Part shown: in pieces, positions 1-64,000 of the stretch
Numbering within the stretch: position 1 is the stretch's first letter
Layout: every line of letters begins with the position of its first letter
Source of the DNA: Burkholderia sp. Leaf177
GTDB taxonomy: Bacteria > Pseudomonadota > Gammaproteobacteria > Burkholderiales > Burkholderiaceae
Reading direction: 5' to 3'
DNA: 64,000 nucleotides
Assembly: GCF_001424345.1 (NCBI RefSeq)
Contig: NZ_LMPF01000025.1
Coordinates: 456,062 to 520,061 of the forward strand
The notes under the pieces: generated by a model
The model's input: only the letters and a program-made list of their open reading frames with translations
Told to the model about the DNA's origin: nothing
Database searches by the model: none
Position numbers and translations under genes: made by a program

Positions 1-333
1 GGATGCCTCGGGCAAATGACGTTCTCCAAGGCGCAAGCCGAAGTTGTCGGCGGCCTCTTCGATCTGTCCGACGAAGCCGTCGCGTGGTTGCAGATTGTGC
101 CCTATAAAGGCTCGCTGCCAACCGCCGTGCCAACCGATCCGCTGATCTACCGGTGGTACGAAATAGTGAGCGTTTACGGGACCACGATCAAGGAGCTGAT
201 CCACGAGGAATTCGGCGATGGAATCATGAGCGCCATCGACTTTTCGATGGACATCCAGCGCGAACCCGATCCCAAAGGGGATCGGGTCAACGTGGTTTTA
301 TCGGGCAAATTCCTGCCCTATAAAAGTTACTGA
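1..333 (+). CDS. cynS: Cyanate lyase (cyanase), 3' part, truncated at window start
   Basis: Cyanase converts cyanate and bicarbonate to ammonia and CO2, detoxifying cyanate and releasing nitrogen in the cytoplasm. The reading frame is open from base 1, so the N-terminal helix-turn-helix-like domain is mostly outside the window. The visible 110 residues are the C-terminal catalytic domain. The family's catalytic residues are present: Arg in LIYRWYE (bases 151-153), the Glu of the same motif (160-162), and Ser in GIMSAID (228-230). The C-terminus GKFLPYKSY matches the usual end of the family (about 150-156 aa full length). The internal ATG at 16 is not the true start. The gene converges on the UvrA gene and the two overlap by 7 bp. 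Confidence 0.95.
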   Translation, partial: GCLGQMTFSKAQAEVVGGLFDLSDEAVAWLQIVPYKGSLPTAVPTDPLIYRWYEIVSVYGTTIKELIHEEFGDGIMSAIDFSMDIQREPDPKGDRVNVVLSGKFLPYKSY

Positions 334-3300
334 ACTTCCTCGGCCGGAACCGCCGTGCCGCGCGCGAGCACCGGCCGCAACGCCGCGCCGGTATGGCTGC
401 GCGGATTCCGCGAGAGCGTCTCCGGATCGGTCGAGGCCACGATCGATCCACCTTCCGTGCCGCCTTCCGGACCGAGATCGATAACCCAGTCGGCTTCGGC
501 GATCACATCCAGATCGTGCTCGATCACGACCACCGAATGCCCGCCATCCACCAGCCTGTGAAGCACGCGGATCAACTTCGCCACGTCGGCCATATGCAGG
601 CCGACCGTGGGTTCGTCGAGCACATACAGCGTGTGCGGCGCTTTTTGTCCGCGCCGGCCAATGTCGTCACGCACCTTCGACAATTCCGTCACGAGCTTGA
701 TCCGCTGCGCTTCGCCGCCTGACAACGTGGGCGACGGCTGGCCCAGCGTCAGGTAACCTAGCCCGACATCCTTCATCAGCTGCAGCGGATGCGCGATGCT
801 TTGCATGGCCGAGAAGAACTCGACGGCTTCATCGATTTCCATCGTCAGGACTTCGCCGATGTTCTTGCCGCGCCACGTCACCGCCAGCGTTTCAGGGTTG
901 AAGCGCTGACCATGACAGACGTCGCACGGAACCTTGACGTCGGGCAGGAAGCTCATTGCAATCGTGCGCACGCCCTGACCTTCGCACGCCGGGCAACGGC
1001 CGTCGCCGGTGTTGAACGAAAAGCGCGACGGCGTGTAGCCGCGTGCGCGTGACTCGAGCGTATCGGCGAACAGCTTGCGGATGGTGTCCCACATGCCGAT
1101 ATACGTTGCCGGACACGAACGCGGCGTCTTGCCGATCGGCGTCTGATCGACTTCCAGAACGCGGTCGATGGTCTCGAAGCCGGTCACTTCCGTGCAGCCT
1201 TGCCAACGATGCGTGACATCGAACTTCGGACGCGGCGCCTCGCGCGACAACACGCTCGAACGATTGCGCGCGGGCATGTCGGCTTGCGCGGTCTTGCGTG
1301 CGCGACGTGTTGCCGGCGACGACAACACAGAGCGGCCGACGGCATCGAGCAAGTTGGTCATCAGCACATCGCGCGCGAGCGTCGACTTGCCGGAGCCGCT
1401 TACGCCCGTGATGGCAATCAGACGTCCGAGCGGCATGCTCGCGGTGACGTTGCGTAGATTGTGCAGCGTCGCGCCGTGCACCGTAAGCCAGTTCTCGGGC
1501 GTCGCCGCGCGTTTTGCGGTCGCCGTTTTGACATCGCGGCGCGGTTGCAGCGGATGCTGGATCGGGTTCGCGAGGAACTGTCCCGTGAGCGAATCAGGCT
1601 GTGCAGCAAGGTCGGCAACACCGCCTTGCGCCACGACCGTACCGCCGCGTTTGCCCGCTCCCGGACCAATGTCGATGATGTGATCCGCGCGGCGAATCGT
1701 ATCTTCGTCATGCTCCACGACGACCAGCGTGTTGCCTTTATCGCCGAGCTTTTTCAGTGCATCCAGCAGGATCTTGTTATCGCGCGGATGCAGCCCGATA
1801 GTCGGTTCATCGAGCACATAACACACGCCCTGCAGGTTGCTGCCGAGTTGCGCTGCAAGGCGGATGCGCTGCGCTTCGCCGCCCGACAACGTAGGCGCGG
1901 CGCGATCGAGACTTAAATATCCGAGGCCAACTTCTTCGAGGAATTGCAGACGTCCCTCGATTTCGCTCACCACGTCGCGCGCGATATCCGCGTCACGTCC
2001 CTTCAGTTTCAGCTTGTTGATCCAGCCGCGTGTGGCAGTGACCGTCCATCGGCCGACTTCGGTGATCGGCTGGTTGCCGAACGTCACCGCGCGCGCCACT
2101 TCATTCAAGCGCGTGCCTTCGCAATCCGGGCATGGCTGATCGCCGACATCGTCAGGTTCCTGTTCCGCCGATGGAATCGTTTGTTCCCGACCGCGAACGT
2201 CTTCCGATAGCAAGGTGTCGTCGTAGGCTTCGCGCTGCTCGCGCGTGAGCTTGACGCCCGTTCCCACGCACGTGTGGCACCAGCCGTGCTTGCTGTTGTA
2301 CGAGAACATGCGCGGATCGAGTTCGGGATAGCTCGTGCCGCAAACAGGGCACGCGCGTTTGGTCGAGAACACGCGGATTTCGCCAACGTGCTTCGTGCCA
2401 TTCTTGCCGCCGTTGAGCGCGCCGTGCAGGTCATCCAGCGGCGCAAGCAAATGCATCACGCCCTTGCCGAGTTCCAGCGTGTCTTCGAGCATCTTCCTGA
2501 GCGATGCTTCGTCGTTCACGCTGACGATCAGATCGCCGACCGGCAACTCGATGGTGTGTTCCTTGAATCGGTCGATCTTCGGCCACGGATCGACGGACAG
2601 GAACTCGCCGTCCACGCGAAGATGCGTATGACCGCGTGTTTTTGCCCACTTCGCGAGGTCGGTGTAGATCCCCTTGCGGTTCACGACGAGCGGCGCGAGC
2701 AAGCCGATATGCTGGCCCTTGAAGTCACGCAAGATTTGCGCAACGATAGATTCAGCACTTTGCGCGGTCACAGGCGCGCCGTCGTGCACGCAATGCTGGA
2801 TGCCGAGCTTCACATACAGAAGCCGCAGGAAATGCCAGACTTCCGACGTGGTCGCGACCGTACTCTTGCGTCCGCCGCGCGACAAACGCTGCTCGATCGC
2901 AACCGTCGGCGGGATGCCATAAACGGCATCGACTTCAGGACGCCCTGCCGGTTGAACGATGGAACGCGCGTATGCATTCAACGATTCAAGGTAACGACGC
3001 TGTCCTTCGTGGAAAAGGATATCGAACGCCAGGGTCGATTTCCCCGAACCCGATACGCCCGTAATCACGTTGAACTTGCCGTGCGGAATATCGACGTCGA
3101 GCGACTTCAGGTTGTGCTCGCGTGCATTAACAATACGGACTACATCCTCGCCCTGCAACGCACGCCGCGCAGCCGCGACTTCGGCCGCGAGTTGCAGCGG
3201 TACGCCCGACGCGCGCTTCTGCGCAGCGCCCGGCGCCATGGCTTCTTCGTAGTCGAGCAAGGCCTTGCCCGTATGCGATTGTTCGCATGCCGAAACATCT

Positions 3301-6167
3301 TCGGGCGTACCCACGCAAACCACCAGGCCGCCTGCATCGCCACCTTCCGGACCCAGGTCGATGATCCAGTCGGCAGCTCGGATCACATCGAGATTGTGTT
3401 CGATCACGATCAACGAATGACCGCGTTCGAGCAGGCGCCGAAGCGCTTGCATGAGCTTGGCGATATCGTCGAAATGAAGACCCGTGGTGGGTTCGTCGAA
3501 CATGAACAGGCGGCCCGGCTTGTTGCCGCTGGCTTGCGCTGTTTCCGCAAGGAAACCCGCCAGTTTGAGGCGCTGCGCTTCGCCCCCGGACAAGGTCGGA
3601 ACGGGTTGCCCGAGCTTCACGTATTCAAGTCCCACGTCCACGATCGGCTGCAACACGCGCAGCACTTCCTTGTCCTTTGCAAAGCATGCAACGGCTTCGC
3701 TCACGGTCAGGTCGAGTACATCGGCGACGCTCAGCGACCGGCCATCGCGTTCAATTTGTACGTCGAGAATTTCCGCGCGATAACGCCGGCCGTCGCAATC
3801 CGGGCAACGCAAATACACGTCGCTCAGGAACTGCATTTCGACGTGTTCGAAGCCCGAACCGCCGCACGTCGGGCAACGGCCATCGCCCGAGTTGAAGCTG
3901 AACATGCCAGCGCTGTAACCGCGTTGCGCAGCCAGCGGCGCCTTCGCGAACAGCTTGCGGATTTCATCGAATGCGCCGACGTAGCTTGCCGGATTCGAAC
4001 GCGCCGTGCGTCCAATAGGCGACTGGTCCACGAAGATCACTTCGCTCAGTTCGTCCGCGCCTTTGAGCGCGCGGAAAGCGCCGGGCGTTTCCGTGGCCTT
4101 GCCGAAATGACGCAGCAAGGCCGGCGCGAGCACGTCCTGAATCAGTGTCGATTTACCCGAGCCGGATACACCCGTCACGCACACCAGGCGCTGCAACGGA
4201 ATCTCGACTGTAACGTCGCGAAGATTGTGCTGGGTCGCGCCTTCGAGCACGAGCCGTGGCGTTTTTGCATCGACTGCGCGACGCTGCCAGTTCGACGCAT
4301 GCGCCACGTGCTTGCGACCGCCGAGGTACGCGCCGGTAAGCGTATCGCTGTGTTCGATATCGTTCGGCGATCCGTCGTACACAATCGAGCCGCCGCGTTC
4401 GCCCGGACCCGGACCCATGTCGATAAGACGATCCGCCGCGAGCATGACCGAAGGATCGTGCTCGACCACCACCAGCGTATTGCCTGCGTCGCGCAGCCGG
4501 TGCATGGCCTCGACAATGCGGTTCAGGTCGCGCGGATGCAAGCCGATGCTCGGTTCATCGAGCACGAACAGCGTGTTGACGAGCGACGTGCCGAGTGCGG
4601 TCGTCAAGTTGATCCGCTGCACTTCGCCGCCCGAAAGCGTGCGGCTCTGGCGATCCAGCGTGAGATAACCCAGGCCGACATCGCAGAGATATTTAAGGCG
4701 CGTGCGGACCTCGTTATGCAAGAGCTTGAGCGCGTCGTCGAGCAACGTGCTTGGCAACGTCAGCGAATCGAAGAAGCGGCGAATCCGCTCGATAGGCATC
4801 AGCATCAGATCATGCAGCGTAAGGCCGGGCAGCGCTTCGAGTTGAGGACGCGACCATTGCACGCCAGCCGGCAGGAAACGATCAGCCGGATCCAGCACGG
4901 CGTCCGCCTGTTCCTTCGTGCCGAGACGCCACAGCAGCGCTTCGGTCTTGAGCCGCGCGCCCTCGCACACCGGACATTTCGTATAGCTGCGATATTTCGA
5001 CAGCAACACGCGGATATGCATCTTGTACGCCTTCGATTCCAGATAATCGAAGAAGCGCTGCACGCCATACCATTGGTTTTGCCACTTGCCGGTCCAGTCG
5101 GGCGAACCGTCGATGACCCAATCGCGTTCCTTCTGCGTCAGCTCGCTCCATGGCACGCCGAGCCGAATGCCGGCCTTCGCGCCGTAGCGCAGCAGATCAT
5201 CCTGGTTCTCTTGCCACGCGGGCGTCTGCATGGTCTTGATCGCACCGCCGCGCAGGGTCTTGCGTTCATCGGGGATCACGAGGCCGAGATCCACGCCGAT
5301 CACGCGGCCAAATCCACGGCATGTTTCGCATGCGCCGTACGCCGAGTTGAACGAGAACAATGCGGGTTGCGGATCGGCGTAGCGGATATCGCTTTCGGGG
5401 CTATGAAGTCCCGTGGAGAAACGCCACGTGGGCACATCGTTTGGCTTGTCGGCATCTTCGGCGCCGGGCTCCGGCAACACGTACACGTTCACGCGCCCCG
5501 TGCCGCGCAACAACGCGCCTTCGATAGCCTCGAGCGCCCGCGACCGCTCCGTGTTCTGCAAGCGGAACCGGTCCGCGACGACATCGAGCATCTGCCGGCC
5601 GTCCTGATGCCGCTTGGCCTGAACACGCGTATAACCGCTCGCGGAAAGCCATTGCGCGACTTCTTCATCGCTCGCGGATTCGGGCAACTCGACCGGAAAC
5701 GTGATCGCAATCCGCGGATCATTCGCCTTCGTGCGTTCGAGCAACTCGACGTAGATGGTCTCCGGCGTGTCGTGCCGGACCTGATGCGAGGTCTTTTTAT
5801 CGAAGAGCTCGGCGGCGCGCGCGTAGAACAGTTTCAGGTGATCGTTCAGCTCGGTCATCGTGCCGACGGTCGAGCGCGAACTGCGCACGGGATTCGTCTG
5901 GTCGATGGCAATGGCCGGCGGCACGCCATCCACGCGATCCACTTGCGGACGATCCATGCGGTCGAGAAATTGCCGTGCATAGGCGCTGAACGTCTCGACA
6001 TAGCGACGCTGGCCTTCGGCGTAGAGCGTATCGAAAACGAGGCTCGATTTTCCCGAGCCGGAGGGACCGGTCACCACGGTCATCTGGCCCGTGTACAGGT
6101 CCAGGTCGATGTTCTTGAGATTGTGCTGGCGAGCGCCGCGAATGCGGATTGCGTTGTTGGATGCCAA
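327..6167 (-). CDS. uvrA: Tandem (double) UvrA-type excinuclease ATPase, 1946 aa
   Basis: This is two complete UvrA-like units in one polypeptide, so it has four ABC ATPase domains. Walker A motifs lie near residues 34-41 (GPSGSGKS), 672, 1040 and 1592 (all GVSGSGKST). Signature motifs (LSGGE.QR) lie near 512, 859, 1429 and 1817, each followed by a DEP..GLH Walker B. CxxC zinc-finger pairs are present in both halves. The halves join around residues 970-1030. UvrA recognises DNA damage with UvrB in nucleotide excision repair; an ordinary UvrA is about 950 aa, so this protein probably acts as an intramolecular 'dimer' equivalent, possibly auxiliary to a canonical UvrA elsewhere (inference). The start is TTG, with TAGGA five bases before it and no upstream in-frame ATG. 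A LexA box lies about 120 bp upstream. Confidence 0.93.
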   Translation of the reverse strand: MASNNAIRIRGARQHNLKNIDLDLYTGQMTVVTGPSGSGKSSLVFDTLYAEGQRRYVETFSAYARQFLDRMDRPQVDRVDGVPPAIAIDQTNPVRSSRSTVGTMTELNDHLKLFYARAAELFDKKTSHQVRHDTPETIYVELLERTKANDPRIAITFPVELPESASDEEVAQWLSASGYTRVQAKRHQDGRQMLDVVADRFRLQNTERSRALEAIEGALLRGTGRVNVYVLPEPGAEDADKPNDVPTWRFSTGLHSPESDIRYADPQPALFSFNSAYGACETCRGFGRVIGVDLGLVIPDERKTLRGGAIKTMQTPAWQENQDDLLRYGAKAGIRLGVPWSELTQKERDWVIDGSPDWTGKWQNQWYGVQRFFDYLESKAYKMHIRVLLSKYRSYTKCPVCEGARLKTEALLWRLGTKEQADAVLDPADRFLPAGVQWSRPQLEALPGLTLHDLMLMPIERIRRFFDSLTLPSTLLDDALKLLHNEVRTRLKYLCDVGLGYLTLDRQSRTLSGGEVQRINLTTALGTSLVNTLFVLDEPSIGLHPRDLNRIVEAMHRLRDAGNTLVVVEHDPSVMLAADRLIDMGPGPGERGGSIVYDGSPNDIEHSDTLTGAYLGGRKHVAHASNWQRRAVDAKTPRLVLEGATQHNLRDVTVEIPLQRLVCVTGVSGSGKSTLIQDVLAPALLRHFGKATETPGAFRALKGADELSEVIFVDQSPIGRTARSNPASYVGAFDEIRKLFAKAPLAAQRGYSAGMFSFNSGDGRCPTCGGSGFEHVEMQFLSDVYLRCPDCDGRRYRAEILDVQIERDGRSLSVADVLDLTVSEAVACFAKDKEVLRVLQPIVDVGLEYVKLGQPVPTLSGGEAQRLKLAGFLAETAQASGNKPGRLFMFDEPTTGLHFDDIAKLMQALRRLLERGHSLIVIEHNLDVIRAADWIIDLGPEGGDAGGLVVCVGTPEDVSACEQSHTGKALLDYEEAMAPGAAQKRASGVPLQLAAEVAAARRALQGEDVVRIVNAREHNLKSLDVDIPHGKFNVITGVSGSGKSTLAFDILFHEGQRRYLESLNAYARSIVQPAGRPEVDAVYGIPPTVAIEQRLSRGGRKSTVATTSEVWHFLRLLYVKLGIQHCVHDGAPVTAQSAESIVAQILRDFKGQHIGLLAPLVVNRKGIYTDLAKWAKTRGHTHLRVDGEFLSVDPWPKIDRFKEHTIELPVGDLIVSVNDEASLRKMLEDTLELGKGVMHLLAPLDDLHGALNGGKNGTKHVGEIRVFSTKRACPVCGTSYPELDPRMFSYNSKHGWCHTCVGTGVKLTREQREAYDDTLLSEDVRGREQTIPSAEQEPDDVGDQPCPDCEGTRLNEVARAVTFGNQPITEVGRWTVTATRGWINKLKLKGRDADIARDVVSEIEGRLQFLEEVGLGYLSLDRAAPTLSGGEAQRIRLAAQLGSNLQGVCYVLDEPTIGLHPRDNKILLDALKKLGDKGNTLVVVEHDEDTIRRADHIIDIGPGAGKRGGTVVAQGGVADLAAQPDSLTGQFLANPIQHPLQPRRDVKTATAKRAATPENWLTVHGATLHNLRNVTASMPLGRLIAITGVSGSGKSTLARDVLMTNLLDAVGRSVLSSPATRRARKTAQADMPARNRSSVLSREAPRPKFDVTHRWQGCTEVTGFETIDRVLEVDQTPIGKTPRSCPATYIGMWDTIRKLFADTLESRARGYTPSRFSFNTGDGRCPACEGQGVRTIAMSFLPDVKVPCDVCHGQRFNPETLAVTWRGKNIGEVLTMEIDEAVEFFSAMQSIAHPLQLMKDVGLGYLTLGQPSPTLSGGEAQRIKLVTELSKVRDDIGRRGQKAPHTLYVLDEPTVGLHMADVAKLIRVLHRLVDGGHSVVVIEHDLDVIAEADWVIDLGPEGGTEGGSIVASTDPETLSRNPRSHTGAALRPVLARGTAVPAEEVQ

Positions 6168-6288
6168 TTTTTCCTAACCGGTTCAATGAGTTAGATCGTC
6201 CACCAAAGCGTCCGTGCGGTGCTGGACTCCTGCAGGAGCCGCCGCGATCCGGTGCGCTGTGGTGCGATAGCTGCGGATGTATCCGATA

Positions 6289-6304
6289 CTGTACACCCGT
6301 ACAG
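6289..6304 (-). promoter_or_regulatory. LexA (SOS) box upstream of tandem uvrA
   Basis: CTGTACACCCGTACAG matches the proteobacterial LexA consensus CTGT-N8-ACAG, and its outer seven bases on each side (ACTGTAC/GTACAGT) form a perfect dyad. It lies in the 173 bp gap between the end of the GntR gene and the TTG start of uvrA, 122 bp upstream of that start, a normal position for SOS control. The core promoter was not identified with confidence. Confidence 0.8.
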
Positions 6305-6340
6305 TGTTTTCGGCAGACTGGAACCGGCGCTCGAATGGAC

Positions 6341-7072
6341 CTACGACACGAATGGCAGCTTTACATCGCGGGCCGCATCGAGCATCGAGACGGTGATCTT
6401 CCGAACTTCCAGCTTGCTCTGGGTGATATGCGCTCGCAGCAAGATGGATGCCTCGGTCAGGCGTTTGCGTTCGATCAGATGCAGCATGGTCGAATGTTCG
6501 TCGTAGGTCGCGCTGGTCCGGTGCGGCTTGAGAAAATCGAGGCGCCGCACAATGCGAATGCGTTCGGTCACGTCGTTATGCACGCGGACCATTTCAGCGT
6601 TGCCGGTAGCGGCCACCACTTGCCGATGAAAATCTTCGTCCATGCCGAACATCTTCACGGCATCGGATTCGCGCGTTTGCGGTTCGACGCACCAGATTGC
6701 TTTCAGTGCGTCGATGGCTGCGCGCGCCGCGTCGCCGCCCGCGGTCATTCGTTCGAGCGCGGCGAGTTCCAGCACGATGCGCAGATCGTAAAGTTGATCC
6801 ATCTGATTGAAGTCGATCGTCGCCACTTTCCAGCCGCGCCGAAAACCGACTTCGAGGTAACCTTCGCGTTGCAGACGAAACAGCCCGTCGCGCATGGGCG
6901 TGCGCGAGACGCCGTAATACTGGGCGATTCCATTCTCCGAAAAACGGTCGCCCGGAAACAGCCGGAAGTTGAAGATGTCGTTCTTCAATCGCTGATAGAC
7001 CTGTTCGGCAAGCGGATTCGCCGCGTTCGGCTCGACGGTTTCAATAGCCGCTTCAATCGTGTCTTCCTGCAT
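6341..7072 (-). CDS. GntR/FadR-family transcriptional regulator (FCD domain)
   Basis: An N-terminal winged helix (about residues 20-85, including SENGIAQYYGVSRTPMRDGLFRL-type helices) is followed by an all-helical FCD ligand domain, with the metal-ligand style Asp/His residues typical of FadR-like GntR proteins. The ATG at 7072 is preferred because GGGAG lies five bases upstream. An upstream ATG at 7084 would add four residues but has no good ribosome site. It is the last gene of the biuret/formamide operon, 32 bp behind the atzH-like gene on the same strand, so it is the best local candidate for pathway control. Its effector is unknown; a ureide or amide intermediate is a guess. Confidence 0.88.
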   Translation of the reverse strand: MQEDTIEAAIETVEPNAANPLAEQVYQRLKNDIFNFRLFPGDRFSENGIAQYYGVSRTPMRDGLFRLQREGYLEVGFRRGWKVATIDFNQMDQLYDLRIVLELAALERMTAGGDAARAAIDALKAIWCVEPQTRESDAVKMFGMDEDFHRQVVAATGNAEMVRVHNDVTERIRIVRRLDFLKPHRTSATYDEHSTMLHLIERKRLTEASILLRAHITQSKLEVRKITVSMLDAARDVKLPFVS

Positions 7073-7104
7073 TCGCGCTCCCATTTTTTCTTATTATCGG
7101 CGTT

Positions 7105-7497
7105 TCAGGGTTCGGGAATCAGGCTGACGTGCGCGGCGACGATTTTCCAGTTGGCGTCATCGCCAATGCGCGCCCAGCTTTGCATCTGCCGCCCGATCAT
7201 GACGGTGGCGTCGCTCGTGAACTCGGTACTGACGGTTGCAAAGTCATGACCGAACGTCGTGACGATGGTCCGATGCAACTTGCGCGAAACAGGAACCGGC
7301 GCGCAAGTCTCGCGCCATTCACGAATGGCGTCGCCGCCGTGCTGGATTTCAGCAATGCCGTAACGCACCGTCTCTGGAGCATTCCAGAACAGCGCGTTCA
7401 TGGTTTTAATATCGTTCGCAACCAGCGCACGTTCGTATTCGACAAACGCCGCACATACTTCGGCAATGACTTCGGGCAAATTGATCTCGACGCTCAT
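7105..7497 (-). CDS. AtzH/HpxZ-like protein (DUF3225, NTF2 fold)
   Basis: The protein has 130 aa and resembles the DUF3225 family, which includes AtzH of the cyanuric acid operon (proposed to turn 1,3-dicarboxyurea into allophanate) and HpxZ of oxalurate catabolism. The two residues reported as needed for AtzH activity, Tyr22 and Arg46, appear to correspond to Tyr21 and Arg45 here (EYERAL and TVRYGI). The gene overlaps the formamidase gene by 4 bp (ATGA). AtzH genes usually sit with atzG and atzE; neither is visible here, while allophanate hydrolase and biuret hydrolase are. The role is therefore likely ureide amide processing feeding allophanate, but the true substrate is uncertain. Confidence 0.85.
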   Translation of the reverse strand: MSVEINLPEVIAEVCAAFVEYERALVANDIKTMNALFWNAPETVRYGIAEIQHGGDAIREWRETCAPVPVSRKLHRTIVTTFGHDFATVSTEFTSDATVMIGRQMQSWARIGDDANWKIVAAHVSLIPEP

Positions 7498-8498
7498 GGC
7501 TTGCCTTTATAGGTCCGTTCGGGCGGCGCAAAACCGCAAGACGTGCCGTCTGTGACCTTGACCCCGTCTTCCCAGGGCAGGCGATATTCACCATGCACCA
7601 TGTCATGCATGAACGTGTATGGGCAATCCTGCGCACCGCCTTTAACGGCCACGTAGCCGCGATGCCCGAACTGATAGATGTTATTTTCGACGCCCCAATT
7701 AACGCGCGCTTCACGAACGAGGTCGGGCCGCATTTCACACGTGATGATTTCATCCGGCCGATGACTGCCGTCCACCATCACCGTGCCATCGAAATCACAG
7801 AACATGCCTTCGCCCATCGAATCGAAACTGCCATCTGTTCCGCAAAGACACACGCTCGCCGTTTGCGCGAGGTTCTGGAACGCGTTGGACTGGTTCGTGA
7901 TTCGCCACGCGTGACGTATAGGCGCGGTGTAGCCCGCTGTACGCAAGATGATTTCCGCGCCCTTGTAGGCGGCTTCGCGCGCCATCTCGGGAAACATGCC
8001 GTCGTGACAAATGATCAGCGAAAGAACCGCGCCCTTCGGTCCAATGCACACCGGAACCCCTATATTTCCAGGCTCCCACGGCTCGACCGGCACCCACGGA
8101 TGCAGCTTCCGGTAATAGAGTTTGATCTCGCCCGTATCGTCGATGATCAATCCGCTGTTGTACGGATTGCCGTCCGGATTGTGCTCCATGATCGAAAAAC
8201 AGCCCCAGATCTTGTGCTCGATACACGCCGCCTTGAACGCCGCCACTTCGGGACCGTCGAGCGTGCACATGATGGCGTCATCGGTGCGCATGGAGAGACC
8301 ATGCAGCGCATATTCCGGAAACACGACCAGGTCCATGGAAGGATTATTACGTCGCGCCTTGCCGACCATCGCCACGATTTTCTGCGTCTGCGCGGCAAGT
8401 TCCTGCGGTGTCGATACGTCCGGATTTTGCAATTGCACGAGACCAATCACAATGCCGTTCGGCGACTTGTTCAATCCGCCCAATCCACTCGAGCTCAT
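7494..8498 (-). CDS. amiF: Formamidase (AmiF-type nitrilase-superfamily amidase)
   Basis: The protein has 334 aa, the same length as Helicobacter pylori AmiF, and aligns along the whole sequence by eye. It hydrolyses formamide to formate and ammonia in the cytoplasm. The catalytic triad is visible as Glu62 (VVFPEYALHG), Lys131 (YYRKLHPW) and Cys164 (LIICHDGMFPE). The final region (NIYQFGHRGYVA, YRLPWEDG) is typical of formamidase and aliphatic amidase. The start overlaps the stop of the upstream ABC ATPase gene by 4 bp, which indicates translational coupling. Formamide is an end product of cyanide hydration and a one-carbon amide, so the gene fits a nitrogen-scavenging operon. The closely related aliphatic amidase AmiE is the main alternative. 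Confidence 0.92.
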   Translation of the reverse strand: MSSSGLGGLNKSPNGIVIGLVQLQNPDVSTPQELAAQTQKIVAMVGKARRNNPSMDLVVFPEYALHGLSMRTDDAIMCTLDGPEVAAFKAACIEHKIWGCFSIMEHNPDGNPYNSGLIIDDTGEIKLYYRKLHPWVPVEPWEPGNIGVPVCIGPKGAVLSLIICHDGMFPEMAREAAYKGAEIILRTAGYTAPIRHAWRITNQSNAFQNLAQTASVCLCGTDGSFDSMGEGMFCDFDGTVMVDGSHRPDEIITCEMRPDLVREARVNWGVENNIYQFGHRGYVAVKGGAQDCPYTFMHDMVHGEYRLPWEDGVKVTDGTSCGFAPPERTYKGKP

Positions 8499-10105
8499 TC
8501 AATGACCTCCTTCAAAGGTTCGGTAGCGGGCGCATTGTGCGTGACGGTATCGCCATGTCCCGCCATGTAGTGACCGAGCGTCGCGCGATCGGCGTTTGCC
8601 GCGTACGTCTCGTACACGAGTTCGCCCTCCGCGATTACGGTAATGCGGTCAGCCAGTTCCAGCAGTTCATCGAGGTCCTCGCTCACCAGCAAGACGGCGG
8701 CTCCCGCATCGCGCGCGGCCATGATCCGCGCGTGAATATCCGCCACCGATGCAAAGTCGAGACCGAACACCGGGTTCGCGACGATCAGCACATCCACCGG
8801 TTGACCCAGCTCGCGTGCAAGCACTGCACGCTGCACGTTGCCGCCAGAAAGCGTGCCGATGGCGCGTTCGGGAAGCGGCGGCCGTACATTGAATTCGCCG
8901 ATGAGCTGTGCAGCGCGATCTCGCATGGCGTGGCGGTCGAGACGCCATCCGCCGCGGCGCAGCGGCGCACGATCGAAGTCTCGGAGTGCCAGGTTTTGCG
9001 CGACACTCATGCCCGCCACGCACGCGTTCTTGAGCGGCTCTTCGGGGATCGCGAAGACACGTCGTTGCGTCATCTCTTCACGCGTTGCGCGATACGCGCT
9101 GCCCGCGACTTCCATCTCGCCGGCCTTTACGCGGCGTTGCCCGACAAGCGCCTCGACCAGTTCCTTCTGCCCATTCCCCGACACACCCGCGATGCCGAGG
9201 ATCTCGCCCGCGCGTACTTGAAGCGATGCGCGTTTGACTGCGGCGTGGCCGCGATCGTCGTCGACGGAAAGCATACTGATCGCAAGGCGAATCTGCCCCG
9301 CAGCGTTCACCGGTTTGCGCGCGACGCGTTCGGCATTGACCGCTTCCATAACGGCGGTGTCGCGCGTTTCGCCGGCGCCCATCATCAGTGCCGCCAGCGC
9401 GTCGCGGCTGGTTTCCGACACCGCGCTCGTACCCACCTGGCGGCCTTTGCGAAGCACGGTGACATCGTCCGCGTAGGCCATCACTTCGCGAAACTTATGC
9501 GTGATCATCAGCACGGTCAGTTCGCCACGCGTCGTCAGATCGCGCATCAGGCCCAGCACTTCATCGGCTTCCTGTGGCGTGAGAACGGACGTGGGTTCAT
9601 CGAGAATAAGGAAACGCTGCTTCAAATATAGCTGCTTGAGAATTTCAAGTTTCTGTTTTTCGCCAGCCGCGAGACCCGAGACCGGCGCGTCGAGCGGCAA
9701 GCGAAACGGCATACCCTGCATGAACGCGCCGAGCGCCGCACGTTCTGCTTTCCAGTCTATCTTCCAGGGAAGGCGGCCACGCGCGAGCAACAGATTTTCT
9801 TCCACCGACAAACCCGATGCCAGCGTGAAATGCTGATACACCATGCCAATCCCGAGGCTTTGAGCATCGCGCGGCGAGTTGATGTGAACCTCACGATTGC
9901 CCGCTGAAATCTGCCCTTCATCGAGCACGCCATACCCTACGAGGCCCTTCACCAGCGTGCTTTTGCCCGCACCGTTCTCGCCGAGCAACGCGTGCACCGT
10001 GCCCGCGCGGACCTTGATCGAGACGTTGTCCAGCGCGCGAAATGCGCCGAACGATTTGCTGGCGTTGTGTATCTCCACACCCAGCGCATGCGATGAAGTG
10101 GACAT
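8495..10105 (-). CDS. BMP-type ABC importer, tandem ATP-binding protein
   Basis: The 536 aa protein has two ABC domains. The first contains [15 protein letters not shown] (about residues 35-50) and a normal Walker B (FLILDEPTSVLTP). The second has a degenerate Walker A (GIAGVSGNGQKELVEAL) and LSGGNVQRAVLARELG, as in ribose- and nucleoside-type importers. An open frame extends further upstream, but that stretch lies inside the biuret hydrolase gene, so the ATG at 10103-10105, two bases after that gene's stop, is taken as the start. With the two permeases and the BMP-family binding protein in the same operon it forms a full importer. Relatives move nucleosides, purines or related ureides; here biuret, allophanate precursors or small amides are plausible cargo (inference from context). 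Confidence 0.92.
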   Translation of the reverse strand: MSTSSHALGVEIHNASKSFGAFRALDNVSIKVRAGTVHALLGENGAGKSTLVKGLVGYGVLDEGQISAGNREVHINSPRDAQSLGIGMVYQHFTLASGLSVEENLLLARGRLPWKIDWKAERAALGAFMQGMPFRLPLDAPVSGLAAGEKQKLEILKQLYLKQRFLILDEPTSVLTPQEADEVLGLMRDLTTRGELTVLMITHKFREVMAYADDVTVLRKGRQVGTSAVSETSRDALAALMMGAGETRDTAVMEAVNAERVARKPVNAAGQIRLAISMLSVDDDRGHAAVKRASLQVRAGEILGIAGVSGNGQKELVEALVGQRRVKAGEMEVAGSAYRATREEMTQRRVFAIPEEPLKNACVAGMSVAQNLALRDFDRAPLRRGGWRLDRHAMRDRAAQLIGEFNVRPPLPERAIGTLSGGNVQRAVLARELGQPVDVLIVANPVFGLDFASVADIHARIMAARDAGAAVLLVSEDLDELLELADRITVIAEGELVYETYAANADRATLGHYMAGHGDTVTHNAPATEPLKEVIE

Positions 10106-10107
10106 GG

Positions 10108-10800
10108 TCAGCCGCCGAGCGTGGTCAGGAGCGCGTCTGAACTGGAGACCGTGCCGAACACGCCGCCTTGCATCGTGATCATGTGCAGCGCGGCTTCGTG
10201 ATTGCCGCGATCGGTCGCACCGCAACAGTCGGCGAGCACCGTGCATTCGAAGCCGCGGTCGTTCGCTTCGCGCATGGTCGTGTGGACGCAAACGTCGGTG
10301 GTGATGCCGGTCAGCACCAGGTTCACGATACCGCGCGTGCGCAAGATCAGTTCGAGATCGGTCGCGCAGAACGAGCCCTTGCCGGGTTTGTCGATGACGA
10401 TTTCGCCAGGCAAAGGTGCAAGTTCATCGATGATTTCCCAGCCGGGTTCACCACGTACCAGGATGCGCCCGCAAGGACCATCGTCGCCGATGCCAACGCC
10501 TTCCGTTCCCGCGCGACGGCTGCGCCAGCGCTTGTTCGCAGGCAAGTCCGACAGATCCGGCCGATGCCCTTCACGCGTATGAATGATCGTGAAGCCTTGT
10601 TCGCGCATTACGTTCATCACACGTTTTATCGGTTCGATAGGCGCGCGCGTAAGCGACAAGTCGTAGCCCATCTTGTCGACATAACCACCGTGGCCACAGA
10701 AGTCCGTCTGCATGTCGATCACGATCAGCGCAGTGTTGTCCGGGCGCAGGTTGCCATCGAAGGGCCAAGGGTAGGGTCTGGCATCAATGAATCGGGTCAT
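10108..10800 (-). CDS. biuH: Biuret amidohydrolase (isochorismatase family)
   Basis: The enzyme hydrolyses biuret to allophanate and ammonia. The 230 aa sequence is very similar, by recall, to the characterised Rhizobium leguminosarum BiuH throughout: [19 protein letters not shown], the [17 protein letters not shown] segment and [16 protein letters not shown]. The catalytic triad is Asp29 (VIDMQTDF), Lys138 (VIDKPGKG) and Cys171 (TTDVCVHTT), matching Asp36, Lys142 and Cys175 of BiuH after allowing for the N-terminal offset and a three-residue insertion. RutB-like ureidoacrylate hydrolase is the nearest alternative but fits less well. Allophanate made here would be used by the allophanate hydrolase at the head of the same operon. 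Confidence 0.92.
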
Positions 10801-10825
10801 GGTCGGATGCGCCTTTAAAAATGGG

Positions 10826-11752
10826 TCAGCGTGTGAGACTCAGTTCGCCCGGCGCGCCGGCAAGCGTGCGATCGGGACGGCAATTGATGATCATGATTGC
10901 GAGCGTGAGCACGTAGGGTGCCGCGTTATAGAGGTAATAACCGCTTGTCACGCCAATGGCTTGCAACGCAGGCCCGAGCGCACCGGCCGCGCCAAAAAGC
11001 AATGCGGCCCACAGGCATCGCAAAGGTTGCCAGCGCGCGAAGATAACGAGCGCTACCGCCATCAAACCCTGTCCGCTCGACAACCCTTCGTTCCAGCTTC
11101 CCGGATAAACGAGCGACAGATACGCTCCGCCAACGCCCGCAAAAAAGCCGCCCACGGAAGTGGCGATGATCCGAATCCGGGTCAGCGGATAACCCATCGC
11201 GCGCGCGGTCTCGGCATGATCGCCAACCAGACGCAAGGTCATGCCCCAGCGCGTGCTGCGCAGTCCCCACTGCAATACGAACGCCAGCATCACGCCGATC
11301 ACAAAAAGCGGATTCACATGCAGCGCGTTGTGCAACTGAGGCGAGCTGGCCCACGCGCCAAAATCGAATGACTGAAGGCCAGGTGCTTGCGGTTCGATAA
11401 ACGGCTTGCCCAGATAAAACGCGAGTCCAGTGCCGAGCAGCATCAACGCGATGCCGAACGCGATATCGGAGACGCGAGGCAGCGAACATACGAGTCCGTG
11501 CAGGCATCCAAGCAACAATCCCACGCAACCCGCCGCAAGCACGCCCACCCATGGCGAGCCGGTCAGGTAAGACGCGGCGTAACCGCTCATCGCGCCTGAA
11601 ACCAGGATGCCTTCGAGGCCGAGATTGACGCGGCCGCCCTTCTCGGTCAGGCATTCGCCCAGGCTCACGAAAAGATACGGCGTGCTCACGCGGATCGCGC
11701 CGGCCACAAGCGACAGCAACAAGATGACGATGGGCGAATGTGCATCAGGCAT
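10826..11752 (-). CDS. BMP-type ABC importer, permease subunit 2
   Basis: This is a hydrophobic protein of 308 aa with about 8-9 membrane segments and the branched-chain/BPD_transp_2 pattern ([16 protein letters not shown] near residue 35, then GWT-like MGLRS.. [20 protein letters not shown]). Its architecture matches the shorter permease of nucleoside and BMP-type importers. The open frame extends further upstream, but that part lies within the other permease gene and is polar, so the start is put at the ATG at 11750-11752, which overlaps the upstream gene's end by 8 bp. It works with the partner permease and ATPase in the inner membrane. Confidence 0.9.
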
Positions 11753-12860
11753 GGGTTTGCTCCATCGGCATGTTGACTTTGGCAATGGCTGCGGCCTGCA
11801 ACTGCACGCGCCACGCCGCGATCCGCCCGCCGAGCGCCTCCCATGCCAGCAAGTTTGCGAACAGAAGACCTTGGAGAACAAGCGTGGTGGCATCGGGGAG
11901 ATCGAGGCGGCGCTGCAACAGGCTCCCGCTCGCTTCGATGCCGCCAATCATCACCGCGCACACGATGATCGCCAGCGGATTCTGGCGTGCGGCGAAGGCC
12001 ACGAGTATTCCGGCATAGCCGTATCCCGCGAGCAGCGATGCATTCGCGCTGCCCTGCACCGCCGCGACTTCGAACATGCCGGCGAGCCCCGCCGCTGCGC
12101 CGCCAAGCGCACACGCAACGAACGCAAGCGCATTCACCGGCAAGCCGACCAGACGCGCAGCACGATTGCTGCCACCGACAATGCGCATCGCAAAGCCCTT
12201 GGTGCTGTACTTGACGAAGACCCACGCCGCTATGCACGCAAGAACGCCCCACATGAGGCCCCAGTGCACTTCAAGACCCGGCAACGACCCTATCGACATC
12301 GACGAAGGAACCGGAAGCGTGGAAGGCTTGTTCAGGCTTGCAGGATCGCGCAGCGGGCCTTCGACAAAAAACTTGAACAGCGCAATCGCGATGTACGCCA
12401 TCAGCAAGCTGCTGATGGTCTCGTTCACGCCGCGCCATTGCCGCAATGCACCGACTGCACCGATCCACGCCGCGCCCGCAAGCATGCCGGCAAGCGCCAT
12501 CAACGGCGTTGCAATCAGCCATGGCGTATTTGCAGGAAGCATTTGCGGGACTACGGCCGCGCACATTCCACCCAACGCCAGCGCACCTTCGCCACCGATC
12601 ACGATCAACCCCACTTGCGCGGGCAACGCCACGCAAAGCGCGGTCAGCATCAGCGGCGACGCACGCAGCAAAGTGCTCTGCCAGGCGAACGACGAACCGA
12701 ATGCGCCCTGCACGATCAAGCCGACTGCATCGAGGACCGGCTGACCCTGCACGAGCAGAAACAACGAGAACAGCACCAGTGTCCCGGCGAGCGCGAGCAC
12801 CGTCGGAATAGCGGGCAACGCGGCGAGCAAGACGCGGGCGGTCGAGGCATTGGGACGCAT
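11745..12860 (-). CDS. BMP-type ABC importer, permease subunit 1
   Basis: This is an integral membrane protein of 371 aa with about ten hydrophobic segments and the conserved loop of the family (LIVIGGEGALALGGMCAA, then VNETISSLLMAYIA and GFAMRIVGGSNRAARLVG). It corresponds to the longer permease of BMP-type importers. The ATG at 12858-12860 is preferred over the GTG immediately before it because AGGAG lies five bases upstream of the ATG but only two from the GTG. The gene starts 27 bp after the binding-protein gene and its end overlaps the second permease. Confidence 0.9.
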   Translation of the reverse strand: MRPNASTARVLLAALPAIPTVLALAGTLVLFSLFLLVQGQPVLDAVGLIVQGAFGSSFAWQSTLLRASPLMLTALCVALPAQVGLIVIGGEGALALGGMCAAVVPQMLPANTPWLIATPLMALAGMLAGAAWIGAVGALRQWRGVNETISSLLMAYIAIALFKFFVEGPLRDPASLNKPSTLPVPSSMSIGSLPGLEVHWGLMWGVLACIAAWVFVKYSTKGFAMRIVGGSNRAARLVGLPVNALAFVACALGGAAAGLAGMFEVAAVQGSANASLLAGYGYAGILVAFAARQNPLAIIVCAVMIGGIEASGSLLQRRLDLPDATTLVLQGLLFANLLAWEALGGRIAAWRVQLQAAAIAKVNMPMEQTHA

Positions 12861-12887
12861 CACGGCTCCTTCAGAATGACAACGCCA

Positions 12888-13985
12888 TCAGATCTGGCCA
12901 GTGACGCCGGACACGAGATAGTTCATGCTTTCCAGCGTGTAGTCGGTCTGCGGATGGCTCGTGCCGGCAGCGATTGCAACGCCGCCCTTGTTGTCTTTTA
13001 TCGGACCCTTGAAGATCACGAAGGTGCCGGCCATCATGCTGGCCTTGATGGTGTCGGCGGCCTTCTTCGCATCCGGCGTGACCTTCGCGCCGTACGGCGA
13101 CATCTTCACGAAACCATCCTTCAGGCCGCCGCGCAGCACATTCGGCTGCGGCTTGCCGGCCTGTGCATCGGCGACCAGTTGCTTGTACGGCGTCGCCCAG
13201 TCCCACTCCGCGCCCGTGAGATAACCCTTTGGTGCGAGTGCGGCCTGGCTCGCGTGATAACCGCAACTCATCGCGCCACGCTTCTCGGCAGTTTCGACAA
13301 CGACCTTCGGGCCATCGACGTGACACGTGATCACGTCGCAACCCTGATCGACAAGGCTGTTCGTTGCTTCGGCTTCCTTTACGGGCATGGACCAGTCGCC
13401 GGTGAAAATCACTTGCGTCGCGATGGATGGATCGACGGACTGCGCGCCGAGCGTGAACGCGTTGATGTTGCGCAGCACTTGCGGGATAGGCTTGGCCGCG
13501 ACGAAGCCGAGCTTCTTGCTCTTGCTCATGTGACCGGCGACAACACCATTCAAGTACTGACATTCATCGATATAACCAAAGTAACTCGCAATATTCGGCG
13601 GGTTGCCCTGCTTCCACAAACCGCCGCAATGCGCGAAGCGCACGTTGGGATATTTGGCCGCCATCTTGAGCACATGCGGGTCGAAGTAACCAAACGACGT
13701 TGCGAAGATGAGCGTTGCGCCGTCCTGTTCGATCATCGCTTCCATGGTCTTCTGGACCGCGATGGTCTCCGGCACATTCTCTTCTTCCACGACCTTTACG
13801 TTGGGCAGCTTCTTGATGATCGCGGCCGCTGCGGCTTGCGCCTGGTTGTAGCCATAGTCGCCACGCGCGCCGACATAGATCACGCCAACGGTTGTTTTTC
13901 CCGCAGCAAAAACCGACTGGAACGGCGCCATGGTTGCAAGCGCCAGGAGGCTCGCGTCTTTGATGAATGTGCGACGGCTGGTCAT
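12888..13985 (-). CDS. BMP-family ABC substrate-binding protein
   Basis: This periplasmic binding protein has 365 aa and belongs to the BMP/PnrA (Med-like) family. It has a Tat-like leader (TSRRTFIK, then a hydrophobic stretch ending FAAG near residue 29) followed by VGVIYVGARGDYGYNQAQ, which is typical of the family's first strand and ligand loop. There is no lipobox Cys, so it is probably soluble in the periplasm. The family binds purine nucleosides in spirochaetes and, in proteobacterial relatives, is often encoded beside ureide or purine catabolic genes. Here it sits between allophanate hydrolase and the permeases, so a ureide-type ligand such as biuret is a reasonable inference but is not shown. 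Confidence 0.9.
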   Translation of the reverse strand: MTSRRTFIKDASLLALATMAPFQSVFAAGKTTVGVIYVGARGDYGYNQAQAAAAAIIKKLPNVKVVEEENVPETIAVQKTMEAMIEQDGATLIFATSFGYFDPHVLKMAAKYPNVRFAHCGGLWKQGNPPNIASYFGYIDECQYLNGVVAGHMSKSKKLGFVAAKPIPQVLRNINAFTLGAQSVDPSIATQVIFTGDWSMPVKEAEATNSLVDQGCDVITCHVDGPKVVVETAEKRGAMSCGYHASQAALAPKGYLTGAEWDWATPYKQLVADAQAGKPQPNVLRGGLKDGFVKMSPYGAKVTPDAKKAADTIKASMMAGTFVIFKGPIKDNKGGVAIAAGTSHPQTDYTLESMNYLVSGVTGQI

Positions 13986-14037
13986 GTCGTTCGATTCCTG
14001 TTCAAGGTGGTTCGTGATTTAGGTGGGTCGTGATTTA

Positions 14038-15861
14038 TCAGGTTCTGGTTTGAAGACTGTCGAGATAGGCAATCCAGCCGCCGAAAGCGGTGATGTCCCG
14101 CGCTCCGCTCATCTCCGATACCGCCCATGGTTCGCAGATGAAACCTTTGACGAAGCGTCCATCGCTCAGCTCGATCGTGCCGATACCCATGGGCGATGGG
14201 ACGTCCATCACGAACTTGCCGAACGAGCGCACCGGCACGTCCCAGACTTCGACGGCGATCGCTGCGCCAATGCGATCCGCGTTTCGTACGAGACCAGGCT
14301 TCGGCGGTGAAGTATTTGGGAGAGCGAACAACTGGTACGCTGACGATGTACTGGTCGCTTCCATGAACTGTGCGCCCGCTTCGAGCAACTGCTTGTTGAG
14401 CGGCTGCCCGCGCAGATGCGCGCCGACTACTGCGAGCGCGACGGTCGGTTCCTGGAATGGCAACGGTTGAAGTTCGGGACTGGCCGTGTCGTTGAAAAGC
14501 GCCTGGATGCGCGCGCCCAGAACCGCCAGCCGATGGTCGGACCCGCTCGGCGCGATCAGCGTCACGCCCGCTGGCAATCCATCGCTTCTTCGCGCGCACG
14601 GCACCGACAACGCGCACAGGTCCAGCAGATTCACGAAGTTGGTGTAGTAACCGAGTTCGCTATTGCGCTCGATCGGACTTGCCTGAACATCTGCAATAAG
14701 CGGATGCGTTGGTGTGGTGGGAACGATCAGGACATCGATGCCATCGAAACATCGTTCGGATTCGCGTTTGAGTTCTGCGAGCGCGTACTGTCCATTGAAT
14801 GCATCGACTGCGCTGAAGCGATCCGCCTTTCCAATCACGGCGGCAACGGTTGTATCGATGTCGGCGAAATTGGTGTCGAAGAATGCGCCCAGCGCAGCAC
14901 GCCGTTCCGCGACCCACGGGCCGTCGTAGAGCAACGCCGAAACCCGCTTGAACGGCGTGAAATCGATAGCGTCCGGGGTCGTTGCGAGATCCGCCGATAT
15001 CACATCGAGTGTCGCGCCGAAGGCTTGCTGGGCGGTCGTATCGTTGAAGAATTCCAGTTCTGCCGGCACGCCGAGACGCAACGCCGACGACGTTGCGCCC
15101 AACGGCGGCACCTTGCGCGAGTACGCGTCGCGCGCATCGAATTTCGCCATTTGCGCGAGGACGTGCCACGCATCGGCGACATCGTGCGCGAAGATCGACA
15201 ACGTATCGAGGCTGCGGCAAGCAGGCACCACGCCGCGCTTGCTGACAAGACCCAGCGACGGCTTGAGCCCGACTATTCCGTTGAATCCGGCGGGCACGCG
15301 GCCTGACCCGGCGGTATCGGTCCCGAGCGAAAACGCCACGCAACCTGCCGCCACTGATACCGCCGAACCCGAGCTCGATCCACCCGATACACGCTCCGGA
15401 AACTCAACCTGACGCACGGCGCCAAACGGCGATCGCGTGCCGACCAAGCCGGTGGCGAACTGATCGAGATTGGTCTTGCCGACAAGAATCGCGCCTGCAT
15501 CCAGCAAGCGCTGAATGGCGAACGCGCTGAACTCCGGCGTGTAGCTGAAGGGCTCGCATGCGGCAGTGGTCGGCAAGCCCGCGACATCGATATTGTCCTT
15601 TACCGCGAACGGCACGCCGAATAGCGGCAAGCGCTCGAACACCGTATCGCCCTCTTCTGCAAGCGCCTTTTCAAGCGCGCGAGCCTGAGCGCGAACTGCA
15701 TCGACCGGCAATAACAGCGTCCATATTTCCGGACGATCGATTTCGCCGATACGGTCGAATACCATATCGATGACGCTGACCGGCGTAAAGTCGCGCAACC
15801 TATAAGCATCGAGAAGCTTGGTTACACGCAAACAGTCGAAGGTTCGAGGATCGTTGTCCAT
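14038..15861 (-). CDS. atzF: Allophanate hydrolase (AtzF/TrzF type)
   Basis: The enzyme hydrolyses allophanate to CO2 and ammonia, the last step of biuret and cyanuric acid breakdown. The 607 aa length equals that of AtzF of Pseudomonas sp. ADP. Residues 1-440 are an amidase-signature domain with the Ser-cisSer-Lys triad: Lys88 (PFAVKDNID), Ser162 (SGGSSSGSA) and Ser186 (TDTAGSGRVPA), each three less than in AtzF. Residues of roughly 450-607 form the C-terminal domain typical of true allophanate hydrolases and absent from AtzE or GatA. It is the first gene of the operon, 24 nt downstream of the predicted transcription start of a sigma-54-like promoter. The ribosome site is weak (ACGGAATTC before ATG). 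Confidence 0.94.
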   Translation of the reverse strand: MDNDPRTFDCLRVTKLLDAYRLRDFTPVSVIDMVFDRIGEIDRPEIWTLLLPVDAVRAQARALEKALAEEGDTVFERLPLFGVPFAVKDNIDVAGLPTTAACEPFSYTPEFSAFAIQRLLDAGAILVGKTNLDQFATGLVGTRSPFGAVRQVEFPERVSGGSSSGSAVSVAAGCVAFSLGTDTAGSGRVPAGFNGIVGLKPSLGLVSKRGVVPACRSLDTLSIFAHDVADAWHVLAQMAKFDARDAYSRKVPPLGATSSALRLGVPAELEFFNDTTAQQAFGATLDVISADLATTPDAIDFTPFKRVSALLYDGPWVAERRAALGAFFDTNFADIDTTVAAVIGKADRFSAVDAFNGQYALAELKRESERCFDGIDVLIVPTTPTHPLIADVQASPIERNSELGYYTNFVNLLDLCALSVPCARRSDGLPAGVTLIAPSGSDHRLAVLGARIQALFNDTASPELQPLPFQEPTVALAVVGAHLRGQPLNKQLLEAGAQFMEATSTSSAYQLFALPNTSPPKPGLVRNADRIGAAIAVEVWDVPVRSFGKFVMDVPSPMGIGTIELSDGRFVKGFICEPWAVSEMSGARDITAFGGWIAYLDSLQTRT

Positions 15862-16231
15862 GAATTCCGTCTTGCATACAAGATGGGATTCATAATGCAG
15901 GAGATGTGCCAGCGTGAGTTTTCGCCCTGTGCTTTCGCTGTAAGTCCTTGTCTATAAAGATTATCAACGTGTTTTGGCGGTTTTGGACAGCAACCCCGGC
16001 AGACTTCAAATGTTTAGAATCCTGGTGCGCCACGCACCGCCGAAGAACGCCGCCGCACAAAAACAGCGCGCCGCGCACTTAACACTTTCTGCGAGCTAAC
16101 CATAGCTTACAAACATCCCCTATAACCCGTGTTTCCTGCATAATAAGTACGGATGCCTTACTAATTTTCCTGACGAATAAAACGATTGAAAGCATCCAAA
16201 ACCATCTAATGGTTAGCTAAGGAGATACATC
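15862..16231. other. Intergenic regulatory region between atzF and the GFA gene
   Basis: This divergent 370 bp region holds no gene. It contains the sigma-54-like promoter (15896-15911), a perfect dyad GGTGCG-CCA-CGCACC at 16024-16038 about 115-130 bp upstream of that promoter (a possible activator site), and a 10 bp inverted pair AGCTAACCAT (16094-16103) and ATGGTTAGCT (16209-16218) just before the GFA gene. The second copy overlaps the region next to the ribosome site TAAGGAGA of that gene. Functions of the dyads are inferred only from position. Confidence 0.5.
15896..15911 (-). promoter_or_regulatory. Candidate sigma-54 promoter of the biuret operon
   Basis: Read on the minus strand the bases are TGGCACATCTCCTGCA. 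They match the -24/-12 consensus TGGCACG-N4-TTGCW at 14 of 16 positions (fixed bases differ only at G7 and the first T of the -12 box), with GG and GC exactly 12 apart. Transcription would start near 15885, about 24 nt before the ATG of allophanate hydrolase. Sigma-54 control suits a nitrogen-scavenging operon. Confidence 0.65.
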
Positions 16232-16666
16232 ATGGGAGAGGAACCAATCTACAACGGAAGCTGTTTTTGCGGCGCAGTGGAGATCACCGTAACGGGCGCG
16301 CCAGTCGGGATGGGTTATTGCCATTGTGCTTCGTGCCGAAGCTGGTCGGCTGGACCTGTCAACGCGTTCACGCTATGGCAACCCGAAGCCGTGCGCATCA
16401 CCAAAGGCGCCGACAACATAGGCACTTACAACAAGACGCCGCACAGCTATCGTAAATGGTGCAAGACGTGCGGCGGCCATCTGTTCACCGAACATCCGGG
16501 CATGGGTGTGACCGACGTTTATGCCGCGACCATTCCAGACTTCCCGTACGAGGCGGGCCTGCATGTGCACTATCAGGAAACAAGGCTGCCAATGCACGAC
16601 GGCTTGCCGAAAATGAAGGACCTTCCGGAGGAGATGGGCGGATCAGGCGTGACCATGGCCGAGTGA
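16232..16666 (+). CDS. GFA-family zinc-binding protein
   Basis: The 144 aa protein belongs to the GFA (glutathione-dependent formaldehyde-activating enzyme/CENP-V) family. Zinc ligands are visible as Cys11 and Cys13 (SCFCGAVEI), Cys30, Cys32 and Cys35 (YCHCASCR), and Cys77 and Cys80 (WCKTCGGHLF). Most members are S-lyases or have no assigned reaction, so formaldehyde activation should not be assumed. A strong ribosome site (AAGGAG) precedes the ATG. It is divergent from the biuret operon and convergent with the LysR gene, and probably a single transcription unit. Confidence 0.9.
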   Translation: MGEEPIYNGSCFCGAVEITVTGAPVGMGYCHCASCRSWSAGPVNAFTLWQPEAVRITKGADNIGTYNKTPHSYRKWCKTCGGHLFTEHPGMGVTDVYAATIPDFPYEAGLHVHYQETRLPMHDGLPKMKDLPEEMGGSGVTMAE

Positions 16667-16707
16667 GCGCCGCCAGACTGCAAGCAAATCCATTCAACGA
16701 TCTTGCT

Positions 16708-17616
16708 TCAAGCGGGTCGCGCCAGATAAAGCGCGATCCGCTGCTGCAGGAAGTCACGTAACGCGTTGATCGTGGGAGAAAGCATTAGCCGATGCGCGCA
16801 AACAAGACTAAGCGGCGCGCGCTCTCCTTCCAGTTCCGTCAATAAAGCCTGGAGCGCGCCGCTTCGCAAATCCGCGAGCACATCGATTCTGGATTTATAC
16901 GCGAGACCGTGTCCTGCAACGGCCCATCGTCGGACAAGTTCTCCGTCGTCACTGCTGCGATTGCCGCGAACATTGACCGACACCAGCTCGCCATTGCTAT
17001 AAAAAGTCCAATGATCGTGAACGGTATCGCTTAACGAAAAGCGAAGGCAATTATGTTTGAGCAGATCCCCGGGAACGAGCGGGTAATCGTGCTTCATTAA
17101 ATACTCCGGCGACGCGCACAACACACGCCGGTTTTCAGGCGCCAACGGGAACGCGATCAGCGTCGAATCTTCGGGCGTTCCATAACGGATAGCAAGGTCG
17201 ACCGGGTTGCTGAACATGTTGGTCACACGATCGCCAATACGAACTTGCAGCGTCACGTCAGGATGACTGACCTGAAATTCATCGAGCCAGGGTCCGAGGA
17301 CGTGACGCCCGAGGTCTGATGGAATCGACATCGATACCGTCCCGCCAATAGCCTTGCGACCGCGCGCCACGGCGTGCCGTCCTGCTTCCACCTCGCCCAT
17401 GACGTTGCGCGCGTATTGAAGATATCGCTCGCCGTCCGGTGTCAGCCGCAGGCTTCGTGTGGAGCGTGCGAGCAGGCGCACACCCAGTTCCGTTTCCAGC
17501 CGCTTGAGGCCGACGCTTGCCACCGATGGCGTCAAATTCAGCTGGCGCGCGGCGGCCGACAAGCTGCCGCTGTCCGCTGCGGTCACGAAGATAAGCAGGT
17601 CTTCGAGTTTGATCAT
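16708..17616 (-). CDS. LysR-family transcriptional regulator
   Basis: The 302 aa protein has the standard layout: an N-terminal winged HTH (residues about 4-61, with DSGSLSAAARQLNLTPSVAS and the following recognition helix) and a periplasmic-binding-like effector domain from about residue 90. The short, basic LysR form with 'RSTRSLRLT' resembles the large DhcR/CrgA-like group common in Burkholderia. The nearest divergent gene is zwf, 428 bp away, so control of zwf or of its own transcription is possible. The target and effector are not known. Confidence 0.9.
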   Translation of the reverse strand: MIKLEDLLIFVTAADSGSLSAAARQLNLTPSVASVGLKRLETELGVRLLARSTRSLRLTPDGERYLQYARNVMGEVEAGRHAVARGRKAIGGTVSMSIPSDLGRHVLGPWLDEFQVSHPDVTLQVRIGDRVTNMFSNPVDLAIRYGTPEDSTLIAFPLAPENRRVLCASPEYLMKHDYPLVPGDLLKHNCLRFSLSDTVHDHWTFYSNGELVSVNVRGNRSSDDGELVRRWAVAGHGLAYKSRIDVLADLRSGALQALLTELEGERAPLSLVCAHRLMLSPTINALRDFLQQRIALYLARPA

Positions 17617-18044
17617 GGACGCTATGGAAAATTGAAAGTCGCAGGTTTATCGCTTAAGGCCGCCAAAGCGATTTTCGTGATTATGACGAAAATGTTTTCG
17701 GCTCGCGTGCCTGTCTTCGCAAGCAATAAACGATGGATGTTTTCAGCCGTAGCGCAAGTTGCCAAGCGCCGGCCGTCTACTTACACTTGTTTGCGCCTGA
17801 GAATCCGAAGTGCTATTACCGACCGGTGGGTCGATTTATCGCTAACGCGTAGTCTTGCCATATTCATGCTGCAAGATCCGCTGATACGCACCAGCGTGCA
17901 GGCGCGGGCGCCGAGCGACATGCAGTCAATGCCAATCAACAGGCTGTGCAGCGCCTTCGGAGTTCCCGTACCAGCCCGATCCGGGCGTAACTGGTATAAC
18001 GACATACTTAGCGTCGTAAAAGGCCGCTCTTACGGAGCGCAAAT
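17617..18044. other. Intergenic region between LysR gene and zwf
   Basis: This 428 bp region has no convincing gene; a 74-codon minus-strand frame at 17781-18005 has no recognisable content or ribosome site. It must contain the divergent promoters of the LysR gene and zwf, but no clear -35/-10 pair or dyad was identified. Confidence 0.5.
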
Positions 18045-19553
18045 TTGATTGCATCAACTCGCGATTCCCTACGCACCATGACCACTCAAACTCCTTCTGC
18101 TACGCCCGATCTTCCGGTTGACATGATCATCTTTGGCGGCGCCGGCGATCTCTCCGCACGCAAGCTCCTGCCCGCGCTTTATATGGCGCACCTGCACGAC
18201 AACCTGCCGCCGCAAACGCGCATCATCGCTATCGGCCGCCGTGACTGGTCGCGCGAGCAGTACGTCCAGTTCGTGCAGGAACAATCGAAACCTTTCGTCG
18301 ATGCAAAAGCGCTCGACCCGCAATCGTGGGACACATTCCTAGGTCTCTTCGAATATGTGCGCATCAACATCGATCAGCCGGGCGACTATTTGAATCTTGC
18401 CGAAGTGGCGCGCAAGGACGTATGCCGCGTGTTTTATCTGGCGACGTCGCCGGAGCTCTTCACGACCATCTGCGATAACCTCGCGGCGTCCGATCTCGTC
18501 GATACAAATTCGCGCGTCGTGCTCGAAAAACCCCTGGGGCATGATCTCGCGTCGGCACAGGCGATCAATTCATCAGTGGGACGCCATTTCGCCGAGGCGC
18601 AGATTTATCGCATCGACCATTATCTCGGCAAGGAAACGGTGCAGAACCTGATGGTGCTGCGCTTCGGCAATGCCATCTTCGGACCCTTGTGGCAAGCACC
18701 GTACATCAAGAGCGTGCAGATTACCGTTGCGGAAACGGTGGGCGTGGGCAGCCGGGCCGGCTTCTACGACCAGACCGGCGCGCTGCGCGACATGGTGCAG
18801 AACCATTTGCTGCAGCTGTTGTGCATTGTGGCAATGGAGCCGCCTGTATCGCTCGATCCCGACGCCGTACGCGACGAAAAACTCAAGGTGCTGCGCTCGC
18901 TGCGCAAGATGACGGTCGCCGATATTGCCCGCGATACCGTGCGCGGTCAGTACAGCCCGGGCGCGATTGGCGGTGAGCCGGTCAAGGGTTACATGGAAGA
19001 AGACAACGTGCCGGCGGACAGTCGTGCGGAAACGTTCGTGGCCATTCGCGCGCATATCAACAACTGGCGCTGGGCGAACGTGCCCTTCTTCTTGCGCACG
19101 GGCAAGCGGCTGCAGAAGAAGCAATCGGAAATCGTGATCGAATTTGCGGACCTGCCGTTCTCGATCATTCCGAGCGGCCCGCGTAACTACGGCAACCGCC
19201 TGATCATCCAGTTGCAGCCCGAGGAATCAATCCAGCTGCAAATGCTCGCGAAGGAGCCGGGCAGCGGCATGCATATGCTGCCCGTGAACCTGAACCTCGA
19301 CTTGCAGCAGGCGTTCACGGAGCGTCGCGCGGAAGCGTACGAACGTTTGCTGATCGATGTGATGCGCGGGCGCCTTACACACTTCATGCGCCGTGATGAA
19401 CTCGAAGCTGCGTGGGCGTGGGTCGAACCGATTCTCGATGGCTGGAAAGAACTGAACGATCGTCCGCGTACTTACACGGCAGGCACATTTGGTCCGGCGG
19501 CATCGTCGGCACTGATGGCGCGGGAAAACATGGCGTGGGCGGAAGAAAGCTGA
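18045..19553 (+). CDS. zwf: Glucose-6-phosphate 1-dehydrogenase
   Basis: The enzyme oxidises glucose 6-phosphate to 6-phosphogluconolactone with NADP/NAD, entering the pentose phosphate and Entner-Doudoroff routes in the cytoplasm. The nucleotide-binding motif MIIFGGAGDLSARKL is near the N-terminus and the substrate motif RIDHYLGKE lies near residue 195. The length (502, or 491 from the internal ATG) suits the family. The start is uncertain: TTG at 18045 has GGAG seven bases upstream, while ATG at 18078 (MTTQTPS) has no ribosome site. No pgl, edd or glk gene is adjacent. A strong terminator follows. Confidence 0.93.
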   Translation: MIASTRDSLRTMTTQTPSATPDLPVDMIIFGGAGDLSARKLLPALYMAHLHDNLPPQTRIIAIGRRDWSREQYVQFVQEQSKPFVDAKALDPQSWDTFLGLFEYVRINIDQPGDYLNLAEVARKDVCRVFYLATSPELFTTICDNLAASDLVDTNSRVVLEKPLGHDLASAQAINSSVGRHFAEAQIYRIDHYLGKETVQNLMVLRFGNAIFGPLWQAPYIKSVQITVAETVGVGSRAGFYDQTGALRDMVQNHLLQLLCIVAMEPPVSLDPDAVRDEKLKVLRSLRKMTVADIARDTVRGQYSPGAIGGEPVKGYMEEDNVPADSRAETFVAIRAHINNWRWANVPFFLRTGKRLQKKQSEIVIEFADLPFSIIPSGPRNYGNRLIIQLQPEESIQLQMLAKEPGSGMHMLPVNLNLDLQQAFTERRAEAYERLLIDVMRGRLTHFMRRDELEAAWAWVEPILDGWKELNDRPRTYTAGTFGPAASSALMARENMAWAEES

Positions 19554-19578
19554 GGCGCTGTTTATTGGCTACAGAACG

Positions 19579-19611
19579 AACGCGCGGGCCTTGAGGTCCG
19601 CGCGTTTTTTT
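19579..19611 (+). terminator. Rho-independent terminator after zwf
   Basis: A 12 bp stem (AACGCGCGGGCC with GGTCCGCGCGTT, one G-U pair), a TTGA loop and a run of seven T form a classic intrinsic terminator 26 bp after the zwf stop. Confidence 0.92.
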
Positions 19612-19619
19612 GTGCACTT

Positions 19620-20975
19620 CTAGCATGGAAACTCGATAAACACTCCTAGCCCCTTGCCATCGTGACCATCGTCCAGGCGAATATGCGCCCGATGCGCCCG
19701 GGCGATTTCACGCACGATGGCAAGGCCCAGTCCACTGCCTTCTTCAGCCGACGCCCGGAAGAACGGCTCGAATACTCGGTCGCGAACATCGGACGAAATA
19801 CCCGGTCCGTCATCCGTCACAATCAGCAGAATCGTTTTGCCGCGCCGCTCGATAACAAGCGATACATGCCCCGATTCCGGCGTGTAGCGGATGGCGTTAT
19901 CGACGAGATTGAAAATCAAGACGGAAAGCAAACGTGCATTGCCAAGCACGACTGCATCGTTCGCCAGTTGCGCCGCGAGCTCGATCTCGCGACGCGCGGC
20001 GAGCAGCGCGAGTTCTTCGATGACCGTCGTCGCGATCTCGCGCAGATCGACGCGCTCGCCTTCGAAATGGCTGTAATCGGCGGTCTCGGCTTGCGCGAGC
20101 AGAAGCAACTGGTTCGTCAACGAAACCAGTGCGCCATTGCTTTTATGCATGGCCGACAAGGTCTCCTTCACTGTCGCCAGATCGTCATGTCGGCGCGCGT
20201 ATTGCAACTGCGCGCCCAGTAGCGTTAGCGGCGTTCGCAACTGATGCGCGGCGTGGGAAATGAAGCGACGCTGCATGGCCGTTTGCCGCTCGATGCGCGC
20301 AATGCATTGATTGATTGCATCGACGATTGGCCGCAACTCGCTTTGCAGATGCGTTGAACTCAAGGGCACGAGTTCGCTCGGCGCACGATCACGCACGTCC
20401 TTGGTCAGCGCCATCAAATGCCTGAGCTCGAAAGTGAGGCCCACGCAAACCAGCACGACAGCAATGGCGATGATCTCGGCGAAATGCAGCAATTGCGGGC
20501 GCCATAAATCGGCCGCGAGCGCGTCGCGTTCGAGCTCTGTCCTGCCGACCGAAACTAGAATGCGTTTGCTTTCGCCCGAGTCGTACATGGGGCGGATGAT
20601 CGATACCGCGCGCACCGCTTGCCCGTCGACTTGCGTGTCATACCATCCCGGCGACGTAGCTGGCTCGACTTGCTCGAGATCGGATGTCCCCGCAATCGGA
20701 GGACCGTCGATCACCTTGATGCGGAAGAACACGCGGTCGCCATAAGGCGAGCTCAGGATTTCGATTGCGCTTGGAGAGATATCGGCATGCAAGTCGCTCT
20801 CGTCCCATTTGACGTCTCCAGCCATGACGCGGGCGGAGGCGAGAAGCGCGTTGTCCTGGATGAGGCTTGCGGTTTTCTGCGCGCTGTCACGCGCCATGAA
20901 CCCGGCCGCAAGCACATAGATCGTGAGCGGCAACAGCAGCCACAGCAGCAAGCGCAGGCGCAAGCTATTCGTCAT
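19620..20975 (-). CDS. TctE-like sensor histidine kinase
   Basis: This is a membrane sensor kinase of about 451 aa. An N-terminal membrane segment (LRLRLLLWLLLPLTIYVLAAG-like, residues 4-25) is followed by a periplasmic 2CSK_N-type sensor domain, a second membrane segment near 160-185, a HisKA domain with HAAHQLRTPLTLL (phospho-acceptor His about 244) and a HATPase domain with NLVDNAIRYTP, DDGPGIS and GSGLGLAIV boxes. The ATG at 20973-20975 overlaps the response regulator's end by 11 bp. TctE-type kinases sense tricarboxylates; the adjacent citrate-type MFS gene supports a similar role here (inference). Confidence 0.9.
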   Translation of the reverse strand: MTNSLRLRLLLWLLLPLTIYVLAAGFMARDSAQKTASLIQDNALLASARVMAGDVKWDESDLHADISPSAIEILSSPYGDRVFFRIKVIDGPPIAGTSDLEQVEPATSPGWYDTQVDGQAVRAVSIIRPMYDSGESKRILVSVGRTELERDALAADLWRPQLLHFAEIIAIAVVLVCVGLTFELRHLMALTKDVRDRAPSELVPLSSTHLQSELRPIVDAINQCIARIERQTAMQRRFISHAAHQLRTPLTLLGAQLQYARRHDDLATVKETLSAMHKSNGALVSLTNQLLLLAQAETADYSHFEGERVDLREIATTVIEELALLAARREIELAAQLANDAVVLGNARLLSVLIFNLVDNAIRYTPESGHVSLVIERRGKTILLIVTDDGPGISSDVRDRVFEPFFRASAEEGSGLGLAIVREIARAHRAHIRLDDGHDGKGLGVFIEFPC

Positions 20976-21642
20976 CGTCGCCGGCTTGCAGAAGGTAACC
21001 AAGACCTCTTAGCGTGATGATCGTCGCCGTACTTTTCTCTAGCTTCTTGCGCAGCCTCGATACATAGATTTCAATCGCATCTTCGCTCGTATGCGTGCTC
21101 GAACTGCCGAGGGAGTCGGCAAGCATCGGTTTCGATACGGTCTTTTTTGCCTTGAGGATCAACATCTCGAGAACGGCGTGTTCGCGCGGCGTGAGGTTCA
21201 ACGTTTCGCCGGAAACTGCGAATTGGCGCCGGTCGATATCGTAGGAAAGGTCGCCGCAACGGGTGCTGTTCGAACGCGAGGGCAACTGGCGCCGGACCAG
21301 TACCTTGACGCGTGCGACGAGTTCACGTGCGTCGAATGGTTTGACGACGTAATCGTCAGCGCCGGCGCTCAGGCAGATTACTTTTTCATCGACGGAACCG
21401 CTGGCCGTCAGGATCAGAACGGGCGTGTGGTCGCCCCGTTCCCGTAAGCGTCGCAACACGCCTTTGCCGGACAGGTTGGGAAGGTTTAGGTCGAGCAGTA
21501 CCACGTCGTAGCGGGCGGCGCGCAGGAACCGGTCGGCGGAGTCGCCGTCACTGACGCGGTCTAGCACGAAACCATCGTCTTCCAGGATTTTAGTGAGCCA
21601 GTGAGCGAGTTGCTCATTGTCCTCGACCAGCAGTAGCTTCAT
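20965..21642 (-). CDS. TctD-like OmpR-family response regulator
   Basis: The 225 aa protein has a receiver domain (residues 1-115, phospho-acceptor Asp51 in DVVLLDLNLPN, conserved Lys in VVKPFDARE) and an OmpR-type winged helix (about 125-220, LTPREHAVLEMLI and SEDAIEIYVSRLRKKL). It is the first gene of the pair with the TctE-like kinase. There is no obvious ribosome site before the ATG. Two long C-runs on the coding strand lie 22-57 bases upstream of the start, which is unusual and might affect expression. Confidence 0.9.
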   Translation of the reverse strand: MKLLLVEDNEQLAHWLTKILEDDGFVLDRVSDGDSADRFLRAARYDVVLLDLNLPNLSGKGVLRRLRERGDHTPVLILTASGSVDEKVICLSAGADDYVVKPFDARELVARVKVLVRRQLPSRSNSTRCGDLSYDIDRRQFAVSGETLNLTPREHAVLEMLILKAKKTVSKPMLADSLGSSSTHTSEDAIEIYVSRLRKKLEKSTATIITLRGLGYLLQAGDDDE

Positions 21643-22160
21643 TGCGTTCGTCGCGGTTGGTTTGGGGGGGGTTATGCGGGTTAGTGTAGCTTGGGGGGGT
21701 TTGTGCCGGGTTGCTGCTGCTTAGGCCTTCGCGGGTTCTGTCTTTGCTGTCCTTTTAATCACTTTTAGCCACTGTGCGTGGCGGCACTTCATTTCTTTTT
21801 CCAACGGCGAAAAAGAAACGAAGCAAAGAAAACGCCTCTCCACAATCAGCTCATAAGTGTCCACAGCGTGCAGTCACAACTGCGTGGTACGCAAGAAGCA
21901 CCCTTAGCGCATAACCGCGTCCCGCTGAAACCCTTCCCCTCCGGCATTACATACCCACACGCTTCGCCACCAGTGTCGGAGTCCGTTAATACGGAAACCT
22001 GCGCCTCGTCTCTTGGTACGAGAACGTACGGTTTGGCCGTATCGGTCCGGTTGTGCCGTGTGCTTGCCCGGAACTCTGATTGCGAAAAATCAGAGGAACG
22101 CCACTCGCGTTATCTGACAGCCGCCATCGCACCGACTCCAGTTCCTCCGCTTTACGCTCC
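21643..22160. repeat. Intergenic region with G-tracts and a probable dispersed repeat
   Basis: This 518 bp region lies between the response regulator and the MFS gene. It has G8 (21664-21671) and G7 (21693-21699) tracts close to the regulator start, then a hairpin with a perfect 10 bp stem, TTTCTTTTTC-CAACGGC-GAAAAAGAAA (21792-21818), heading a stretch to about 22140. From memory, elements beginning with this hairpin and continuing as here recur between genes in Burkholderia relatives and produce spurious open frames. A 171-codon plus-strand frame (21778-22293) starts in it, runs into the MFS gene antisense, and is not considered a gene. Confidence 0.6.
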
Positions 22161-23465
22161 TCAAGCAAGTTTATATTGCCCCCGCGCTTGCGCCGTCCTG
22201 TATAGCACCAACGTCGCAATCAGCCCGCACGCCGCTGCAAGCCCCATCCAGATTCCAGGCGCCGCCTTGTTGCCTGTCACATGGATCAGGTAAGTCGAAA
22301 TGGCCGGCGTGAATCCGCCAATCGTCGAAGCAAGGCTGTATGCAATCGAGAAGCCCGTGGTTCGCACTTCAGCCGGCATGATCTCGGTAAGCGCGACGAT
22401 CATCGCGCCGTTGTACCATGCGTAAAGGAACGACAGCCACAGTTCGACTCCGAGCAAACGTCCAAATGAAGGCGCGGCAACCAGCCATTGCACCGCAGGA
22501 TAAGCCGTCAAGATCGCAAGTACCGTGAACGTCAGCAACACAGGACGCCGCCCGATACGATCCGACACTGCACCCGATATCGGTAGCCACAAGAAGTTCG
22601 ACACGCCCACGCATACGGTCACGAGCAATGCGTCTCTCGACGAAAGCTTGAGCACCTCCTTGCCAAAGGTCGGCGTGTAGGCCGCGATCATGTAGAACGA
22701 GACCGTGGTCATGATCACGAGACCCATGCCGGCAAGCACGAGGCCGCGATGTTGAATCATCGACTTCATGATTTCACCGATCGCCGGATGATGCTTGCGA
22801 GCGATGAATTCATCGGTTTCCCGCAGCGAGCGGCGAATGTACACAACAAACGGCACGATCAGGCAGCCGATCAGGAACGGCACCCGCCACCCCCATGCGC
22901 TCATGTGCTCGGGCGAAACCACCTGGTTCAGTATCACGCCGAGCAGAGCGGCAACCACCACAGCCACTTGCTGGCTGCCCGACTGCCACGCGCAGAAAAA
23001 TCCCTTGTTACCCTTGGTCGCGATCTCTGAGAGATATACGGATACTCCGCCGAGTTCAACACCGGCCGAGAATCCTTGCAGCAAACGTCCAATGAGCACG
23101 AGGACGGGCGCAAGCATGCCGATGGTCGCGTAGCCGGGCACGAATGCAACGCAAGCCGTGCCTATTGCCATGAGGGTCAGCGTGAGGATCAACCCCTTGC
23201 GCCGTCCATGATGATCGATATACGCGCCGAGCACGATTGCGCCTATGGGACGCATCAGGAAACCGGCGCCAAATACCGAAAGTGCCAGCATCAGCGACGC
23301 AAATTCGCTGCCGCCCGGGAAGTACGTCTTTGCGATCGCCGAGGCGTAATAACCGTAGACCGTGAAGTCGTACATTTCAAGGAAGTTACCGCTGACAACA
23401 CGGAACACGGCCCTGGCTTTTGACTCGCCAGCAGGCGTCGCGTTTGAGGACAGATTTGAGGACAT
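22161..23465 (-). CDS. MFS transporter, citrate/tricarballylate-proton symporter type
   Basis: The protein has about 434 aa with 12 predicted membrane segments. It belongs to the metabolite:H+ symporter group (CitA/TcuC/ProP-like): [20 protein letters not shown] near the N-terminus, the MFS motif [30 protein letters not shown] and [10 protein letters not shown]. The start at 23463-23465 is chosen because AAGAAGG lies about eight bases upstream; the longer form from 23504 has a poorly spaced site. The nearby TctDE-type sensor makes a tricarboxylate substrate plausible. Citrate, tricarballylate or a related dicarboxylate cannot be told apart from sequence alone. Confidence 0.85.
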
Positions 23466-23528
23466 GACACAAGCCTTCTTTAAAGAGGTATCGCGCGGGG
23501 ACATATCCCGCCGTGAAAATTCACGCGG

Positions 23529-24518
23529 CTATCCGATGACTATTACCGACTTGCCGAGCTGACGTCGTTCCTCCAATGCGGCATGCGCCTCTTCAACGTT
23601 ATCGAGCGTATAGCGGCCGCTGATGTCAATGGTCAGAGCGCCTTCGGCCAGTGCCGCGAACACGTCGTTGGCGCGCCGCTGGACTGTTTCGGCATCGGCG
23701 AGATGGTCGGCAAGTCTCGGGCGCGTCAGGAACAGCGACCCGGCTTCCCCTAGCTCGATGGGATCGAGATCAGTCAGCGATCCCGCCACGGAGCCGTAGT
23801 TGACGACGAGTCCGCGAACACGCGTCGCCCGAAAGCTGTCGCGCAACGTGGTACGCCCAACTGCGTCGTACACCACGTCCACGCCCTTGCCGCCAGTTGC
23901 TTCGCGCACGCGGTCGGCGAAGCGTCCGTTGTCGTAGAGCATCACGTGATCGGCGCCGTGCCTGCGAGCGACTTCCGCCTTGGAATCGCTACTTGTTGTC
24001 GCGAACACGGTGGCGCCGCGACGCTTTGCCAACTGCACCAGCAACTGGCCGATACCACCTGATGCCGCGTGAATCAGGCATGTGCTGCCCGCTTTGATCT
24101 GCCCGACATCGTCGATCAAATAGTGCGCGGTCGAGCCCTGGAAGATCGCTGCCGCAGCCAGGTCATAACCGATGGAATCCGGAACGTGCGCAAGCCGGGC
24201 GGCAGGCACGACGGCGTACTCGGCATATGCACCCCATGAAATGCACCACGCCACGCGATCTCCCAGTTCAAACGATGTGACCCCGGCGCCCAGTTTCATC
24301 ACGTCGCCGGCACCTTCCATGCCAAGCGTGCAAGGAAGCCGGACCGGATAAGTCCGCGACGTCTTGTATTTGCCCTGCCGCGTGTGGACATCCATGAAGT
24401 TGATGCCGGCGCACCTGAGCTTGACGAGCACCTCGCCTTCTTTGGGCGCCGGTACTTCGATATCCTTACGAATCAGGACTTCAGGACCGCCGTACTGTTC
24501 TATACCTATCGCTTTCAT
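23529..24518 (-). CDS. Quinone oxidoreductase-like NADPH-dependent dehydrogenase
   Basis: The 329 aa protein is a zinc-free medium-chain dehydrogenase/reductase of the QOR group. It has the GroES-like N-terminal domain (GINFMDVHTRQGKY, LGMEGAGDV) and a Rossmann domain with AASGGIGQLLVQLAK near residues 150-165. No structural zinc Cys cluster is present, consistent with QOR. Such enzymes reduce quinones or activated alkenes using NADPH. It lies in a minus-strand run with the upstream binding-protein gene (14 bp gap) and the downstream MFS gene (63 bp), suggesting co-transcription, but the common substrate is unknown. Confidence 0.9.
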   Translation of the reverse strand: MKAIGIEQYGGPEVLIRKDIEVPAPKEGEVLVKLRCAGINFMDVHTRQGKYKTSRTYPVRLPCTLGMEGAGDVMKLGAGVTSFELGDRVAWCISWGAYAEYAVVPAARLAHVPDSIGYDLAAAAIFQGSTAHYLIDDVGQIKAGSTCLIHAASGGIGQLLVQLAKRRGATVFATTSSDSKAEVARRHGADHVMLYDNGRFADRVREATGGKGVDVVYDAVGRTTLRDSFRATRVRGLVVNYGSVAGSLTDLDPIELGEAGSLFLTRPRLADHLADAETVQRRANDVFAALAEGALTIDISGRYTLDNVEEAHAALEERRQLGKSVIVIG

Positions 24519-24532
24519 TCGGGTCTCCGGAA

Positions 24533-25549
24533 TTATTTCGAACCAGGCTTTACACGATCCACGAACTCGTTGGTATAAGTCCTCGACAAGTCGATATGGC
24601 GCGGATCGAGTGTTGAATTGACGTGCGTGAGAACGTTGAGCACAGCGGCGGGCGCGCCATCGGGCATGCGTCCGTCGACCGTGAATGTCGGAATCGCGGC
24701 CTTGAGCGCGCTGATGTAGAGCGCTTTATCGCGGCCGTAAAAGTCGGGCGGCAACTTTGCGGTAACGTCTTCCGCGCTGTGCGACGCCATGTACGCAAGC
24801 GCGCGCACCAACGCCCGCGCAAGCTTCTGTGCCTGATCGCGATGCGTATTGACCCATGTGCGCTCCGCGTAGAAACACGAACCCGCGTAGGCGCCGCCGA
24901 GCGCGGACGTCGTGCCTTCCACGCTGCGCATGTCCACCAGCACCTTCGCACGACCGGTTGCCAGCAAATGGCTGGCGCTGGGTTCCTCGACCATGCCGGC
25001 GTCGATCCGTCCCTGCTCCATCGCGGCAATGAAACTATCGTCCGAGCCCACCGGCAAAACGGCGTAATCCTTCGGCGATAAACCCGCGCGCGCAGCGAGA
25101 TATCGTGTCAGGAAATAGGTGGACGATCCGAGTCCGGTCACGCCCAGCGTCGCGCCTTTTGCGTCGGCCATGGTGCGCAATCCCGATGCGGATTTCTTCG
25201 ATACCAGCTCGACCAGTCCCGCGCTTTTGTTGAACACGACGAGCGCTTCGACTTCCTTGCCACGGCTTTGAAGGTCGATGGTGTGATCGTAGAAACCGAC
25301 CGCGCCCTGAATGGCGCCTGCCAACAGTTCGGTCGCCGTATCGACACCCGCAGGTTGCGAAAGGATTTCGAATTCGAGGCCTTCGTCCTTGAAATAGCCG
25401 AGTTGCGATGCAAGCACCAAAGGCAAGTAGACGATCTTCGAAGTGCCGCCGGCCATCAGCGTCAGCTTTTCCGCGTGCGCGGCGGTCGCGGCGCACAGCA
25501 GCGCGGCGAACATGCAAGCTGGCGTAAACAGGCGGCGTAACAACCTCAT
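24533..25549 (-). CDS. NitT/TauT-type ABC substrate-binding protein (orphan)
   Basis: The periplasmic binding protein has 338 aa with a Sec signal peptide (MRLLRRLFTPACMF, hydrophobic core, AHA cleavage near residue 24) and the SsuA/THI5-like fold: TSKIVYLPLVLASQLGYFKDEGL, then VGFYDHTIDLQSRGK and GRIDAGMVEEPSAS. The frame extends upstream but the leader-like start at 25549, with AAGGAG ten bases before it, is clearly preferable. No ATPase or permease lies with it; the nearest ABC genes are the unrelated met and ssu sets. It may serve a distant transporter for nitrate, taurine, aromatic or pyrimidine-like ligands. Confidence 0.87.
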   Translation of the reverse strand: MRLLRRLFTPACMFAALLCAATAAHAEKLTLMAGGTSKIVYLPLVLASQLGYFKDEGLEFEILSQPAGVDTATELLAGAIQGAVGFYDHTIDLQSRGKEVEALVVFNKSAGLVELVSKKSASGLRTMADAKGATLGVTGLGSSTYFLTRYLAARAGLSPKDYAVLPVGSDDSFIAAMEQGRIDAGMVEEPSASHLLATGRAKVLVDMRSVEGTTSALGGAYAGSCFYAERTWVNTHRDQAQKLARALVRALAYMASHSAEDVTAKLPPDFYGRDKALYISALKAAIPTFTVDGRMPDGAPAAVLNVLTHVNSTLDPRHIDLSRTYTNEFVDRVKPGSK

Positions 25550-25701
25550 CTTCAAGCGTCTCCTTCTCGGTGCTGAACCGAACTCTTCTTTTAGTGTGCG
25601 GCCAGTATATGAAACCGAAGCCTTCTGCCTGCTTTCTGATGGTCCGGAAAATCCTCGGCGTTTACCCTCGAACCACAAAATCGACTGGTAGGGAACCTAA
25701 T

Positions 25702-25736
25702 AAAAACGCGCCCTGTCCCTTTCTGGATAGAGCGCG
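25702..25736 (-). terminator. Rho-independent terminator after metNIQ
   Basis: On the minus strand CGCGCTCT pairs with AGGGCGCG (one G-U), with an inner TCC/GGA helix and a short loop, followed by TTTTTATTA. It lies 26 bp after the metQ stop. Confidence 0.85.
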
Positions 25737-25761
25737 CTTATTTGCTGCTATGAGATTCAAA

Positions 25762-26556
25762 TTACCAGGCGGCGATCACCGCGCCGGCATATTTCCCTTC
25801 AATAAACTGCTTCACCTCCGCCGAGTGATACGCGGCGACAAGCTTCGCCACCCAAGGTTTGTCCTTATCGGCGGCGCGAATGGCGATGATGTTCGAATAC
25901 GGCCCGTTCGGATCTTCAATCGCGATCGCGTCCTGCTTCGGCTTCAGCCCCGCTTCCATTGCGAAGTTCGTGTTGATCGCGGCGGCGTCCACGTCGGCGA
26001 GCGAACGCGGGATCTGCGCGGCATCGAGTTCGACGATCTTCAGCTTCTTCGGATTCTCGACAATATCGAGCGGCGTCGCTTTCAGGCCCGCGTCCGCGCG
26101 CAGTTTCAGCAAGCCGTTCTTTTGCAGCAGCAACAACGCGCGGCCGCCGTTGGTCGGATCGTTCGGCACCGCGATGCGCGCGCCCGCGGGCAGCGTCGCG
26201 AGCGACTTGTATTTCTTCGAATAGATGCCCATCGGGAACGTGACCGTGTCCGCGATCTTGATGATCTTGTAGCCGCGGTCCTTGACCTGTGCATCGAGAT
26301 ACGGCGCGTGCTGATAGCTGTTGGCATCGAGATCGCCGGACGCCAGCGCCGCGTTCGGCTGGACGTAGTCCGCGAACTCCACGACCTTGATGTTCAGGCC
26401 ATTCTTTGCGGCCACTTGCTTGACCACTTCCATGACCTGCGCATGCGGGCCGCCGGTCACACCGACCTTGATGGTTTCGTCGGCCAGAGCGGCGTTGGTG
26501 AACAGTGCCGCTGCGCCAATCACGGCGGCCAGCTTGAAGACAAATCGACGTTGCAT
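25762..26556 (-). CDS. metQ: D-methionine ABC transporter substrate-binding protein
   Basis: The 264 aa protein of the NlpA/MetQ family binds methionine in the periplasm. The family hallmarks are visible: IKVGVTGGPHAQVMEVVK, VEFADYVQPNAALASGDLDANSYQH, PNDPTNGGRALLLLQ and AAAINTNFAMEAGL. The leader ends ALADE near residue 25 with no lipobox Cys, so unlike E. coli MetQ it should be a soluble periplasmic protein. It is the last gene of metN-metI-metQ. The ligand loop fits methionine, but dipeptide- or other amino acid-binding relatives exist. Confidence 0.93.
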   Translation of the reverse strand: MQRRFVFKLAAVIGAAALFTNAALADETIKVGVTGGPHAQVMEVVKQVAAKNGLNIKVVEFADYVQPNAALASGDLDANSYQHAPYLDAQVKDRGYKIIKIADTVTFPMGIYSKKYKSLATLPAGARIAVPNDPTNGGRALLLLQKNGLLKLRADAGLKATPLDIVENPKKLKIVELDAAQIPRSLADVDAAAINTNFAMEAGLKPKQDAIAIEDPNGPYSNIIAIRAADKDKPWVAKLVAAYHSAEVKQFIEGKYAGAVIAAW

Positions 26557-26583
26557 GACTACCCCTGAGCTTTATATGGAAAT

Positions 26584-27237
26584 TTATTTATGACTGAGAC
26601 GACGTACCAGCCAGTCGCCGAACGACTGGACCATCTGCACGAACACGATCAGGATCACGACCACGGTCAGCATCACTTCCGGCAGGAAGCGCTGATAACC
26701 ATAGCGAATCCCCAGGTCGCCAAGACCGCCACCGCCGATGGCGCCGGCCATCGCCGAATAACCGACCAGTGACACGAACGTGATGGTCAAACCGGCGACC
26801 ACGCCCGGCAACGATTCCGGCAGCAGCACCTTGAACACGATCTGGCTCGTGGTCGCACCCATCGCTTGCGCGGCTTCGATCAGGCCGCGATCGACTTCGC
26901 GCAGCGCGGTTTCAACCAGGCGCGCAACGAACGGCGCAGCGGCGATGGTCAGCGGAACGACGGCCGCCATGGTGCCGATGGACGATCCAACCACGAGCCG
27001 CGTGAACGGAATCACGGCGACCAGCAGAATGATAAACGGTGTCGAGCGCACGGCATTCACAACGCCGCCCATCACGCGATTCACGCCGAGGTTACGCAGC
27101 ACGCCGTCGCGGTCGGTGAGATAAAGCAGCACGCCGAGCGGCATGCCCAACGCTGCGCCGACCAGTCCGGAAATGCCCACCATCACGAGCGTTTCCCAGA
27201 ACGACTGCACGAACATATCGAACATTTCACTCAACAT
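26584..27237 (-). CDS. metI: D-methionine ABC transporter permease
   Basis: The 217 aa inner-membrane protein has five hydrophobic segments and the EAA loop typical of MetI ([29 protein letters not shown]). [28 protein letters not shown] matches the N-terminal region of MetI. Its ATG overlaps the metN stop region by 11 bp, and metQ follows 27 bp downstream. It forms the membrane channel with MetN. Confidence 0.94.
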
Positions 27238-28258
27238 GGGACATCTCCTCTACCACCACGCCTTGTTCACGCAAGTACGCAATCGCCTCGGCGACATTCG
27301 CCGGCTGACCGCCAGCGAGCACCGCCAGCGAGCCGAACGCCTGGCCCTGGATCTCATCGATTTGTCCGTGCAGGATATTGAAATCGAGCTCGAAACGGCG
27401 GATGGTTTCGGAGAGGATCGGCTGATCGACGCCTGAACCGGTGAACGCAAGCCGTAGCAAATGACCGCCGGTCTTCAGGCGCTCGGCGACGCGCGCTTTC
27501 AACGCGGGCGGCAACTCGTGCGCGATGACGTCGCCAATCAACGCGCGCGTGACCTCGTGATGCGGCTGCATGAAGACATCGACCACATTGCCTTCTTCGA
27601 CCACGCGGCCGGCATCGAGTACGGCAACGCGATCGCAAACCTGCTTGATCACGTCCATCTGATGCGTGATCAGGACAATGGTCAGCCCGAGTTCCTTGTT
27701 GATCCTGCGCAGCAGGTCGAGAATGGAGCGCGTTGTTTCCGGGTCGAGCGCGGAGGTCGCTTCATCCGAAAGCAGCACTTTCGGTTTGCTGGCGAGCGCC
27801 CGCGCAATGCCCACGCGCTGCTTCTGCCCGCCGCTGATCTGCGACGGATACCGGTCCTTCTGCGTGGTCAGGCCGACAAGATCCAGCAACGGCAACACGG
27901 TCGCCTCGATCTCCCCGCGCTTCATGCCGGCAAGTTCGAGCGGCAGCGCGACGTTGTCGAACACGGTGCGCGACGACAGCAGATTGAAGTGCTGGAAGAT
28001 CATGCCGATGTCACGCCGCGCGGTGCGCAACTGCGCGGCGGATAGCGTGGTGAGATCGTGGCCGTCCACGATCACACTGCCCTCGCTTGGCCGCGTCAGC
28101 AGGTTGATGGTGCGCACCAGCGTGCTCTTGCCGGCACCGCTGCGCCCGATGATGCCGAACACTTCGCCCGGCGGTATCGTCAAGTTGACGTTGTGCAAGG
28201 CTTCGATCCAGCCTCGTGGGCCGGCGAAACGCTGCGACAGATTGCGAATTTCGATCAT
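27227..28258 (-). CDS. metN: D-methionine ABC transporter ATP-binding protein
   Basis: The ATPase has 343 aa with Walker [14 protein letters not shown] (about residue 40), signature [16 protein letters not shown], Walker [14 protein letters not shown] and a C-terminal NIL/ACT-type domain ([15 protein letters not shown] to the end) that senses methionine in MetN proteins. The start MIEIRNLS is chosen from family alignment; upstream in-frame ATGs at 28297 and 28324 would add 13 or 22 residues and none has a strong ribosome site. It is the first gene of the metNIQ operon. Confidence 0.93.
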
Positions 28259-28586
28259 GTAAACGAAAAAAGCGACGAACTCCCCGTTGAGCAACATCGC
28301 TCGGGCAAGCCGGCCGCCGTTCATCCCTGGTTCTGGAGAGGCGAAAGTTTAACGTAACCGGCGTCACCGCCTTAATAATCTATTGCGAAGCCCTAATTAC
28401 TTAAGCATCTGAACGCCTCGCGGCGGGGCTTTTCAGGGTGCGAATGTGCGCCGAAATACGTAAAACGCATATCGATTCAAGCAAAGCTCGGTTCCATCGG
28501 GGAAAATCGGTCGTTAAGATGTTTTAATAATCCGCTGCGTTCGCTTTTCATGGACGCGGACCCACCGCACTACCGGGAGTATTTCG
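28259..28586. other. Divergent intergenic region between metN and FMN reductase gene
   Basis: This 328 bp region shows no gene. It must hold the promoters of metNIQ and of the reductase gene. A GC-rich hairpin-like stretch (CGCCTCGCGGCGGGGC) sits near 28412-28430. I could not recognise a SAM riboswitch or a MetJ/MetR-type site. Confidence 0.45.
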
Positions 28587-29201
28587 TTGAAGAGCTTCGA
28601 ATTTCGCCGCCCGCTCGTGGTCGGCATTGGCGGCACGACCCGCGCGGCTTCATCGACTGAACGCGCCCTTCGTATTGCATTGCTCGGCGCCGAAGCCGAG
28701 GGCGCACGCACCCGTCTTTTTGGCGGCACGTTCCTGCATGGCCTTCCGCATTACGCGCCCGAGCACAAGGAACGCAGCGAGTCGCAGATCGAATTGATCG
28801 AAGCGGTTCGCGAAGCGGACGCGGTGATCATCGGGACGCCTGGGTATCATGGCGGCGTATCGGGGCTCGTCAAGAACGCGCTGGACACGCTGGAAGAACT
28901 GCGCGACGACCAGCGCCCATACCTCGATGGCCGGGCAGTTGGCTGCGTGGTGACGGCATATGGATGGCAAGGCGGCGGCGCGGTGCTGACGTCGTTGCGT
29001 TCAATCGTGCACGCGCTGCGCGGCTGGCCGACGCCGTATGGCGCTGCTGTGAACTCGCAGGAAACGCGGTTCGAAACCATCGATACCTGCTCCGATCCAA
29101 AAGTCGCCGAGCAACTCGCGACCGTCGGCCGCCAAGCTGCTCAATTCGCCTTGGCGTTCAATGCACGCGAAGCGGTTGTAGAGCTCGATATCGCGCGCTG
29201 A
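28587..29201 (+). CDS. NADPH-dependent FMN reductase-family flavoprotein
   Basis: The 204 aa protein has a flavodoxin-like fold: VGIGGTTRAASSTERAL at the N-terminus forms the FMN phosphate loop and ADAVIIGTPGYHGGVSGLVKNALD is the classic reductase motif near residues 75-98. It starts at TTG with GGGAG seven bases upstream; no upstream ATG is in frame. It could deliver reduced FMN to the monooxygenase SsuD, since no ssuE is present in the ssu operon 2 kb away, but similarity to SsuE itself is weak. Chromate- or quinone-reductase roles are alternatives. Confidence 0.88.
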   Translation: MKSFEFRRPLVVGIGGTTRAASSTERALRIALLGAEAEGARTRLFGGTFLHGLPHYAPEHKERSESQIELIEAVREADAVIIGTPGYHGGVSGLVKNALDTLEELRDDQRPYLDGRAVGCVVTAYGWQGGGAVLTSLRSIVHALRGWPTPYGAAVNSQETRFETIDTCSDPKVAEQLATVGRQAAQFALAFNAREAVVELDIAR

Positions 29202-29222
29202 CCAGCAGGGTATTCAGGTCGA

Positions 29223-29262
29223 TGCAAAACGCCTGGTCAGTTCATCTGCCAGGCGTTTTGCA
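29223..29262. terminator. Bidirectional terminator-like inverted repeat
   Basis: A perfect 14 bp inverted repeat (TGCAAAACGCCTGG with CCAGGCGTTTTGCA) and a 12 nt loop lie 21 bp after the reductase stop. The A-rich and T-rich stem bases allow termination from either side. Confidence 0.75.
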
Positions 29263-29381
29263 TTAAGAGATCAGGGCGAACCGAAGCCATGCTGGTGACT
29301 TGACGCGCGTGCATTCAGTTTCATCTAGACCCGTTCCCGCCAGGACACGTTAAATGTCTGAACATAATCCAATGAACTGCG

Positions 29382-29597
29382 TCACTCCTTGAACGGCAGC
29401 TCCGGGGTAAATACGAACGAGTCCACCACATAGCCCGAGTGGAAATAACCGCTGCATGCACATGAGGCGATCCGCTCGAGATGGTACGGCTCGCGCGCTG
29501 TTTCCCTCGCCTGGTTTGCGGCAGCAATCCGCCGCGCGCGCCATTGGCGCAGCACCTCGTTGCCCCAGTTCCTGAAAATGGCATTCTGTTCGGACAT
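29382..29597 (-). CDS. Small hypothetical protein, 71 aa
   Basis: I do not recognise this protein. It is supported as a gene by a strong ribosome site (AAGGAG, eight bases before ATG) and a sensible amino acid profile: a basic amphipathic N-terminal half (WGNEVLRQWRARRIAAANQAR) and a C-terminal part with a CAC motif followed by aromatic residues (SGYFHSGYVVDSFVF). No signal peptide or membrane segment is seen. It lies alone between the FMN reductase and another small gene on the opposite strand. Confidence 0.6.
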   Translation of the reverse strand: MSEQNAIFRNWGNEVLRQWRARRIAAANQARETAREPYHLERIASCACSGYFHSGYVVDSFVFTPELPFKE

Positions 29598-29883
29598 CGC
29601 TGTTCTCCTTGAACGCTTGCCGGCGCGGCGTTTTATCCCTCCGCCGTTATAAGGTAGGCGAAAGTTATTCGTGCGGATACCAACTTTTATTTATTTCTAT
29701 ATCTGCCGATCAATCGGTAGCTAAAGACGAAATCCCGCGCAAGACCTTCACGACATTTGCTTCTTTCCTATCCCCTTCGCCCGCGGCTTTGCTTCTGCGA
29801 ATTGCTTGTTTCCCTCGGCAAGCAGCGCACGCTAATCTGGCTTCATGCGTTCCGTTGCATTGAATACCGGAGGTCACACAAAC

Positions 29884-30099
29884 ATGCATTACAAGGGCTA
29901 TGAAGTCGCTCCCGCCGCACAGCCGCTGGCAAGCGGCTTGTTCGCCGCCAACCTCGTCATTCAGGACGAAGTGTCGCTGCAAAAACGCGCGTATGTATTC
30001 AACGCGCTCGACTACTTTTTCGAATCCGATCTGGCCGTAGCCTACGCGGCGCGCTGGGCGCGTATGTGGATCGATAACCGTCGCCTGCCGCATGCGTGA
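29884..30099 (+). CDS. Small hypothetical protein, 71 aa
   Basis: This is a small soluble protein starting MHYKGYEVAP, with GGAGG about ten bases before the ATG. An in-frame ATG at 29845 would add 13 residues without a better site. The compact body (LVIQDEVSLQKRAYVFNALDYFFESDLAVAYAARWARMWID) resembles small Burkholderia-restricted proteins whose function is not known. It stands between the divergent 71 aa gene and the second metQ, and no operon partner is evident. Confidence 0.65.
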   Translation: MHYKGYEVAPAAQPLASGLFAANLVIQDEVSLQKRAYVFNALDYFFESDLAVAYAARWARMWIDNRRLPHA

Positions 30100-30235
30100 C
30101 GCAAGCTTGCGGCGAGTCTATGGCGAAGCTTTACGCTACCGCTCGAATTTGCATAACCACATGAAAACAGATTCGTTCCAACGGCCCGTCAAGTCGTGAG
30201 ACGATGCGGCCCTGCTAACCAGAAAGAGTTTCAAT

Positions 30236-31039
30236 ATGCATCGTAGAACTATCATTGCAAGCGTGGCCTTCGTCGCGCTCGGCGCCGTATTCGGAACCGT
30301 ACATGCTGAAGACGCGCCCTTGCGTATCGGCACCATGAGCGGTCCTGATGCGCAGATCTGGACGGAAGTATCGAAGGTTGCGGCACGCGAAGGCCTCAAG
30401 ATCAAGGTGATCGAATTCAACGATTACATCCAGCCCAATGCTGCGCTCGACGCAGGCGACCTGGACGCAAACGGCTTCCAGCACCAGCCATTCCTCGACA
30501 GCCAGATCAAGCAGCGCGGCTACAAGATCGTCAACGTGGGCCTTACGTACGTCGCGCCCATGGGCTTTTATTCGAAGAAGATCAAGTCGCTGAAGGATCT
30601 GCCGCAAGGCGCCAAGGTCGGCATTCAGAACGACCCTTCCAACGGTAATCGCGCGCTGCTGTTGCTGCAGAAGAACGGCGTGATCAAGTTGAAGGCGGGC
30701 GTGGGCAAGGATGGCGTGAACGCAACGCCGCTGGACGTGGTTGAAAATCCGAAGGGCATCAAGCTGGTTGAGCTCGATTCGGCTCAGTTGCCGCGGTCGC
30801 TGGACGACCTCACCGCTGCGTCCATCAACACGGACTACGCAGTGAAAGCCGGCTTGTCGCCGACTAAGGATGCAATTGCGATTGAAGACCTCAAGGGCCC
30901 GTATGCGAACCTGATCGCCGTACGCGAGAAAGATCGCAATGCACCCTGGGTCAAGAAGCTGGTCTCGGCTTATGAGTCGCAGGATGTGAAGAACTATATC
31001 GATGCGCAGTTCAAAGGCTCGATCATTCCGGCGTTCTGA
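30236..31039 (+). CDS. MetQ-family substrate-binding protein, second copy
   Basis: The 267 aa NlpA/MetQ-type periplasmic protein has a Sec leader ending VHAED near residue 25 and no lipobox. Motifs parallel those of the first copy: IKVIEFNDYIQPNAALDAGDLDANGFQHQ, PSNGNRALLLLQKNGV and AASINTDYAVKAGL. It differs at many positions, so it is an old paralogue rather than a recent duplication. It has its own terminator and no ATPase or permease partner. It may share MetNI encoded 2 kb away, broadening ligand range (inference). Confidence 0.9.
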   Translation: MHRRTIIASVAFVALGAVFGTVHAEDAPLRIGTMSGPDAQIWTEVSKVAAREGLKIKVIEFNDYIQPNAALDAGDLDANGFQHQPFLDSQIKQRGYKIVNVGLTYVAPMGFYSKKIKSLKDLPQGAKVGIQNDPSNGNRALLLLQKNGVIKLKAGVGKDGVNATPLDVVENPKGIKLVELDSAQLPRSLDDLTAASINTDYAVKAGLSPTKDAIAIEDLKGPYANLIAVREKDRNAPWVKKLVSAYESQDVKNYIDAQFKGSIIPAF

Positions 31040-31059
31040 TCGAGGGCTGCTGCTGAACG

Positions 31060-31089
31060 AAAAGGGGCGAACCACGGTTCGCCCCTTTT
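31060..31089 (+). terminator. Rho-independent terminator after second metQ
   Basis: A 14 bp perfect stem (AAAAGGGGCGAACC with GGTTCGCCCCTTTT) with a very short loop lies 20 bp after the stop. It also ends just before the convergent ssuF-like gene and can serve both strands. Confidence 0.9.
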
Positions 31090-31107
31090 GCATCGAGCCG
31101 CCCGGTT

Positions 31108-31323
31108 TCACAGCCGCGCGATGGACACTTCAGTCGACTTCACGAACGCGATGACTTCGCTGCCGACCTTCAATTCGAGTTCATCGACCGAACGCGTCGT
31201 GATCACCGAGGTCACAATGCCATGCGGCGTTTCCACATCGACTTCGGATACCACCGAGCCACGAATGATCTCCTTGATGTGGCCTTTGAACTGATTCCGT
31301 ACGTTGATTGCTGTGATGCCCAT
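31108..31323 (-). CDS. ssuF: SsuF-like molybdopterin/oxyanion-binding (TOBE) protein
   Basis: The 71 aa protein is a single Mop/TOBE domain (MGITAINVRNQFKGHI, then SVVSEVDVETPHGIVTSVITTRSVDELELKVGSEVIAFVKSTEV). In pseudomonads SsuF of this type is encoded at the end of the ssu operon and is needed for growth on some organosulfur compounds. The start at 31323 has AGGGAG seven bases upstream; the longer frame from 31374 lacks this. It is last in the ssu operon, 68 bp after ssuB. Its oxyanion ligand is unproven. Confidence 0.87.
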   Translation of the reverse strand: MGITAINVRNQFKGHIKEIIRGSVVSEVDVETPHGIVTSVITTRSVDELELKVGSEVIAFVKSTEVSIARL

Positions 31324-31391
31324 GTGATGCTCCCTGTTTGAATGAGTCGTGCCGGGGCCGGTCGACATCGGCAAATTTCGATGAGCTGGAA

Positions 31392-32231
31392 CTAGCTGAC
31401 CTGTACGCCATGCTTCAGCACACGCGAGAGAACCTGCTCTTCCAGCTCGGCGAAACCTTCCGCCGTGCGCGAACGCGGACGTGCGAGCGAGATGGCGGCA
31501 TCGAAGGAAATCTTGCCGTCTTCAATCAGCACGATGCGCTCGCCTAACGCCACCGCTTCCTGAACATCGTGCGTGACCAGCAGAGCCGTGAAGCCATGCT
31601 CGCGCCACAGGCGCTCGATCAACGCATGCATCTCAATGCGCGTGAGCGCGTCGAGCGCACCCAGCGGTTCATCCAGTAACAGCAAATCCGGCCGATGCAC
31701 CAACGCGCGCGCCAGCGCCACACGCTGACGCTGGCCGCCCGATAACTGCGCGGGCCAGTCGCCTTCACGTGCGCTCAAGCCCACTTCGGCAAGCGTCGCG
31801 CGTGCGTCGTCACGCGAGGATTTAGGCAAGCCGAGCATGACGTTTTGCAGCACGCTTTTCCACGGCAACAGACGCGCGTCCTGGAACATGATGCGTGTCT
31901 GCAATTCGCTCGACCCTTCGGCCGCATTACGGCGCACGACACCGCCCGTCGCTTTTTCAAGTCCGGCAATCAGGCGAAGCAACGTGGATTTACCGCAGCC
32001 GCTACGTCCGACTATCGATACAAAACTGCCGCGCTCGATAGCGAAATCAAAATTGGAGAGGACCTTGCGCGTGCCGAAATGTTTGTCGACGTTCTGAAGC
32101 GCGACGGCCATGTCCACGGGATTCGAACGTGGCGAGGGAGACGCCGGCGTGCGTTCACGCGTGATGACGCGTGGTTCGTCGCTTGCAAAAGCAATGCTAT
32201 CCGATGACAGCGATGAAAGAACTGATGTCAC
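31392..32231 (-). CDS. ssuB: Aliphatic sulfonate ABC transporter ATP-binding protein
   Basis: The 279 aa ATPase has Walker [19 protein letters not shown]-loop [10 protein letters not shown], signature [16 protein letters not shown] and Walker [17 protein letters not shown]. The start is a GTG whose last two bases begin the ssuC stop (GTGA overlap), with AGGGAG upstream. The much longer open frame above it is out of register inside ssuC and is rejected. Before the ABC domain lies a roughly 40 aa polar extension rich in Ser and Pro. It powers sulfonate uptake with SsuC. Confidence 0.93.
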
Positions 32232-33019
32232 GTTTTCGCTCCCTTCTGATACGCAGGATGCCAGCGCAGCGTGGCGCGTTCGATGGACTTGGCGAGCATG
32301 TCGGCAAGCTTGCCGAGCAGCGCATAAAGCAGGATGCCGACCACGACTACATCGGTCTGCAGGAATTCGCGAGCGTTCATTGTCATGTAGCCAATACCCG
32401 ATTGCGCGGAGATTGTTTCCGCCACGATCAGCATCACCCACATGAGGCCGAATGCAAAACGCACGCCCACGAGAATGGATGGCAGTGCACCCGGTAATAT
32501 CACGTCGCGATATAACGCAAAACCGGAAAGACCATAACTGCGGGCCATTTCGATCAGGTCGGCATCGACAGAACGAATACCGTGATACGTATTCGTGTAC
32601 ACCGGGAAAAACACGCCTAGCGCAACGAGGAACAATTTCGCTTCCTCGCCAATTCCGAACCACAGGATCACCAGCGGAATCATGGCGAGCGCCGGGATGT
32701 TGCGGATCATCTGCACGGTCGAGTCGAGCGCGACTTCGGCCGGTTTGAAGAGACCTGTACCCAGCCCGAGCACGAAACCAATCCCGCCGCCAATTGCAAA
32801 GCCAGTCAGCGCACGCCATGCACTGACCTTCACGTTCGCCCACATGTCGCCCGACTGGATCAGCTCCCACGCGGCCTTCACGACAGCGAGCGGTTCAGGC
32901 AATACACGCGATGACAGGCCGCCGGTTCGCGCCGCGAGCTCCCATGCAACAAGGATCAGGATGGGCACGAGCCAAGGCGCGGCCTGCACGCCCACGCGTC
33001 GAAAAAGTGAACCGTTCAT
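32228..33019 (-). CDS. ssuC: Aliphatic sulfonate ABC transporter permease
   Basis: The 263 aa inner-membrane permease has six hydrophobic segments and the EAA-type loop ([41 protein letters not shown]), characteristic of SsuC/TauC. Its start is 14 bp after ssuD and its stop overlaps the ssuB GTG. It forms the channel for alkanesulfonates in the inner membrane. Confidence 0.94.
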
Positions 33020-33033
33020 TGTGCTTCCCCGTT

Positions 33034-34182
33034 TCAGCTTTGCGATGCACGCGGCAGATAAGACGTGCCCACGATCTCGCCAAACGGTCCCGACAACGGA
33101 CCCGTCGCGCCCTTTTTCTGATCGCGCGGCAACAGCGGGAACACGAGTTCCGCGAACCGGTACGACTCTTCAAGATGCGGATAACCGGACAAGATGAACG
33201 TGTCGATACCGAGCGCCGCGTACTCTTTCATCAACCCCGCGACCTGCTCCGGGTTGCCGACGAGCGCCGTACCCGCGCCACCGCGCACCAGGCCAACGCC
33301 GGCCCACAGATGCGGATAGACTTCGAGCTTGTCGCGCTGGCCGCCATGCAATGCAGCCATGCGCCGCTGGCCTTCTGAATCCATCTTTGCAAACGACGCT
33401 TGTGCGCGCTGGATGGTTTCATCGTCGAGCTTGCTGATGAGCTTGTCCGCGTCCGCCCACGCTTCTTCTTCCGTCTCGCGCACGATCACATGCAGGCGAA
33501 TCCCGAACTTGATCTTGCGGCCTTTGTCGGCGGCGCGGCGACGGATGTCGCTGATCTTCTTTTCGACTTCGGCGGGCGGTTCGCCCCAGGTCAGATAAGT
33601 ATCGATATGGTCCGCTGCAATCTCGTGCGCCGCGGCCGATGACCCCCCGAACCACAGCGGCGGATGCGCCTTTTGCACCGGCGGATAAAGCACCTTGCCG
33701 CCTTTCGACGCGAGATGCTTGCCTTCGTAATCGATAGAACCACCTTCGTGCGAGGACTCCAGCAGACCGCGCCAGATGCTCAGGAATTCATCGGTGACTT
33801 CATACCGCGTGTCGTGATCGTTGAACACACCGTCGCCAGCCAGCTCGACGGGGTCGCCACCTGTCACGACATTGATCAGCAGACGTCCATTCGACAATCG
33901 GTCGAACGTGGAAGCCATGCGCGCCGACAAGCCCGGTGAGCTCAAGCCCGGGCGGATCGCCACCAGGAACTTGAGGCGCTTGGTCGCGGGAATCAGGCTG
34001 GACGCGACGACCCATGCGTCTTCGCAGGAGCGGCCCGTCGGCAGCAGGACACCTTCGTAGCCGAGCGTGTCGGCCGCGACCGCGATCTGGCGGAAGTAGT
34101 CGTAATCCGCGGCGCGCGCGCCTTGCGTGGTGCCGAGGTAACGGCTGTCGCCGTGTGTCGGAATGAACCAGAAAACATTCAT
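33034..34182 (-). CDS. ssuD: FMNH2-dependent alkanesulfonate monooxygenase
   Basis: The enzyme of 382 aa uses FMNH2 and O2 to cleave alkanesulfonates to aldehyde and sulfite. It is a luciferase-like TIM barrel starting [17 protein letters not shown]. Residues equivalent to those studied in E. coli are present: Cys53 (GRSCEDAW), Arg229 and His231 (FGIRLHVIV), plus the C-terminal [15 protein letters not shown] and [15 protein letters not shown] segments. It lies between ssuA and ssuC. The flavin reductase SsuE that normally opens or adjoins the operon is absent, so FMNH2 must come from another reductase. Confidence 0.96.
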
Positions 34183-34310
34183 TGTCGTGCTCCTGCCTTG
34201 CGTTTGAGTCGAGCTTCAGCGCTCGTTCCGATAAATCATCTTATCGACGCGCACTTTTCCCATGAACGATTTATTTGAGCTAAGGTTCTCGCCAATTCTG
34301 CTTATGCGTC

Positions 34311-35315
34311 TCAGCCGACGTTCCAGCGCGCATTGCTGACCGTCAGCTTCTTGGGGATCAGCTTGAGATCCGTAAAGATATCCGCGATTTGCTGCTGATA
34401 CGCGATGGTCTCCGGTGTGATCGGCTGCACGCCGTAGGCGGTGCGTTTGAGCGCGCGTTCGAGCGTGGCTGTGTCGAGCCCCACGAGCGGCGACAGAAGC
34501 TTGGCGACATCGGGGATGTTGTCGCGTCCCCATTTATCGACATGGTCCAGCTCTTCCAGCAGCGCACGTATCAGAAGCGGCTGCGCTGTGGCGAACTTGC
34601 GCGTCGCGAGGTAATACTGCGTGTTGCGCACGAGGTTCGTACCATCGGCGATTACGCGCGCATTTGCCTGACGTTCCACTGCGGCAAGATACGGATCCCA
34701 GATCACCCAGGCATCCACGCTGCCCTGCACGAATGCAGCGCGGGCGTCGGCGGGCGCGAGATAAACCGGCTGAATATCCGTATAGGGAAGCTTGGCGTTC
34801 TTCAACGCTTCAACAAGAAGGTAATGGACGTTCGAACCCTTGTTCAAAGCCACTTTCTTGCCGCGCAGGTCCGCAACCGAGCGAATCGGCGATGCTTGCT
34901 GCACGACGATCGCCTCGCCTTGCGGCGCAGGCGGTTCGTTGCCTACGTAGACGAAATCGACGCCCGCGGCCTGCGCGAAGATAGGCGGTGTTTCGCCAAC
35001 GGTTCCTGCATCGACGGCGCCTGCATTAAGGCCTTCCAGCAATTGCGGGCCAGCGGGGAATTCGAGCCATTGCACCGTCACGCCTTGCGCGGCAAGACGT
35101 TTATCCAGCGTGCCGCGAGCTTTCAGAACGACAAAATTGCCGTACTTCTGATAGCCGATACGGAACACCTTCTCCGAACCTTCGGCGCGCGCCGGCGTGC
35201 TGCTTAGCAAAGCCGCGCCACCGCTCAGGGCGCTAGTGGCGCCCGCACCAATCGCCGCGATTTTGAACAGTGCGCTACGGCGCGATGGAATGGCAAGCGA
35301 TTCGTAGTCAGGCAT
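34311..35315 (-). CDS. ssuA: Aliphatic sulfonate ABC transporter substrate-binding protein
   Basis: The periplasmic protein has about 334 aa. Its leader has twin arginines (PSRRSALFKIAAIGAG) and ends near PARAEG, and may be Tat- or Sec-exported. The SsuA fold is shown by FRIGYQKYGNFVVLKARGTL, LNAGAVDAGTVGETPP, VYLAPADARAAFVQGSVDAWVIWDPYLA and a conserved C-terminal region. The start is uncertain: MPDYESL (35315) is chosen to begin just before the leader, but ATGs at 35330, 35363 and 35372 are in frame and none has a strong ribosome site. It is 128 bp ahead of ssuD. Confidence 0.9.
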   Translation of the reverse strand: MPDYESLAIPSRRSALFKIAAIGAGATSALSGGAALLSSTPARAEGSEKVFRIGYQKYGNFVVLKARGTLDKRLAAQGVTVQWLEFPAGPQLLEGLNAGAVDAGTVGETPPIFAQAAGVDFVYVGNEPPAPQGEAIVVQQASPIRSVADLRGKKVALNKGSNVHYLLVEALKNAKLPYTDIQPVYLAPADARAAFVQGSVDAWVIWDPYLAAVERQANARVIADGTNLVRNTQYYLATRKFATAQPLLIRALLEELDHVDKWGRDNIPDVAKLLSPLVGLDTATLERALKRTAYGVQPITPETIAYQQQIADIFTDLKLIPKKLTVSNARWNVG

Positions 35316-35426
35316 GTGGATGCGTCCCATACTGGATTTAATGAAAAAATAAGGCGCGTTCATGTGCAGCAAAACCGCCGGCGATAGCGGGCGGTTTGCG
35401 AAATTACTTTGCCGATCTGCAGGCGT

Positions 35427-36467
35427 TTAATTTTGTTTGGCCGCACTATCGGCGGCGACCGTATTTGCAGAGATCGCGGTATTGGCCGCAACGGCTTTAC
35501 GCGATGCAAAGTCCCAGACGAGTGCGCTGGCAGTATCGACGGGCTTGGGCAAAAGCTTCGCTTGATAGAAGCTGTCGGAGATGGCTTGCTGTTCACCGAA
35601 ATTCTTCGCCACGACCGCGCGGACCGCATACGTCCGGCGCGTATTTGCCCGCTCGACCGTCGCCTGATCGAGTCCCCAAACCGGCGCGAGAATCTTTGCC
35701 GCATCGTGCGGATGCGCCTTGGTCCAAACGCCCGCTTCCACCAGTTGCTTGAGGACGATATCGACGATCTGCGGATACTTCTGCGCGAACGGCGCCGATG
35801 CCAGGTAATAACGCTGGTAGGACGCAAGGCCATCGCCACGAATCAGAATGCGTGCGCCTGGGTCCAGTTCCACCGAAGCCACGTAAGGGTCCCACGCGAA
35901 CCATGCGTCAACGTCGTTTCGCTCGAAAGCTGCGCGTGCATCGGCGGGTGCGAGATAGCTGATCTTGACATCGGCGGGCGTCAATTTCGCGCGGGCAAGC
36001 GCGGCCAACAACAGATAGTGAACGCCGGCCGCTTTAGTTACGGCAATGCGCTTGCCTTTGAGATCCGCAAGCGAATGAATAGGTGCGTCGCGATGAACAA
36101 TCACCGCTTGCGCCGAGGGCGAAGGCGTTTCCTGCGCGATATAAACAAAGTTCGCATTCGCGGCTTGAGCGAAAACCGGAACCGTATCTGCCACGTCGGC
36201 GCTAAGATCCACGGCATCCGCGTTAAGCGCTTCCGTAAGCGGCAAACCGCTTGCAAATTCGCTCCACTCTAAGCGCACGTTAAGCGGCTCGACCGCCTTT
36301 TCCAGGGTTCCGCGTGCCTTGAGAATAGCAATCAGCGTGGAGGATTTCTGAAAGCCAATGCGCAATTTGACCGGAGCTCCCGACGGCGTTTGTGCAACCG
36401 CGTTGATGGCCGTGGAAGCCAATAACGCTATCGCTAAGCAGGCGACAAGGCGGTTAAGGATTTTCAT
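35427..36467 (-). CDS. SsuA-like sulfonate-binding protein, second copy
   Basis: This is a 346 aa SsuA-family binding protein at the head of the ssu operon. It has a clear Sec signal (MKILNRLVACLAIALLASTAINAVAQ), then LRIGFQKSSTLIAILKARGTL, LNADAVDLSADVADTVPVFAQA and SYLAPADARAAFERNDVDAWFAWDPYVA. It is clearly homologous to, but divergent from, the next protein. A low-complexity Ala-rich tail ends the protein. Two binding proteins serving one SsuBC may widen the range of sulfonates or sulfate esters taken up. Confidence 0.9.
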   Translation of the reverse strand: MKILNRLVACLAIALLASTAINAVAQTPSGAPVKLRIGFQKSSTLIAILKARGTLEKAVEPLNVRLEWSEFASGLPLTEALNADAVDLSADVADTVPVFAQAANANFVYIAQETPSPSAQAVIVHRDAPIHSLADLKGKRIAVTKAAGVHYLLLAALARAKLTPADVKISYLAPADARAAFERNDVDAWFAWDPYVASVELDPGARILIRGDGLASYQRYYLASAPFAQKYPQIVDIVLKQLVEAGVWTKAHPHDAAKILAPVWGLDQATVERANTRRTYAVRAVVAKNFGEQQAISDSFYQAKLLPKPVDTASALVWDFASRKAVAANTAISANTVAADSAAKQN

Positions 36468-36665
36468 TGAAATTCAAACCGGATTAGAGCAGGAATAGAA
36501 ACCAGCCGATCATGTTAGCAACGCCCGGGCGCGCGACTAAACGATCATTCCTGATATCGATTGCATTGGAAGTGCTGACGGATTGCTTAAGCAAACCTGC
36601 TTGGCGCCGCTTGAAATCAGCGGCGTTATCCCGCATCTCAAGTTCCATTTATCCGGAGCACGATC

Positions 36666-37736
36666 ATGGGAAGCCGTCCCCAATTCATCGATGATCTTTC
36701 GCGCGGCGCTGCCGAGGCCGCCACCCTCTCGACTCCTCTTGGCGACGAAGCGCTGCTCGACGCCTATTCGCGCACGGTCATCGGCGCGCTCGAGCGCGTG
36801 CAGCAAGCAGTTGCATTCATTTCGGTCGAACGCCGCGTGGCGGACGGCGCCAACGGTCGCAATCCGCGCGGCGGGAATCCGCGTGGCGGAAATCCGCGTG
36901 GCGGGCAAGGCGGAACGGGATCTGGCTTCATCTTCACGCCCGATGGTTATCTGCTGACGAATAGCCACGTCGTGCACGGCGCCACGCATATTCGCGTCAC
37001 GCTGGCCGACGGCGGCACGTTCGACGCCGATCTCGTTGGCGACGATCCCGACAGCGACCTCGCCGTGCTGCGCATCGGCTCTGCAGAAGCGTTGCCGCAC
37101 GTCGAACTCGGCGAATCAGGAAAGCTTCGCGTGGGCCAGATTGCGATTGCAGTAGGCAATCCGCTTGGCCTCGCGCAAACGGTTACGACCGGCGTGGTGT
37201 CGGCGCTCGGACGTTCCTTGCGATCCAACTCGGGACGCATGATCTACGACGTGATCCAGACCGATGCAGCGCTGAACCCCGGCAACTCGGGCGGTCCGCT
37301 GATCAACTCGGCCGGCCAGGTGATCGGCGTGAACACGGCGATCATTGCGGGTGCGCAGGCGATCTCGTTCGCCACGGCTATCGATACCGCCAAGTGGGTC
37401 ATCATGCAATTGTTCGCGCATGGGCGCGTGCGGCGCGCGTACATAGGCGTGGCGGGCACGACGTCGCCCATCTCCCGGCGCGTGCAGCGCTACTTCGGGT
37501 TGCCGGCGGCGAGCGGCGTGCATGTAATGGAAGTGGTGAAGGCAAGTCCTGCTGCAATCGGCGGATTGCGCACCGGCGACCGGATCGTTGCTATCGACGC
37601 GCTGCCTGTGGATAGCGTCGATAGCTTGCAGCGAACTCTCAATGCAACACGGATCGACCGCGTCGTGACCGTTACCGTGCTGCGCGGTGCGCAAAAACTC
37701 GAGCTCGAAATCACGCCGGTTGAACAGACGGCGTGA
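36666..37736 (+). CDS. HtrA/DegP-like serine protease with PDZ domain, no signal peptide
   Basis: The 356 aa trypsin-like protease has its catalytic triad at His101 (LLTNSHVVHG), Asp131 (DPDSDLAVL) and Ser208 (NPGNSGGPLI), followed by one PDZ domain (about residues 270-345; GVHVMEVVKASPAAIGGLRTGDRIVAI). The N-terminal 50 residues are helical and charged, with no signal peptide or membrane segment, so unlike DegP or DegS the enzyme may stay in the cytoplasm. Between them lies an Asn-Pro-Arg-Gly-Gly repeat linker. It starts 3' of an ATCATG context without a strong ribosome site and converges on the cytochrome b561 gene. Confidence 0.9.
   Translation: MGSRPQFIDDLSRGAAEAATLSTPLGDEALLDAYSRTVIGALERVQQAVAFISVERRVADGANGRNPRGGNPRGGNPRGGQGGTGSGFIFTPDGYLLTNSHVVHGATHIRVTLADGGTFDADLVGDDPDSDLAVLRIGSAEALPHVELGESGKLRVGQIAIAVGNPLGLAQTVTTGVVSALGRSLRSNSGRMIYDVIQTDAALNPGNSGGPLINSAGQVIGVNTAIIAGAQAISFATAIDTAKWVIMQLFAHGRVRRAYIGVAGTTSPISRRVQRYFGLPAASGVHVMEVVKASPAAIGGLRTGDRIVAIDALPVDSVDSLQRTLNATRIDRVVTVTVLRGAQKLELEITPVEQTA
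36861..36905 (+). repeat. Three 15 bp tandem repeats inside the protease gene
   Basis: Three near-identical 15 bp units (AATCCGCGYGGCGGR) encode NPRGG three times in the linker before the protease domain. Unit length is a multiple of three, so copy changes would keep the frame. Confidence 0.9.
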
Positions 37737-37756
37737 TGTTTTCTACGATGCCGCGC

Positions 37757-38308
37757 TCAGCGGAATTCTCTCGCGCGGCCTCTTGCCATGCTCGAAAACA
37801 CGCCGTCGCGTTTGATCAGCCCATGGAACATGGCCGCACCGAGATGCGCAAGAAAAGTCGCGAACAACAATAGCGCGAGGAGCGTGTGCGCCGAACGCAA
37901 GAATGCGTAGAGGCGCACACCTTGCGGCGCGATCGGTGGCAAATAGACCGACCCGAACAAGTGGATTGGAAACCCGCCAGCCGATAGCATCGACCAGCCG
38001 ACCAGCGGCATTGCGAACAGCAATGCATAGAAGACCCAGTGCGAAAGATGAGCGATATGTTGCTGCCAGCGCGGCATGTCCTCGGGCAGAGGTGGCGTGC
38101 GATGCGTCAATCGAACGATCAACCGCACAATCACCAATAAAAGAATGGCGATGCCCAGCGGCTTGTGGATCGCAAGCAAGGTCTGGTGCCACGACGACAA
38201 TGTGGCCACCATTCCCACGCCTATGAACAACATTGCGATGACGAGCGGCGCCATTAGCCAGTGAAAAAAACGTGCGGCGGGGCTGAAATGTTTATGTGCG
38301 GCGCTCAT
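37757..38308 (-). CDS. Cytochrome b561-family membrane protein
   Basis: The 183 aa protein has four membrane helices and paired histidines suited to ligate two b haems: His16 (FFHWLMAP), His48 (LAIHKPLG), with further candidates at 90, 141 and 155. It resembles the YodB/CybB group that passes electrons between quinol and periplasmic partners. Its ATG overlaps the stop of the catalase-like gene by 4 bp, so the two are translationally coupled and may act together on peroxides at the inner membrane. Confidence 0.92.
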   Translation of the reverse strand: MSAAHKHFSPAARFFHWLMAPLVIAMLFIGVGMVATLSSWHQTLLAIHKPLGIAILLLVIVRLIVRLTHRTPPLPEDMPRWQQHIAHLSHWVFYALLFAMPLVGWSMLSAGGFPIHLFGSVYLPPIAPQGVRLYAFLRSAHTLLALLLFATFLAHLGAAMFHGLIKRDGVFSSMARGRAREFR

Positions 38309-39414
38309 TGAATATTCCGTGTCGATGTTTGAGCGGATGCCTGAGCGGTTGCAGAACCACGCGCTTCCTCACGCGTGCGGCGATTATAGGAGACGGCATA
38401 AGCTGAAGATCGCGCGGCCAGCAGCGGATCATCGGACGGCTTGAGCCCGGCAGGAAGAATGGTCGGATCGTAATTGATATCGCGGCAATCGCCATCCGAC
38501 TGCGCCGTTTCGCGCTCGATAACAAGCGTACCTGCATCAATATGCGGCCGGTCTTCGGGCCATGCCTGGGTTGCGTCGTTGGTCACGTCACCTGGCTTCG
38601 CGACCGTCAGTACAAGATGCCAGCGCAATGGACCGTTTGCCAGGCGTTCGCGCAATTCGGCATCGAGGAAATCATGGCCGCCTTTTTGCTCCGCGGTCAC
38701 GGGCGTGTACGGCGTTTCGGGAACGACAGACCAGCGGATGAAATGCGTCTTGCCGGTAGCGTCGATGGCGCGAAACGCATTGATGCCGTAGTACGCGGCG
38801 TTTCCGAAGCTCGATGACGGCGGATGATCTTTTACCCACGCCTGAAACGGTCGAGTCTCCGGATGCGCGGCAAAGAACGCCTTGAGCTTCGCGGGATCGG
38901 GCTTGCCGGTCGCAGGATCGGGTTGCGACGCGACCAGTTGCGCAAAGAAAGCCTGCGGCGTATTGACGACGAACACCGGCGTATTGTTCATTCCGGTGCG
39001 CCATTGCTGACCGTCCGGCAGCCTGAAATCCAGCGCGAGACTGCGCACCGGCACGCTTGCATCCGGCGCTGACGGGATGCCGCCGGGAATCGCAAAGCGG
39101 CCGACAACCGGGGTACGGACTGTCTTGAAGACGCTCGCGCTCGAAATATCCGCGGCCTGCCCGTTACCCTCGAAATAGCCTTGCACGCAGACGCCCTTCG
39201 CATGGTTGCGGCGAAATCCGGGATGAACGCCCGCGTTCGCTTCGAACGTATTGACGATGCGTTGCGGCGTCAGGCGTTCAGGCGCAACAACGCCGGACGC
39301 ATAGACAAACGCGCCGCCCATTGCAGCCACGACCGCGCCGATCACCGCAAGCCGGAATAGCGGAACGGACTGCCGCGAGCGACGCCGGCCTGAAGTTGGA
39401 GGATGCTTGTTCAT
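38305..39414 (-). CDS. Membrane-anchored catalase-like peroxidase (SrpA type)
   Basis: The protein has 369 aa, an N-terminal membrane anchor (residues about 20-42, RLAVIGAVVAAMGGAFVYAS) and a minimal catalase domain. The distal haem His is His71 (FRRNHAKGVCVQGYF), the Asn region is MNNTPVF, and the proximal haem Tyr is probably Tyr339 (ARSSAYAVSY). It is much shorter than true catalases and belongs to the catalase-related peroxidase group, so peroxidase activity in the periplasm is more likely than strong catalase activity. It is coupled to cytochrome b561 and lies downstream of an ECF sigma and anti-sigma pair. Confidence 0.92.
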   Translation of the reverse strand: MNKHPPTSGRRRSRQSVPLFRLAVIGAVVAAMGGAFVYASGVVAPERLTPQRIVNTFEANAGVHPGFRRNHAKGVCVQGYFEGNGQAADISSASVFKTVRTPVVGRFAIPGGIPSAPDASVPVRSLALDFRLPDGQQWRTGMNNTPVFVVNTPQAFFAQLVASQPDPATGKPDPAKLKAFFAAHPETRPFQAWVKDHPPSSSFGNAAYYGINAFRAIDATGKTHFIRWSVVPETPYTPVTAEQKGGHDFLDAELRERLANGPLRWHLVLTVAKPGDVTNDATQAWPEDRPHIDAGTLVIERETAQSDGDCRDINYDPTILPAGLKPSDDPLLAARSSAYAVSYNRRTREEARGSATAQASAQTSTRNIQ

Positions 39415-39511
39415 GATTGATTATTTAGTTCGATATCCTGATTGATCAAGATTGCTTCATGCCGATAATTTATAGGCACCGGCGGTTCACGCCGGCGCCA
39501 TACGGAAGGTT

Positions 39512-40366
39512 TTATTGTGTGGAAGTCTGCGGTTTTACATCGCCCATCTGCGTCAGTTGCGAGTACACGTCGTGGGAAAGTTCGAGCAATACCTTGCGAT
39601 CGATTGCGCCAGAAACCGCGTAACCGAAATCACCGTCGATCCAGTAAAACACGTTCACCGAACCATCCTGGTACAGCTTGAACGCGGTCGTGTCCGAGCT
39701 GATTTTTCTATGCGAGATGCACAGCGTGATGCGCTCGCCCTTCGCGTCGTGATACATGAACTGCGCGACCGGACCGTCGTCGCCGGGCAGCAGACGGCCG
39801 CCCATCAGCTCGAAGCCGACGCGCGTAAGAATCGGCGGACGAACGTCCGTACCAAGCCGCTTCGATACCCACGTCACCAATTCCTGCTCGCGATCCACGC
39901 CGACTTCAACCGGCCGCATCACTTCGGGCGCGTACATGACGTGCGCCACAGCGGACTGGCGAGCGAACGACTCGCCGGGCGTGAAGCTCGCGCGTTGCAC
40001 ATGTCCGTCGTCGCCGCTGCCGGGCATCAGCGCACGGCCGCCGACGTTGCTCATCATCCCGCCTACGCCAATGCCCACGCCTATGACGAGCGCCGCGGCC
40101 ATGCCGGCGAACTGCGGCCAGTTGGCGGCATCGCGCCAGCGACGGCGCTCAGGCGGCAACAGACGCTGCGGCACGGGCTCGCTCAACACGCGGTCGTAGC
40201 GGTCGTGGAACATGCTGTTCAGCGAGAAATAATCGCTGATCTTGGTGGCAAGACCTTCGTCGTGTTCCAGCAGCCGATCGATTTCCTCGCGACGATGTTC
40301 CGCCAGCGACCCGTCCACATACGCATGGATTTCGTCTTCGGTAATGGGTGTTTGTTGTTCGCTCAT
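39512..40366 (-). CDS. Transmembrane anti-sigma factor
   Basis: The 284 aa protein has a cytoplasmic N-terminal anti-sigma-like region (EDEIHAYVDGSLAEHRREEIDRLLEHDE, residues about 10-40), a single membrane segment (about 84-106, FAGMAAALVIGVGIGVGGMM) and a periplasmic domain with no recognised enzymatic motif. A zinc HxxxCxxC signature is not present. The gene overlaps the ECF sigma gene by 4 bp, which indicates a partner pair. It likely holds the sigma factor at the membrane until oxidative or envelope stress. Confidence 0.88.
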   Translation of the reverse strand: MSEQQTPITEDEIHAYVDGSLAEHRREEIDRLLEHDEGLATKISDYFSLNSMFHDRYDRVLSEPVPQRLLPPERRRWRDAANWPQFAGMAAALVIGVGIGVGGMMSNVGGRALMPGSGDDGHVQRASFTPGESFARQSAVAHVMYAPEVMRPVEVGVDREQELVTWVSKRLGTDVRPPILTRVGFELMGGRLLPGDDGPVAQFMYHDAKGERITLCISHRKISSDTTAFKLYQDGSVNVFYWIDGDFGYAVSGAIDRKVLLELSHDVYSQLTQMGDVKPQTSTQ

Positions 40367-40881
40367 CGCACCACCTGTAATTTAGCGCCGGGTTGAGCGC
40401 CTGCCATCAGCGCGCGCAATCTCTCACGTCCACGCGATAACCGCGACATGACGGTCCCGATCGGAATTTCCAGCGCTTGCGCAACATCCGAGTAGCTCAT
40501 CTCTTCAAGTCCGACGAGCAGAACGACCTGACGTTGATCGAGCGGCAAGCGCTGCAACGCAAAGTCGAGATCGCGCACTTCGAGCGACTGCGTTTGCGTA
40601 CCGGCAACCGCGAATTCACGCTCGGCGATGTTGTCGTCGTCTACTGAAATGTGCACCGCTTTCACGCCCGCCCGACGCGCCTGATTCGCGAAGACGTTGT
40701 GCATGATCGTGAAAAGCCATGCGCGCATATCGGTTCCGGTCTGGAATTTTTCCGTATGCCGAAGCGCGCGCTCAAGCGTGTCCTGGACAAGATCGTCGGC
40801 AAGATCGCGATTGTTGATCAGCGCTCGCGCATAACGGCGTAATCGCGGCACATGTTCCATTAACTCGTCACGGACGCCCAT
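40363..40881 (-). CDS. ECF-family RNA polymerase sigma factor
   Basis: The 172 aa sigma-70-family protein has region 2 (RYARALINNRDLADDLVQDTLERAL and MRAWLFTIMHNVFANQARR, residues about 15-80) and region 4 (LPLDQRQVVLLVGLEEMSYSDVAQALEIPIGTVMSRLSRGRERL). The start at 40881 has GAGGG six bases upstream; ATGs at 40887 and 40920 would add 2 or 13 residues. It is co-transcribed with its anti-sigma gene, followed by the catalase-like and cytochrome b561 genes, which are probable target genes. The inducing signal is probably an oxidant. Confidence 0.92.
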   Translation of the reverse strand: MGVRDELMEHVPRLRRYARALINNRDLADDLVQDTLERALRHTEKFQTGTDMRAWLFTIMHNVFANQARRAGVKAVHISVDDDNIAEREFAVAGTQTQSLEVRDLDFALQRLPLDQRQVVLLVGLEEMSYSDVAQALEIPIGTVMSRLSRGRERLRALMAGAQPGAKLQVVR

Positions 40882-41008
40882 CGGCATTCCCTCATTTTGT
40901 AAGCTTGTGCGGACGCTCAACCTGAAAACGCCGCTGCGAATGATGGGCTAACACTGTGGATTGCGAGTTATTCCCGCCATCTGGCAGTTTTTATTTCAAA
41001 CGCAAGGT

Positions 41009-41725
41009 TCAGTTGCCCGTCATCAGGTCCGCGGCGCGCATCAGGCCGCGAGTGTTCGCGCGACCGGCCAGCACGTAACGCTTGCCACCGGAAGTCCAGG
41101 CCAGCAAACGCGTTTCTCCTACACGATTCGCTTTCCACTGCGGCTGCGGTTTCGCCATGATCCCTGGCGCGACGAGTAACACCGCTGCCTCGCCCATCGC
41201 ATTCCGGTACACATATTCCGTCGCCGATGCAAACAGACCAAGCGACATTTCGCGGCGCGCCACCGGATGAAATCCCACGACGTACAGGTTCGGCGCATCC
41301 GCCAAAGCCTTCGCCGAGCTTACATATGCGCTCGCGCCGGTCGCCATGTCCTGCGCCGCGATCGCCTGTTCGAGCGCCATCATCGACGCATTATCGAGCG
41401 CGGAATCGGAGATGTCGAACGCGAACAGTCCACCCGCGACGAGCGCCAGCGCGGCTGCGATAGCGATCAGAACGTGCGTGATGCGCCGTTTCGACTTGCG
41501 CGGAGCCGATCTGGACGAGAGCGTTTCGTCGGCTGGATCAGGGAAAGCGTTTTGCATTTGCTGGTTGATTCGTCCATAGAACGCGACGCGTTGGGCTTCA
41601 TCCGGCCGGTCTTTCAAATAGCTTTGAACGCTGGCAGCGCGCTTCGGATCGAGCATGCCGTCGGCGTAAGCCTGGACATCGGACTCGGAGAGCCGGAATT
41701 CCGAGGGTGGTTTTGCTATGGACAT
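41009..41725 (-). CDS. Anti-sigma-like transmembrane protein
   Basis: The protein has about 238 aa. An N-terminal region (ESDVQAYADGMLDPKRAASVQSYLKDRPDEAQRV) closely resembles anti-sigma factor N-termini such as that of the neighbouring anti-sigma protein; then comes a membrane segment (about 82-103, THVLIAIAAALALVAGGLFAF) and a periplasmic domain. The start MSIAKPP is chosen because the region upstream is basic and unlike a domain. It lies 127 bp upstream of the ECF gene on the same strand, so it may be a second regulator of that sigma or of another one. Confidence 0.8.
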   Translation of the reverse strand: MSIAKPPSEFRLSESDVQAYADGMLDPKRAASVQSYLKDRPDEAQRVAFYGRINQQMQNAFPDPADETLSSRSAPRKSKRRITHVLIAIAAALALVAGGLFAFDISDSALDNASMMALEQAIAAQDMATGASAYVSSAKALADAPNLYVVGFHPVARREMSLGLFASATEYVYRNAMGEAAVLLVAPGIMAKPQPQWKANRVGETRLLAWTSGGKRYVLAGRANTRGLMRAADLMTGN

Positions 41726-42028
41726 GATCGATTGGAAAATTGCTGTCGGTATAGGGGCGAACACGGTCTTGCGCAGTTTATTCCGTCTGCACATTGTTTC
41801 AGGCTTTGCGCCGCCTCATTCATCGTGCGATACACGCCGTGCGATACACGCCGAGGGAAAACGAAAGCGTCCCTGAGCGCGTAAACACAATCTATATCGG
41901 CTTATTCCATTCAAATACAAATTTTTATCGTCGAAAAAATAATCGACGTTTCAGGGAATATCCCTGCCCTTTCCCGGGTTCTCTCCATTGCACACAGCAA
42001 CAAAATACAACCCCTTTGGAGAAGCAAA
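41726..42028. other. Intergenic region before the DUF4148 genes
   Basis: This divergent 303 bp region contains two tandem 14 bp copies of CGTGCGATACACGC (41824-41851) and a 6 bp hairpin CGTCGA/TCGACG with an A-rich loop (41929-41948). The ribosome site of the next gene (GGAGAAGC) is at its end. No gene is seen. Confidence 0.6.
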
Positions 42029-42298
42029 ATGAAAGTTCTAGCCATTGCCGTCGTCGCCATTGCAACGATCGCTTCAGCGAATGCATTTGCGCAAACCAAG
42101 ACGCGTGCCGAGGTTTATCAGGAACTGATTCAAGCGCAGAAAGACGGCCGCGATTTCGTGACTGATACCTCCTACCCCGATGTCAACCCTATCTTCGCGC
42201 ATCAACTCGAAGAACAGCAAACGCGTCTTGCGGAAGAGCAGGCGAAAAACGCAGTAGCGAACACCACGACGCCGGCAAGCGCCAGCGAAGCAAACTAA
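42029..42298 (+). CDS. DUF4148 small secreted protein
   Basis: The 89 aa protein has a Sec signal peptide (MKVLAIAVVAIATIASANAFAQ, cleavage about residue 21) and a short mature part (KTRAEVYQELIQAQKDGRDFVTDTSYPDVNPIF) that fits DUF4148, a family widespread in Burkholderia. Typical members have TRAxVxxELxxAxxxG repeats after the leader. The function is unknown. Ribosome site GGAG is nine bases before the ATG. It stands 97 bp ahead of a second DUF4148 gene. Confidence 0.88.
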   Translation: MKVLAIAVVAIATIASANAFAQTKTRAEVYQELIQAQKDGRDFVTDTSYPDVNPIFAHQLEEQQTRLAEEQAKNAVANTTTPASASEAN

Positions 42299-42395
42299 CG
42301 AAGCGCATTGCCATTTTGAATTGTTGAACGCAGTACCGGAAACATCCGCAGCAATCGGTTAAATACATCGGATCACTAACTTTATTGAGGTCATC

Positions 42396-42716
42396 ATGAA
42401 AAAATTCCTTATCTCCGCGTTGGTTCTTTCCTCGGCATTGGCAGCCCCGGCTTTCGCGTTCGCGCAGAGCAACGGTCCCGTGACGCGTGCTCAGGTCAAA
42501 GCGGAACTGGTGCAGCTCGAAAAGGCCGGCTACAGCCCTGGCGGCGAAGACGTCAATTACCCGCAGGACATCCAGGCCGCCGAACAAAAGGTCTGGGCGG
42601 AACAAGGCATTGCGGCGACATCGTACGGATCGAATACCGGCAGCATGTCGGCGTCGGGATCGCGCGCTGACTACGCACCGAACCAGGCAACGCAATCGAT
42701 CTACTCAGGTCATTGA
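42396..42716 (+). CDS. DUF4148 small secreted protein, second copy
   Basis: The 106 aa protein has a leader (MKKFLISALVLSSALAAPAFAFAQ) and the DUF4148 core (PVTRAQVKAELVQLEKAGYSPGGEDVNYPQDIQAAEQKV). Its tail is rich in Ser, Gly and Tyr. The family is periplasmic or secreted, with no assigned activity. The upstream gene has the same leader-plus-core plan, so this is a paralogous pair. Confidence 0.88.
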   Translation: MKKFLISALVLSSALAAPAFAFAQSNGPVTRAQVKAELVQLEKAGYSPGGEDVNYPQDIQAAEQKVWAEQGIAATSYGSNTGSMSASGSRADYAPNQATQSIYSGH

Positions 42717-42818
42717 GCATGAGCGGGCTTGCCTGTGTCACTTTGCAGGAGCCGGTAAACTCCGGAGGCAGGCGCGACGACTTTCTCGCATCGCGCACTT
42801 CCCTCTGGAGACATCGGC

Positions 42819-43238
42819 ATGAAACAGGCGCTCCACCATCTAGGCGTGACAACGCGCACGCGCGGTCTGCATGAAATTACCCGCGACATCCGTAAGTGGA
42901 TCGACCAGCAAGGCATTCAAACCGGCCTGCTTACCGTGTTTCTCCGGCATACATCGGCCTCTTTGCTGATACAGGAAAATGCCGATCCCGACGTACGCAC
43001 GGATCTCGAGCAATTCTTCGAGACGATTGCGCCCGAAGCGCCGGGGCGCTATGTCCACGACTCGGAAGGTCCCGACGACATGCCGGCGCATCTGCGCACG
43101 GCGTTGACGCAAGTCCAGCTTTCGATTCCCGTCAGCGCAGGCCGCATGGTTCTAGGCACCTGGCAGGGCATCTACCTGTTCGAACACCGCAGCGTTTCGC
43201 ATAGACGCGAGGTCGTATTGCACCTTTTCAGTGAGTGA
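42819..43238 (+). CDS. YjbQ family protein (secondary thiamine-phosphate synthase enzyme)
   Basis: The 139 aa protein of the UPF0047/YjbQ family shows the conserved segments GLHEITRDI, FLRHTSASLLIQENADPDVRTDLE, DSEGPDDMPAHLRTALT and GTWQGIYLFEHR. YjbQ has weak thiamine-phosphate synthase activity in E. coli, but its main role is unclear. The conserved His and Asp residues probably bind metal. GGAG lies eight bases before the ATG. It is just upstream of pyrB on the same strand (42 bp). Confidence 0.92.
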   Translation: MKQALHHLGVTTRTRGLHEITRDIRKWIDQQGIQTGLLTVFLRHTSASLLIQENADPDVRTDLEQFFETIAPEAPGRYVHDSEGPDDMPAHLRTALTQVQLSIPVSAGRMVLGTWQGIYLFEHRSVSHRREVVLHLFSE

Positions 43239-43280
43239 TTTAATATACGCAGCGCGTACATCACCTCCGGAGCGACCCAC

Positions 43281-44561
43281 ATGCATCTTCAACAGCAAAC
43301 CCTTCTTCGCGATGCCATGCGGCGCCTCAACATGACACGCGACGCGTTCGCAAACCGCATTGGCGTTGCGCGACGCGCGCTCGATACATGGTTGCTTCCC
43401 GATGAATCCGCGGAATCCCGTGCGATGCCAGAGATCGCAAGCCGCTACGTAATGGAGATTCTCGAACGGACACCTTCCGGCGATGAATATACGCAACGCG
43501 TACAGTCGGCGTCCATTTTGCACGAAGGCCGTCCGCACCTGCTTTCAGTCGATCAGTTTTCGCGCGACTCGGTCGAAGCATTGTTCCAGGTGGCGGACAC
43601 CATGCAACCCATCGCGCGCCGTCAAAAAATCACGCGCGTCCTGGAAGGCGCCGTGCTCGCCAATCTATTCTTCGAAGCCAGCACTCGAACGCGCGTGAGT
43701 TTCGGCGCGGCGTTCTGCCGGCTGGGCGGATCGGTCTGCGACACGACCGGCTTCACGTTTTCATCGATGGCGAAAGGCGAGTCCATCTACGACACCAGCC
43801 GCGTGATCAGCGGTTACGCGGACGCACTCGTCGTGCGCCATCCCGAGAAAGGATCGGTTGCCGAGTTCGCACGCGCGACCAACGTTCCGGTGATCAACGC
43901 GGGCGACGGCCCCGGCGAGCATCCGAGCCAGGCGTTGCTCGACCTCTATACGGTTCAGCGCGAATTCTCGCGCGTGGGAAAGATTGTCGACGGCTCGCAT
44001 ATCGCGATGGTCGGCGACCTCAAATATGGTCGCACGGTCCATTCGCTGGCCAAGCTGCTGGCGTTGTATCGCGGGCTGAAGTTCACGTTAATCTCGCCGG
44101 GATCGCTTGAAATGCCTGCGTCCATCCTCGATCAGATCACGCGCGGCGATCATGTCGTCGAGCAAACCAGCGACCTGCACGCCGGCTTGAAAGGCGCGGA
44201 CGTGGTGTACGCAACCCGCATTCAAAAAGAGCGTTTCGCCGATGAATCCATCGAAGGTTATACACCGGACTTCCAGATCAATCAGGCGCTGGTCGACAGC
44301 GTATGCGGTCCCGACACATTGATCATGCATCCGCTGCCGCGCGACGGACGCCCTGGCGCCAACGATCTGAGCACCGACCTCAACCACGATCCGAGGCTTG
44401 CGATCTTCCGGCAAACAGATAACGGCATTCCCGTGCGCATGGCGATTTTCGCGGTGCTGCTGGGCGTGGACCAACAAGTCCAGCATTCCATGCGCGACGC
44501 CACGTGGAAGGCGCCGGCTTACATCGGTCCTGACGACGCCGTTTTTAACGGCATCGACTGA
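43281..44561 (+). CDS. pyrB: Aspartate carbamoyltransferase with N-terminal HTH-like extension
   Basis: The enzyme makes carbamoyl-aspartate for pyrimidine synthesis. Residues about 75-426 are the catalytic chain: LLSVDQFSRDSVEALFQVAD, the carbamoyl-phosphate motif STRTR (134-138), HPSQALLDLYT, and HPLPRDGRPG. The first 65 residues are extra compared with E. coli PyrB and look like a helix-turn-helix (LRDAMRRLNMTRDAFANRIGVARRALDTWLLPDE). GGAG is eight bases before the ATG. The extension is known in Burkholderia annotations, but its role (DNA binding or subunit contact) is unclear. No pyrI or pyrC is adjacent. Confidence 0.93.
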   Translation: MHLQQQTLLRDAMRRLNMTRDAFANRIGVARRALDTWLLPDESAESRAMPEIASRYVMEILERTPSGDEYTQRVQSASILHEGRPHLLSVDQFSRDSVEALFQVADTMQPIARRQKITRVLEGAVLANLFFEASTRTRVSFGAAFCRLGGSVCDTTGFTFSSMAKGESIYDTSRVISGYADALVVRHPEKGSVAEFARATNVPVINAGDGPGEHPSQALLDLYTVQREFSRVGKIVDGSHIAMVGDLKYGRTVHSLAKLLALYRGLKFTLISPGSLEMPASILDQITRGDHVVEQTSDLHAGLKGADVVYATRIQKERFADESIEGYTPDFQINQALVDSVCGPDTLIMHPLPRDGRPGANDLSTDLNHDPRLAIFRQTDNGIPVRMAIFAVLLGVDQQVQHSMRDATWKAPAYIGPDDAVFNGID

Positions 44562-44668
44562 AGAAGCAAGCCAGGCAATTTATACGGCGGCATCGAAAAT
44601 TTTAACGCGCCGTTTACGTGCAAAAAGATACGCTGCAAGTCATCCTGAACAGAGGAGCTTGCAGCGTC

Positions 44669-45007
44669 ATGAACCTTGTACTCGAAAGAATCGTCAGCTC
44701 GGCAACCAGCGGAAAATCGGCAGAGCGTGAAAGCATTCCGACGCCCTGTGTTTCACGCGTTCATCTTTCGGCCGTGCTTCGCAGCAAGCAGGATGAAGCC
44801 GCGCGCGAACGCATCCGCCGCCTGTTTCATTCGCCGCTGGGCGTGTATGTCAGCCAGGCATCGCGCGATCACGACGACCTTCGGCTCGTGTTCGACATAG
44901 CCATGGAAGACCTCGACTTTACCGTGCGCACATTGCATCAGGTCCTGCCCGAAGCCGTGATCGAGGCCGTACGTCCGCGCGTGTTCACCCACAGGCGCGA
45001 GCACTGA
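44669..45007 (+). CDS. Hypothetical protein, 112 aa
   Basis: I do not recognise this protein. It is soluble, with no signal peptide and no clear domain; LFHSPLGVYVSQASRDHDDLRLVFDIAMEDLDFTVRTLHQVLPEAVIEAVRPR in the C-terminal half looks like a compact alpha/beta fold. The ATG at 44669 follows AGAGGAG by 12 bases; an alternative GTG at 44618 would add 17 residues without a site. It converges on the racemase gene with only 3 bp between them. The coding frame is real judging by codon bias, but the product is unknown. Confidence 0.65.
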   Translation: MNLVLERIVSSATSGKSAERESIPTPCVSRVHLSAVLRSKQDEAARERIRRLFHSPLGVYVSQASRDHDDLRLVFDIAMEDLDFTVRTLHQVLPEAVIEAVRPRVFTHRREH

Positions 45008-45010
45008 AAT

Positions 45011-45718
45011 TCAGGCTTGCGCCAGCGAGAAATCCACGGCGGCGCGAGCGTGAAGCGTGGTGGTATCGAGCAGAGGAACAGGGCTGTCTTCTGCTTTCAC
45101 CAGCAGCATGATTTCCGTGCATCCCAACACGATAGCTTCGGCGCCGCGCGCGGCCAATCCGTGAATGACTTCGCGATACAACTTGCGCGATTCCTCTTTC
45201 ACCACGCCCAGGCATAACTCCCGATAGATGATGTCGTGGATGACCGCCTGGCTCGCGGCGTCAGGAACGATGGTGGAGATTCCATGCCGTTCTTCGAGCC
45301 GGTCGCGGAAGAAACTCTCCCGCATGGAAAACGCCGTGCCGATAAACCCGACTTTCCCGATACCGGATCTCTTCGCCTCGATGCCCGTCGGGTCCACGAT
45401 ATGCAAAAACGGCACTGACACCGAAGCGGCGATTTGCGGCGCGACGAGATGCATGGTGTTCGTGCAGAGCACGATGCAATGTGCGCCGCCCGCTTCCAGA
45501 TGGCGCGCGGCTTCGCTCAGCCGGATACCGGCAATGTTCCATTGTCCGTCGCGTTGCAAGCGCTCGATGGGCGCAAAATTCACGCTATGCAACAACACTT
45601 GCGCCGAGTTCAATCCGCCCAACCGCGTGCGGACATCCTGATTGATCAATCGATAATACTCGGCCGTCGATTCCCAACTCATGCCGCCAATCAAGCCGAT
45701 GGTTTTCATCGTGGTCAT
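45011..45718 (-). CDS. Aspartate/glutamate racemase family protein
   Basis: The 235 aa protein belongs to the cofactor-independent Asp/Glu/hydantoin racemase family (RacX/YgeA type): IGLIGGMSWESTAEYYRLIN at the N-terminus and both catalytic cysteines, Cys85 (VLCTNTMH) and Cys200 (VLGCTEI). Substrate preference within the family (Asp, Glu or broad) cannot be decided. The start MTTMKTIG could also be MKTIG three codons later. Nearby genes give no pathway link. Confidence 0.9.
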   Translation of the reverse strand: MTTMKTIGLIGGMSWESTAEYYRLINQDVRTRLGGLNSAQVLLHSVNFAPIERLQRDGQWNIAGIRLSEAARHLEAGGAHCIVLCTNTMHLVAPQIAASVSVPFLHIVDPTGIEAKRSGIGKVGFIGTAFSMRESFFRDRLEERHGISTIVPDAASQAVIHDIIYRELCLGVVKEESRKLYREVIHGLAARGAEAIVLGCTEIMLLVKAEDSPVPLLDTTTLHARAAVDFSLAQA

Positions 45719-45814
45719 GCTGCTGCCCTGCCGTTCTGGTTTGTCGAACCGACATAGTGCAACGAAGCGCGGCGCGCGGCTAGCGCAAAATTCCGCGACA
45801 GAAACGCGCTCAGG

Positions 45815-46576
45815 CTAGTGCTTGCGTGCAATCGCGCAACTGTAATCCTGCAACTCCTCGGACGATGCAAAGTCGCCCTGCGCGAGACGCACATGATCGT
45901 TGAGCAGGAAAAACGCGGGCTTGCCATCGGGCGTGGTCGTGCCGGTCAGCAGCAGCGTCTGGTCGGCCATGCTTCCGCCTTCCCTGGCTATGTTCGCCGC
46001 GAGCAACTTGAACGGATCGACGGAAGCGAGCGTCGGGTCATCGATACGGATGATCTTGTATGCATGTCCGCGCAGCCGCGTTGGAAACGTAGTCCATTGC
46101 GTGCCGATCTTCGGCCCCTGCTCGCGCAACGCGGCCACGACATCCGGCGCGAGGCAATCGATATGGATATGCAACTGATTCTGCGAACGCCCGCTGGTGG
46201 AATTGATCGCGAGCGAGACTTCGTCGCGAGGTAATTCCTCGCCGAGTTTTGCGTTTACGAATCGCCGGGCATCCCACGCGGCGCGCCAGTAGTTTGGCGA
46301 ATCCGCCGCGAGCAAATCGGGACTTTCAATGCCGCCTATGCGTTTGGTCGGGATCAGCAAATACTGCGCAATGCCGTTCAAATCCTTGAGCACCGCATAG
46401 CCCTGAACTGCATCGACATCGATACATTTTTGCGGCACGTCCGCTCCGCGCGCGGCCGGCTCACACGAGTTGTGGACGATCTGCCATAACGCATTGGGAT
46501 TGCCGGCGCATGCCGTGATCAGGAACATCGCCGTGAGCGCGGCGAGGGTCAAGCGAAAAAGCGAGAAATTCCGCAT
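45815..46576 (-). CDS. cdh: CDP-diacylglycerol pyrophosphatase
   Basis: The protein has about 253 aa, in line with the CDP-diacylglycerol diphosphatase family, which hydrolyses CDP-diacylglycerol to phosphatidate and CMP at the inner membrane. The leader (MRNFSLFRLTLAALTAMFLITAC) ends in a plausible lipobox (ITAC). The HIT-like catalytic motif is QNQLHIHIDCL near residue 143, with HAYKIIRIDDP and SCAIARKH at the end. An ATG at 46606 would add ten residues ahead of the leader. It lies downstream of the MocR gene on the same strand, which is probably incidental. Confidence 0.87.
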   Translation of the reverse strand: MRNFSLFRLTLAALTAMFLITACAGNPNALWQIVHNSCEPAARGADVPQKCIDVDAVQGYAVLKDLNGIAQYLLIPTKRIGGIESPDLLAADSPNYWRAAWDARRFVNAKLGEELPRDEVSLAINSTSGRSQNQLHIHIDCLAPDVVAALREQGPKIGTQWTTFPTRLRGHAYKIIRIDDPTLASVDPFKLLAANIAREGGSMADQTLLLTGTTTPDGKPAFFLLNDHVRLAQGDFASSEELQDYSCAIARKH

Positions 46577-46651
46577 GGGGCGAACGGTCGGGACGAAAGG
46601 CTGCATCGTAACAAGCAGGCGTTACGTCTGCTTGACACGCGTCTGGCGGCA

Positions 46652-48043
46652 TCACATCACAGGCAAATGCAGATGATGCGGATGCTCGACCGTATCGGCG
46701 ATCAACCTCAGCGCGTCTTCGCATTCGTCCAGGTTTTTCGGCCCGCCAAGACAGACGCGGATGGCTTCGGGCGGGTTGCCATCGGTCGCAAATGCCGTCG
46801 CCGATACCGCGCCTATACCCTGCGAACGCAATTGCAACGCAAGCTCCGAGGCTTGCCATCCGCACGCCGAATCGATCGGCATCCAGAAATGAAAACCGGC
46901 GGGATCAGCATCGAATTTCCACTTCGATAACACTCGCGATGCGATTCCCTGCCGCGCGGCCGACTCCGTCCGGATGGCATCGAGCATCAGATCGGCGGTG
47001 CCGTCCACGACCCATTGCGTTGCGAGCAGCATGGTGAATGGACTCGCCATGACTGTCGTGGCGCGCAATGCACCCGCAAGATGTTGCGCCCGCCGTGCGG
47101 AAGGCGCGCGAATGTATGCCACGCGAAGTCCCGCACCGAAGCTCTTCGAAAAACCCGTTACGTAGTAGGTCAGGTCGGGCGCAAACGAAACCATCGCGTC
47201 AGGTGCGTTAGCGGGCAGCATGCCGTATGCATCGTCTTCGATGATCGGCACGCTGTATCTCAACGCGACATCGGCCAGCGCCTCGCGACGCTTCGACGAA
47301 AGCGTGACCGTGCTCGGGTTCTGGATGGTCGGGTTGCAATAGAACGCGCTGGGTTTGTCGCTTTTGCAAAGCGCCTCGAATGCATGCGCGAGCGGACCGT
47401 CGTCGTCGCGTGCAAGCGCTTGTAATCGCACGCCGAGTTGCGCGGCGATCGCCTTGATGCCGGGATACGCCAACGTATCGAGGCAGATGGTTCCGCCCGG
47501 TCGCGCAAGCTGCGAGACCAGTGCCACGAGCGCGCTATGTATGCCCGGGCATACGAGCACCCTGTCTTCATCGCAGTCATCGAAACGACGCTTGAGCCAT
47601 TTCGTGCCCGCCGCGCGATCGTCAGGAGTCCCGCCGAAATCCTGGTATCGCAACAAGCGATAAGGATCGGTCCCCGCGAACAACCGGGCCGCCGACTCGC
47701 GCAACCGCGCGGCCAGCTCTGCGGGTTCGGGCGGCATGTTCATGGTCATCTCCACGCTGCTTCCGCCCGACAGCGGCAACGTCGCCGTGCGGCCGCGCAC
47801 GAACGTCCCGCTGCCCGCGCGGGAGTCGAGCAGACCGCGTTTGCGCGCCTCAGCATAGGCGCGTGCAACGGTCGTGTAATTGAGCTGGAGTTCATCGGCG
47901 AGATCGCGCAAACCGGGCAGCCGGTCACGTGGACGCAAGCGTCCGCTAGCCAGATCTTCTTCGATTAATTCCGGAATCAGCAGATAAGCCGGCTTGCGGC
48001 TTTCCGTAAGTTTTCTGATCCAGTGGTGAGTAAGACTGGTCAT
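46652..48043 (-). CDS. MocR-family transcriptional regulator (GntR HTH plus aminotransferase domain)
   Basis: The 463 aa protein has a GntR winged helix at residues about 15-85 (LRPRDRLPGLRDLADELQLNYTTVARAYAEA) and a PLP aminotransferase-like domain from about 100 on. The PLP lysine is in TGFSKSFGAGLR and the Asp/Tyr pair in IIEDDAYGM. MocR proteins use PLP to sense amino compounds and commonly control divergent genes. This one is divergent from the Nit1C cluster, with 423 bp between, and is therefore a strong candidate for its regulator (inference). PdxR-like control of vitamin B6 is an alternative, but no pdx genes are near. Confidence 0.92.
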   Translation of the reverse strand: MTSLTHHWIRKLTESRKPAYLLIPELIEEDLASGRLRPRDRLPGLRDLADELQLNYTTVARAYAEARKRGLLDSRAGSGTFVRGRTATLPLSGGSSVEMTMNMPPEPAELAARLRESAARLFAGTDPYRLLRYQDFGGTPDDRAAGTKWLKRRFDDCDEDRVLVCPGIHSALVALVSQLARPGGTICLDTLAYPGIKAIAAQLGVRLQALARDDDGPLAHAFEALCKSDKPSAFYCNPTIQNPSTVTLSSKRREALADVALRYSVPIIEDDAYGMLPANAPDAMVSFAPDLTYYVTGFSKSFGAGLRVAYIRAPSARRAQHLAGALRATTVMASPFTMLLATQWVVDGTADLMLDAIRTESAARQGIASRVLSKWKFDADPAGFHFWMPIDSACGWQASELALQLRSQGIGAVSATAFATDGNPPEAIRVCLGGPKNLDECEDALRLIADTVEHPHHLHLPVM

Positions 48044-48106
48044 GAAACGGTCTCGGTTTTAAAGCGTTAAAAAAACGATAGCACGATATACCCGGATAAA
48101 ACAAAT

Positions 48107-48337
48107 TGATCGCATCGAATGATCGTATGCAGAATTTTTTAGTGTTCATTCTATGCACATATTGAGTGTGTACTGCACCAGCAATGCGCAGTTGCACCAG
48201 CAAATCAACGCCCTCTTGGTGCGCGGCTGATCTTGTCCAACCGGCGAATCCCTTAGGCACAAGGCTCTGACGGCTCATCCGTAAAAAATTAACGAGCGTC
48301 CAACGCGCTGATCGTTTGAATGATCGGGTATTGATCG
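48107..48337. promoter_or_regulatory. Repeated hexamers and direct repeats in the MocR-Nit1C gap
   Basis: TGATCG occurs at 48107-48112, 48120-48125, 48309-48314, 48321-48326 and 48332-48337; the two groups have spacings of 13 and 11-12 bp, near a helical turn. A separate 11 bp direct repeat, TGCACCAGCAA, lies at 48174-48184 and 48193-48203, with TGGTGC at 48217-48222. Positions suit binding of a regulator between the MocR gene and the sigma-54 promoter; which protein binds is unknown. Confidence 0.5.
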
Positions 48338-48356
48338 CATTAACGCTGCGTTTTAA

Positions 48357-48372
48357 TGGCACGACGGTTGCA
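48357..48372 (+). promoter_or_regulatory. Sigma-54 promoter of the Nit1C cluster
   Basis: TGGCACGACGGTTGCA matches the -24/-12 consensus TGGCACG-N4-TTGCW perfectly, with GG and GC exactly 12 apart. Transcription should begin near 48383, leaving a leader of about 84 nt before the ATG of the first Nit1C gene. It implies RpoN control and an activator such as NtrC. Confidence 0.85.
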
Positions 48373-48466
48373 TTAACTTGTTTGCAAACAGCGCACCGGC
48401 ATCCGAATTAAAAACGGACGCCCAGGATTATCGATGTATTAAATCGTCTATTTAATGGAGATTAGA

Positions 48467-48949
48467 ATGCCTGCCGTCAATATCCCGATGCACAAGAAAG
48501 GCGATTATCTTGTCGACTATGAAGAGAAAGTCTTTGAGGACGTCAAGGCCGCCCCGGGCGAGAAGGCGCTGGTGACGTTTCATACGGTCGCCTTTGAAGG
48601 TTCCATCGGCTTCGTGAATCTCCTGCAGGCCACGCGGTTGCTGCGCAAAGGTTTCGAAACGTCGGTGCTGCTCTACGGTCCCGGCGTGACGCTAGGACTG
48701 CAACGCGGATTCCCAACGCTCGGCGACGAAGCATTCCCCGGCCACCTGAACTTCAACAAACAGATTCAGAAATTCATGGAGGAAGGCGGCAAGGTCTACG
48801 CATGCCGCTTCGCACTGCAAGCGCTTTATGGACAGGGCGAAGCGTCGCTGATCGAGGGCATCAAGCCGATCAGCCCGCTCGACGTGCTCGACATCCAGTT
48901 GCTGCACCGGAAAGACGGCGCGTTGATCATCAACACGTGGACTGTCTGA
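48467..48949 (+). CDS. Nit1C cluster: MSMEG_0572/Sll0783-family protein
   Basis: The 160 aa protein is of the family seen as the first gene of Nit1C clusters (Sll0783 in Synechocystis, MSMEG_0572 in mycobacteria). It has a DsrE/DsrF-like fold: [31 protein letters not shown] and [20 protein letters not shown]. Sll0783 is induced by nitrogen starvation. The biochemical role is unknown. ATG at 48467 has GGAG six bases upstream; the ATG at 48455 overlaps that site. It heads the eight-gene operon behind the sigma-54 promoter. Confidence 0.95.
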
Positions 48950-48974
48950 CATCGCCGACACCACCGACCACGGA

Positions 48975-49994
48975 ATGACCATGCCCGACAAGAGAATCGT
49001 CCGTGCCGCCGCGGTCCAGATTTCACCGGATCTGGAGCGGCCCGGCGGCACGCTCGAAAAGGTCCTCGCGACAATCGACGACGCCGCGCGCCAGGGCGTG
49101 CAGCTGAGCGTGTTCCCCGAGACCTTCCTGCCCTACTACCCGTACTTTTCGTTCGTGCGGGCGCCGGTCGCATCGGGTGCGGAACATATGCGTCTCTACG
49201 ATGAAGCCGTCGTCGTGCCCGGTCCGGTGACGCACGCGGTTTCGGAGCGGGCGCGCCGTCACGGCATGGTCGTCGTGCTCGGTGTGAACGAGCGTGACCA
49301 CGGCAGCTTGTACAACGCTCAACTCATCTTCGATACCACCGGCGAATTGATTCTCAAGCGCCGCAAGATCACGCCCACGTTTCATGAGCGAATGATCTGG
49401 GGCATGGGCGACGCCTCGGGATTGAAAGTGGCGCAGACGAGCATTGCGAAAGTGGGCGCGCTTGCATGCTGGGAGCACTACAACCCGCTCGCACGATACG
49501 CCTTGATGACGCAACACGAAGAGATCCATTGCAGCCAGTTTCCGGGCTCGCTCGTGGGTCCTATCTTCGGCGAACAGATCGAGGTGACGATCCGGCATCA
49601 CGCGCTGGAATCCGGCTGTTTCGTGGTGAATTCCACAGGATGGCTAACTGAATCGCAGATTGAATCCATCACGAAGGAGCCAGGCTTGCAGAAGGCGCTT
49701 CGTGGCGGCTGCAATACGGCGATCATTTCGCCGGAAGGCCAGCACCTCGCGCCGCCGTTGCGTGAAGGCGACGGCCTGGTGATCGCGGACCTGGACATGT
49801 CCCTGATCACCAAACGCAAACGCATGATGGATTCGGTTGGCCATTACGCGCGGCCCGAACTGCTGAGCCTTGCAATCAACGACCGCCCCGCAGTCACGTC
49901 GGCGCCCATGAACACCTTCTCACCTTCAACCGGGGAAAAGCATCTTGAACGCGAGCGAGACGATGTCGGCTACGAGCCGGCAATTGATGACTGA
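48975..49994 (+). CDS. Nit1C cluster: nitrilase (Sll0784 family)
   Basis: The enzyme has 339 aa. Catalytic residues are Glu49 ([15 protein letters not shown]), Lys131 ([16 protein letters not shown]) and Cys165 ([11 protein letters not shown]). It belongs to the Nit1 group of nitrilases found in this conserved cluster. Nitrilases of the group hydrolyse various nitriles to acids and ammonia, and gene clusters of this kind have been tied genetically to growth on cyanide as nitrogen source. The true substrate in this pathway is not settled. ATG at 48975 and an internal ATG at 48981 are both possible. The radical SAM gene begins inside its 3' end. Confidence 0.95.
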
Positions 49995-51063
49995 ATTGCA
50001 ATCGACCGGCTTGCGTCTCGCCGATCCCGGCGCGGGCGTGAGCGTCGCGAGCCGCCGTGGCGGCGCAGGACCCTCGGACCACAAGGCGGTGACCATCGAC
50101 GGCGTGACCATCATGGTTCCGGTGCACACGAACACCGCGTGGCATTCGCCGTTCGTCGCCTCCGCGCCTGATGCGGGCGGCAGCAGCGCGTTGCTGCGTG
50201 GCTCCATTCCCATTGCAAATATCAGCTTCCCGAAGGCGCCACGCTTCTACGCGATGCAAACCTTCGACGGCGTGCCGTACTCGCACATCGCAACGTTACA
50301 CGGGTCTGATGTCCTCGCGACGACCGTGTTGCAAACCTGCATCCGATACGAAAGCCGCAAGAAAACCTGCAAGTTCTGCGCGATCGGTCAGTCGCTTGCG
50401 GCAGGCCGGACGATCGCGCGCAAGACGCCTGAGCAGCTTGCGGAAGTCGCGCGCGCGGCGGTTTTGCTCGATGGCGTCAAGCATATGGTCCTCACCACAG
50501 GCACGCCCCCGACCAAAGACCGTGGCGCGCAGATCCTGTGCGAGAGCGCGTTCGCAATCAAGGCGGCCGTCGACTTGCCGATACAAGCGCAGTGCGAACC
50601 GCCGGACGACGACAAGTGGTTCGAGCGCATGCGTGCAAGCGGTATCGATACGCTCGGGATGCATCTCGAAGTGGTGACGCCCGCGCTGCGCGAGCAGATC
50701 ATGCCGGGAAAAGCGAGCGTGCCGATCTTGCGATACATGGAATCGTTCAAGGCGGCTGTTGCCGTGTTCGGACGCGGCCAGGTCAGCACTTACATTCTCG
50801 CCGGATTGGGCGATACGGCCGAAGCGATCCTTTCGATCTCGCGAGAACTCGTGGACATAGGCGTCTATCCATTTGTGGTTCCATTCGTGCCGATCAGCGG
50901 CACGCCGCTCGAAGATCATCCGGCGCCCTCGCCCGAGTTCATGAAGTCCGTGCTGCAGCCGCTTGGCGCCATGGTCTCGGCTGGCGGCATGCGTTCCGGT
51001 GATATCAAGGCGGGCTGCGGAAAATGCGGCGCGTGTTCTTCGTTGTCATCCTACGAGGTCTGA
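49945..51063 (+). CDS. Nit1C cluster: radical SAM protein (MSMEG_0568 family)
   Basis: The 372 aa protein belongs to the MSMEG_0568/Sll0785 radical SAM family. Cysteines at 132, 142 and 145 ([14 protein letters not shown]) give a C-x9-C-x2-C spacing in place of the common CxxxCxxC; a second cluster motif, Cys358, Cys361 and Cys364 (CGKCGAC), lies near the C-terminus. The start is uncertain: TTG at 49945 has GGGGA eight bases upstream but overlaps nitrilase by 50 bp; ATGs at 49963 and 49987 are also in frame. The radical chemistry is not known. Confidence 0.93.
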
Positions 51064-51066
51064 ACC

Positions 51067-51627
51067 ATGCTCGCCGATACCGAAGACCTCACCCGGCTCT
51101 ACACGCCTGCCAGCTACACGATCAAGTGGACCACGCTGCCGTGGGAAGCAGATGAAGCGTACAAGCTGCGGCGCGCGGTGTTCTGCATCGAACAAGGGAT
51201 CTTTGTAGGCGACGACCGCGATGAAACCGATGACCGCGCGCAACTGCTTGTGGCCGTGAGTTGTATTGGCGGAATGCACGAGCAGGTGGTCGGCACCGTG
51301 CGCATTCACGAGGACGAACCGGGTGTATGGACGGGATCGCGGCTCGCGGTGCACGCGGCATTTCGGCGGCACGGAAAGATTGGCGCAACGCTGATCAGGC
51401 TCGCGGTCAGCAGTGCACACGCGCTGGGCTGCAAGGAGTTTCTCGCGCATGTGCAAAGTCAGAATGCGCCCCTGTTTCATGCGCTGCACTGGACCACGTT
51501 AGCGGAAGAACTCATGCATGGAAGGCCACATCACCTGATGCAGGCCGACCTCGATTTTTATCCGCCGTGCGCCACGCCGCATAGTGGTTTCGTGACGCAA
51601 TATTCGGCGGCGCGGAGTGCGGCATGA
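51067..51627 (+). CDS. Nit1C cluster: GNAT-type N-acetyltransferase (MSMEG_0567 family)
   Basis: The 186 aa protein has a GNAT fold: KLRRAVFCIEQGIFVGDDRDETDD near the start and SRLAVHAAFRRHGKIGATLIRLAVSSAHALG as the acetyl-CoA region. It matches the MSMEG_0567/Sll0786 family specific to this cluster. Its acceptor is unknown. It begins 3 bp after the radical SAM gene and its stop overlaps the next ATG by 4 bp. Confidence 0.93.
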   Translation: MLADTEDLTRLYTPASYTIKWTTLPWEADEAYKLRRAVFCIEQGIFVGDDRDETDDRAQLLVAVSCIGGMHEQVVGTVRIHEDEPGVWTGSRLAVHAAFRRHGKIGATLIRLAVSSAHALGCKEFLAHVQSQNAPLFHALHWTTLAEELMHGRPHHLMQADLDFYPPCATPHSGFVTQYSAARSAA

Positions 51628-52592
51628 GCGTGGCCGACCTCATCGCCGCGTTGAGGGAAACGCGCGGCTTCCGCCATAAGACGGACATTGCCGGCGTCAT
51701 GTCATCGCTCGCGCGGCATGCTCCGGCGTCGGCTGAACACGTCGCTAACGGCGATGACTGCGCAGCCATCGCCGATGGCGACGGTTACCTGTTATTCGCC
51801 ATCGAAGGCATGGTCAGCGACTTCGTGCGCAACATGCCGTGGTTTGCCGGCTACAGCAGCGTGATGGTCAACGTCAGCGATATCTACGCAATGGGCGGCC
51901 GCCCCGTCGCCGTGGTCGATGCACTCTGGAGCGACGGTTTGCAGCGCGCCGAAGAGGTGCTGGCAGGCATGGCTGCTGCATCGACGGCGTATGGCGTACC
52001 GATTGTCGGCGGTCACAGCAATACGCGCAGCGACCAGGCACAACTGGCGGTATCGATTGTTGGCCGCGCGAAGAAATTGCTGTCAAGTTTCGACGCACGG
52101 CCCGGCGATCATTTGATGATGGCAGTCGATCTGCGCGGTCGCTTCGAAGATCCTTATCCGTTCTGGAATGCGTCGGTGGGCGCGCCTGCTGAACGCTTGC
52201 GCGCTGATCTCGAGCTACTGCCAACGCTCGCTGAAAGCGGTCTTTGCAATGCCGCCAAAGACATCAGCATGGCCGGCGCGCTGGGCACTGCCTTGATGCT
52301 GCTCGAATGCTCGCAAGTGGGCGCAAATATCGACCTTTCACGTTTGCCGTCGCCTCCTGACGTCGACCGTTTGCGTTGGCTCACCGCGTTTCCGAGCTTC
52401 GGCTTCGTCATGTCCGTACGTGCGGGAAACGTGGAAGCGGTCAGGCGGATGTTCCTTGAACGCGAGCTTGCTTGTGCTGAAATCGGCATCGTCGAGGAGT
52501 CGCGCAAGGTCAAGCTTCAGGATGGTGACGATCACGGCGAACTATGGAACTTCATGACGCACCCGTTCATCACACCGAGGAGCGCAGCGTAA
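51624..52592 (+). CDS. Nit1C cluster: AIR synthase-related protein (Sll0787 family)
   Basis: The 322 aa protein has the PurM/HypE/SelD-like ATP-binding fold. An N-terminal GDDCAAIADGDGYLLFAIEGM motif and the catalytic-domain VVDALWSDGLQRAEEVLAGMAAASTAYGVPIVGGHSNTRS segment are clear. Family members activate amides or oxyanions with ATP, but the substrate here is unknown. The gene overlaps the GNAT gene by 4 bp, and its stop TAA shares a base with the next ATG. Confidence 0.93.
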   Translation: MSVADLIAALRETRGFRHKTDIAGVMSSLARHAPASAEHVANGDDCAAIADGDGYLLFAIEGMVSDFVRNMPWFAGYSSVMVNVSDIYAMGGRPVAVVDALWSDGLQRAEEVLAGMAAASTAYGVPIVGGHSNTRSDQAQLAVSIVGRAKKLLSSFDARPGDHLMMAVDLRGRFEDPYPFWNASVGAPAERLRADLELLPTLAESGLCNAAKDISMAGALGTALMLLECSQVGANIDLSRLPSPPDVDRLRWLTAFPSFGFVMSVRAGNVEAVRRMFLERELACAEIGIVEESRKVKLQDGDDHGELWNFMTHPFITPRSAA

Positions 52593-53884
52593 TGCGTATC
52601 GCCCTGACCACGCATTCGGTCAACCCGCGCGGTGGCGTGGTGCATGCGCTCGAACTCGCCGCGGCATTGGTGGACGAAGGTCACGACGTCACGATCTTCG
52701 CGCCCGCTGCGGCCGGCGAATCGCTTTTTCGCGAGCCGCCGTGCCGTGTGATCCTTGCGACTATTGAAGGATCGCAGCAGAACACGGTCGCAATGGTGGA
52801 AGCGCGGATTCGTGCCCTGAAAGCAAGTTTGAAAGCCTGCGATCCAGCCGGTTTCGACGTGCTCCACGCACAGGACAGCATCAGCGGCAACGCGCTTGCG
52901 GAGCTGAAGGAAGAAGGCGAAATAGCCACCTTCGTGCGCACGGTTCATCATCTCGATCACTTCGATAACCCTCGCCTCGCCGCCTGGCAAACTCGCGCGT
53001 GGCGTGACGCGGATCGAGTGCTGTGTGTCAGCGAAATGTGGACTCGCGTGATGCGCGAGACGTATGAAGTCGATGCGATCACGGTAACGAACGGTGTCGA
53101 TCTGACGCGGTATTCTCCGCAGCGCACACTGAGAGATTCGGCATTGAGTATCGAAGGATCGCCGATCGTTCTTGCCGTTGGTGGCATTGAAGCGCGCAAG
53201 AACACGGTCGCCTTGCTCGAAGCGTTCGCCGCGCTGATTTCACGCTACCCGCAAGCGCGGCTCGTGATCGCGGGCGGTGCAAGTCTGCTCGATCACAACG
53301 CATACGCGCACGCCTTCATGCAGCGCGTCGCTGCTCTCGACCTGACGCACGCGGTGACTGTCACCGGACCCGTCGGTGACGCAGACATGCCTGCGCTCTT
53401 TCGCCGTGCCGATGTCCTCGCGATGGTGTCGCTGCGTGAAGGCTTCGGCCTCGTCGTGCTGGAAGCGCTTGCGAGCGGCACGCCGGTAGTGGCGTCGAAC
53501 ATTGCGCCGTTCACTGAATATCTCGATGACGCTACCTGTTGCTGGGCGACGCCGACAGTCAGTGAATCGATAGCCGATGCACTCGAACAAGTCATCAGCG
53601 GTCGTCACCAAACCGATTTCAATAACGCCGTGCCCGCCTTGCTCGCACGAATGAGCTGGCAGGTATCGGCGAGAAAACATCTCGACATCTACAGCGGTTT
53701 GCTAGCGAACCGCGCACTCAAAACTTCCAGGAACCCGCCATGCCGGTCATGCATTTCAGAATCCAGTGGCCCGATAACCGCGAAGACAATTGCTATTCGC
53801 CGTCGCAGGTCGTCAGCGATTTTTTCACCCCGGGCGAGACCTATCCCGTCGATGACTTCGTTTCGCGTGCCCGCGAAGCATTGA
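52592..53884 (+). CDS. Nit1C cluster: glycosyltransferase (MSMEG_0565 family), extended 3' end
   Basis: The GT4-type glycosyltransferase begins MRIALTTHSVNPRGGVVHALEL; the ATG overlaps the previous stop. The nucleotide-sugar domain contains VLAVGGIEARKNTVALLEAF, ALFRRADVLAMVSLREGFGLVVLEALASGTPVVASN. Family members are about 380 aa. Here the frame runs on for roughly 48 codons into the next gene, giving 430 aa, and the tail (RSCISESSG...) is an out-of-frame reading of that gene. A lost stop codon or a small frameshift is likely. The sugar and acceptor are unknown. Confidence 0.88.
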   Translation: MRIALTTHSVNPRGGVVHALELAAALVDEGHDVTIFAPAAAGESLFREPPCRVILATIEGSQQNTVAMVEARIRALKASLKACDPAGFDVLHAQDSISGNALAELKEEGEIATFVRTVHHLDHFDNPRLAAWQTRAWRDADRVLCVSEMWTRVMRETYEVDAITVTNGVDLTRYSPQRTLRDSALSIEGSPIVLAVGGIEARKNTVALLEAFAALISRYPQARLVIAGGASLLDHNAYAHAFMQRVAALDLTHAVTVTGPVGDADMPALFRRADVLAMVSLREGFGLVVLEALASGTPVVASNIAPFTEYLDDATCCWATPTVSESIADALEQVISGRHQTDFNNAVPALLARMSWQVSARKHLDIYSGLLANRALKTSRNPPCRSCISESSGPITAKTIAIRRRRSSAIFSPRARPIPSMTSFRVPAKH

Positions 53885-54024
53885 ACATTGCATCCGAACG
53901 TGTGCGCGAGAAGTACGGCTTCGCGTGCTCGGCGGCAATGGATCAGCTTGCAAAAATCGAAGTCGACGCCGAACGTTTCATGGACGAACCCGACGCACGG
54001 GTCAAGGTCATCGCGCTCGTCTGA
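53740..54024 (+). CDS. Nit1C cluster: MSMEG_0570-family protein
   Basis: This is a small 94 aa protein (MPVMHFRIQWPDNREDNCYSP) of the MSMEG_0570 family, known as a nitrogen starvation-linked component of this cluster. It has no recognised catalytic motif. AGGA seven bases before the ATG supports the start. It overlaps the glycosyltransferase frame by 145 bp. The sequence is well formed, so it is taken as a real gene. Confidence 0.92.
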   Translation: MPVMHFRIQWPDNREDNCYSPSQVVSDFFTPGETYPVDDFVSRAREALNIASERVREKYGFACSAAMDQLAKIEVDAERFMDEPDARVKVIALV

Positions 54025-54052
54025 GCGCGCCATCTTTCAGTGAGGACGCATC

Positions 54053-55327
54053 ATGTCGCACGTATCGGCGGACACGACGCATTACAGCGTGATCGTAGTG
54101 GGCGGCGGACAAGCGGGTCTGTCCGCGAGCTACTATCTCAGGCAGGCGGGTATCGACCATCTCGTGCTGGAGAAAAATACGGTCACGCATACATGGCGAT
54201 CACAACGTTGGGATGCGTTCTGCCTTGTGACGCCGAACTGGCAGTGTGCGCTGCCGGGTTATCCATACGCGGGTGACGATCCGCATGGTTTCATGAAGAA
54301 GGATGAGATCATTGCGTATCTCGACGGCTTCATCAAGACCGTCGATGCACCTGTGATCGAACATGCCGAGGTCCAGCGCGTTACGCGCAATAGCGAAGGC
54401 GGCTTTAGCGTATCGACCAGTCAGGGAGCGTTCTCGGCGGACCAGATCGTGATTGCATCGGGCGGATATCACACGCCGATCGTACCGCGCATGGCGGAGC
54501 GCCTGCCGGGTTCGATCGCGCAAATACAGTCGTCGGAATATCGGAATCCGCAGTCGTTGCCCGAAGGCGCGGTGCTCGTGGTGGGCTCGGGGCAATCGGG
54601 TGCGCAGATCGCGGAAGACCTTCATCTCGCGGGGCGAAAAGTGATCCTTGCAGTGGGCGAAGCGCCGCGTTGCGCGCGTTTCTACCGAGGTCGCGACGTA
54701 GTCGACTGGCTTGCCGACATGAAGTATTACGACATGCCCGTCGAGCAGCATCCATTGCGTGAAGGCGTGCGCGACAACACCAACCACTACGTGACCGGGC
54801 GCGACGGCGGACGCGATATCGACCTGCGAAAGTTCGCCGCCGAAGGCATGCAATTGTACGGCCGGCTTCAGGACCTGCGCGATGGCGCGCTGCATTTCGC
54901 GCCAAACCTCATCGAGAATCTGGACAGCGCCGACAAGACGTTCAATGGCATCAACGCGGGCATCGATGCGTTTATAGCAAACAACGGCATCAGCGCGCCG
55001 CCCGGATCGCGCTACGAGCCTGTATGGTCTCCTGCCGGCGAACGCACTTCGCTGAATCTGGAGGCAAGTGGCATAGGGTCCATTGTGTGGTGTATCGGTT
55101 TTACGCCCGATTTCAGCTGGCTCGATGCACCCATCTTCAACGGCCGAGGTTATCCCGCGCACACGCGCGGCGTAACGCCCGTGGATGGCATCTATTTCGT
55201 CGGCTTGCCCTGGCTGCATACCTGGGGATCGGGGCGTTTTTCCGGCGTTGCGCGCGACGCCGAACACATTGTGAATAAAGTCAGCGCCTATAAAGAAGCC
55301 AAGGCACGCGACGAAATCGCGGTTTGA
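54053..55327 (+). CDS. Nit1C cluster: FAD-dependent oxidoreductase (MSMEG_0569 family)
   Basis: The 424 aa flavoprotein resembles flavin monooxygenases. An N-terminal FAD motif is VIVVGGGQAGLSASYYLRQAG (residues 13-33), and VLVVGSGQSGAQIAEDLHLAG (about 180) is an NADPH-type motif. The WRSQRWDAFCLVTPNWQCALPG segment matches MSMEG_0569. It is the last gene of the cluster, with GAGGA six bases before the ATG. It might oxidise a nitrogenous intermediate; the reaction is unknown. Confidence 0.93.
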   Translation: MSHVSADTTHYSVIVVGGGQAGLSASYYLRQAGIDHLVLEKNTVTHTWRSQRWDAFCLVTPNWQCALPGYPYAGDDPHGFMKKDEIIAYLDGFIKTVDAPVIEHAEVQRVTRNSEGGFSVSTSQGAFSADQIVIASGGYHTPIVPRMAERLPGSIAQIQSSEYRNPQSLPEGAVLVVGSGQSGAQIAEDLHLAGRKVILAVGEAPRCARFYRGRDVVDWLADMKYYDMPVEQHPLREGVRDNTNHYVTGRDGGRDIDLRKFAAEGMQLYGRLQDLRDGALHFAPNLIENLDSADKTFNGINAGIDAFIANNGISAPPGSRYEPVWSPAGERTSLNLEASGIGSIVWCIGFTPDFSWLDAPIFNGRGYPAHTRGVTPVDGIYFVGLPWLHTWGSGRFSGVARDAEHIVNKVSAYKEAKARDEIAV

Positions 55328-55335
55328 TAAAAACA

Positions 55336-55365
55336 AAGGCCCCACGTTAGGGGGGCCTTCGTTTC
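55336..55365. terminator. Bidirectional terminator between Nit1C and catalase
   Basis: AAGGCCCC pairs with GGGGCCTT across a short loop (55336-55359). T-rich sequence follows on the plus strand and TTTGTTTTT on the minus strand, so it can terminate both convergent units. Confidence 0.82.
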
Positions 55366-55394
55366 ATTCAGCTTTCCGAATCAAATCAGTCGGC

Positions 55395-56861
55395 TCAAGG
55401 CAATGCCGTTTCCGAAACGGGCGCCGACTTTCCAAGTGCGTGACGAACGCCCGATCCGTAAGCAGGATCGACCTTGTCGAACAACGCCAGCTGACGATCG
55501 ACGATCTGTTGCGGAACCCCGGCAATAGCCTCGCCGATGTTATTGAACAAGCGCTGCTTCTCCTCGGCATTAAACAGGTTGAACAACGCGCGCGCATGGC
55601 TGTAGTAATCATCGTCTTCACGATGGTTATAGCGCTCGATATCGCCCTCCACGGCCAGCGGCGGCTCGTTCGCCGACGGATCCTGCGGGAACACGCCAAA
55701 ACGGTTCGGCTCGTAATTCGCAGTGCCACCCAGGTTGCCGTCCGTGCGCGTTGCGCCATCGCGGTGATACGGCGCGTGCTTTGGATTAAGCGGAGCGTTC
55801 ACCGGAATCTGATGGTGATTGATGCCGAGCCGGTAGCGATGTGTATCGCCGTAAGAGAACAAACGGCCCTGCAGCAAGCGGTCGGGAGAGAAGCCGATAC
55901 CCGGAACCACATTCGCCGGCGTGAATGCGGACTGCTCCACATCTGCGAAATAATTTTCCGGATTCTTGTTCAACTCGAGCACGCCGACATCGATCAACGG
56001 GAATTCCTTTTGCGACCACGTCTTTGTGATGTCGAAGGGATTCTCGTGATGATTGCGCGCCTGGTCTTCCGTCATGACCTGAATGCAGAAACGCCACTTA
56101 GGAAAGTTGCCCTTTTCAATTTCATCGTAGAGATCGCGCTGCGCGCTCTCACGATCTTCACCAATGACCTTCTTCGCTTCGGCATTCGTGATGTTCTCGA
56201 TGCCCTGCATAGACTTGAAATGGAACTTCACATAGTGCCGCTGGTTCTGCGCGTTAATGAACGAGAATGTGTGCGAACCAAATCCGTGCATCTGCCGATA
56301 ATTCTTCGGAATGCCGCGGTCGCTCATGAGAATGGTGACCTGATGCAACGACTCGGGCGTCTGCGACCAGAAGTCCCAGATGTTCGCGGCGCTCCGCATA
56401 TTGGTGCGCGGATCGCGTTTCTGCGTATGAATGAAGTCGGGAAATTTCAGCGGATCGCGGATAAAAAACACCGGCGTATTGTTGCCGACGATATCCCAGT
56501 TGCCTTCTTCCGTGTAGAACTTGAGCGAGAAACCACGTACGTCTCGCTCGGCATCGGCCGCGCCGCGCTCGCCGGCAACCGTCGAGAAACGCAGGAACGC
56601 TTTGGTTTCCTTGCCGATGGTATCGAATACTTTCGCTTTGCTGTATTGCTTGATGTCGTGCGTGATTTTCAGCGTGCCGAACGCGCCCGATCCCTTGGCG
56701 TGAACGCGCCGCTCAGGAATCACTTCGCGGTCGAAGTGGGCCAGCTTCTCGATCAGCCAGAAGTCCTGCAGCGTAATGGGTCCACGCGGCCCCACGGTTT
56801 GCGAGTTCTGGTTGTCGCCAACGGGTGCGCCGGACGCCGTCGTCAAGGTATTGTTCGCCAT
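55395..56861 (-). CDS. Catalase (monofunctional haem type)
   Basis: The 488 aa small-subunit catalase converts H2O2 to O2 and water. Catalytic His54 ([13 protein letters not shown]), the Asn region ([15 protein letters not shown]) and the proximal haem Tyr motif ([14 protein letters not shown]) are all present. There is no signal peptide, so it is cytoplasmic. AGAAGGAG before the ATG is a strong ribosome site. It is monocistronic and faces the Nit1C operon; a protective role during metabolism of cyanide, an inhibitor of haem enzymes, is speculative. Confidence 0.96.
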
Positions 56862-57033
56862 CAGTGCTCCTTCTGGTTTTGTGGGGACTCACAGGACGTT
56901 GCGCTTGAAGTCGTGACCGGCAACATCCTTGCAACTCGGTAAATTACCGCCTACGAGTTTAGCAACAGCGGCCGTTGCTCGCAAAGTGGCGTTCTGCCTC
57001 GGGCTTATTCAAATCAATGCTAACGCGTAAGCC

Positions 57034-57060
57034 AAAAAAAACCGGCGCACGAGGCGCCGG
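57034..57060 (-). terminator. Rho-independent terminator after the pyrimidine-catabolic operon
   Basis: On the minus strand CCGGCGC pairs with GCGCCGG across a CTCGT loop, followed by eight T. It lies 24 bp after the dihydropyrimidinase stop. Confidence 0.9.
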
Positions 57061-57083
57061 CTGTCATTAAGTTTTCGTGAACC

Positions 57084-58562
<1,479 letters not shown>

Positions 58563-58593
58563 CTAACTATCTCCTGTTGAATCTCGTGAAATG

Positions 58594-60102
58594 TCAGGCG
58601 CGAACAACTCGCGCTGTCGGGCTCTTGCCCATCTTCATCCATGCGCCATACACAATCGATGCGAGCGCAAGGCCTACGAACCACGCATACGTATAAAGCG
58701 TATTGAAAAACGCGGGCACATTCGGAAACGAAGCGGGAAATGCCGTGTGCAGGAAGCCCGGCAAGTTCGGCAACACGCCGATAACCAACGCCACCACAGC
58801 GGCCATATTCCATCCGCCCGTGTAGCTGTACTCGCCGTTTTCGTTGAAGAGTTCGCGCGTATCGAGGCGCGTGCCGCGTATCAGGAAATAGTCGACCATC
58901 AGGATTCCGGCCACGGGTCCGAGCAACGCGGAGTAGCCCACGAGCCACGTAAAAATATAACCCTGCGTGGTCGCGAGAATCTTCCACGGCATCATCACAA
59001 TGGCGATCAACGCCGTGATCATCCCGCCCACGCGATACGAAATGCGCTTGGGCCAAAGGCTCGAAAAGTCGTACGCGGGGCCGACCAGATTCGCGGCGAG
59101 GTTGCAGCTCATGGTATCGAGTGTCAGGATGATCAGCGCCACGCCCACGCCAATGCCGGTCATGCGACTGGTCAGGTCGATCGGATCCCAAATTGCCTTG
59201 CCGTAGATCACGACCGTGGCCGACGTCACCACCACCGAGATCACCGAAAGCAACGCCATGGGCGCCGGCAGACCAATCGATTGCCCGATGATCTGATCCT
59301 TCTGCGAACGCGCGAAACGTGTGAAGTCGGGAATGTTCAACGCAAGCGTGGCCCAGAAGCCGACCATGGCGGTGAGTCCCGGCCAGAACGTCGCCCAGAA
59401 CAAACCTTCCTTCTTGCCGCCCGCCACGAACTGCGAAGGTTGCGCGAGCATTGCGCCAACGCCGCCCGCTTTCGATGTCGCCCACCACACGAGCGCCAGG
59501 CACATGATGATCTTGATCGGTGCGGACCAGCTTTCAAGGAAGCGGATGGAATCGGTGCCGCGCAAGATGAAGTACAACTGGATCAGCCAGAAGAACAGGA
59601 AACACGCGAGTTGCCCGAGCGAGATATCGAGGAAAGGCAGCGGCGCGCCATGTGTCGTGTTGCCGGCGAGGATGTTGAGCAACGTATAAATCGCGCTGCC
59701 ACCGAGCCACGTCTGGATGCCATACCATCCGCACGCGACGATCGCTCGCAATAACGCGGGAAGTCTGGCGCCCTTCGTTCCAAACGATGAGCGCACGAGC
59801 ACCGCATACGGAATGCCGTGCTTCGCGCCCGCGTGCCCGACCAGCAACATGGGCACGAGCACGATCATGTTGCCGAGCAACACGGTTATCACTGCCTGCC
59901 ATGGCGACATGCCCTCTTCGGTCAGGCCGGCAGCAAGCATGTACGACGCAATGTTCATTACCATGCCGACCCAGAGCGCTGCGAAGTGATACCACTTCCA
60001 GGTGCGCTGTGCGGGAGTGGTCGGCGCCAGATCGTCGTTATATAAACTGCTGCTGGCGCCGGCCGCGAACTGCGGGTCGACGGAATGCGCTGTCTGCTTC
60101 AT
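58594..60102 (-). CDS. NCS1-family cytosine/uracil/hydantoin permease
   Basis: The 502 aa membrane protein has about 12 segments of the NCS1 type: SLYNDDLAPTTPAQRTWKWYHFAALWVGMVMNIASYMLA, GNMIVLVPMLLVGHAGAKHGIPYAVLVRSSFG and GWYGIQTWLGGSAIYT. The start MKQTAHS is used, with GAGGAG about nine bases upstream; the open frame extends upstream for 56 polar residues. It resembles hydantoin and uracil transporters (Mhp1-like). Its position between PreA and dihydropyrimidinase points to uracil or hydantoin uptake. Confidence 0.92.
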   Translation of the reverse strand: MKQTAHSVDPQFAAGASSSLYNDDLAPTTPAQRTWKWYHFAALWVGMVMNIASYMLAAGLTEEGMSPWQAVITVLLGNMIVLVPMLLVGHAGAKHGIPYAVLVRSSFGTKGARLPALLRAIVACGWYGIQTWLGGSAIYTLLNILAGNTTHGAPLPFLDISLGQLACFLFFWLIQLYFILRGTDSIRFLESWSAPIKIIMCLALVWWATSKAGGVGAMLAQPSQFVAGGKKEGLFWATFWPGLTAMVGFWATLALNIPDFTRFARSQKDQIIGQSIGLPAPMALLSVISVVVTSATVVIYGKAIWDPIDLTSRMTGIGVGVALIILTLDTMSCNLAANLVGPAYDFSSLWPKRISYRVGGMITALIAIVMMPWKILATTQGYIFTWLVGYSALLGPVAGILMVDYFLIRGTRLDTRELFNENGEYSYTGGWNMAAVVALVIGVLPNLPGFLHTAFPASFPNVPAFFNTLYTYAWFVGLALASIVYGAWMKMGKSPTARVVRA

Positions 60103-60235
60103 CGGGTTGATCTCCTCAAGATCGTTGCGGTCCGCGCCTGGGATCGGTCTATGGATCGATCCGTGAATCCGTTCAGGCGTCGGCCGTCTGGGGACGTTTT
60201 GGTGACAAGCGCTATGTGTTGGAAACCTTTGAACT

Positions 60236-61528
60236 CTATGCGGCCTTGACGCTTTCTTCAACGTCGGCAACTACGCGCGCCGGGTTGTTCGGATGCGTCG
60301 TCCAGTTCGCATAGTCGCCGGCATCCACGCGTTCCATGGTGATGCATTGCTCGACCGGGCACACGTGCATGCACAAGTTGCAGCCGACGCATTCGGAATC
60401 CATCACCTCGAAATGGCGCTTGCCGTCTTTCTCGCGCATGATCGCCTGATGCGCGGTGTCTTCGCAAGCAATGTGACAAAGTCCGCACTGAATGCACTTG
60501 TCCTGATCGATACGCGCCTTGATGTCGTACTTCAAGTTCAGGTATTTCCAGTCCGTTACGTTCTGGACCGCGCGGCCGCGAATATCCTCGAGCGTGGCGT
60601 AGCCTTTTTCGTCCATCCAGTTGGACAGGCCATCGGCGAGATCGGAGACGATCCTGAACCCGTAGTGCATCGCGGCCGTGCAGACTTGCACGTTGCCCGC
60701 GCCCAGCACCATGAATTCCGCGGCGTCGCGCCAGGTCGAAATGCCGCCGATTCCCGAGATGGGCAAGTCCGGCGTTTCCGGGTCGCGCGCAATCTCGGCG
60801 ACCATGTTCAATGCGATCGGTTTTACAGCCGGGCCGCAGTATCCACCATGTGTGCCCTTGCCGTCGACTGTCGGCATGGGCGCCATGACGTCGAGATCGA
60901 CGGCGACAATCGAATTGATGGTATTGATCAACGATACAGCGTCCGCCCCGCCCTTGTAAGCCGCACGCGCGCTCGTGCGGATATCGCTGATATTCGGTGT
61001 CAGCTTTACGATGCACGGCATCCGCGTGCCTTCCTTCACCCAGCGCGTGACCATCTCCACGTATTCGGGAACCTGCCCGACCGCCGCGCCCATGCCGCGC
61101 TCGCTCATGCCGTGCGGACAACCGAAATTCAGCTCGACGCCATCCGCGCCCGTGTCCTCGACCAGCGGCAAAATCCATTTCCAGTCGCGTTCGTTGCACG
61201 GCACCATCAATGAAACAATCAACGCACGGTCCGGCCAGTCGCGTTTCACTTCCTTGATTTCTTTCAGATTGATATCGAGCGGACGATCGGTAATCAATTC
61301 GATATTGTTCAGCCCTGCAATCCGCTGGCCGTTCCATTGCACTGCGCCATAGCGCGAACTCACGTTGACCACATGCGGATCGAGGCCGAGCGTTTTCCAG
61401 ACCACGCCGCCCCAACCCGCTTCGAACGCGCGATTGACGTTGTAGGCTTTATCGGTGGGCGGTGCAGATGCAAGCCAGAAGGGATTCGGCGACGTGATGC
61501 CAACAAACGTGCTGCGAAGATCGGCCAT
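60236..61528 (-). CDS. preA: NAD(P)-dependent dihydropyrimidine dehydrogenase, catalytic subunit
   Basis: The 430 aa protein reduces uracil and thymine with NAD(P)H as a complex with PreT. It has a dihydroorotate dehydrogenase-like barrel (WLASAPPTDKAYNVNRAFEAGWGGVVWKTL, VELNFGCPHGMSERGMGAAVGQ, SGIGGISTWRDAAEFMVLGAGNVQV) and two C-terminal [4Fe-4S] motifs (CIQCGLCHIAC and CVGCNLCMHVC). Mammalian enzymes have Cys in GLACGQ where this protein has Val (GAAVGQ); by recall E. coli PreA also lacks that Cys. Confidence 0.95.
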   Translation of the reverse strand: MADLRSTFVGITSPNPFWLASAPPTDKAYNVNRAFEAGWGGVVWKTLGLDPHVVNVSSRYGAVQWNGQRIAGLNNIELITDRPLDINLKEIKEVKRDWPDRALIVSLMVPCNERDWKWILPLVEDTGADGVELNFGCPHGMSERGMGAAVGQVPEYVEMVTRWVKEGTRMPCIVKLTPNISDIRTSARAAYKGGADAVSLINTINSIVAVDLDVMAPMPTVDGKGTHGGYCGPAVKPIALNMVAEIARDPETPDLPISGIGGISTWRDAAEFMVLGAGNVQVCTAAMHYGFRIVSDLADGLSNWMDEKGYATLEDIRGRAVQNVTDWKYLNLKYDIKARIDQDKCIQCGLCHIACEDTAHQAIMREKDGKRHFEVMDSECVGCNLCMHVCPVEQCITMERVDAGDYANWTTHPNNPARVVADVEESVKAA

Positions 61529-61558
61529 GAGATGGCTCCGTTATCCTGGGAAGTGTTG

Positions 61559-62896
61559 TTATGCAGCCTTGATGGCCGTTGCCGCGAAGGAAGCACTGAT
61601 GGCTTCGGCCGCAAGCTTGCCGTCCTGCACGGCCTGCACCGTCAGGTCGATACCGCCATGCGCCGCGCAATCGCCGCCTGCCCAGACATTTGCAAGCGAT
61701 GTCCTGCCGGTCGAATCCACCGCGATACGGCTGCCGTCGAGCGTAAGAAGCTCGGCTTCGATAGCATCCGCAACAAGGGTTTGCCCAATGGCTTTCAGCA
61801 CCATGTCGGCATCGATCACGAAGCGCTCGCCTTGCGGGTTTTCGAATTCGACACCCGTCACCTGATCGCCGGCGTTCAGCAAACGCACGGGCCTTGCATG
61901 CGTGACGATCGACACGCCGTTGTGCTGCGCGAACTCGCGCTCCGCCCAGGTCGCGCCCATGGTTTCCAGACCACGCCGATAGACCATGGTCACGGTTTGC
62001 GCGCCGAGCTTGCGGCTTTGCACGGCGGCATCTATTGCGGTATTGCCTCCGCCGATCACCACCACACGGCGTCCTACCGGCACGCTCGCGAGGTCATCGG
62101 CCTGACGCACTTGCTCGATGAAATCCACGGCGTTGTAGACGCCCTGCAACGTCTCGCCGTCCAGTTCGAGCGCACGCACGCCGGCCAGTCCGATTGCGAG
62201 AAACACGGCGTCGTGCTGTTTGCGAAGCGTGTCCAGCGTCACGTCACGACCCAGCATGACGCCGTTCTTCACCTCAATGCCGCCGATCGAATAAAGCCAT
62301 TCCACTTCGCGTTGCGCGAAGTCCTCGACCACTTTGTAAGCGGCGATTCCATATTCATTCAGACCGCCGGGCTTCGGCAACGCATCGAAAACGGTAACAC
62401 GATGCCCCGAGAGCGCCAGCTTGTGGGCACACGCCAAGCCGGCCGGACCCGCGCCCACGACAGCGATATGCCGTCCAGTATCAGCTTCACGCTTGAAGAG
62501 CGGCTCGCCCCGGTTCATCGCCCAATCGGTTGCGTGCCGTTGCAACGCGCCGATCGCAACTGGTTTGTCATCCTGATGATTGCGGACGCACGCACCTTCG
62601 CAAAGTATTTCTGTTGGACACACGCGCGCGCACATGCCTCCAAGCGGATTCGCCGACAGGATATCGACCGCCGCGCCTTTCAGATTGCCGTTGCCGATCT
62701 TGCGGATAAAGCTGGGGATATCGATTTTCGTGGGACACGCGTTGATGCACGGCGCGTCGTAGCAATAGTGGCAACGGCTCGATGCTGCCGCTGCCGCGGT
62801 TGCATCGAGGAGCGGCGCCACGTCCGAGAACTCACACGCCAGTTGCTCTTGCGACAGCCTGTTCGAAGCTATGTCGCCAAATGGCTTCATGGTCAT
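61559..62896 (-). CDS. preT: NAD(P)-dependent dihydropyrimidine dehydrogenase, FAD/iron-sulfur subunit
   Basis: The 445 aa protein resembles the N-terminal part of mammalian DPD and GltD. Two [4Fe-4S] clusters are supplied by CHYCYDAPCINACPTKID and CARVCPTEILCEGAC. FAD and NADPH motifs follow: HIAVVGAGPAGLACAHKLALSGH near residue 145 and VVVIGGGNTAIDAAVQS near residue 282. It transfers electrons to PreA. The gap to preA is 30 bp, indicating an operon. Confidence 0.95.
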   Translation of the reverse strand: MTMKPFGDIASNRLSQEQLACEFSDVAPLLDATAAAAASSRCHYCYDAPCINACPTKIDIPSFIRKIGNGNLKGAAVDILSANPLGGMCARVCPTEILCEGACVRNHQDDKPVAIGALQRHATDWAMNRGEPLFKREADTGRHIAVVGAGPAGLACAHKLALSGHRVTVFDALPKPGGLNEYGIAAYKVVEDFAQREVEWLYSIGGIEVKNGVMLGRDVTLDTLRKQHDAVFLAIGLAGVRALELDGETLQGVYNAVDFIEQVRQADDLASVPVGRRVVVIGGGNTAIDAAVQSRKLGAQTVTMVYRRGLETMGATWAEREFAQHNGVSIVTHARPVRLLNAGDQVTGVEFENPQGERFVIDADMVLKAIGQTLVADAIEAELLTLDGSRIAVDSTGRTSLANVWAGGDCAAHGGIDLTVQAVQDGKLAAEAISASFAATAIKAA

Positions 62897-62962
62897 ACGC
62901 GTCCTTCTTCGATGTGGGAATTTTTTTTAAAGCGCGGCTCTTACGCGGCTCTCACGTGGCTC

Positions 62963-64000
62963 TCAATGACCGGCACGTTCCAGCATGGCGTGAAGCAGCA
63001 CGTTGGCGCCCGCCTCGATCCATTCCTCCGATGCATCCTCGATCTCGTTGTGGCTGATGCCGTCGACGCAAGGCACGAAGACCATCGATGTCGGCGCGAC
63101 CTTCGACAAGTAACACGCGTCGTGTCCCGCACCCGACACCATGTTGCGATGCGCGTAGCCAAAGCGTTCGGCGGCGGCACGTACAGAGGCGACGCAAGCG
63201 GTATCGAACGCGATGGGCGCGTAGTAGAAGATCTGCTCGAGCTGCGTTTCCAGACCAATGCCGCTCGCAATCTTCTCCACGCCCTCGCGCAACGCGGCGT
63301 CCATCTTAGCGAGCACGGCGTCGTCCGGATGACGGAAATCGACGGTGAAAAACACGCGCCCGGGAATCACGTTGCGCGAGTTCGGATGCACTTGCATCAT
63401 GCCGACCGTCGCGCATGCGAGCGGCGCGTTGTCGAGTCCAATCCGGTTCACGAGCTCGACCACGCGTGACGCGCCGAGCAACGCATCGCGACGCCGCGGC
63501 ATTGGCGTAGGACCCGCATGCGCTTCCTGTCCTGTCAGCGTGATCTCGTACCAGCGCTGGCCCTGTGCGTCGGTGACCACGCCGATCGTCATGTCTTCCG
63601 CTTCGAGAATCGGCCCCTGTTCAATATGCAGTTCAAACGCCGCATGCAGCTTGCGCCCGCCACACGGCTCGTCACCGGCATAACCGATGCGCTTCAGTTC
63701 CTCGCCAATCGTCTTGCCATCCACGTCCTTGCGCGACAGCCCGTATTCCAGCGTGAACTCGCCTGCGAACACGCCGGACGCCACCATCGCCGGTGCAAAA
63801 CGTGAGCCTTCCTCATTCGTCCAGATCACGACTTCGACCGGATGCTCGGTTTCGATCCCGCGATCGTTCAAGGTCCGAATCACTTCGATACCACCCAGCA
63901 CGCCATAGATGCCATCGAAGCGACCGCCGGTCGGCTGCGAGTCCGCGTGCGAACCGGTCACGACCGGTGCCGCGTCGGGATTGCGTCCCGCGCGCCGCAT
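62963..64000 (-). CDS. M20-family Zn-dependent amidohydrolase (beta-ureidopropionase/carbamoylase type), truncated at window end
   Basis: The visible 345 residues are the C-terminal part of an AllC/HyuC-like Zn hydrolase (whole family about 410-420 aa). The frame is open to base 64000, so the start is outside. It shows the metal motifs SHADSQPTGGRFDGIYGVLGGI and TNEEGSRF, the lid-domain AFELHIEQGPILEAE, and the C-terminal SGAGHDACYLSKVAPTSMVFVPC and GISHNE. In this operon it should hydrolyse N-carbamoyl-beta-alanine, giving beta-alanine, ammonia and CO2; L-carbamoylase or allantoate amidohydrolase activity are alternatives. Confidence 0.92.
   Translation of the reverse strand: MRRAGRNPDAAPVVTGSHADSQPTGGRFDGIYGVLGGIEVIRTLNDRGIETEHPVEVVIWTNEEGSRFAPAMVASGVFAGEFTLEYGLSRKDVDGKTIGEELKRIGYAGDEPCGGRKLHAAFELHIEQGPILEAEDMTIGVVTDAQGQRWYEITLTGQEAHAGPTPMPRRRDALLGASRVVELVNRIGLDNAPLACATVGMMQVHPNSRNVIPGRVFFTVDFRHPDDAVLAKMDAALREGVEKIASGIGLETQLEQIFYYAPIAFDTACVASVRAAAERFGYAHRNMVSGAGHDACYLSKVAPTSMVFVPCVDGISHNEIEDASEEWIEAGANVLLHAMLERAGH

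Follow-up and report, generated by a model that had tools for sequence, protein, structure and literature searches.

The window, by which we mean the whole stretch of 64,000 nucleotides analysed, carries a Nit1C operon of a Caballeronia that is intact as far as its genes and family profiles tell; Nit1C, including the variant with a glycosyltransferase, is already known since 2005. Our analysis suggests, with a probability of about one half, that the operon encodes a pathway for nitrogen limitation, centred on an acylated metabolite of the amino-acid type, in which the nitrilase acts on an intermediate and which is controlled by sigma-54/NtrC and a MocR-type regulator.

The operon spans 48467-55327 on the + strand, its genes overlapping or closely spaced and 55327 being its last base (Table 1). 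The preliminary description had seen a complete eight-family cluster in one operon, and the profile search that it proposed bears this out, with all eight proteins above the curated NCBIfam cut-offs of TIGR04042-TIGR04049 and 8/8 reading frames uninterrupted across the family profiles (frame list and NCBIfam scan). The core families B to H, seven in all, are present, contiguous and above their curated cut-offs. Across 300 evenly sampled genomes of the order, one and the same set of 12 exceeds the cut-offs for NitB and for the Nit6803 nitrilase, with the two genes adjacent, so the grouping of the families is not due to chance. A class-wide sample gave a NitB-like match in 5 of 274 genomes, above the cut-off in two, the present genome among them, numbers too small to draw on. 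Directly 3' of the operon, at 55395-56861, lies a catalase gene (NCBIfam scan).

Table 1. Features of the Nit1C operon and its upstream region; scores are in bits, each given against the curated cut-off.
Feature	Coordinates	Strand	Basis
MocR-type regulator ("NitR" here), GntR + aminotransferase fold	46652..48043	-	Pfam GntR + Aminotran_1_2; divergent from operon
Half-sites TTGATCGCAT / ATGATCGTATG, candidate autoregulatory operator	48105..48129	+	upstream alignment of 7 Caballeronia, half-site scan; near mocR start
NtrC-like site 1 TGCACCAGCAATGCGCA, 2 mismatches	48174..48190	+	scan; partly conserved in Caballeronia alignment
NtrC-like site 2 ACGCC-N5-GGTGC, weaker	48208..48222	+	Caballeronia alignment, by eye
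Direct repeat ATGATCGGGTATTGATCGCAT, candidate MocR operator	48320..48340	+	repeat scan of loci and own genome
Sigma-54 -24/-12 element TGGCAC-N5-TTGCA	48357..48372	+	perfect; sole strict match in window, both strands
nitB, MSMEG_0572/Sll0783 family	48467..48949	+	TIGR04044 283.8 vs 109.85; ATG start inferred
nitC, Nit6803 family nitrilase	48975..49994	+	TIGR04048 568.1 vs 502.6
nitD, radical SAM	49987..51063	+	TIGR04043 593.6 vs 303.7; start inferred, open frame from 49945
nitE, GNAT acyltransferase	51067..51627	+	TIGR04045 238.9 vs 68.45
nitF, AIR synthase-like	51624..52592	+	TIGR04049 481.1 vs 321.3
GT4-type glycosyltransferase, MSMEG_0565 family	52592..53884	+	TIGR04047 511.4 vs 259.85; start inferred
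nitG, MSMEG_0570 family	53740..54024	+	TIGR04042 138.4 vs 79.85
nitH, MSMEG_0569 flavin-dependent oxidoreductase	54053..55327	+	TIGR04046 694.2 vs 498.35

The glycosyltransferase, counted in the preliminary description among the eight members of the cluster, is present and above its cut-off but not obligatory, since 42 of the 80 named related loci have an orthologous frame (the 38 others include 7 whose contig stops before its expected place). Judged by this distribution it is an optional member of Nit1C and not core, and its position between F and G in the window is that of the betaproteobacterial variant (TIGR04047). Its 3' end runs 145 nt into nitG in a different frame, and in the sister locus L030 the two genes form one shared open frame, a single nucleotide in the overlap stretch differing between the two loci. 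In 41 of the 43 loci with both genes the spacing of the ends ranges from a gap of 52 nt to an overlap of 10 nt, the window and L030 being the only exceptions, and a programmed frameshift or designed overlap was therefore rejected. The confinement of the long overlap to these two loci, which differ there by one base, points to the putative loss of a stop codon in this lineage.

The DsrE-like assignment of NitB comes from published work (PMC3901256, PMC6039565) and not from our sequence search, as the PDB search gave no significant DsrE match (3mc3 at E 1.4; the top match was an antibody chain at 0.019). C117 of NitB is found in 81/81 aligned sequences, and its structure model is poor (mean pLDDT 53). 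The best PDB relative of NitC is 3wuy (residues 8-307, 475.8 bits), the Nit6803 nitrilase, which we take to be a cyanobacterial enzyme, and the residues E49, K131 and C165 conserved in the alignment of related loci are presumably the Glu-Lys-Cys catalytic triad positions of subfamily 1 or Nit6803-type nitrilases. NitD carries a CX9CX2C and a C-terminal CX2CX2C motif, with C132, C142 and C145 in 80/80 aligned sequences and C358/C361/C364 in 97%. NitE has a weak FeeM similarity (Pfam 26.9 bits vs cut-off 27) and only weak relatives in the PDB search, which do not allow its acyl donor to be predicted. The AIR-like protein NitF had been called ATP-grasping, which does not hold: Pfam places it in the AIRS (PurM) family, and its PDB relatives are ThiL, PurL, HypE and SelD. 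HypE bears a C-terminal cysteine. A HypE-like, nitrile-forming role of NitF was dropped, because the NitF sequence ends without this typical residue and its most conserved cysteine stands at 88%, short of 95%. C18 and C63 of NitG are conserved, its structure model has a pLDDT of 89.7, and in locus L104 it is fused to NitH, whose PDB relatives are flavin monooxygenases.

The regulator consists of an N-terminal GntR helix-turn-helix and a class I aminotransferase domain (Pfam), and its best NCBIfam family is EhuR-like, aligned over nearly its full length at a score below the cut-off (374.6 vs 480). We found a MocR gene adjoining Nit1C in 83 of 87 loci of alpha-, beta- and gammaproteobacteria, and six of eight additional plasmid regions carry one of the same kind. 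No such gene is found in L035, L104 and L106, nor in one Acinetobacter plasmid region and one Rhodococcus region; in the Acinetobacter region a sigma-54-interacting regulator lies divergent from nitB. In the phylogeny 67 of the Nit1C MocRs form one group (support 98/84), separate from the nine paralogues of the own genome detected at E <= 1e-10. K300, in GFSKSFG, which we take from family knowledge to be the PLP-binding lysine, is kept in at least 95% of 64 sequences, and R429 is likewise conserved.

The cluster start given in the preliminary description, 48357, is the first base of the perfect sigma-54 element. With TGGCAC-N5-TTGCW taken as the consensus, the pattern occurs at up to one mismatch in 76/81 loci against 2/81 shuffles. 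The direct repeat has the form TTGATYG-N4-TTGATYGCAT and lies 16 nt 5' of the -24 element; it is found at up to two mismatches in 59 of 64 MocR-bearing loci and in 0/81 shuffles, of which the best has 4 mismatches. In the own genome (6.8 Mb) this copy is the only match at up to one mismatch (reversed control 0). As just one further match, at 2 mismatches, was found in the genome, a MocR regulon beyond Nit1C is not claimed. In Acetobacter and Methylorubrum, which do carry the MocR gene, no copy of the repeat is found at up to three mismatches. Sites resembling our assumed NtrC consensus, TGCACC-N5-GGTGCA, occur at up to two mismatches in 23/64 MocR loci and 5/17 others against 0/81 shuffles. 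The main text of a paper on the NtrC regulon of B. cenocepacia, a strain that may lack Nit1C, does not contain the word "nitrilase" (PMC5491218).

In related loci the slot after nitH often holds an LnmK-like protein (K) or a propionate/acetate-type CoA ligase. Among the 76 loci with nitH and at least 1.5 kb downstream, K is found in 31, methylmalonyl-CoA mutase in 27 (always with K) and an AMP-binding enzyme in two, both hand-picked plasmid regions; the top match of these two enzymes is propionate-CoA ligase, at 491 and 520 bits and below the cut-off of 955. K exceeds its cut-off in 2 of the 300 genomes of the order, both of which bear Nit1C and have K within 7 kb of nitB (chance 0.0015). The own genome (G000) gave 0 matches to TIGR04099 (K), and in the window the slot after nitH holds none of these acyl-handling enzymes; as the acyl module is missing here and in 43/76 loci, it is not core. 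Other neighbours also vary: the Rhodococcus cluster (L136) has other C-N hydrolases in place of the Nit6803 nitrilase, and the Acetobacter cluster is followed directly by a gene for a cytochrome ubiquinol oxidase subunit. Transporters do not recur at a set position among the listed neighbour families, and one ABC-transporter ATPase family is seen in 4 loci, each time elsewhere in the surroundings. A functional partnership with catalase was rejected, as a gene of that family was found in just 6 of 94 loci, including the window and its sister. Among the matches listed in the available extracts of the Nit1C literature, no MocR gene or operator and no acyl genes are reported with the cluster, and no product is named; the MocR in the extracts of PMC8567248 and PMC11049912 is part of the cio/nit4 cluster, not of Nit1C.

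We propose that the operon would be switched on under nitrogen limitation by sigma-54 together with an enhancer-binding protein, for which NtrC is the probable candidate. The MocR would bind the direct repeat 5' of the -24 element and gate the promoter in response to a ligand of the alpha-amino-acid type held by its PLP. This promoter model is supported by the conservation of the sigma-54 element, the repeat and the MocR across loci, and by the nitrogen-starvation control of the M. smegmatis cluster. The core set B-H, which excludes the glycosyltransferase, would make or modify a small molecule of an acylated amino-acid type: NitE would attach an acyl group, propionyl where dedicated supply genes exist and from housekeeping acyl-CoA here, NitD may carry out a radical step, NitF may activate a carbonyl or amide with ATP, and NitG may be the partner of the flavoenzyme NitH, as the NitG-NitH fusion supports. 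NitC would hydrolyse a nitrile intermediate and release ammonia, and its hydrolysis of cyanide-derived hydroxynitriles would then be a genuine secondary or salvage role, like that in Pseudomonas. Small-molecule synthesis with a nitrilase freeing nitrogen had been suggested before; this is plausible and is backed by the acyl-handling genes of relatives, while its ATP-grasp basis does not hold. Against the main reading stand the imperfect NtrC sites in the window, their restriction to fewer than half of the MocR loci, the lack of the word "nitrilase" in the B. cenocepacia paper, the missing repeat in Acetobacter and Methylorubrum, the absence of the acyl module here and in most loci, and the weak PDB relatives of NitE. 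We further speculate, though with considerable doubt, that Nit1C is not primarily a cyanide pathway but yields an N-acyl (often N-propionyl) amino-acid-type metabolite under nitrogen starvation, a nitrile or amide intermediate being trimmed by the nitrilase or an actinobacterial C-N hydrolase and the MocR sensing substrate or product via the TTGATYG repeat.

An alternative hypothesis could be cyanide or nitrile assimilation, in which HCN would be captured as a cyanohydrin by a keto-acid-type trap, produced or restored by the remaining core proteins, and NitC would turn the cyanohydrin into ammonia and an acid. The earlier statement of a link between clusters of this kind and growth on cyanide elsewhere is confirmed for Pseudomonas, as the accessible portions of PMC11049912 and PMC8567248 describe nit1C as required in P. 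pseudoalcaligenes and linked in P. fluorescens; according to those of PMC8567248, loss of NitC abolishes cyanide assimilation, which goes against our main reading. NitC is also of the Nit6803 type, and the Acetobacter oxidase gene fits cyanide use, which counts against the main reading. However, expression of the M. smegmatis cluster is switched on when nitrogen runs short (PMC6039565), the M. smegmatis and Synechocystis mutants have redox phenotypes (PMC6039565, PMC3901256), and the published peroxide/NADPH phenotypes suit cyanide use poorly. Together with the Rhodococcus cluster that lacks the Nit6803 nitrilase, these data make the cyanide reading look too narrow; the lack of a transporter at a fixed place among the listed neighbours also counts against it, and we consider it rather unlikely.

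The same mutants could mean that the cluster provides a metabolite or enzyme set by which nitrogen-starved cells sustain high NADPH and high peroxide resistance, since M. smegmatis gpr (MSMEG_0565-0572) supports peroxide resistance and NADPH/NADP (PMC6039565) and mutation of sll0783 in Synechocystis leads to a redox/PHB defect (PMC3901256). The catalase of the window would suit such a function, but its rarity among the loci does not, and the mutant effects may be indirect, so that we regard this as distinctly improbable. The MocR gene might also be a chance or hitchhiking neighbour with NtrC/sigma-54 alone controlling the operon, an idea to which the loci without such a MocR lend some support, among them the Acinetobacter region, where the sigma-54-interacting regulator is divergent from nitB as NitA is in Pseudomonas (PMC11049912). 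Its recurrence in 83/87 loci, its single phylogenetic group and the conserved repeat leave this idea hardly any weight.

Nit1C occurs in several phyla and on many plasmids. A regulator that is dedicated to the cluster and probably senses an amino acid, together with its candidate operator, offers a handle for finding the inducer, and the acyl-supply genes of relatives suggest propionate or succinate carbon as the label to trace for the product. These two leads turn the two-decade-old question of the Nit1C product into one that can be tested in soil bacteria that do no harm.

Among known systems, the P. pseudoalcaligenes CECT5344 nitABCDEFGH cluster, as far as the available text describes it, shares the homologous structural genes B-H, a divergent regulator and the sigma-54 theme. 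Its regulator NitA is of the Fis family and sigma-54-dependent, whereas here we find a MocR and no divergent NitA; no glycosyltransferase is listed there, while one is present here, and growth on cyanide was shown there. M. smegmatis gpr has eight genes, is the source of the MSMEG family names and shares nitrogen-starvation control, but depends strongly on GlnR (PMC6039565) where sigma-54/MocR elements are found here; in PMC3662644, MSMEG_0572 appears in a table of GlnR-binding sites with a value of 263.4. The actinobacterial relative in Rhodococcus differs further by an E-F fusion and a changed gene order besides its C-N hydrolases. The EhuR/EnuR regulators of ectoine use form the nearest NCBIfam family of our regulator, which stays below the EhuR cut-off and is adjoined by Nit1C genes. 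The Nit1C of Burkholderia fungorum and Rubrivivax (Podar et al. 2005, PMC1199592) has the same set of genes in the same order, including the glycosyltransferase between the AIR-like gene and ORF6. From its seven clusters that study reported that neither neighbours nor binding sites were conserved, whereas a conserved MocR gene, a direct repeat and a sigma-54 element were found here.

The preliminary description had placed a complete eight-family Nit1C cluster in the window, and our profile search bears it out: all eight proteins are present on the + strand in the claimed order, each above the curated cut-off of TIGR04042 to TIGR04049. The left edge given there, 48357, coincides with the start of TGGCACGACGGTTGCA, the only strict sigma-54 match on either strand of the window. 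Among 300 genomes evenly sampled from the order, the same 12 have both NitB and a Nit6803 nitrilase (NitC) above cut-off, adjacent to each other; the association is not due to chance. Among the named loci, the NitB of this 6.8 Mb genome is most similar to that of Caballeronia sp. dw_276, at 100% identity; the same value is reached in plasmid records of Caballeronia. In PLSDB, NitB-like genes are found on 515 of 72,556 records, 374 of them from Klebsiella; the sole Klebsiella region examined has the seven core genes without the glycosyltransferase. In a control search Methanosarcina acetivorans gave a NitB-like match that falls short of the family cut-off. NitF also resembles methanogenesis marker 2 (236 bits, cut-off 365).

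A MocR regulator of the kind encoded divergently from nitB in the window is present somewhere in 83 of 87 Nit1C loci (80 named loci, the window, five plasmid regions chosen by us and one 3.5 kb locus), the exceptions being L035 (a second copy in Caballeronia sp. dw_19), L104 (Polyangiaceae), L106 and the short L112. It is divergent from and near nitB in 62 of the 64 loci for which a MocR frame was selected, all except L101 and L103. Six of eight later plasmid regions carry it; the Acinetobacter and Rhodococcus regions lack it, and a sigma-54-interacting regulator occupies its place in the former. In a maximum-likelihood tree that includes the nine own-genome MocR paralogues detected at E <= 1e-10, the 67 Nit1C-linked MocRs form one group apart from the paralogues (98/84; long branches flagged). 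K300 and R429 are conserved in the alignment, so by analogy with its family this MocR should bind PLP and an amino acid.

Sigma-54 elements with at most one mismatch were found in 76 of 81 loci versus 2 of 81 shuffles. A candidate operator, the direct repeat TTGATYG-N4-TTGATYGCAT, was derived from seven aligned Caballeronia upstream regions together with additional upstream sequences. At two mismatches or fewer it occurs in 59 of the 64 loci whose MocR frame was selected and in 9 of the remaining 17, most of which hold a MocR gene by a later search; none of 81 block-shuffled controls has it (best shuffle, 4 mismatches). The counts are not fully independent, since some of the sequences counted had also supplied the pattern. 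Among five later regions, those of Klebsiella and a Paraburkholderia plasmid have it at one mismatch beside a perfect sigma-54 element, the Rhizobium plasmid region has only a two-mismatch copy further upstream, and the Acetobacter and Methylorubrum plasmid regions have no copy at three mismatches or fewer, despite their MocR genes. The nitB promoter is the sole match at one mismatch in the own genome, with one further site at two, and the reversed-repeat control gave no match there. Putative NtrC-like sites are weaker, with matches at two mismatches or fewer in 23 of the 64 loci versus 0 of 81 shuffles.

In 76 loci nitH is present and followed by 1.5 kb or more of sequence. Immediately downstream of nitH, 31 of these encode K, a Pnap_2097/LnmK-like protein (27 of them with a methylmalonyl-CoA mutase), two (Klebsiella, Acetobacter) encode an AMP-binding acyl-CoA ligase in its stead, and 43 have none of the three. 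K is present in five of eight later plasmid regions, and an annotated acyl-CoA dehydrogenase lies at this slot in the Aquabacterium region. The K of L035 scores 334 bits with TIGR04099 and 285 bits with TIGR04098, the mutase of locus L068 979 bits, and the two ligases 491 and 520 bits with their best model, propionate-CoA ligase (cut-off 955), acetate-CoA ligase models coming next. Two of the 300 genomes have K above cut-off, both Nit1C genomes with K less than 7 kb from nitB (hypergeometric 0.0015), and a third has a match far under cut-off. Of 18 genomes searched, chosen largely for K at the locus, 15 have one K match each; no match came from the own genome or from the genomes of L030 (the sister strain) and L032. 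LnmK converts methylmalonyl-CoA to a propionyl thioester. K and the ligases, unrelated enzymes at one slot, would both yield propionyl groups, which would point to the GNAT protein NitE as the user; housekeeping acyl-CoA would have to serve in the own genome because it has no K. Besides a complete copy elsewhere in its genome (L034), dw_19 retains in L035 only nitB, nitE and nitH of the cluster, followed by LnmK-like and mutase genes; this reduced copy has a sigma-54 element and a direct repeat of its own. In the Acetobacter locus the gene after the AMP-binding one encodes cytochrome ubiquinol oxidase subunit I and could be linked to cyanide-tolerant respiration.

Counting the window, the orthologue alignments have 73 to 81 rows per core protein and 43 rows for the glycosyltransferase. 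Conservation is highest in NitB, a ranking biased because the loci were selected by NitB identity, and its C117 is the one cysteine common to all aligned orthologues. The radical-SAM cysteines CX9CX2C of NitD are kept in 80 of 80 and its C-terminal CX2CX2C in 97%, and C18 and C63 of NitG are kept. NitG and NitH probably work together, since they are naturally fused in L104. The orthologous glycosyltransferase frame is absent from 38 of 80 named loci (seven being contigs that end short of that place); this protein is not core. In the window its frame shares 145 nt with nitG, in a different reading frame, whereas the sister strain has one base more, so that the two genes form a single open frame of 493 aa. 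No such arrangement is seen in the other 41 loci that have both genes.

Features of the window and of related loci
Feature	Location	Coordinates	Remark
Allophanate hydrolase-like protein	window	14041-15861	Amidase + AH_C domains
Second catalase-family gene	window	38305-39411	
MocR (GntR-aminotransferase) gene	window	46652-48043	divergent from nitB; domain match
Sigma-54 -24/-12 element TGGCACGACGGTTGCA	window	starts 48357	perfect match
Glycosyltransferase frame extension	window	53680-53884	~60 codons beyond family domain
Catalase gene	window	55395-56861	convergent on Nit1C operon
Reductive pyrimidine breakdown genes	window	57084-62896	beyond catalase; dihydropyrimidinase, PreA, glutamate-synthase-like small subunit
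NitG-NitH fusion	L104, Polyangiaceae	11976-13553	single 525-aa protein
Aspartate-bearing C-N hydrolase	L136, Rhodococcus	14944-15774	
Cytochrome ubiquinol oxidase subunit I gene	L117, Acetobacter oryzoeni plasmid	17921 onward	

The genes, promoter element, repeat, conservation of the regulator and neighbour genes are observed; all of the chemistry is inferred. Our preferred reading is a nitrogen-limitation pathway that would be gated by MocR and centred on an acylated amino-acid-type metabolite, and in which a nitrile intermediate would be the substrate of NitC; we give this a probability of about 0.5. A dedicated cyanide-assimilation system is less probable. Pseudomonas requires the cluster for cyanide assimilation, under the sigma-54-dependent regulator NitA (PMC11049912, PMC8567248, PMC6368324), and cyanide is the subject of only one of the three phenotypes on record. 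The nitrilase also appears replaceable, judging from one actinobacterial region: a Rhodococcus cluster retains B, D, a fused E-F, G, H and the glycosyltransferase, but tblastn at 1e-5 finds nothing there that matches NitC. Its two other C-N hydrolases score 37 and 32 bits against the Nit6803 model (cut-off 502.6), their best models, N-carbamoylputrescine amidase and an archaeal nitrilase, being far under cut-off. In one alignment the catalytic cysteine position is kept in one and is aspartate in the other, possibly a non-catalytic partner of the adjoining, apparently active paralogue. This replacement in a single region suggests that, as a substrate shared by these enzymes, a pathway intermediate would fit better than cyanide itself.

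The other two phenotypes bear on a redox system, which we regard as the least likely of these three readings. The Mycobacterium smegmatis cluster MSMEG_0565-0572 sustains peroxide resistance and the NADPH/NADP ratio, being driven by GlnR under nitrogen starvation (PMC6039565), and a Synechocystis sll0783 mutant is in a more oxidised state with less PHB (PMC3901256). Catalase-family genes occur in only 6 of 94 Nit1C loci. The pyrimidine-breakdown genes of the window are another nitrogen-scavenging set, outside Nit1C.

Our literature searches, covering the available text of open-licence papers, returned no report of the MocR regulator, the direct repeat or the acyl slot in connection with Nit1C. 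The comparison of seven clusters in 2005 found no conserved outside genes and no conserved upstream binding sites (PMC1199592). The window locus is a further member of the already known Nit1C type, whose first description in 2005 included the glycosyltransferase variant in Burkholderia and Rubrivivax (PMC1199592).
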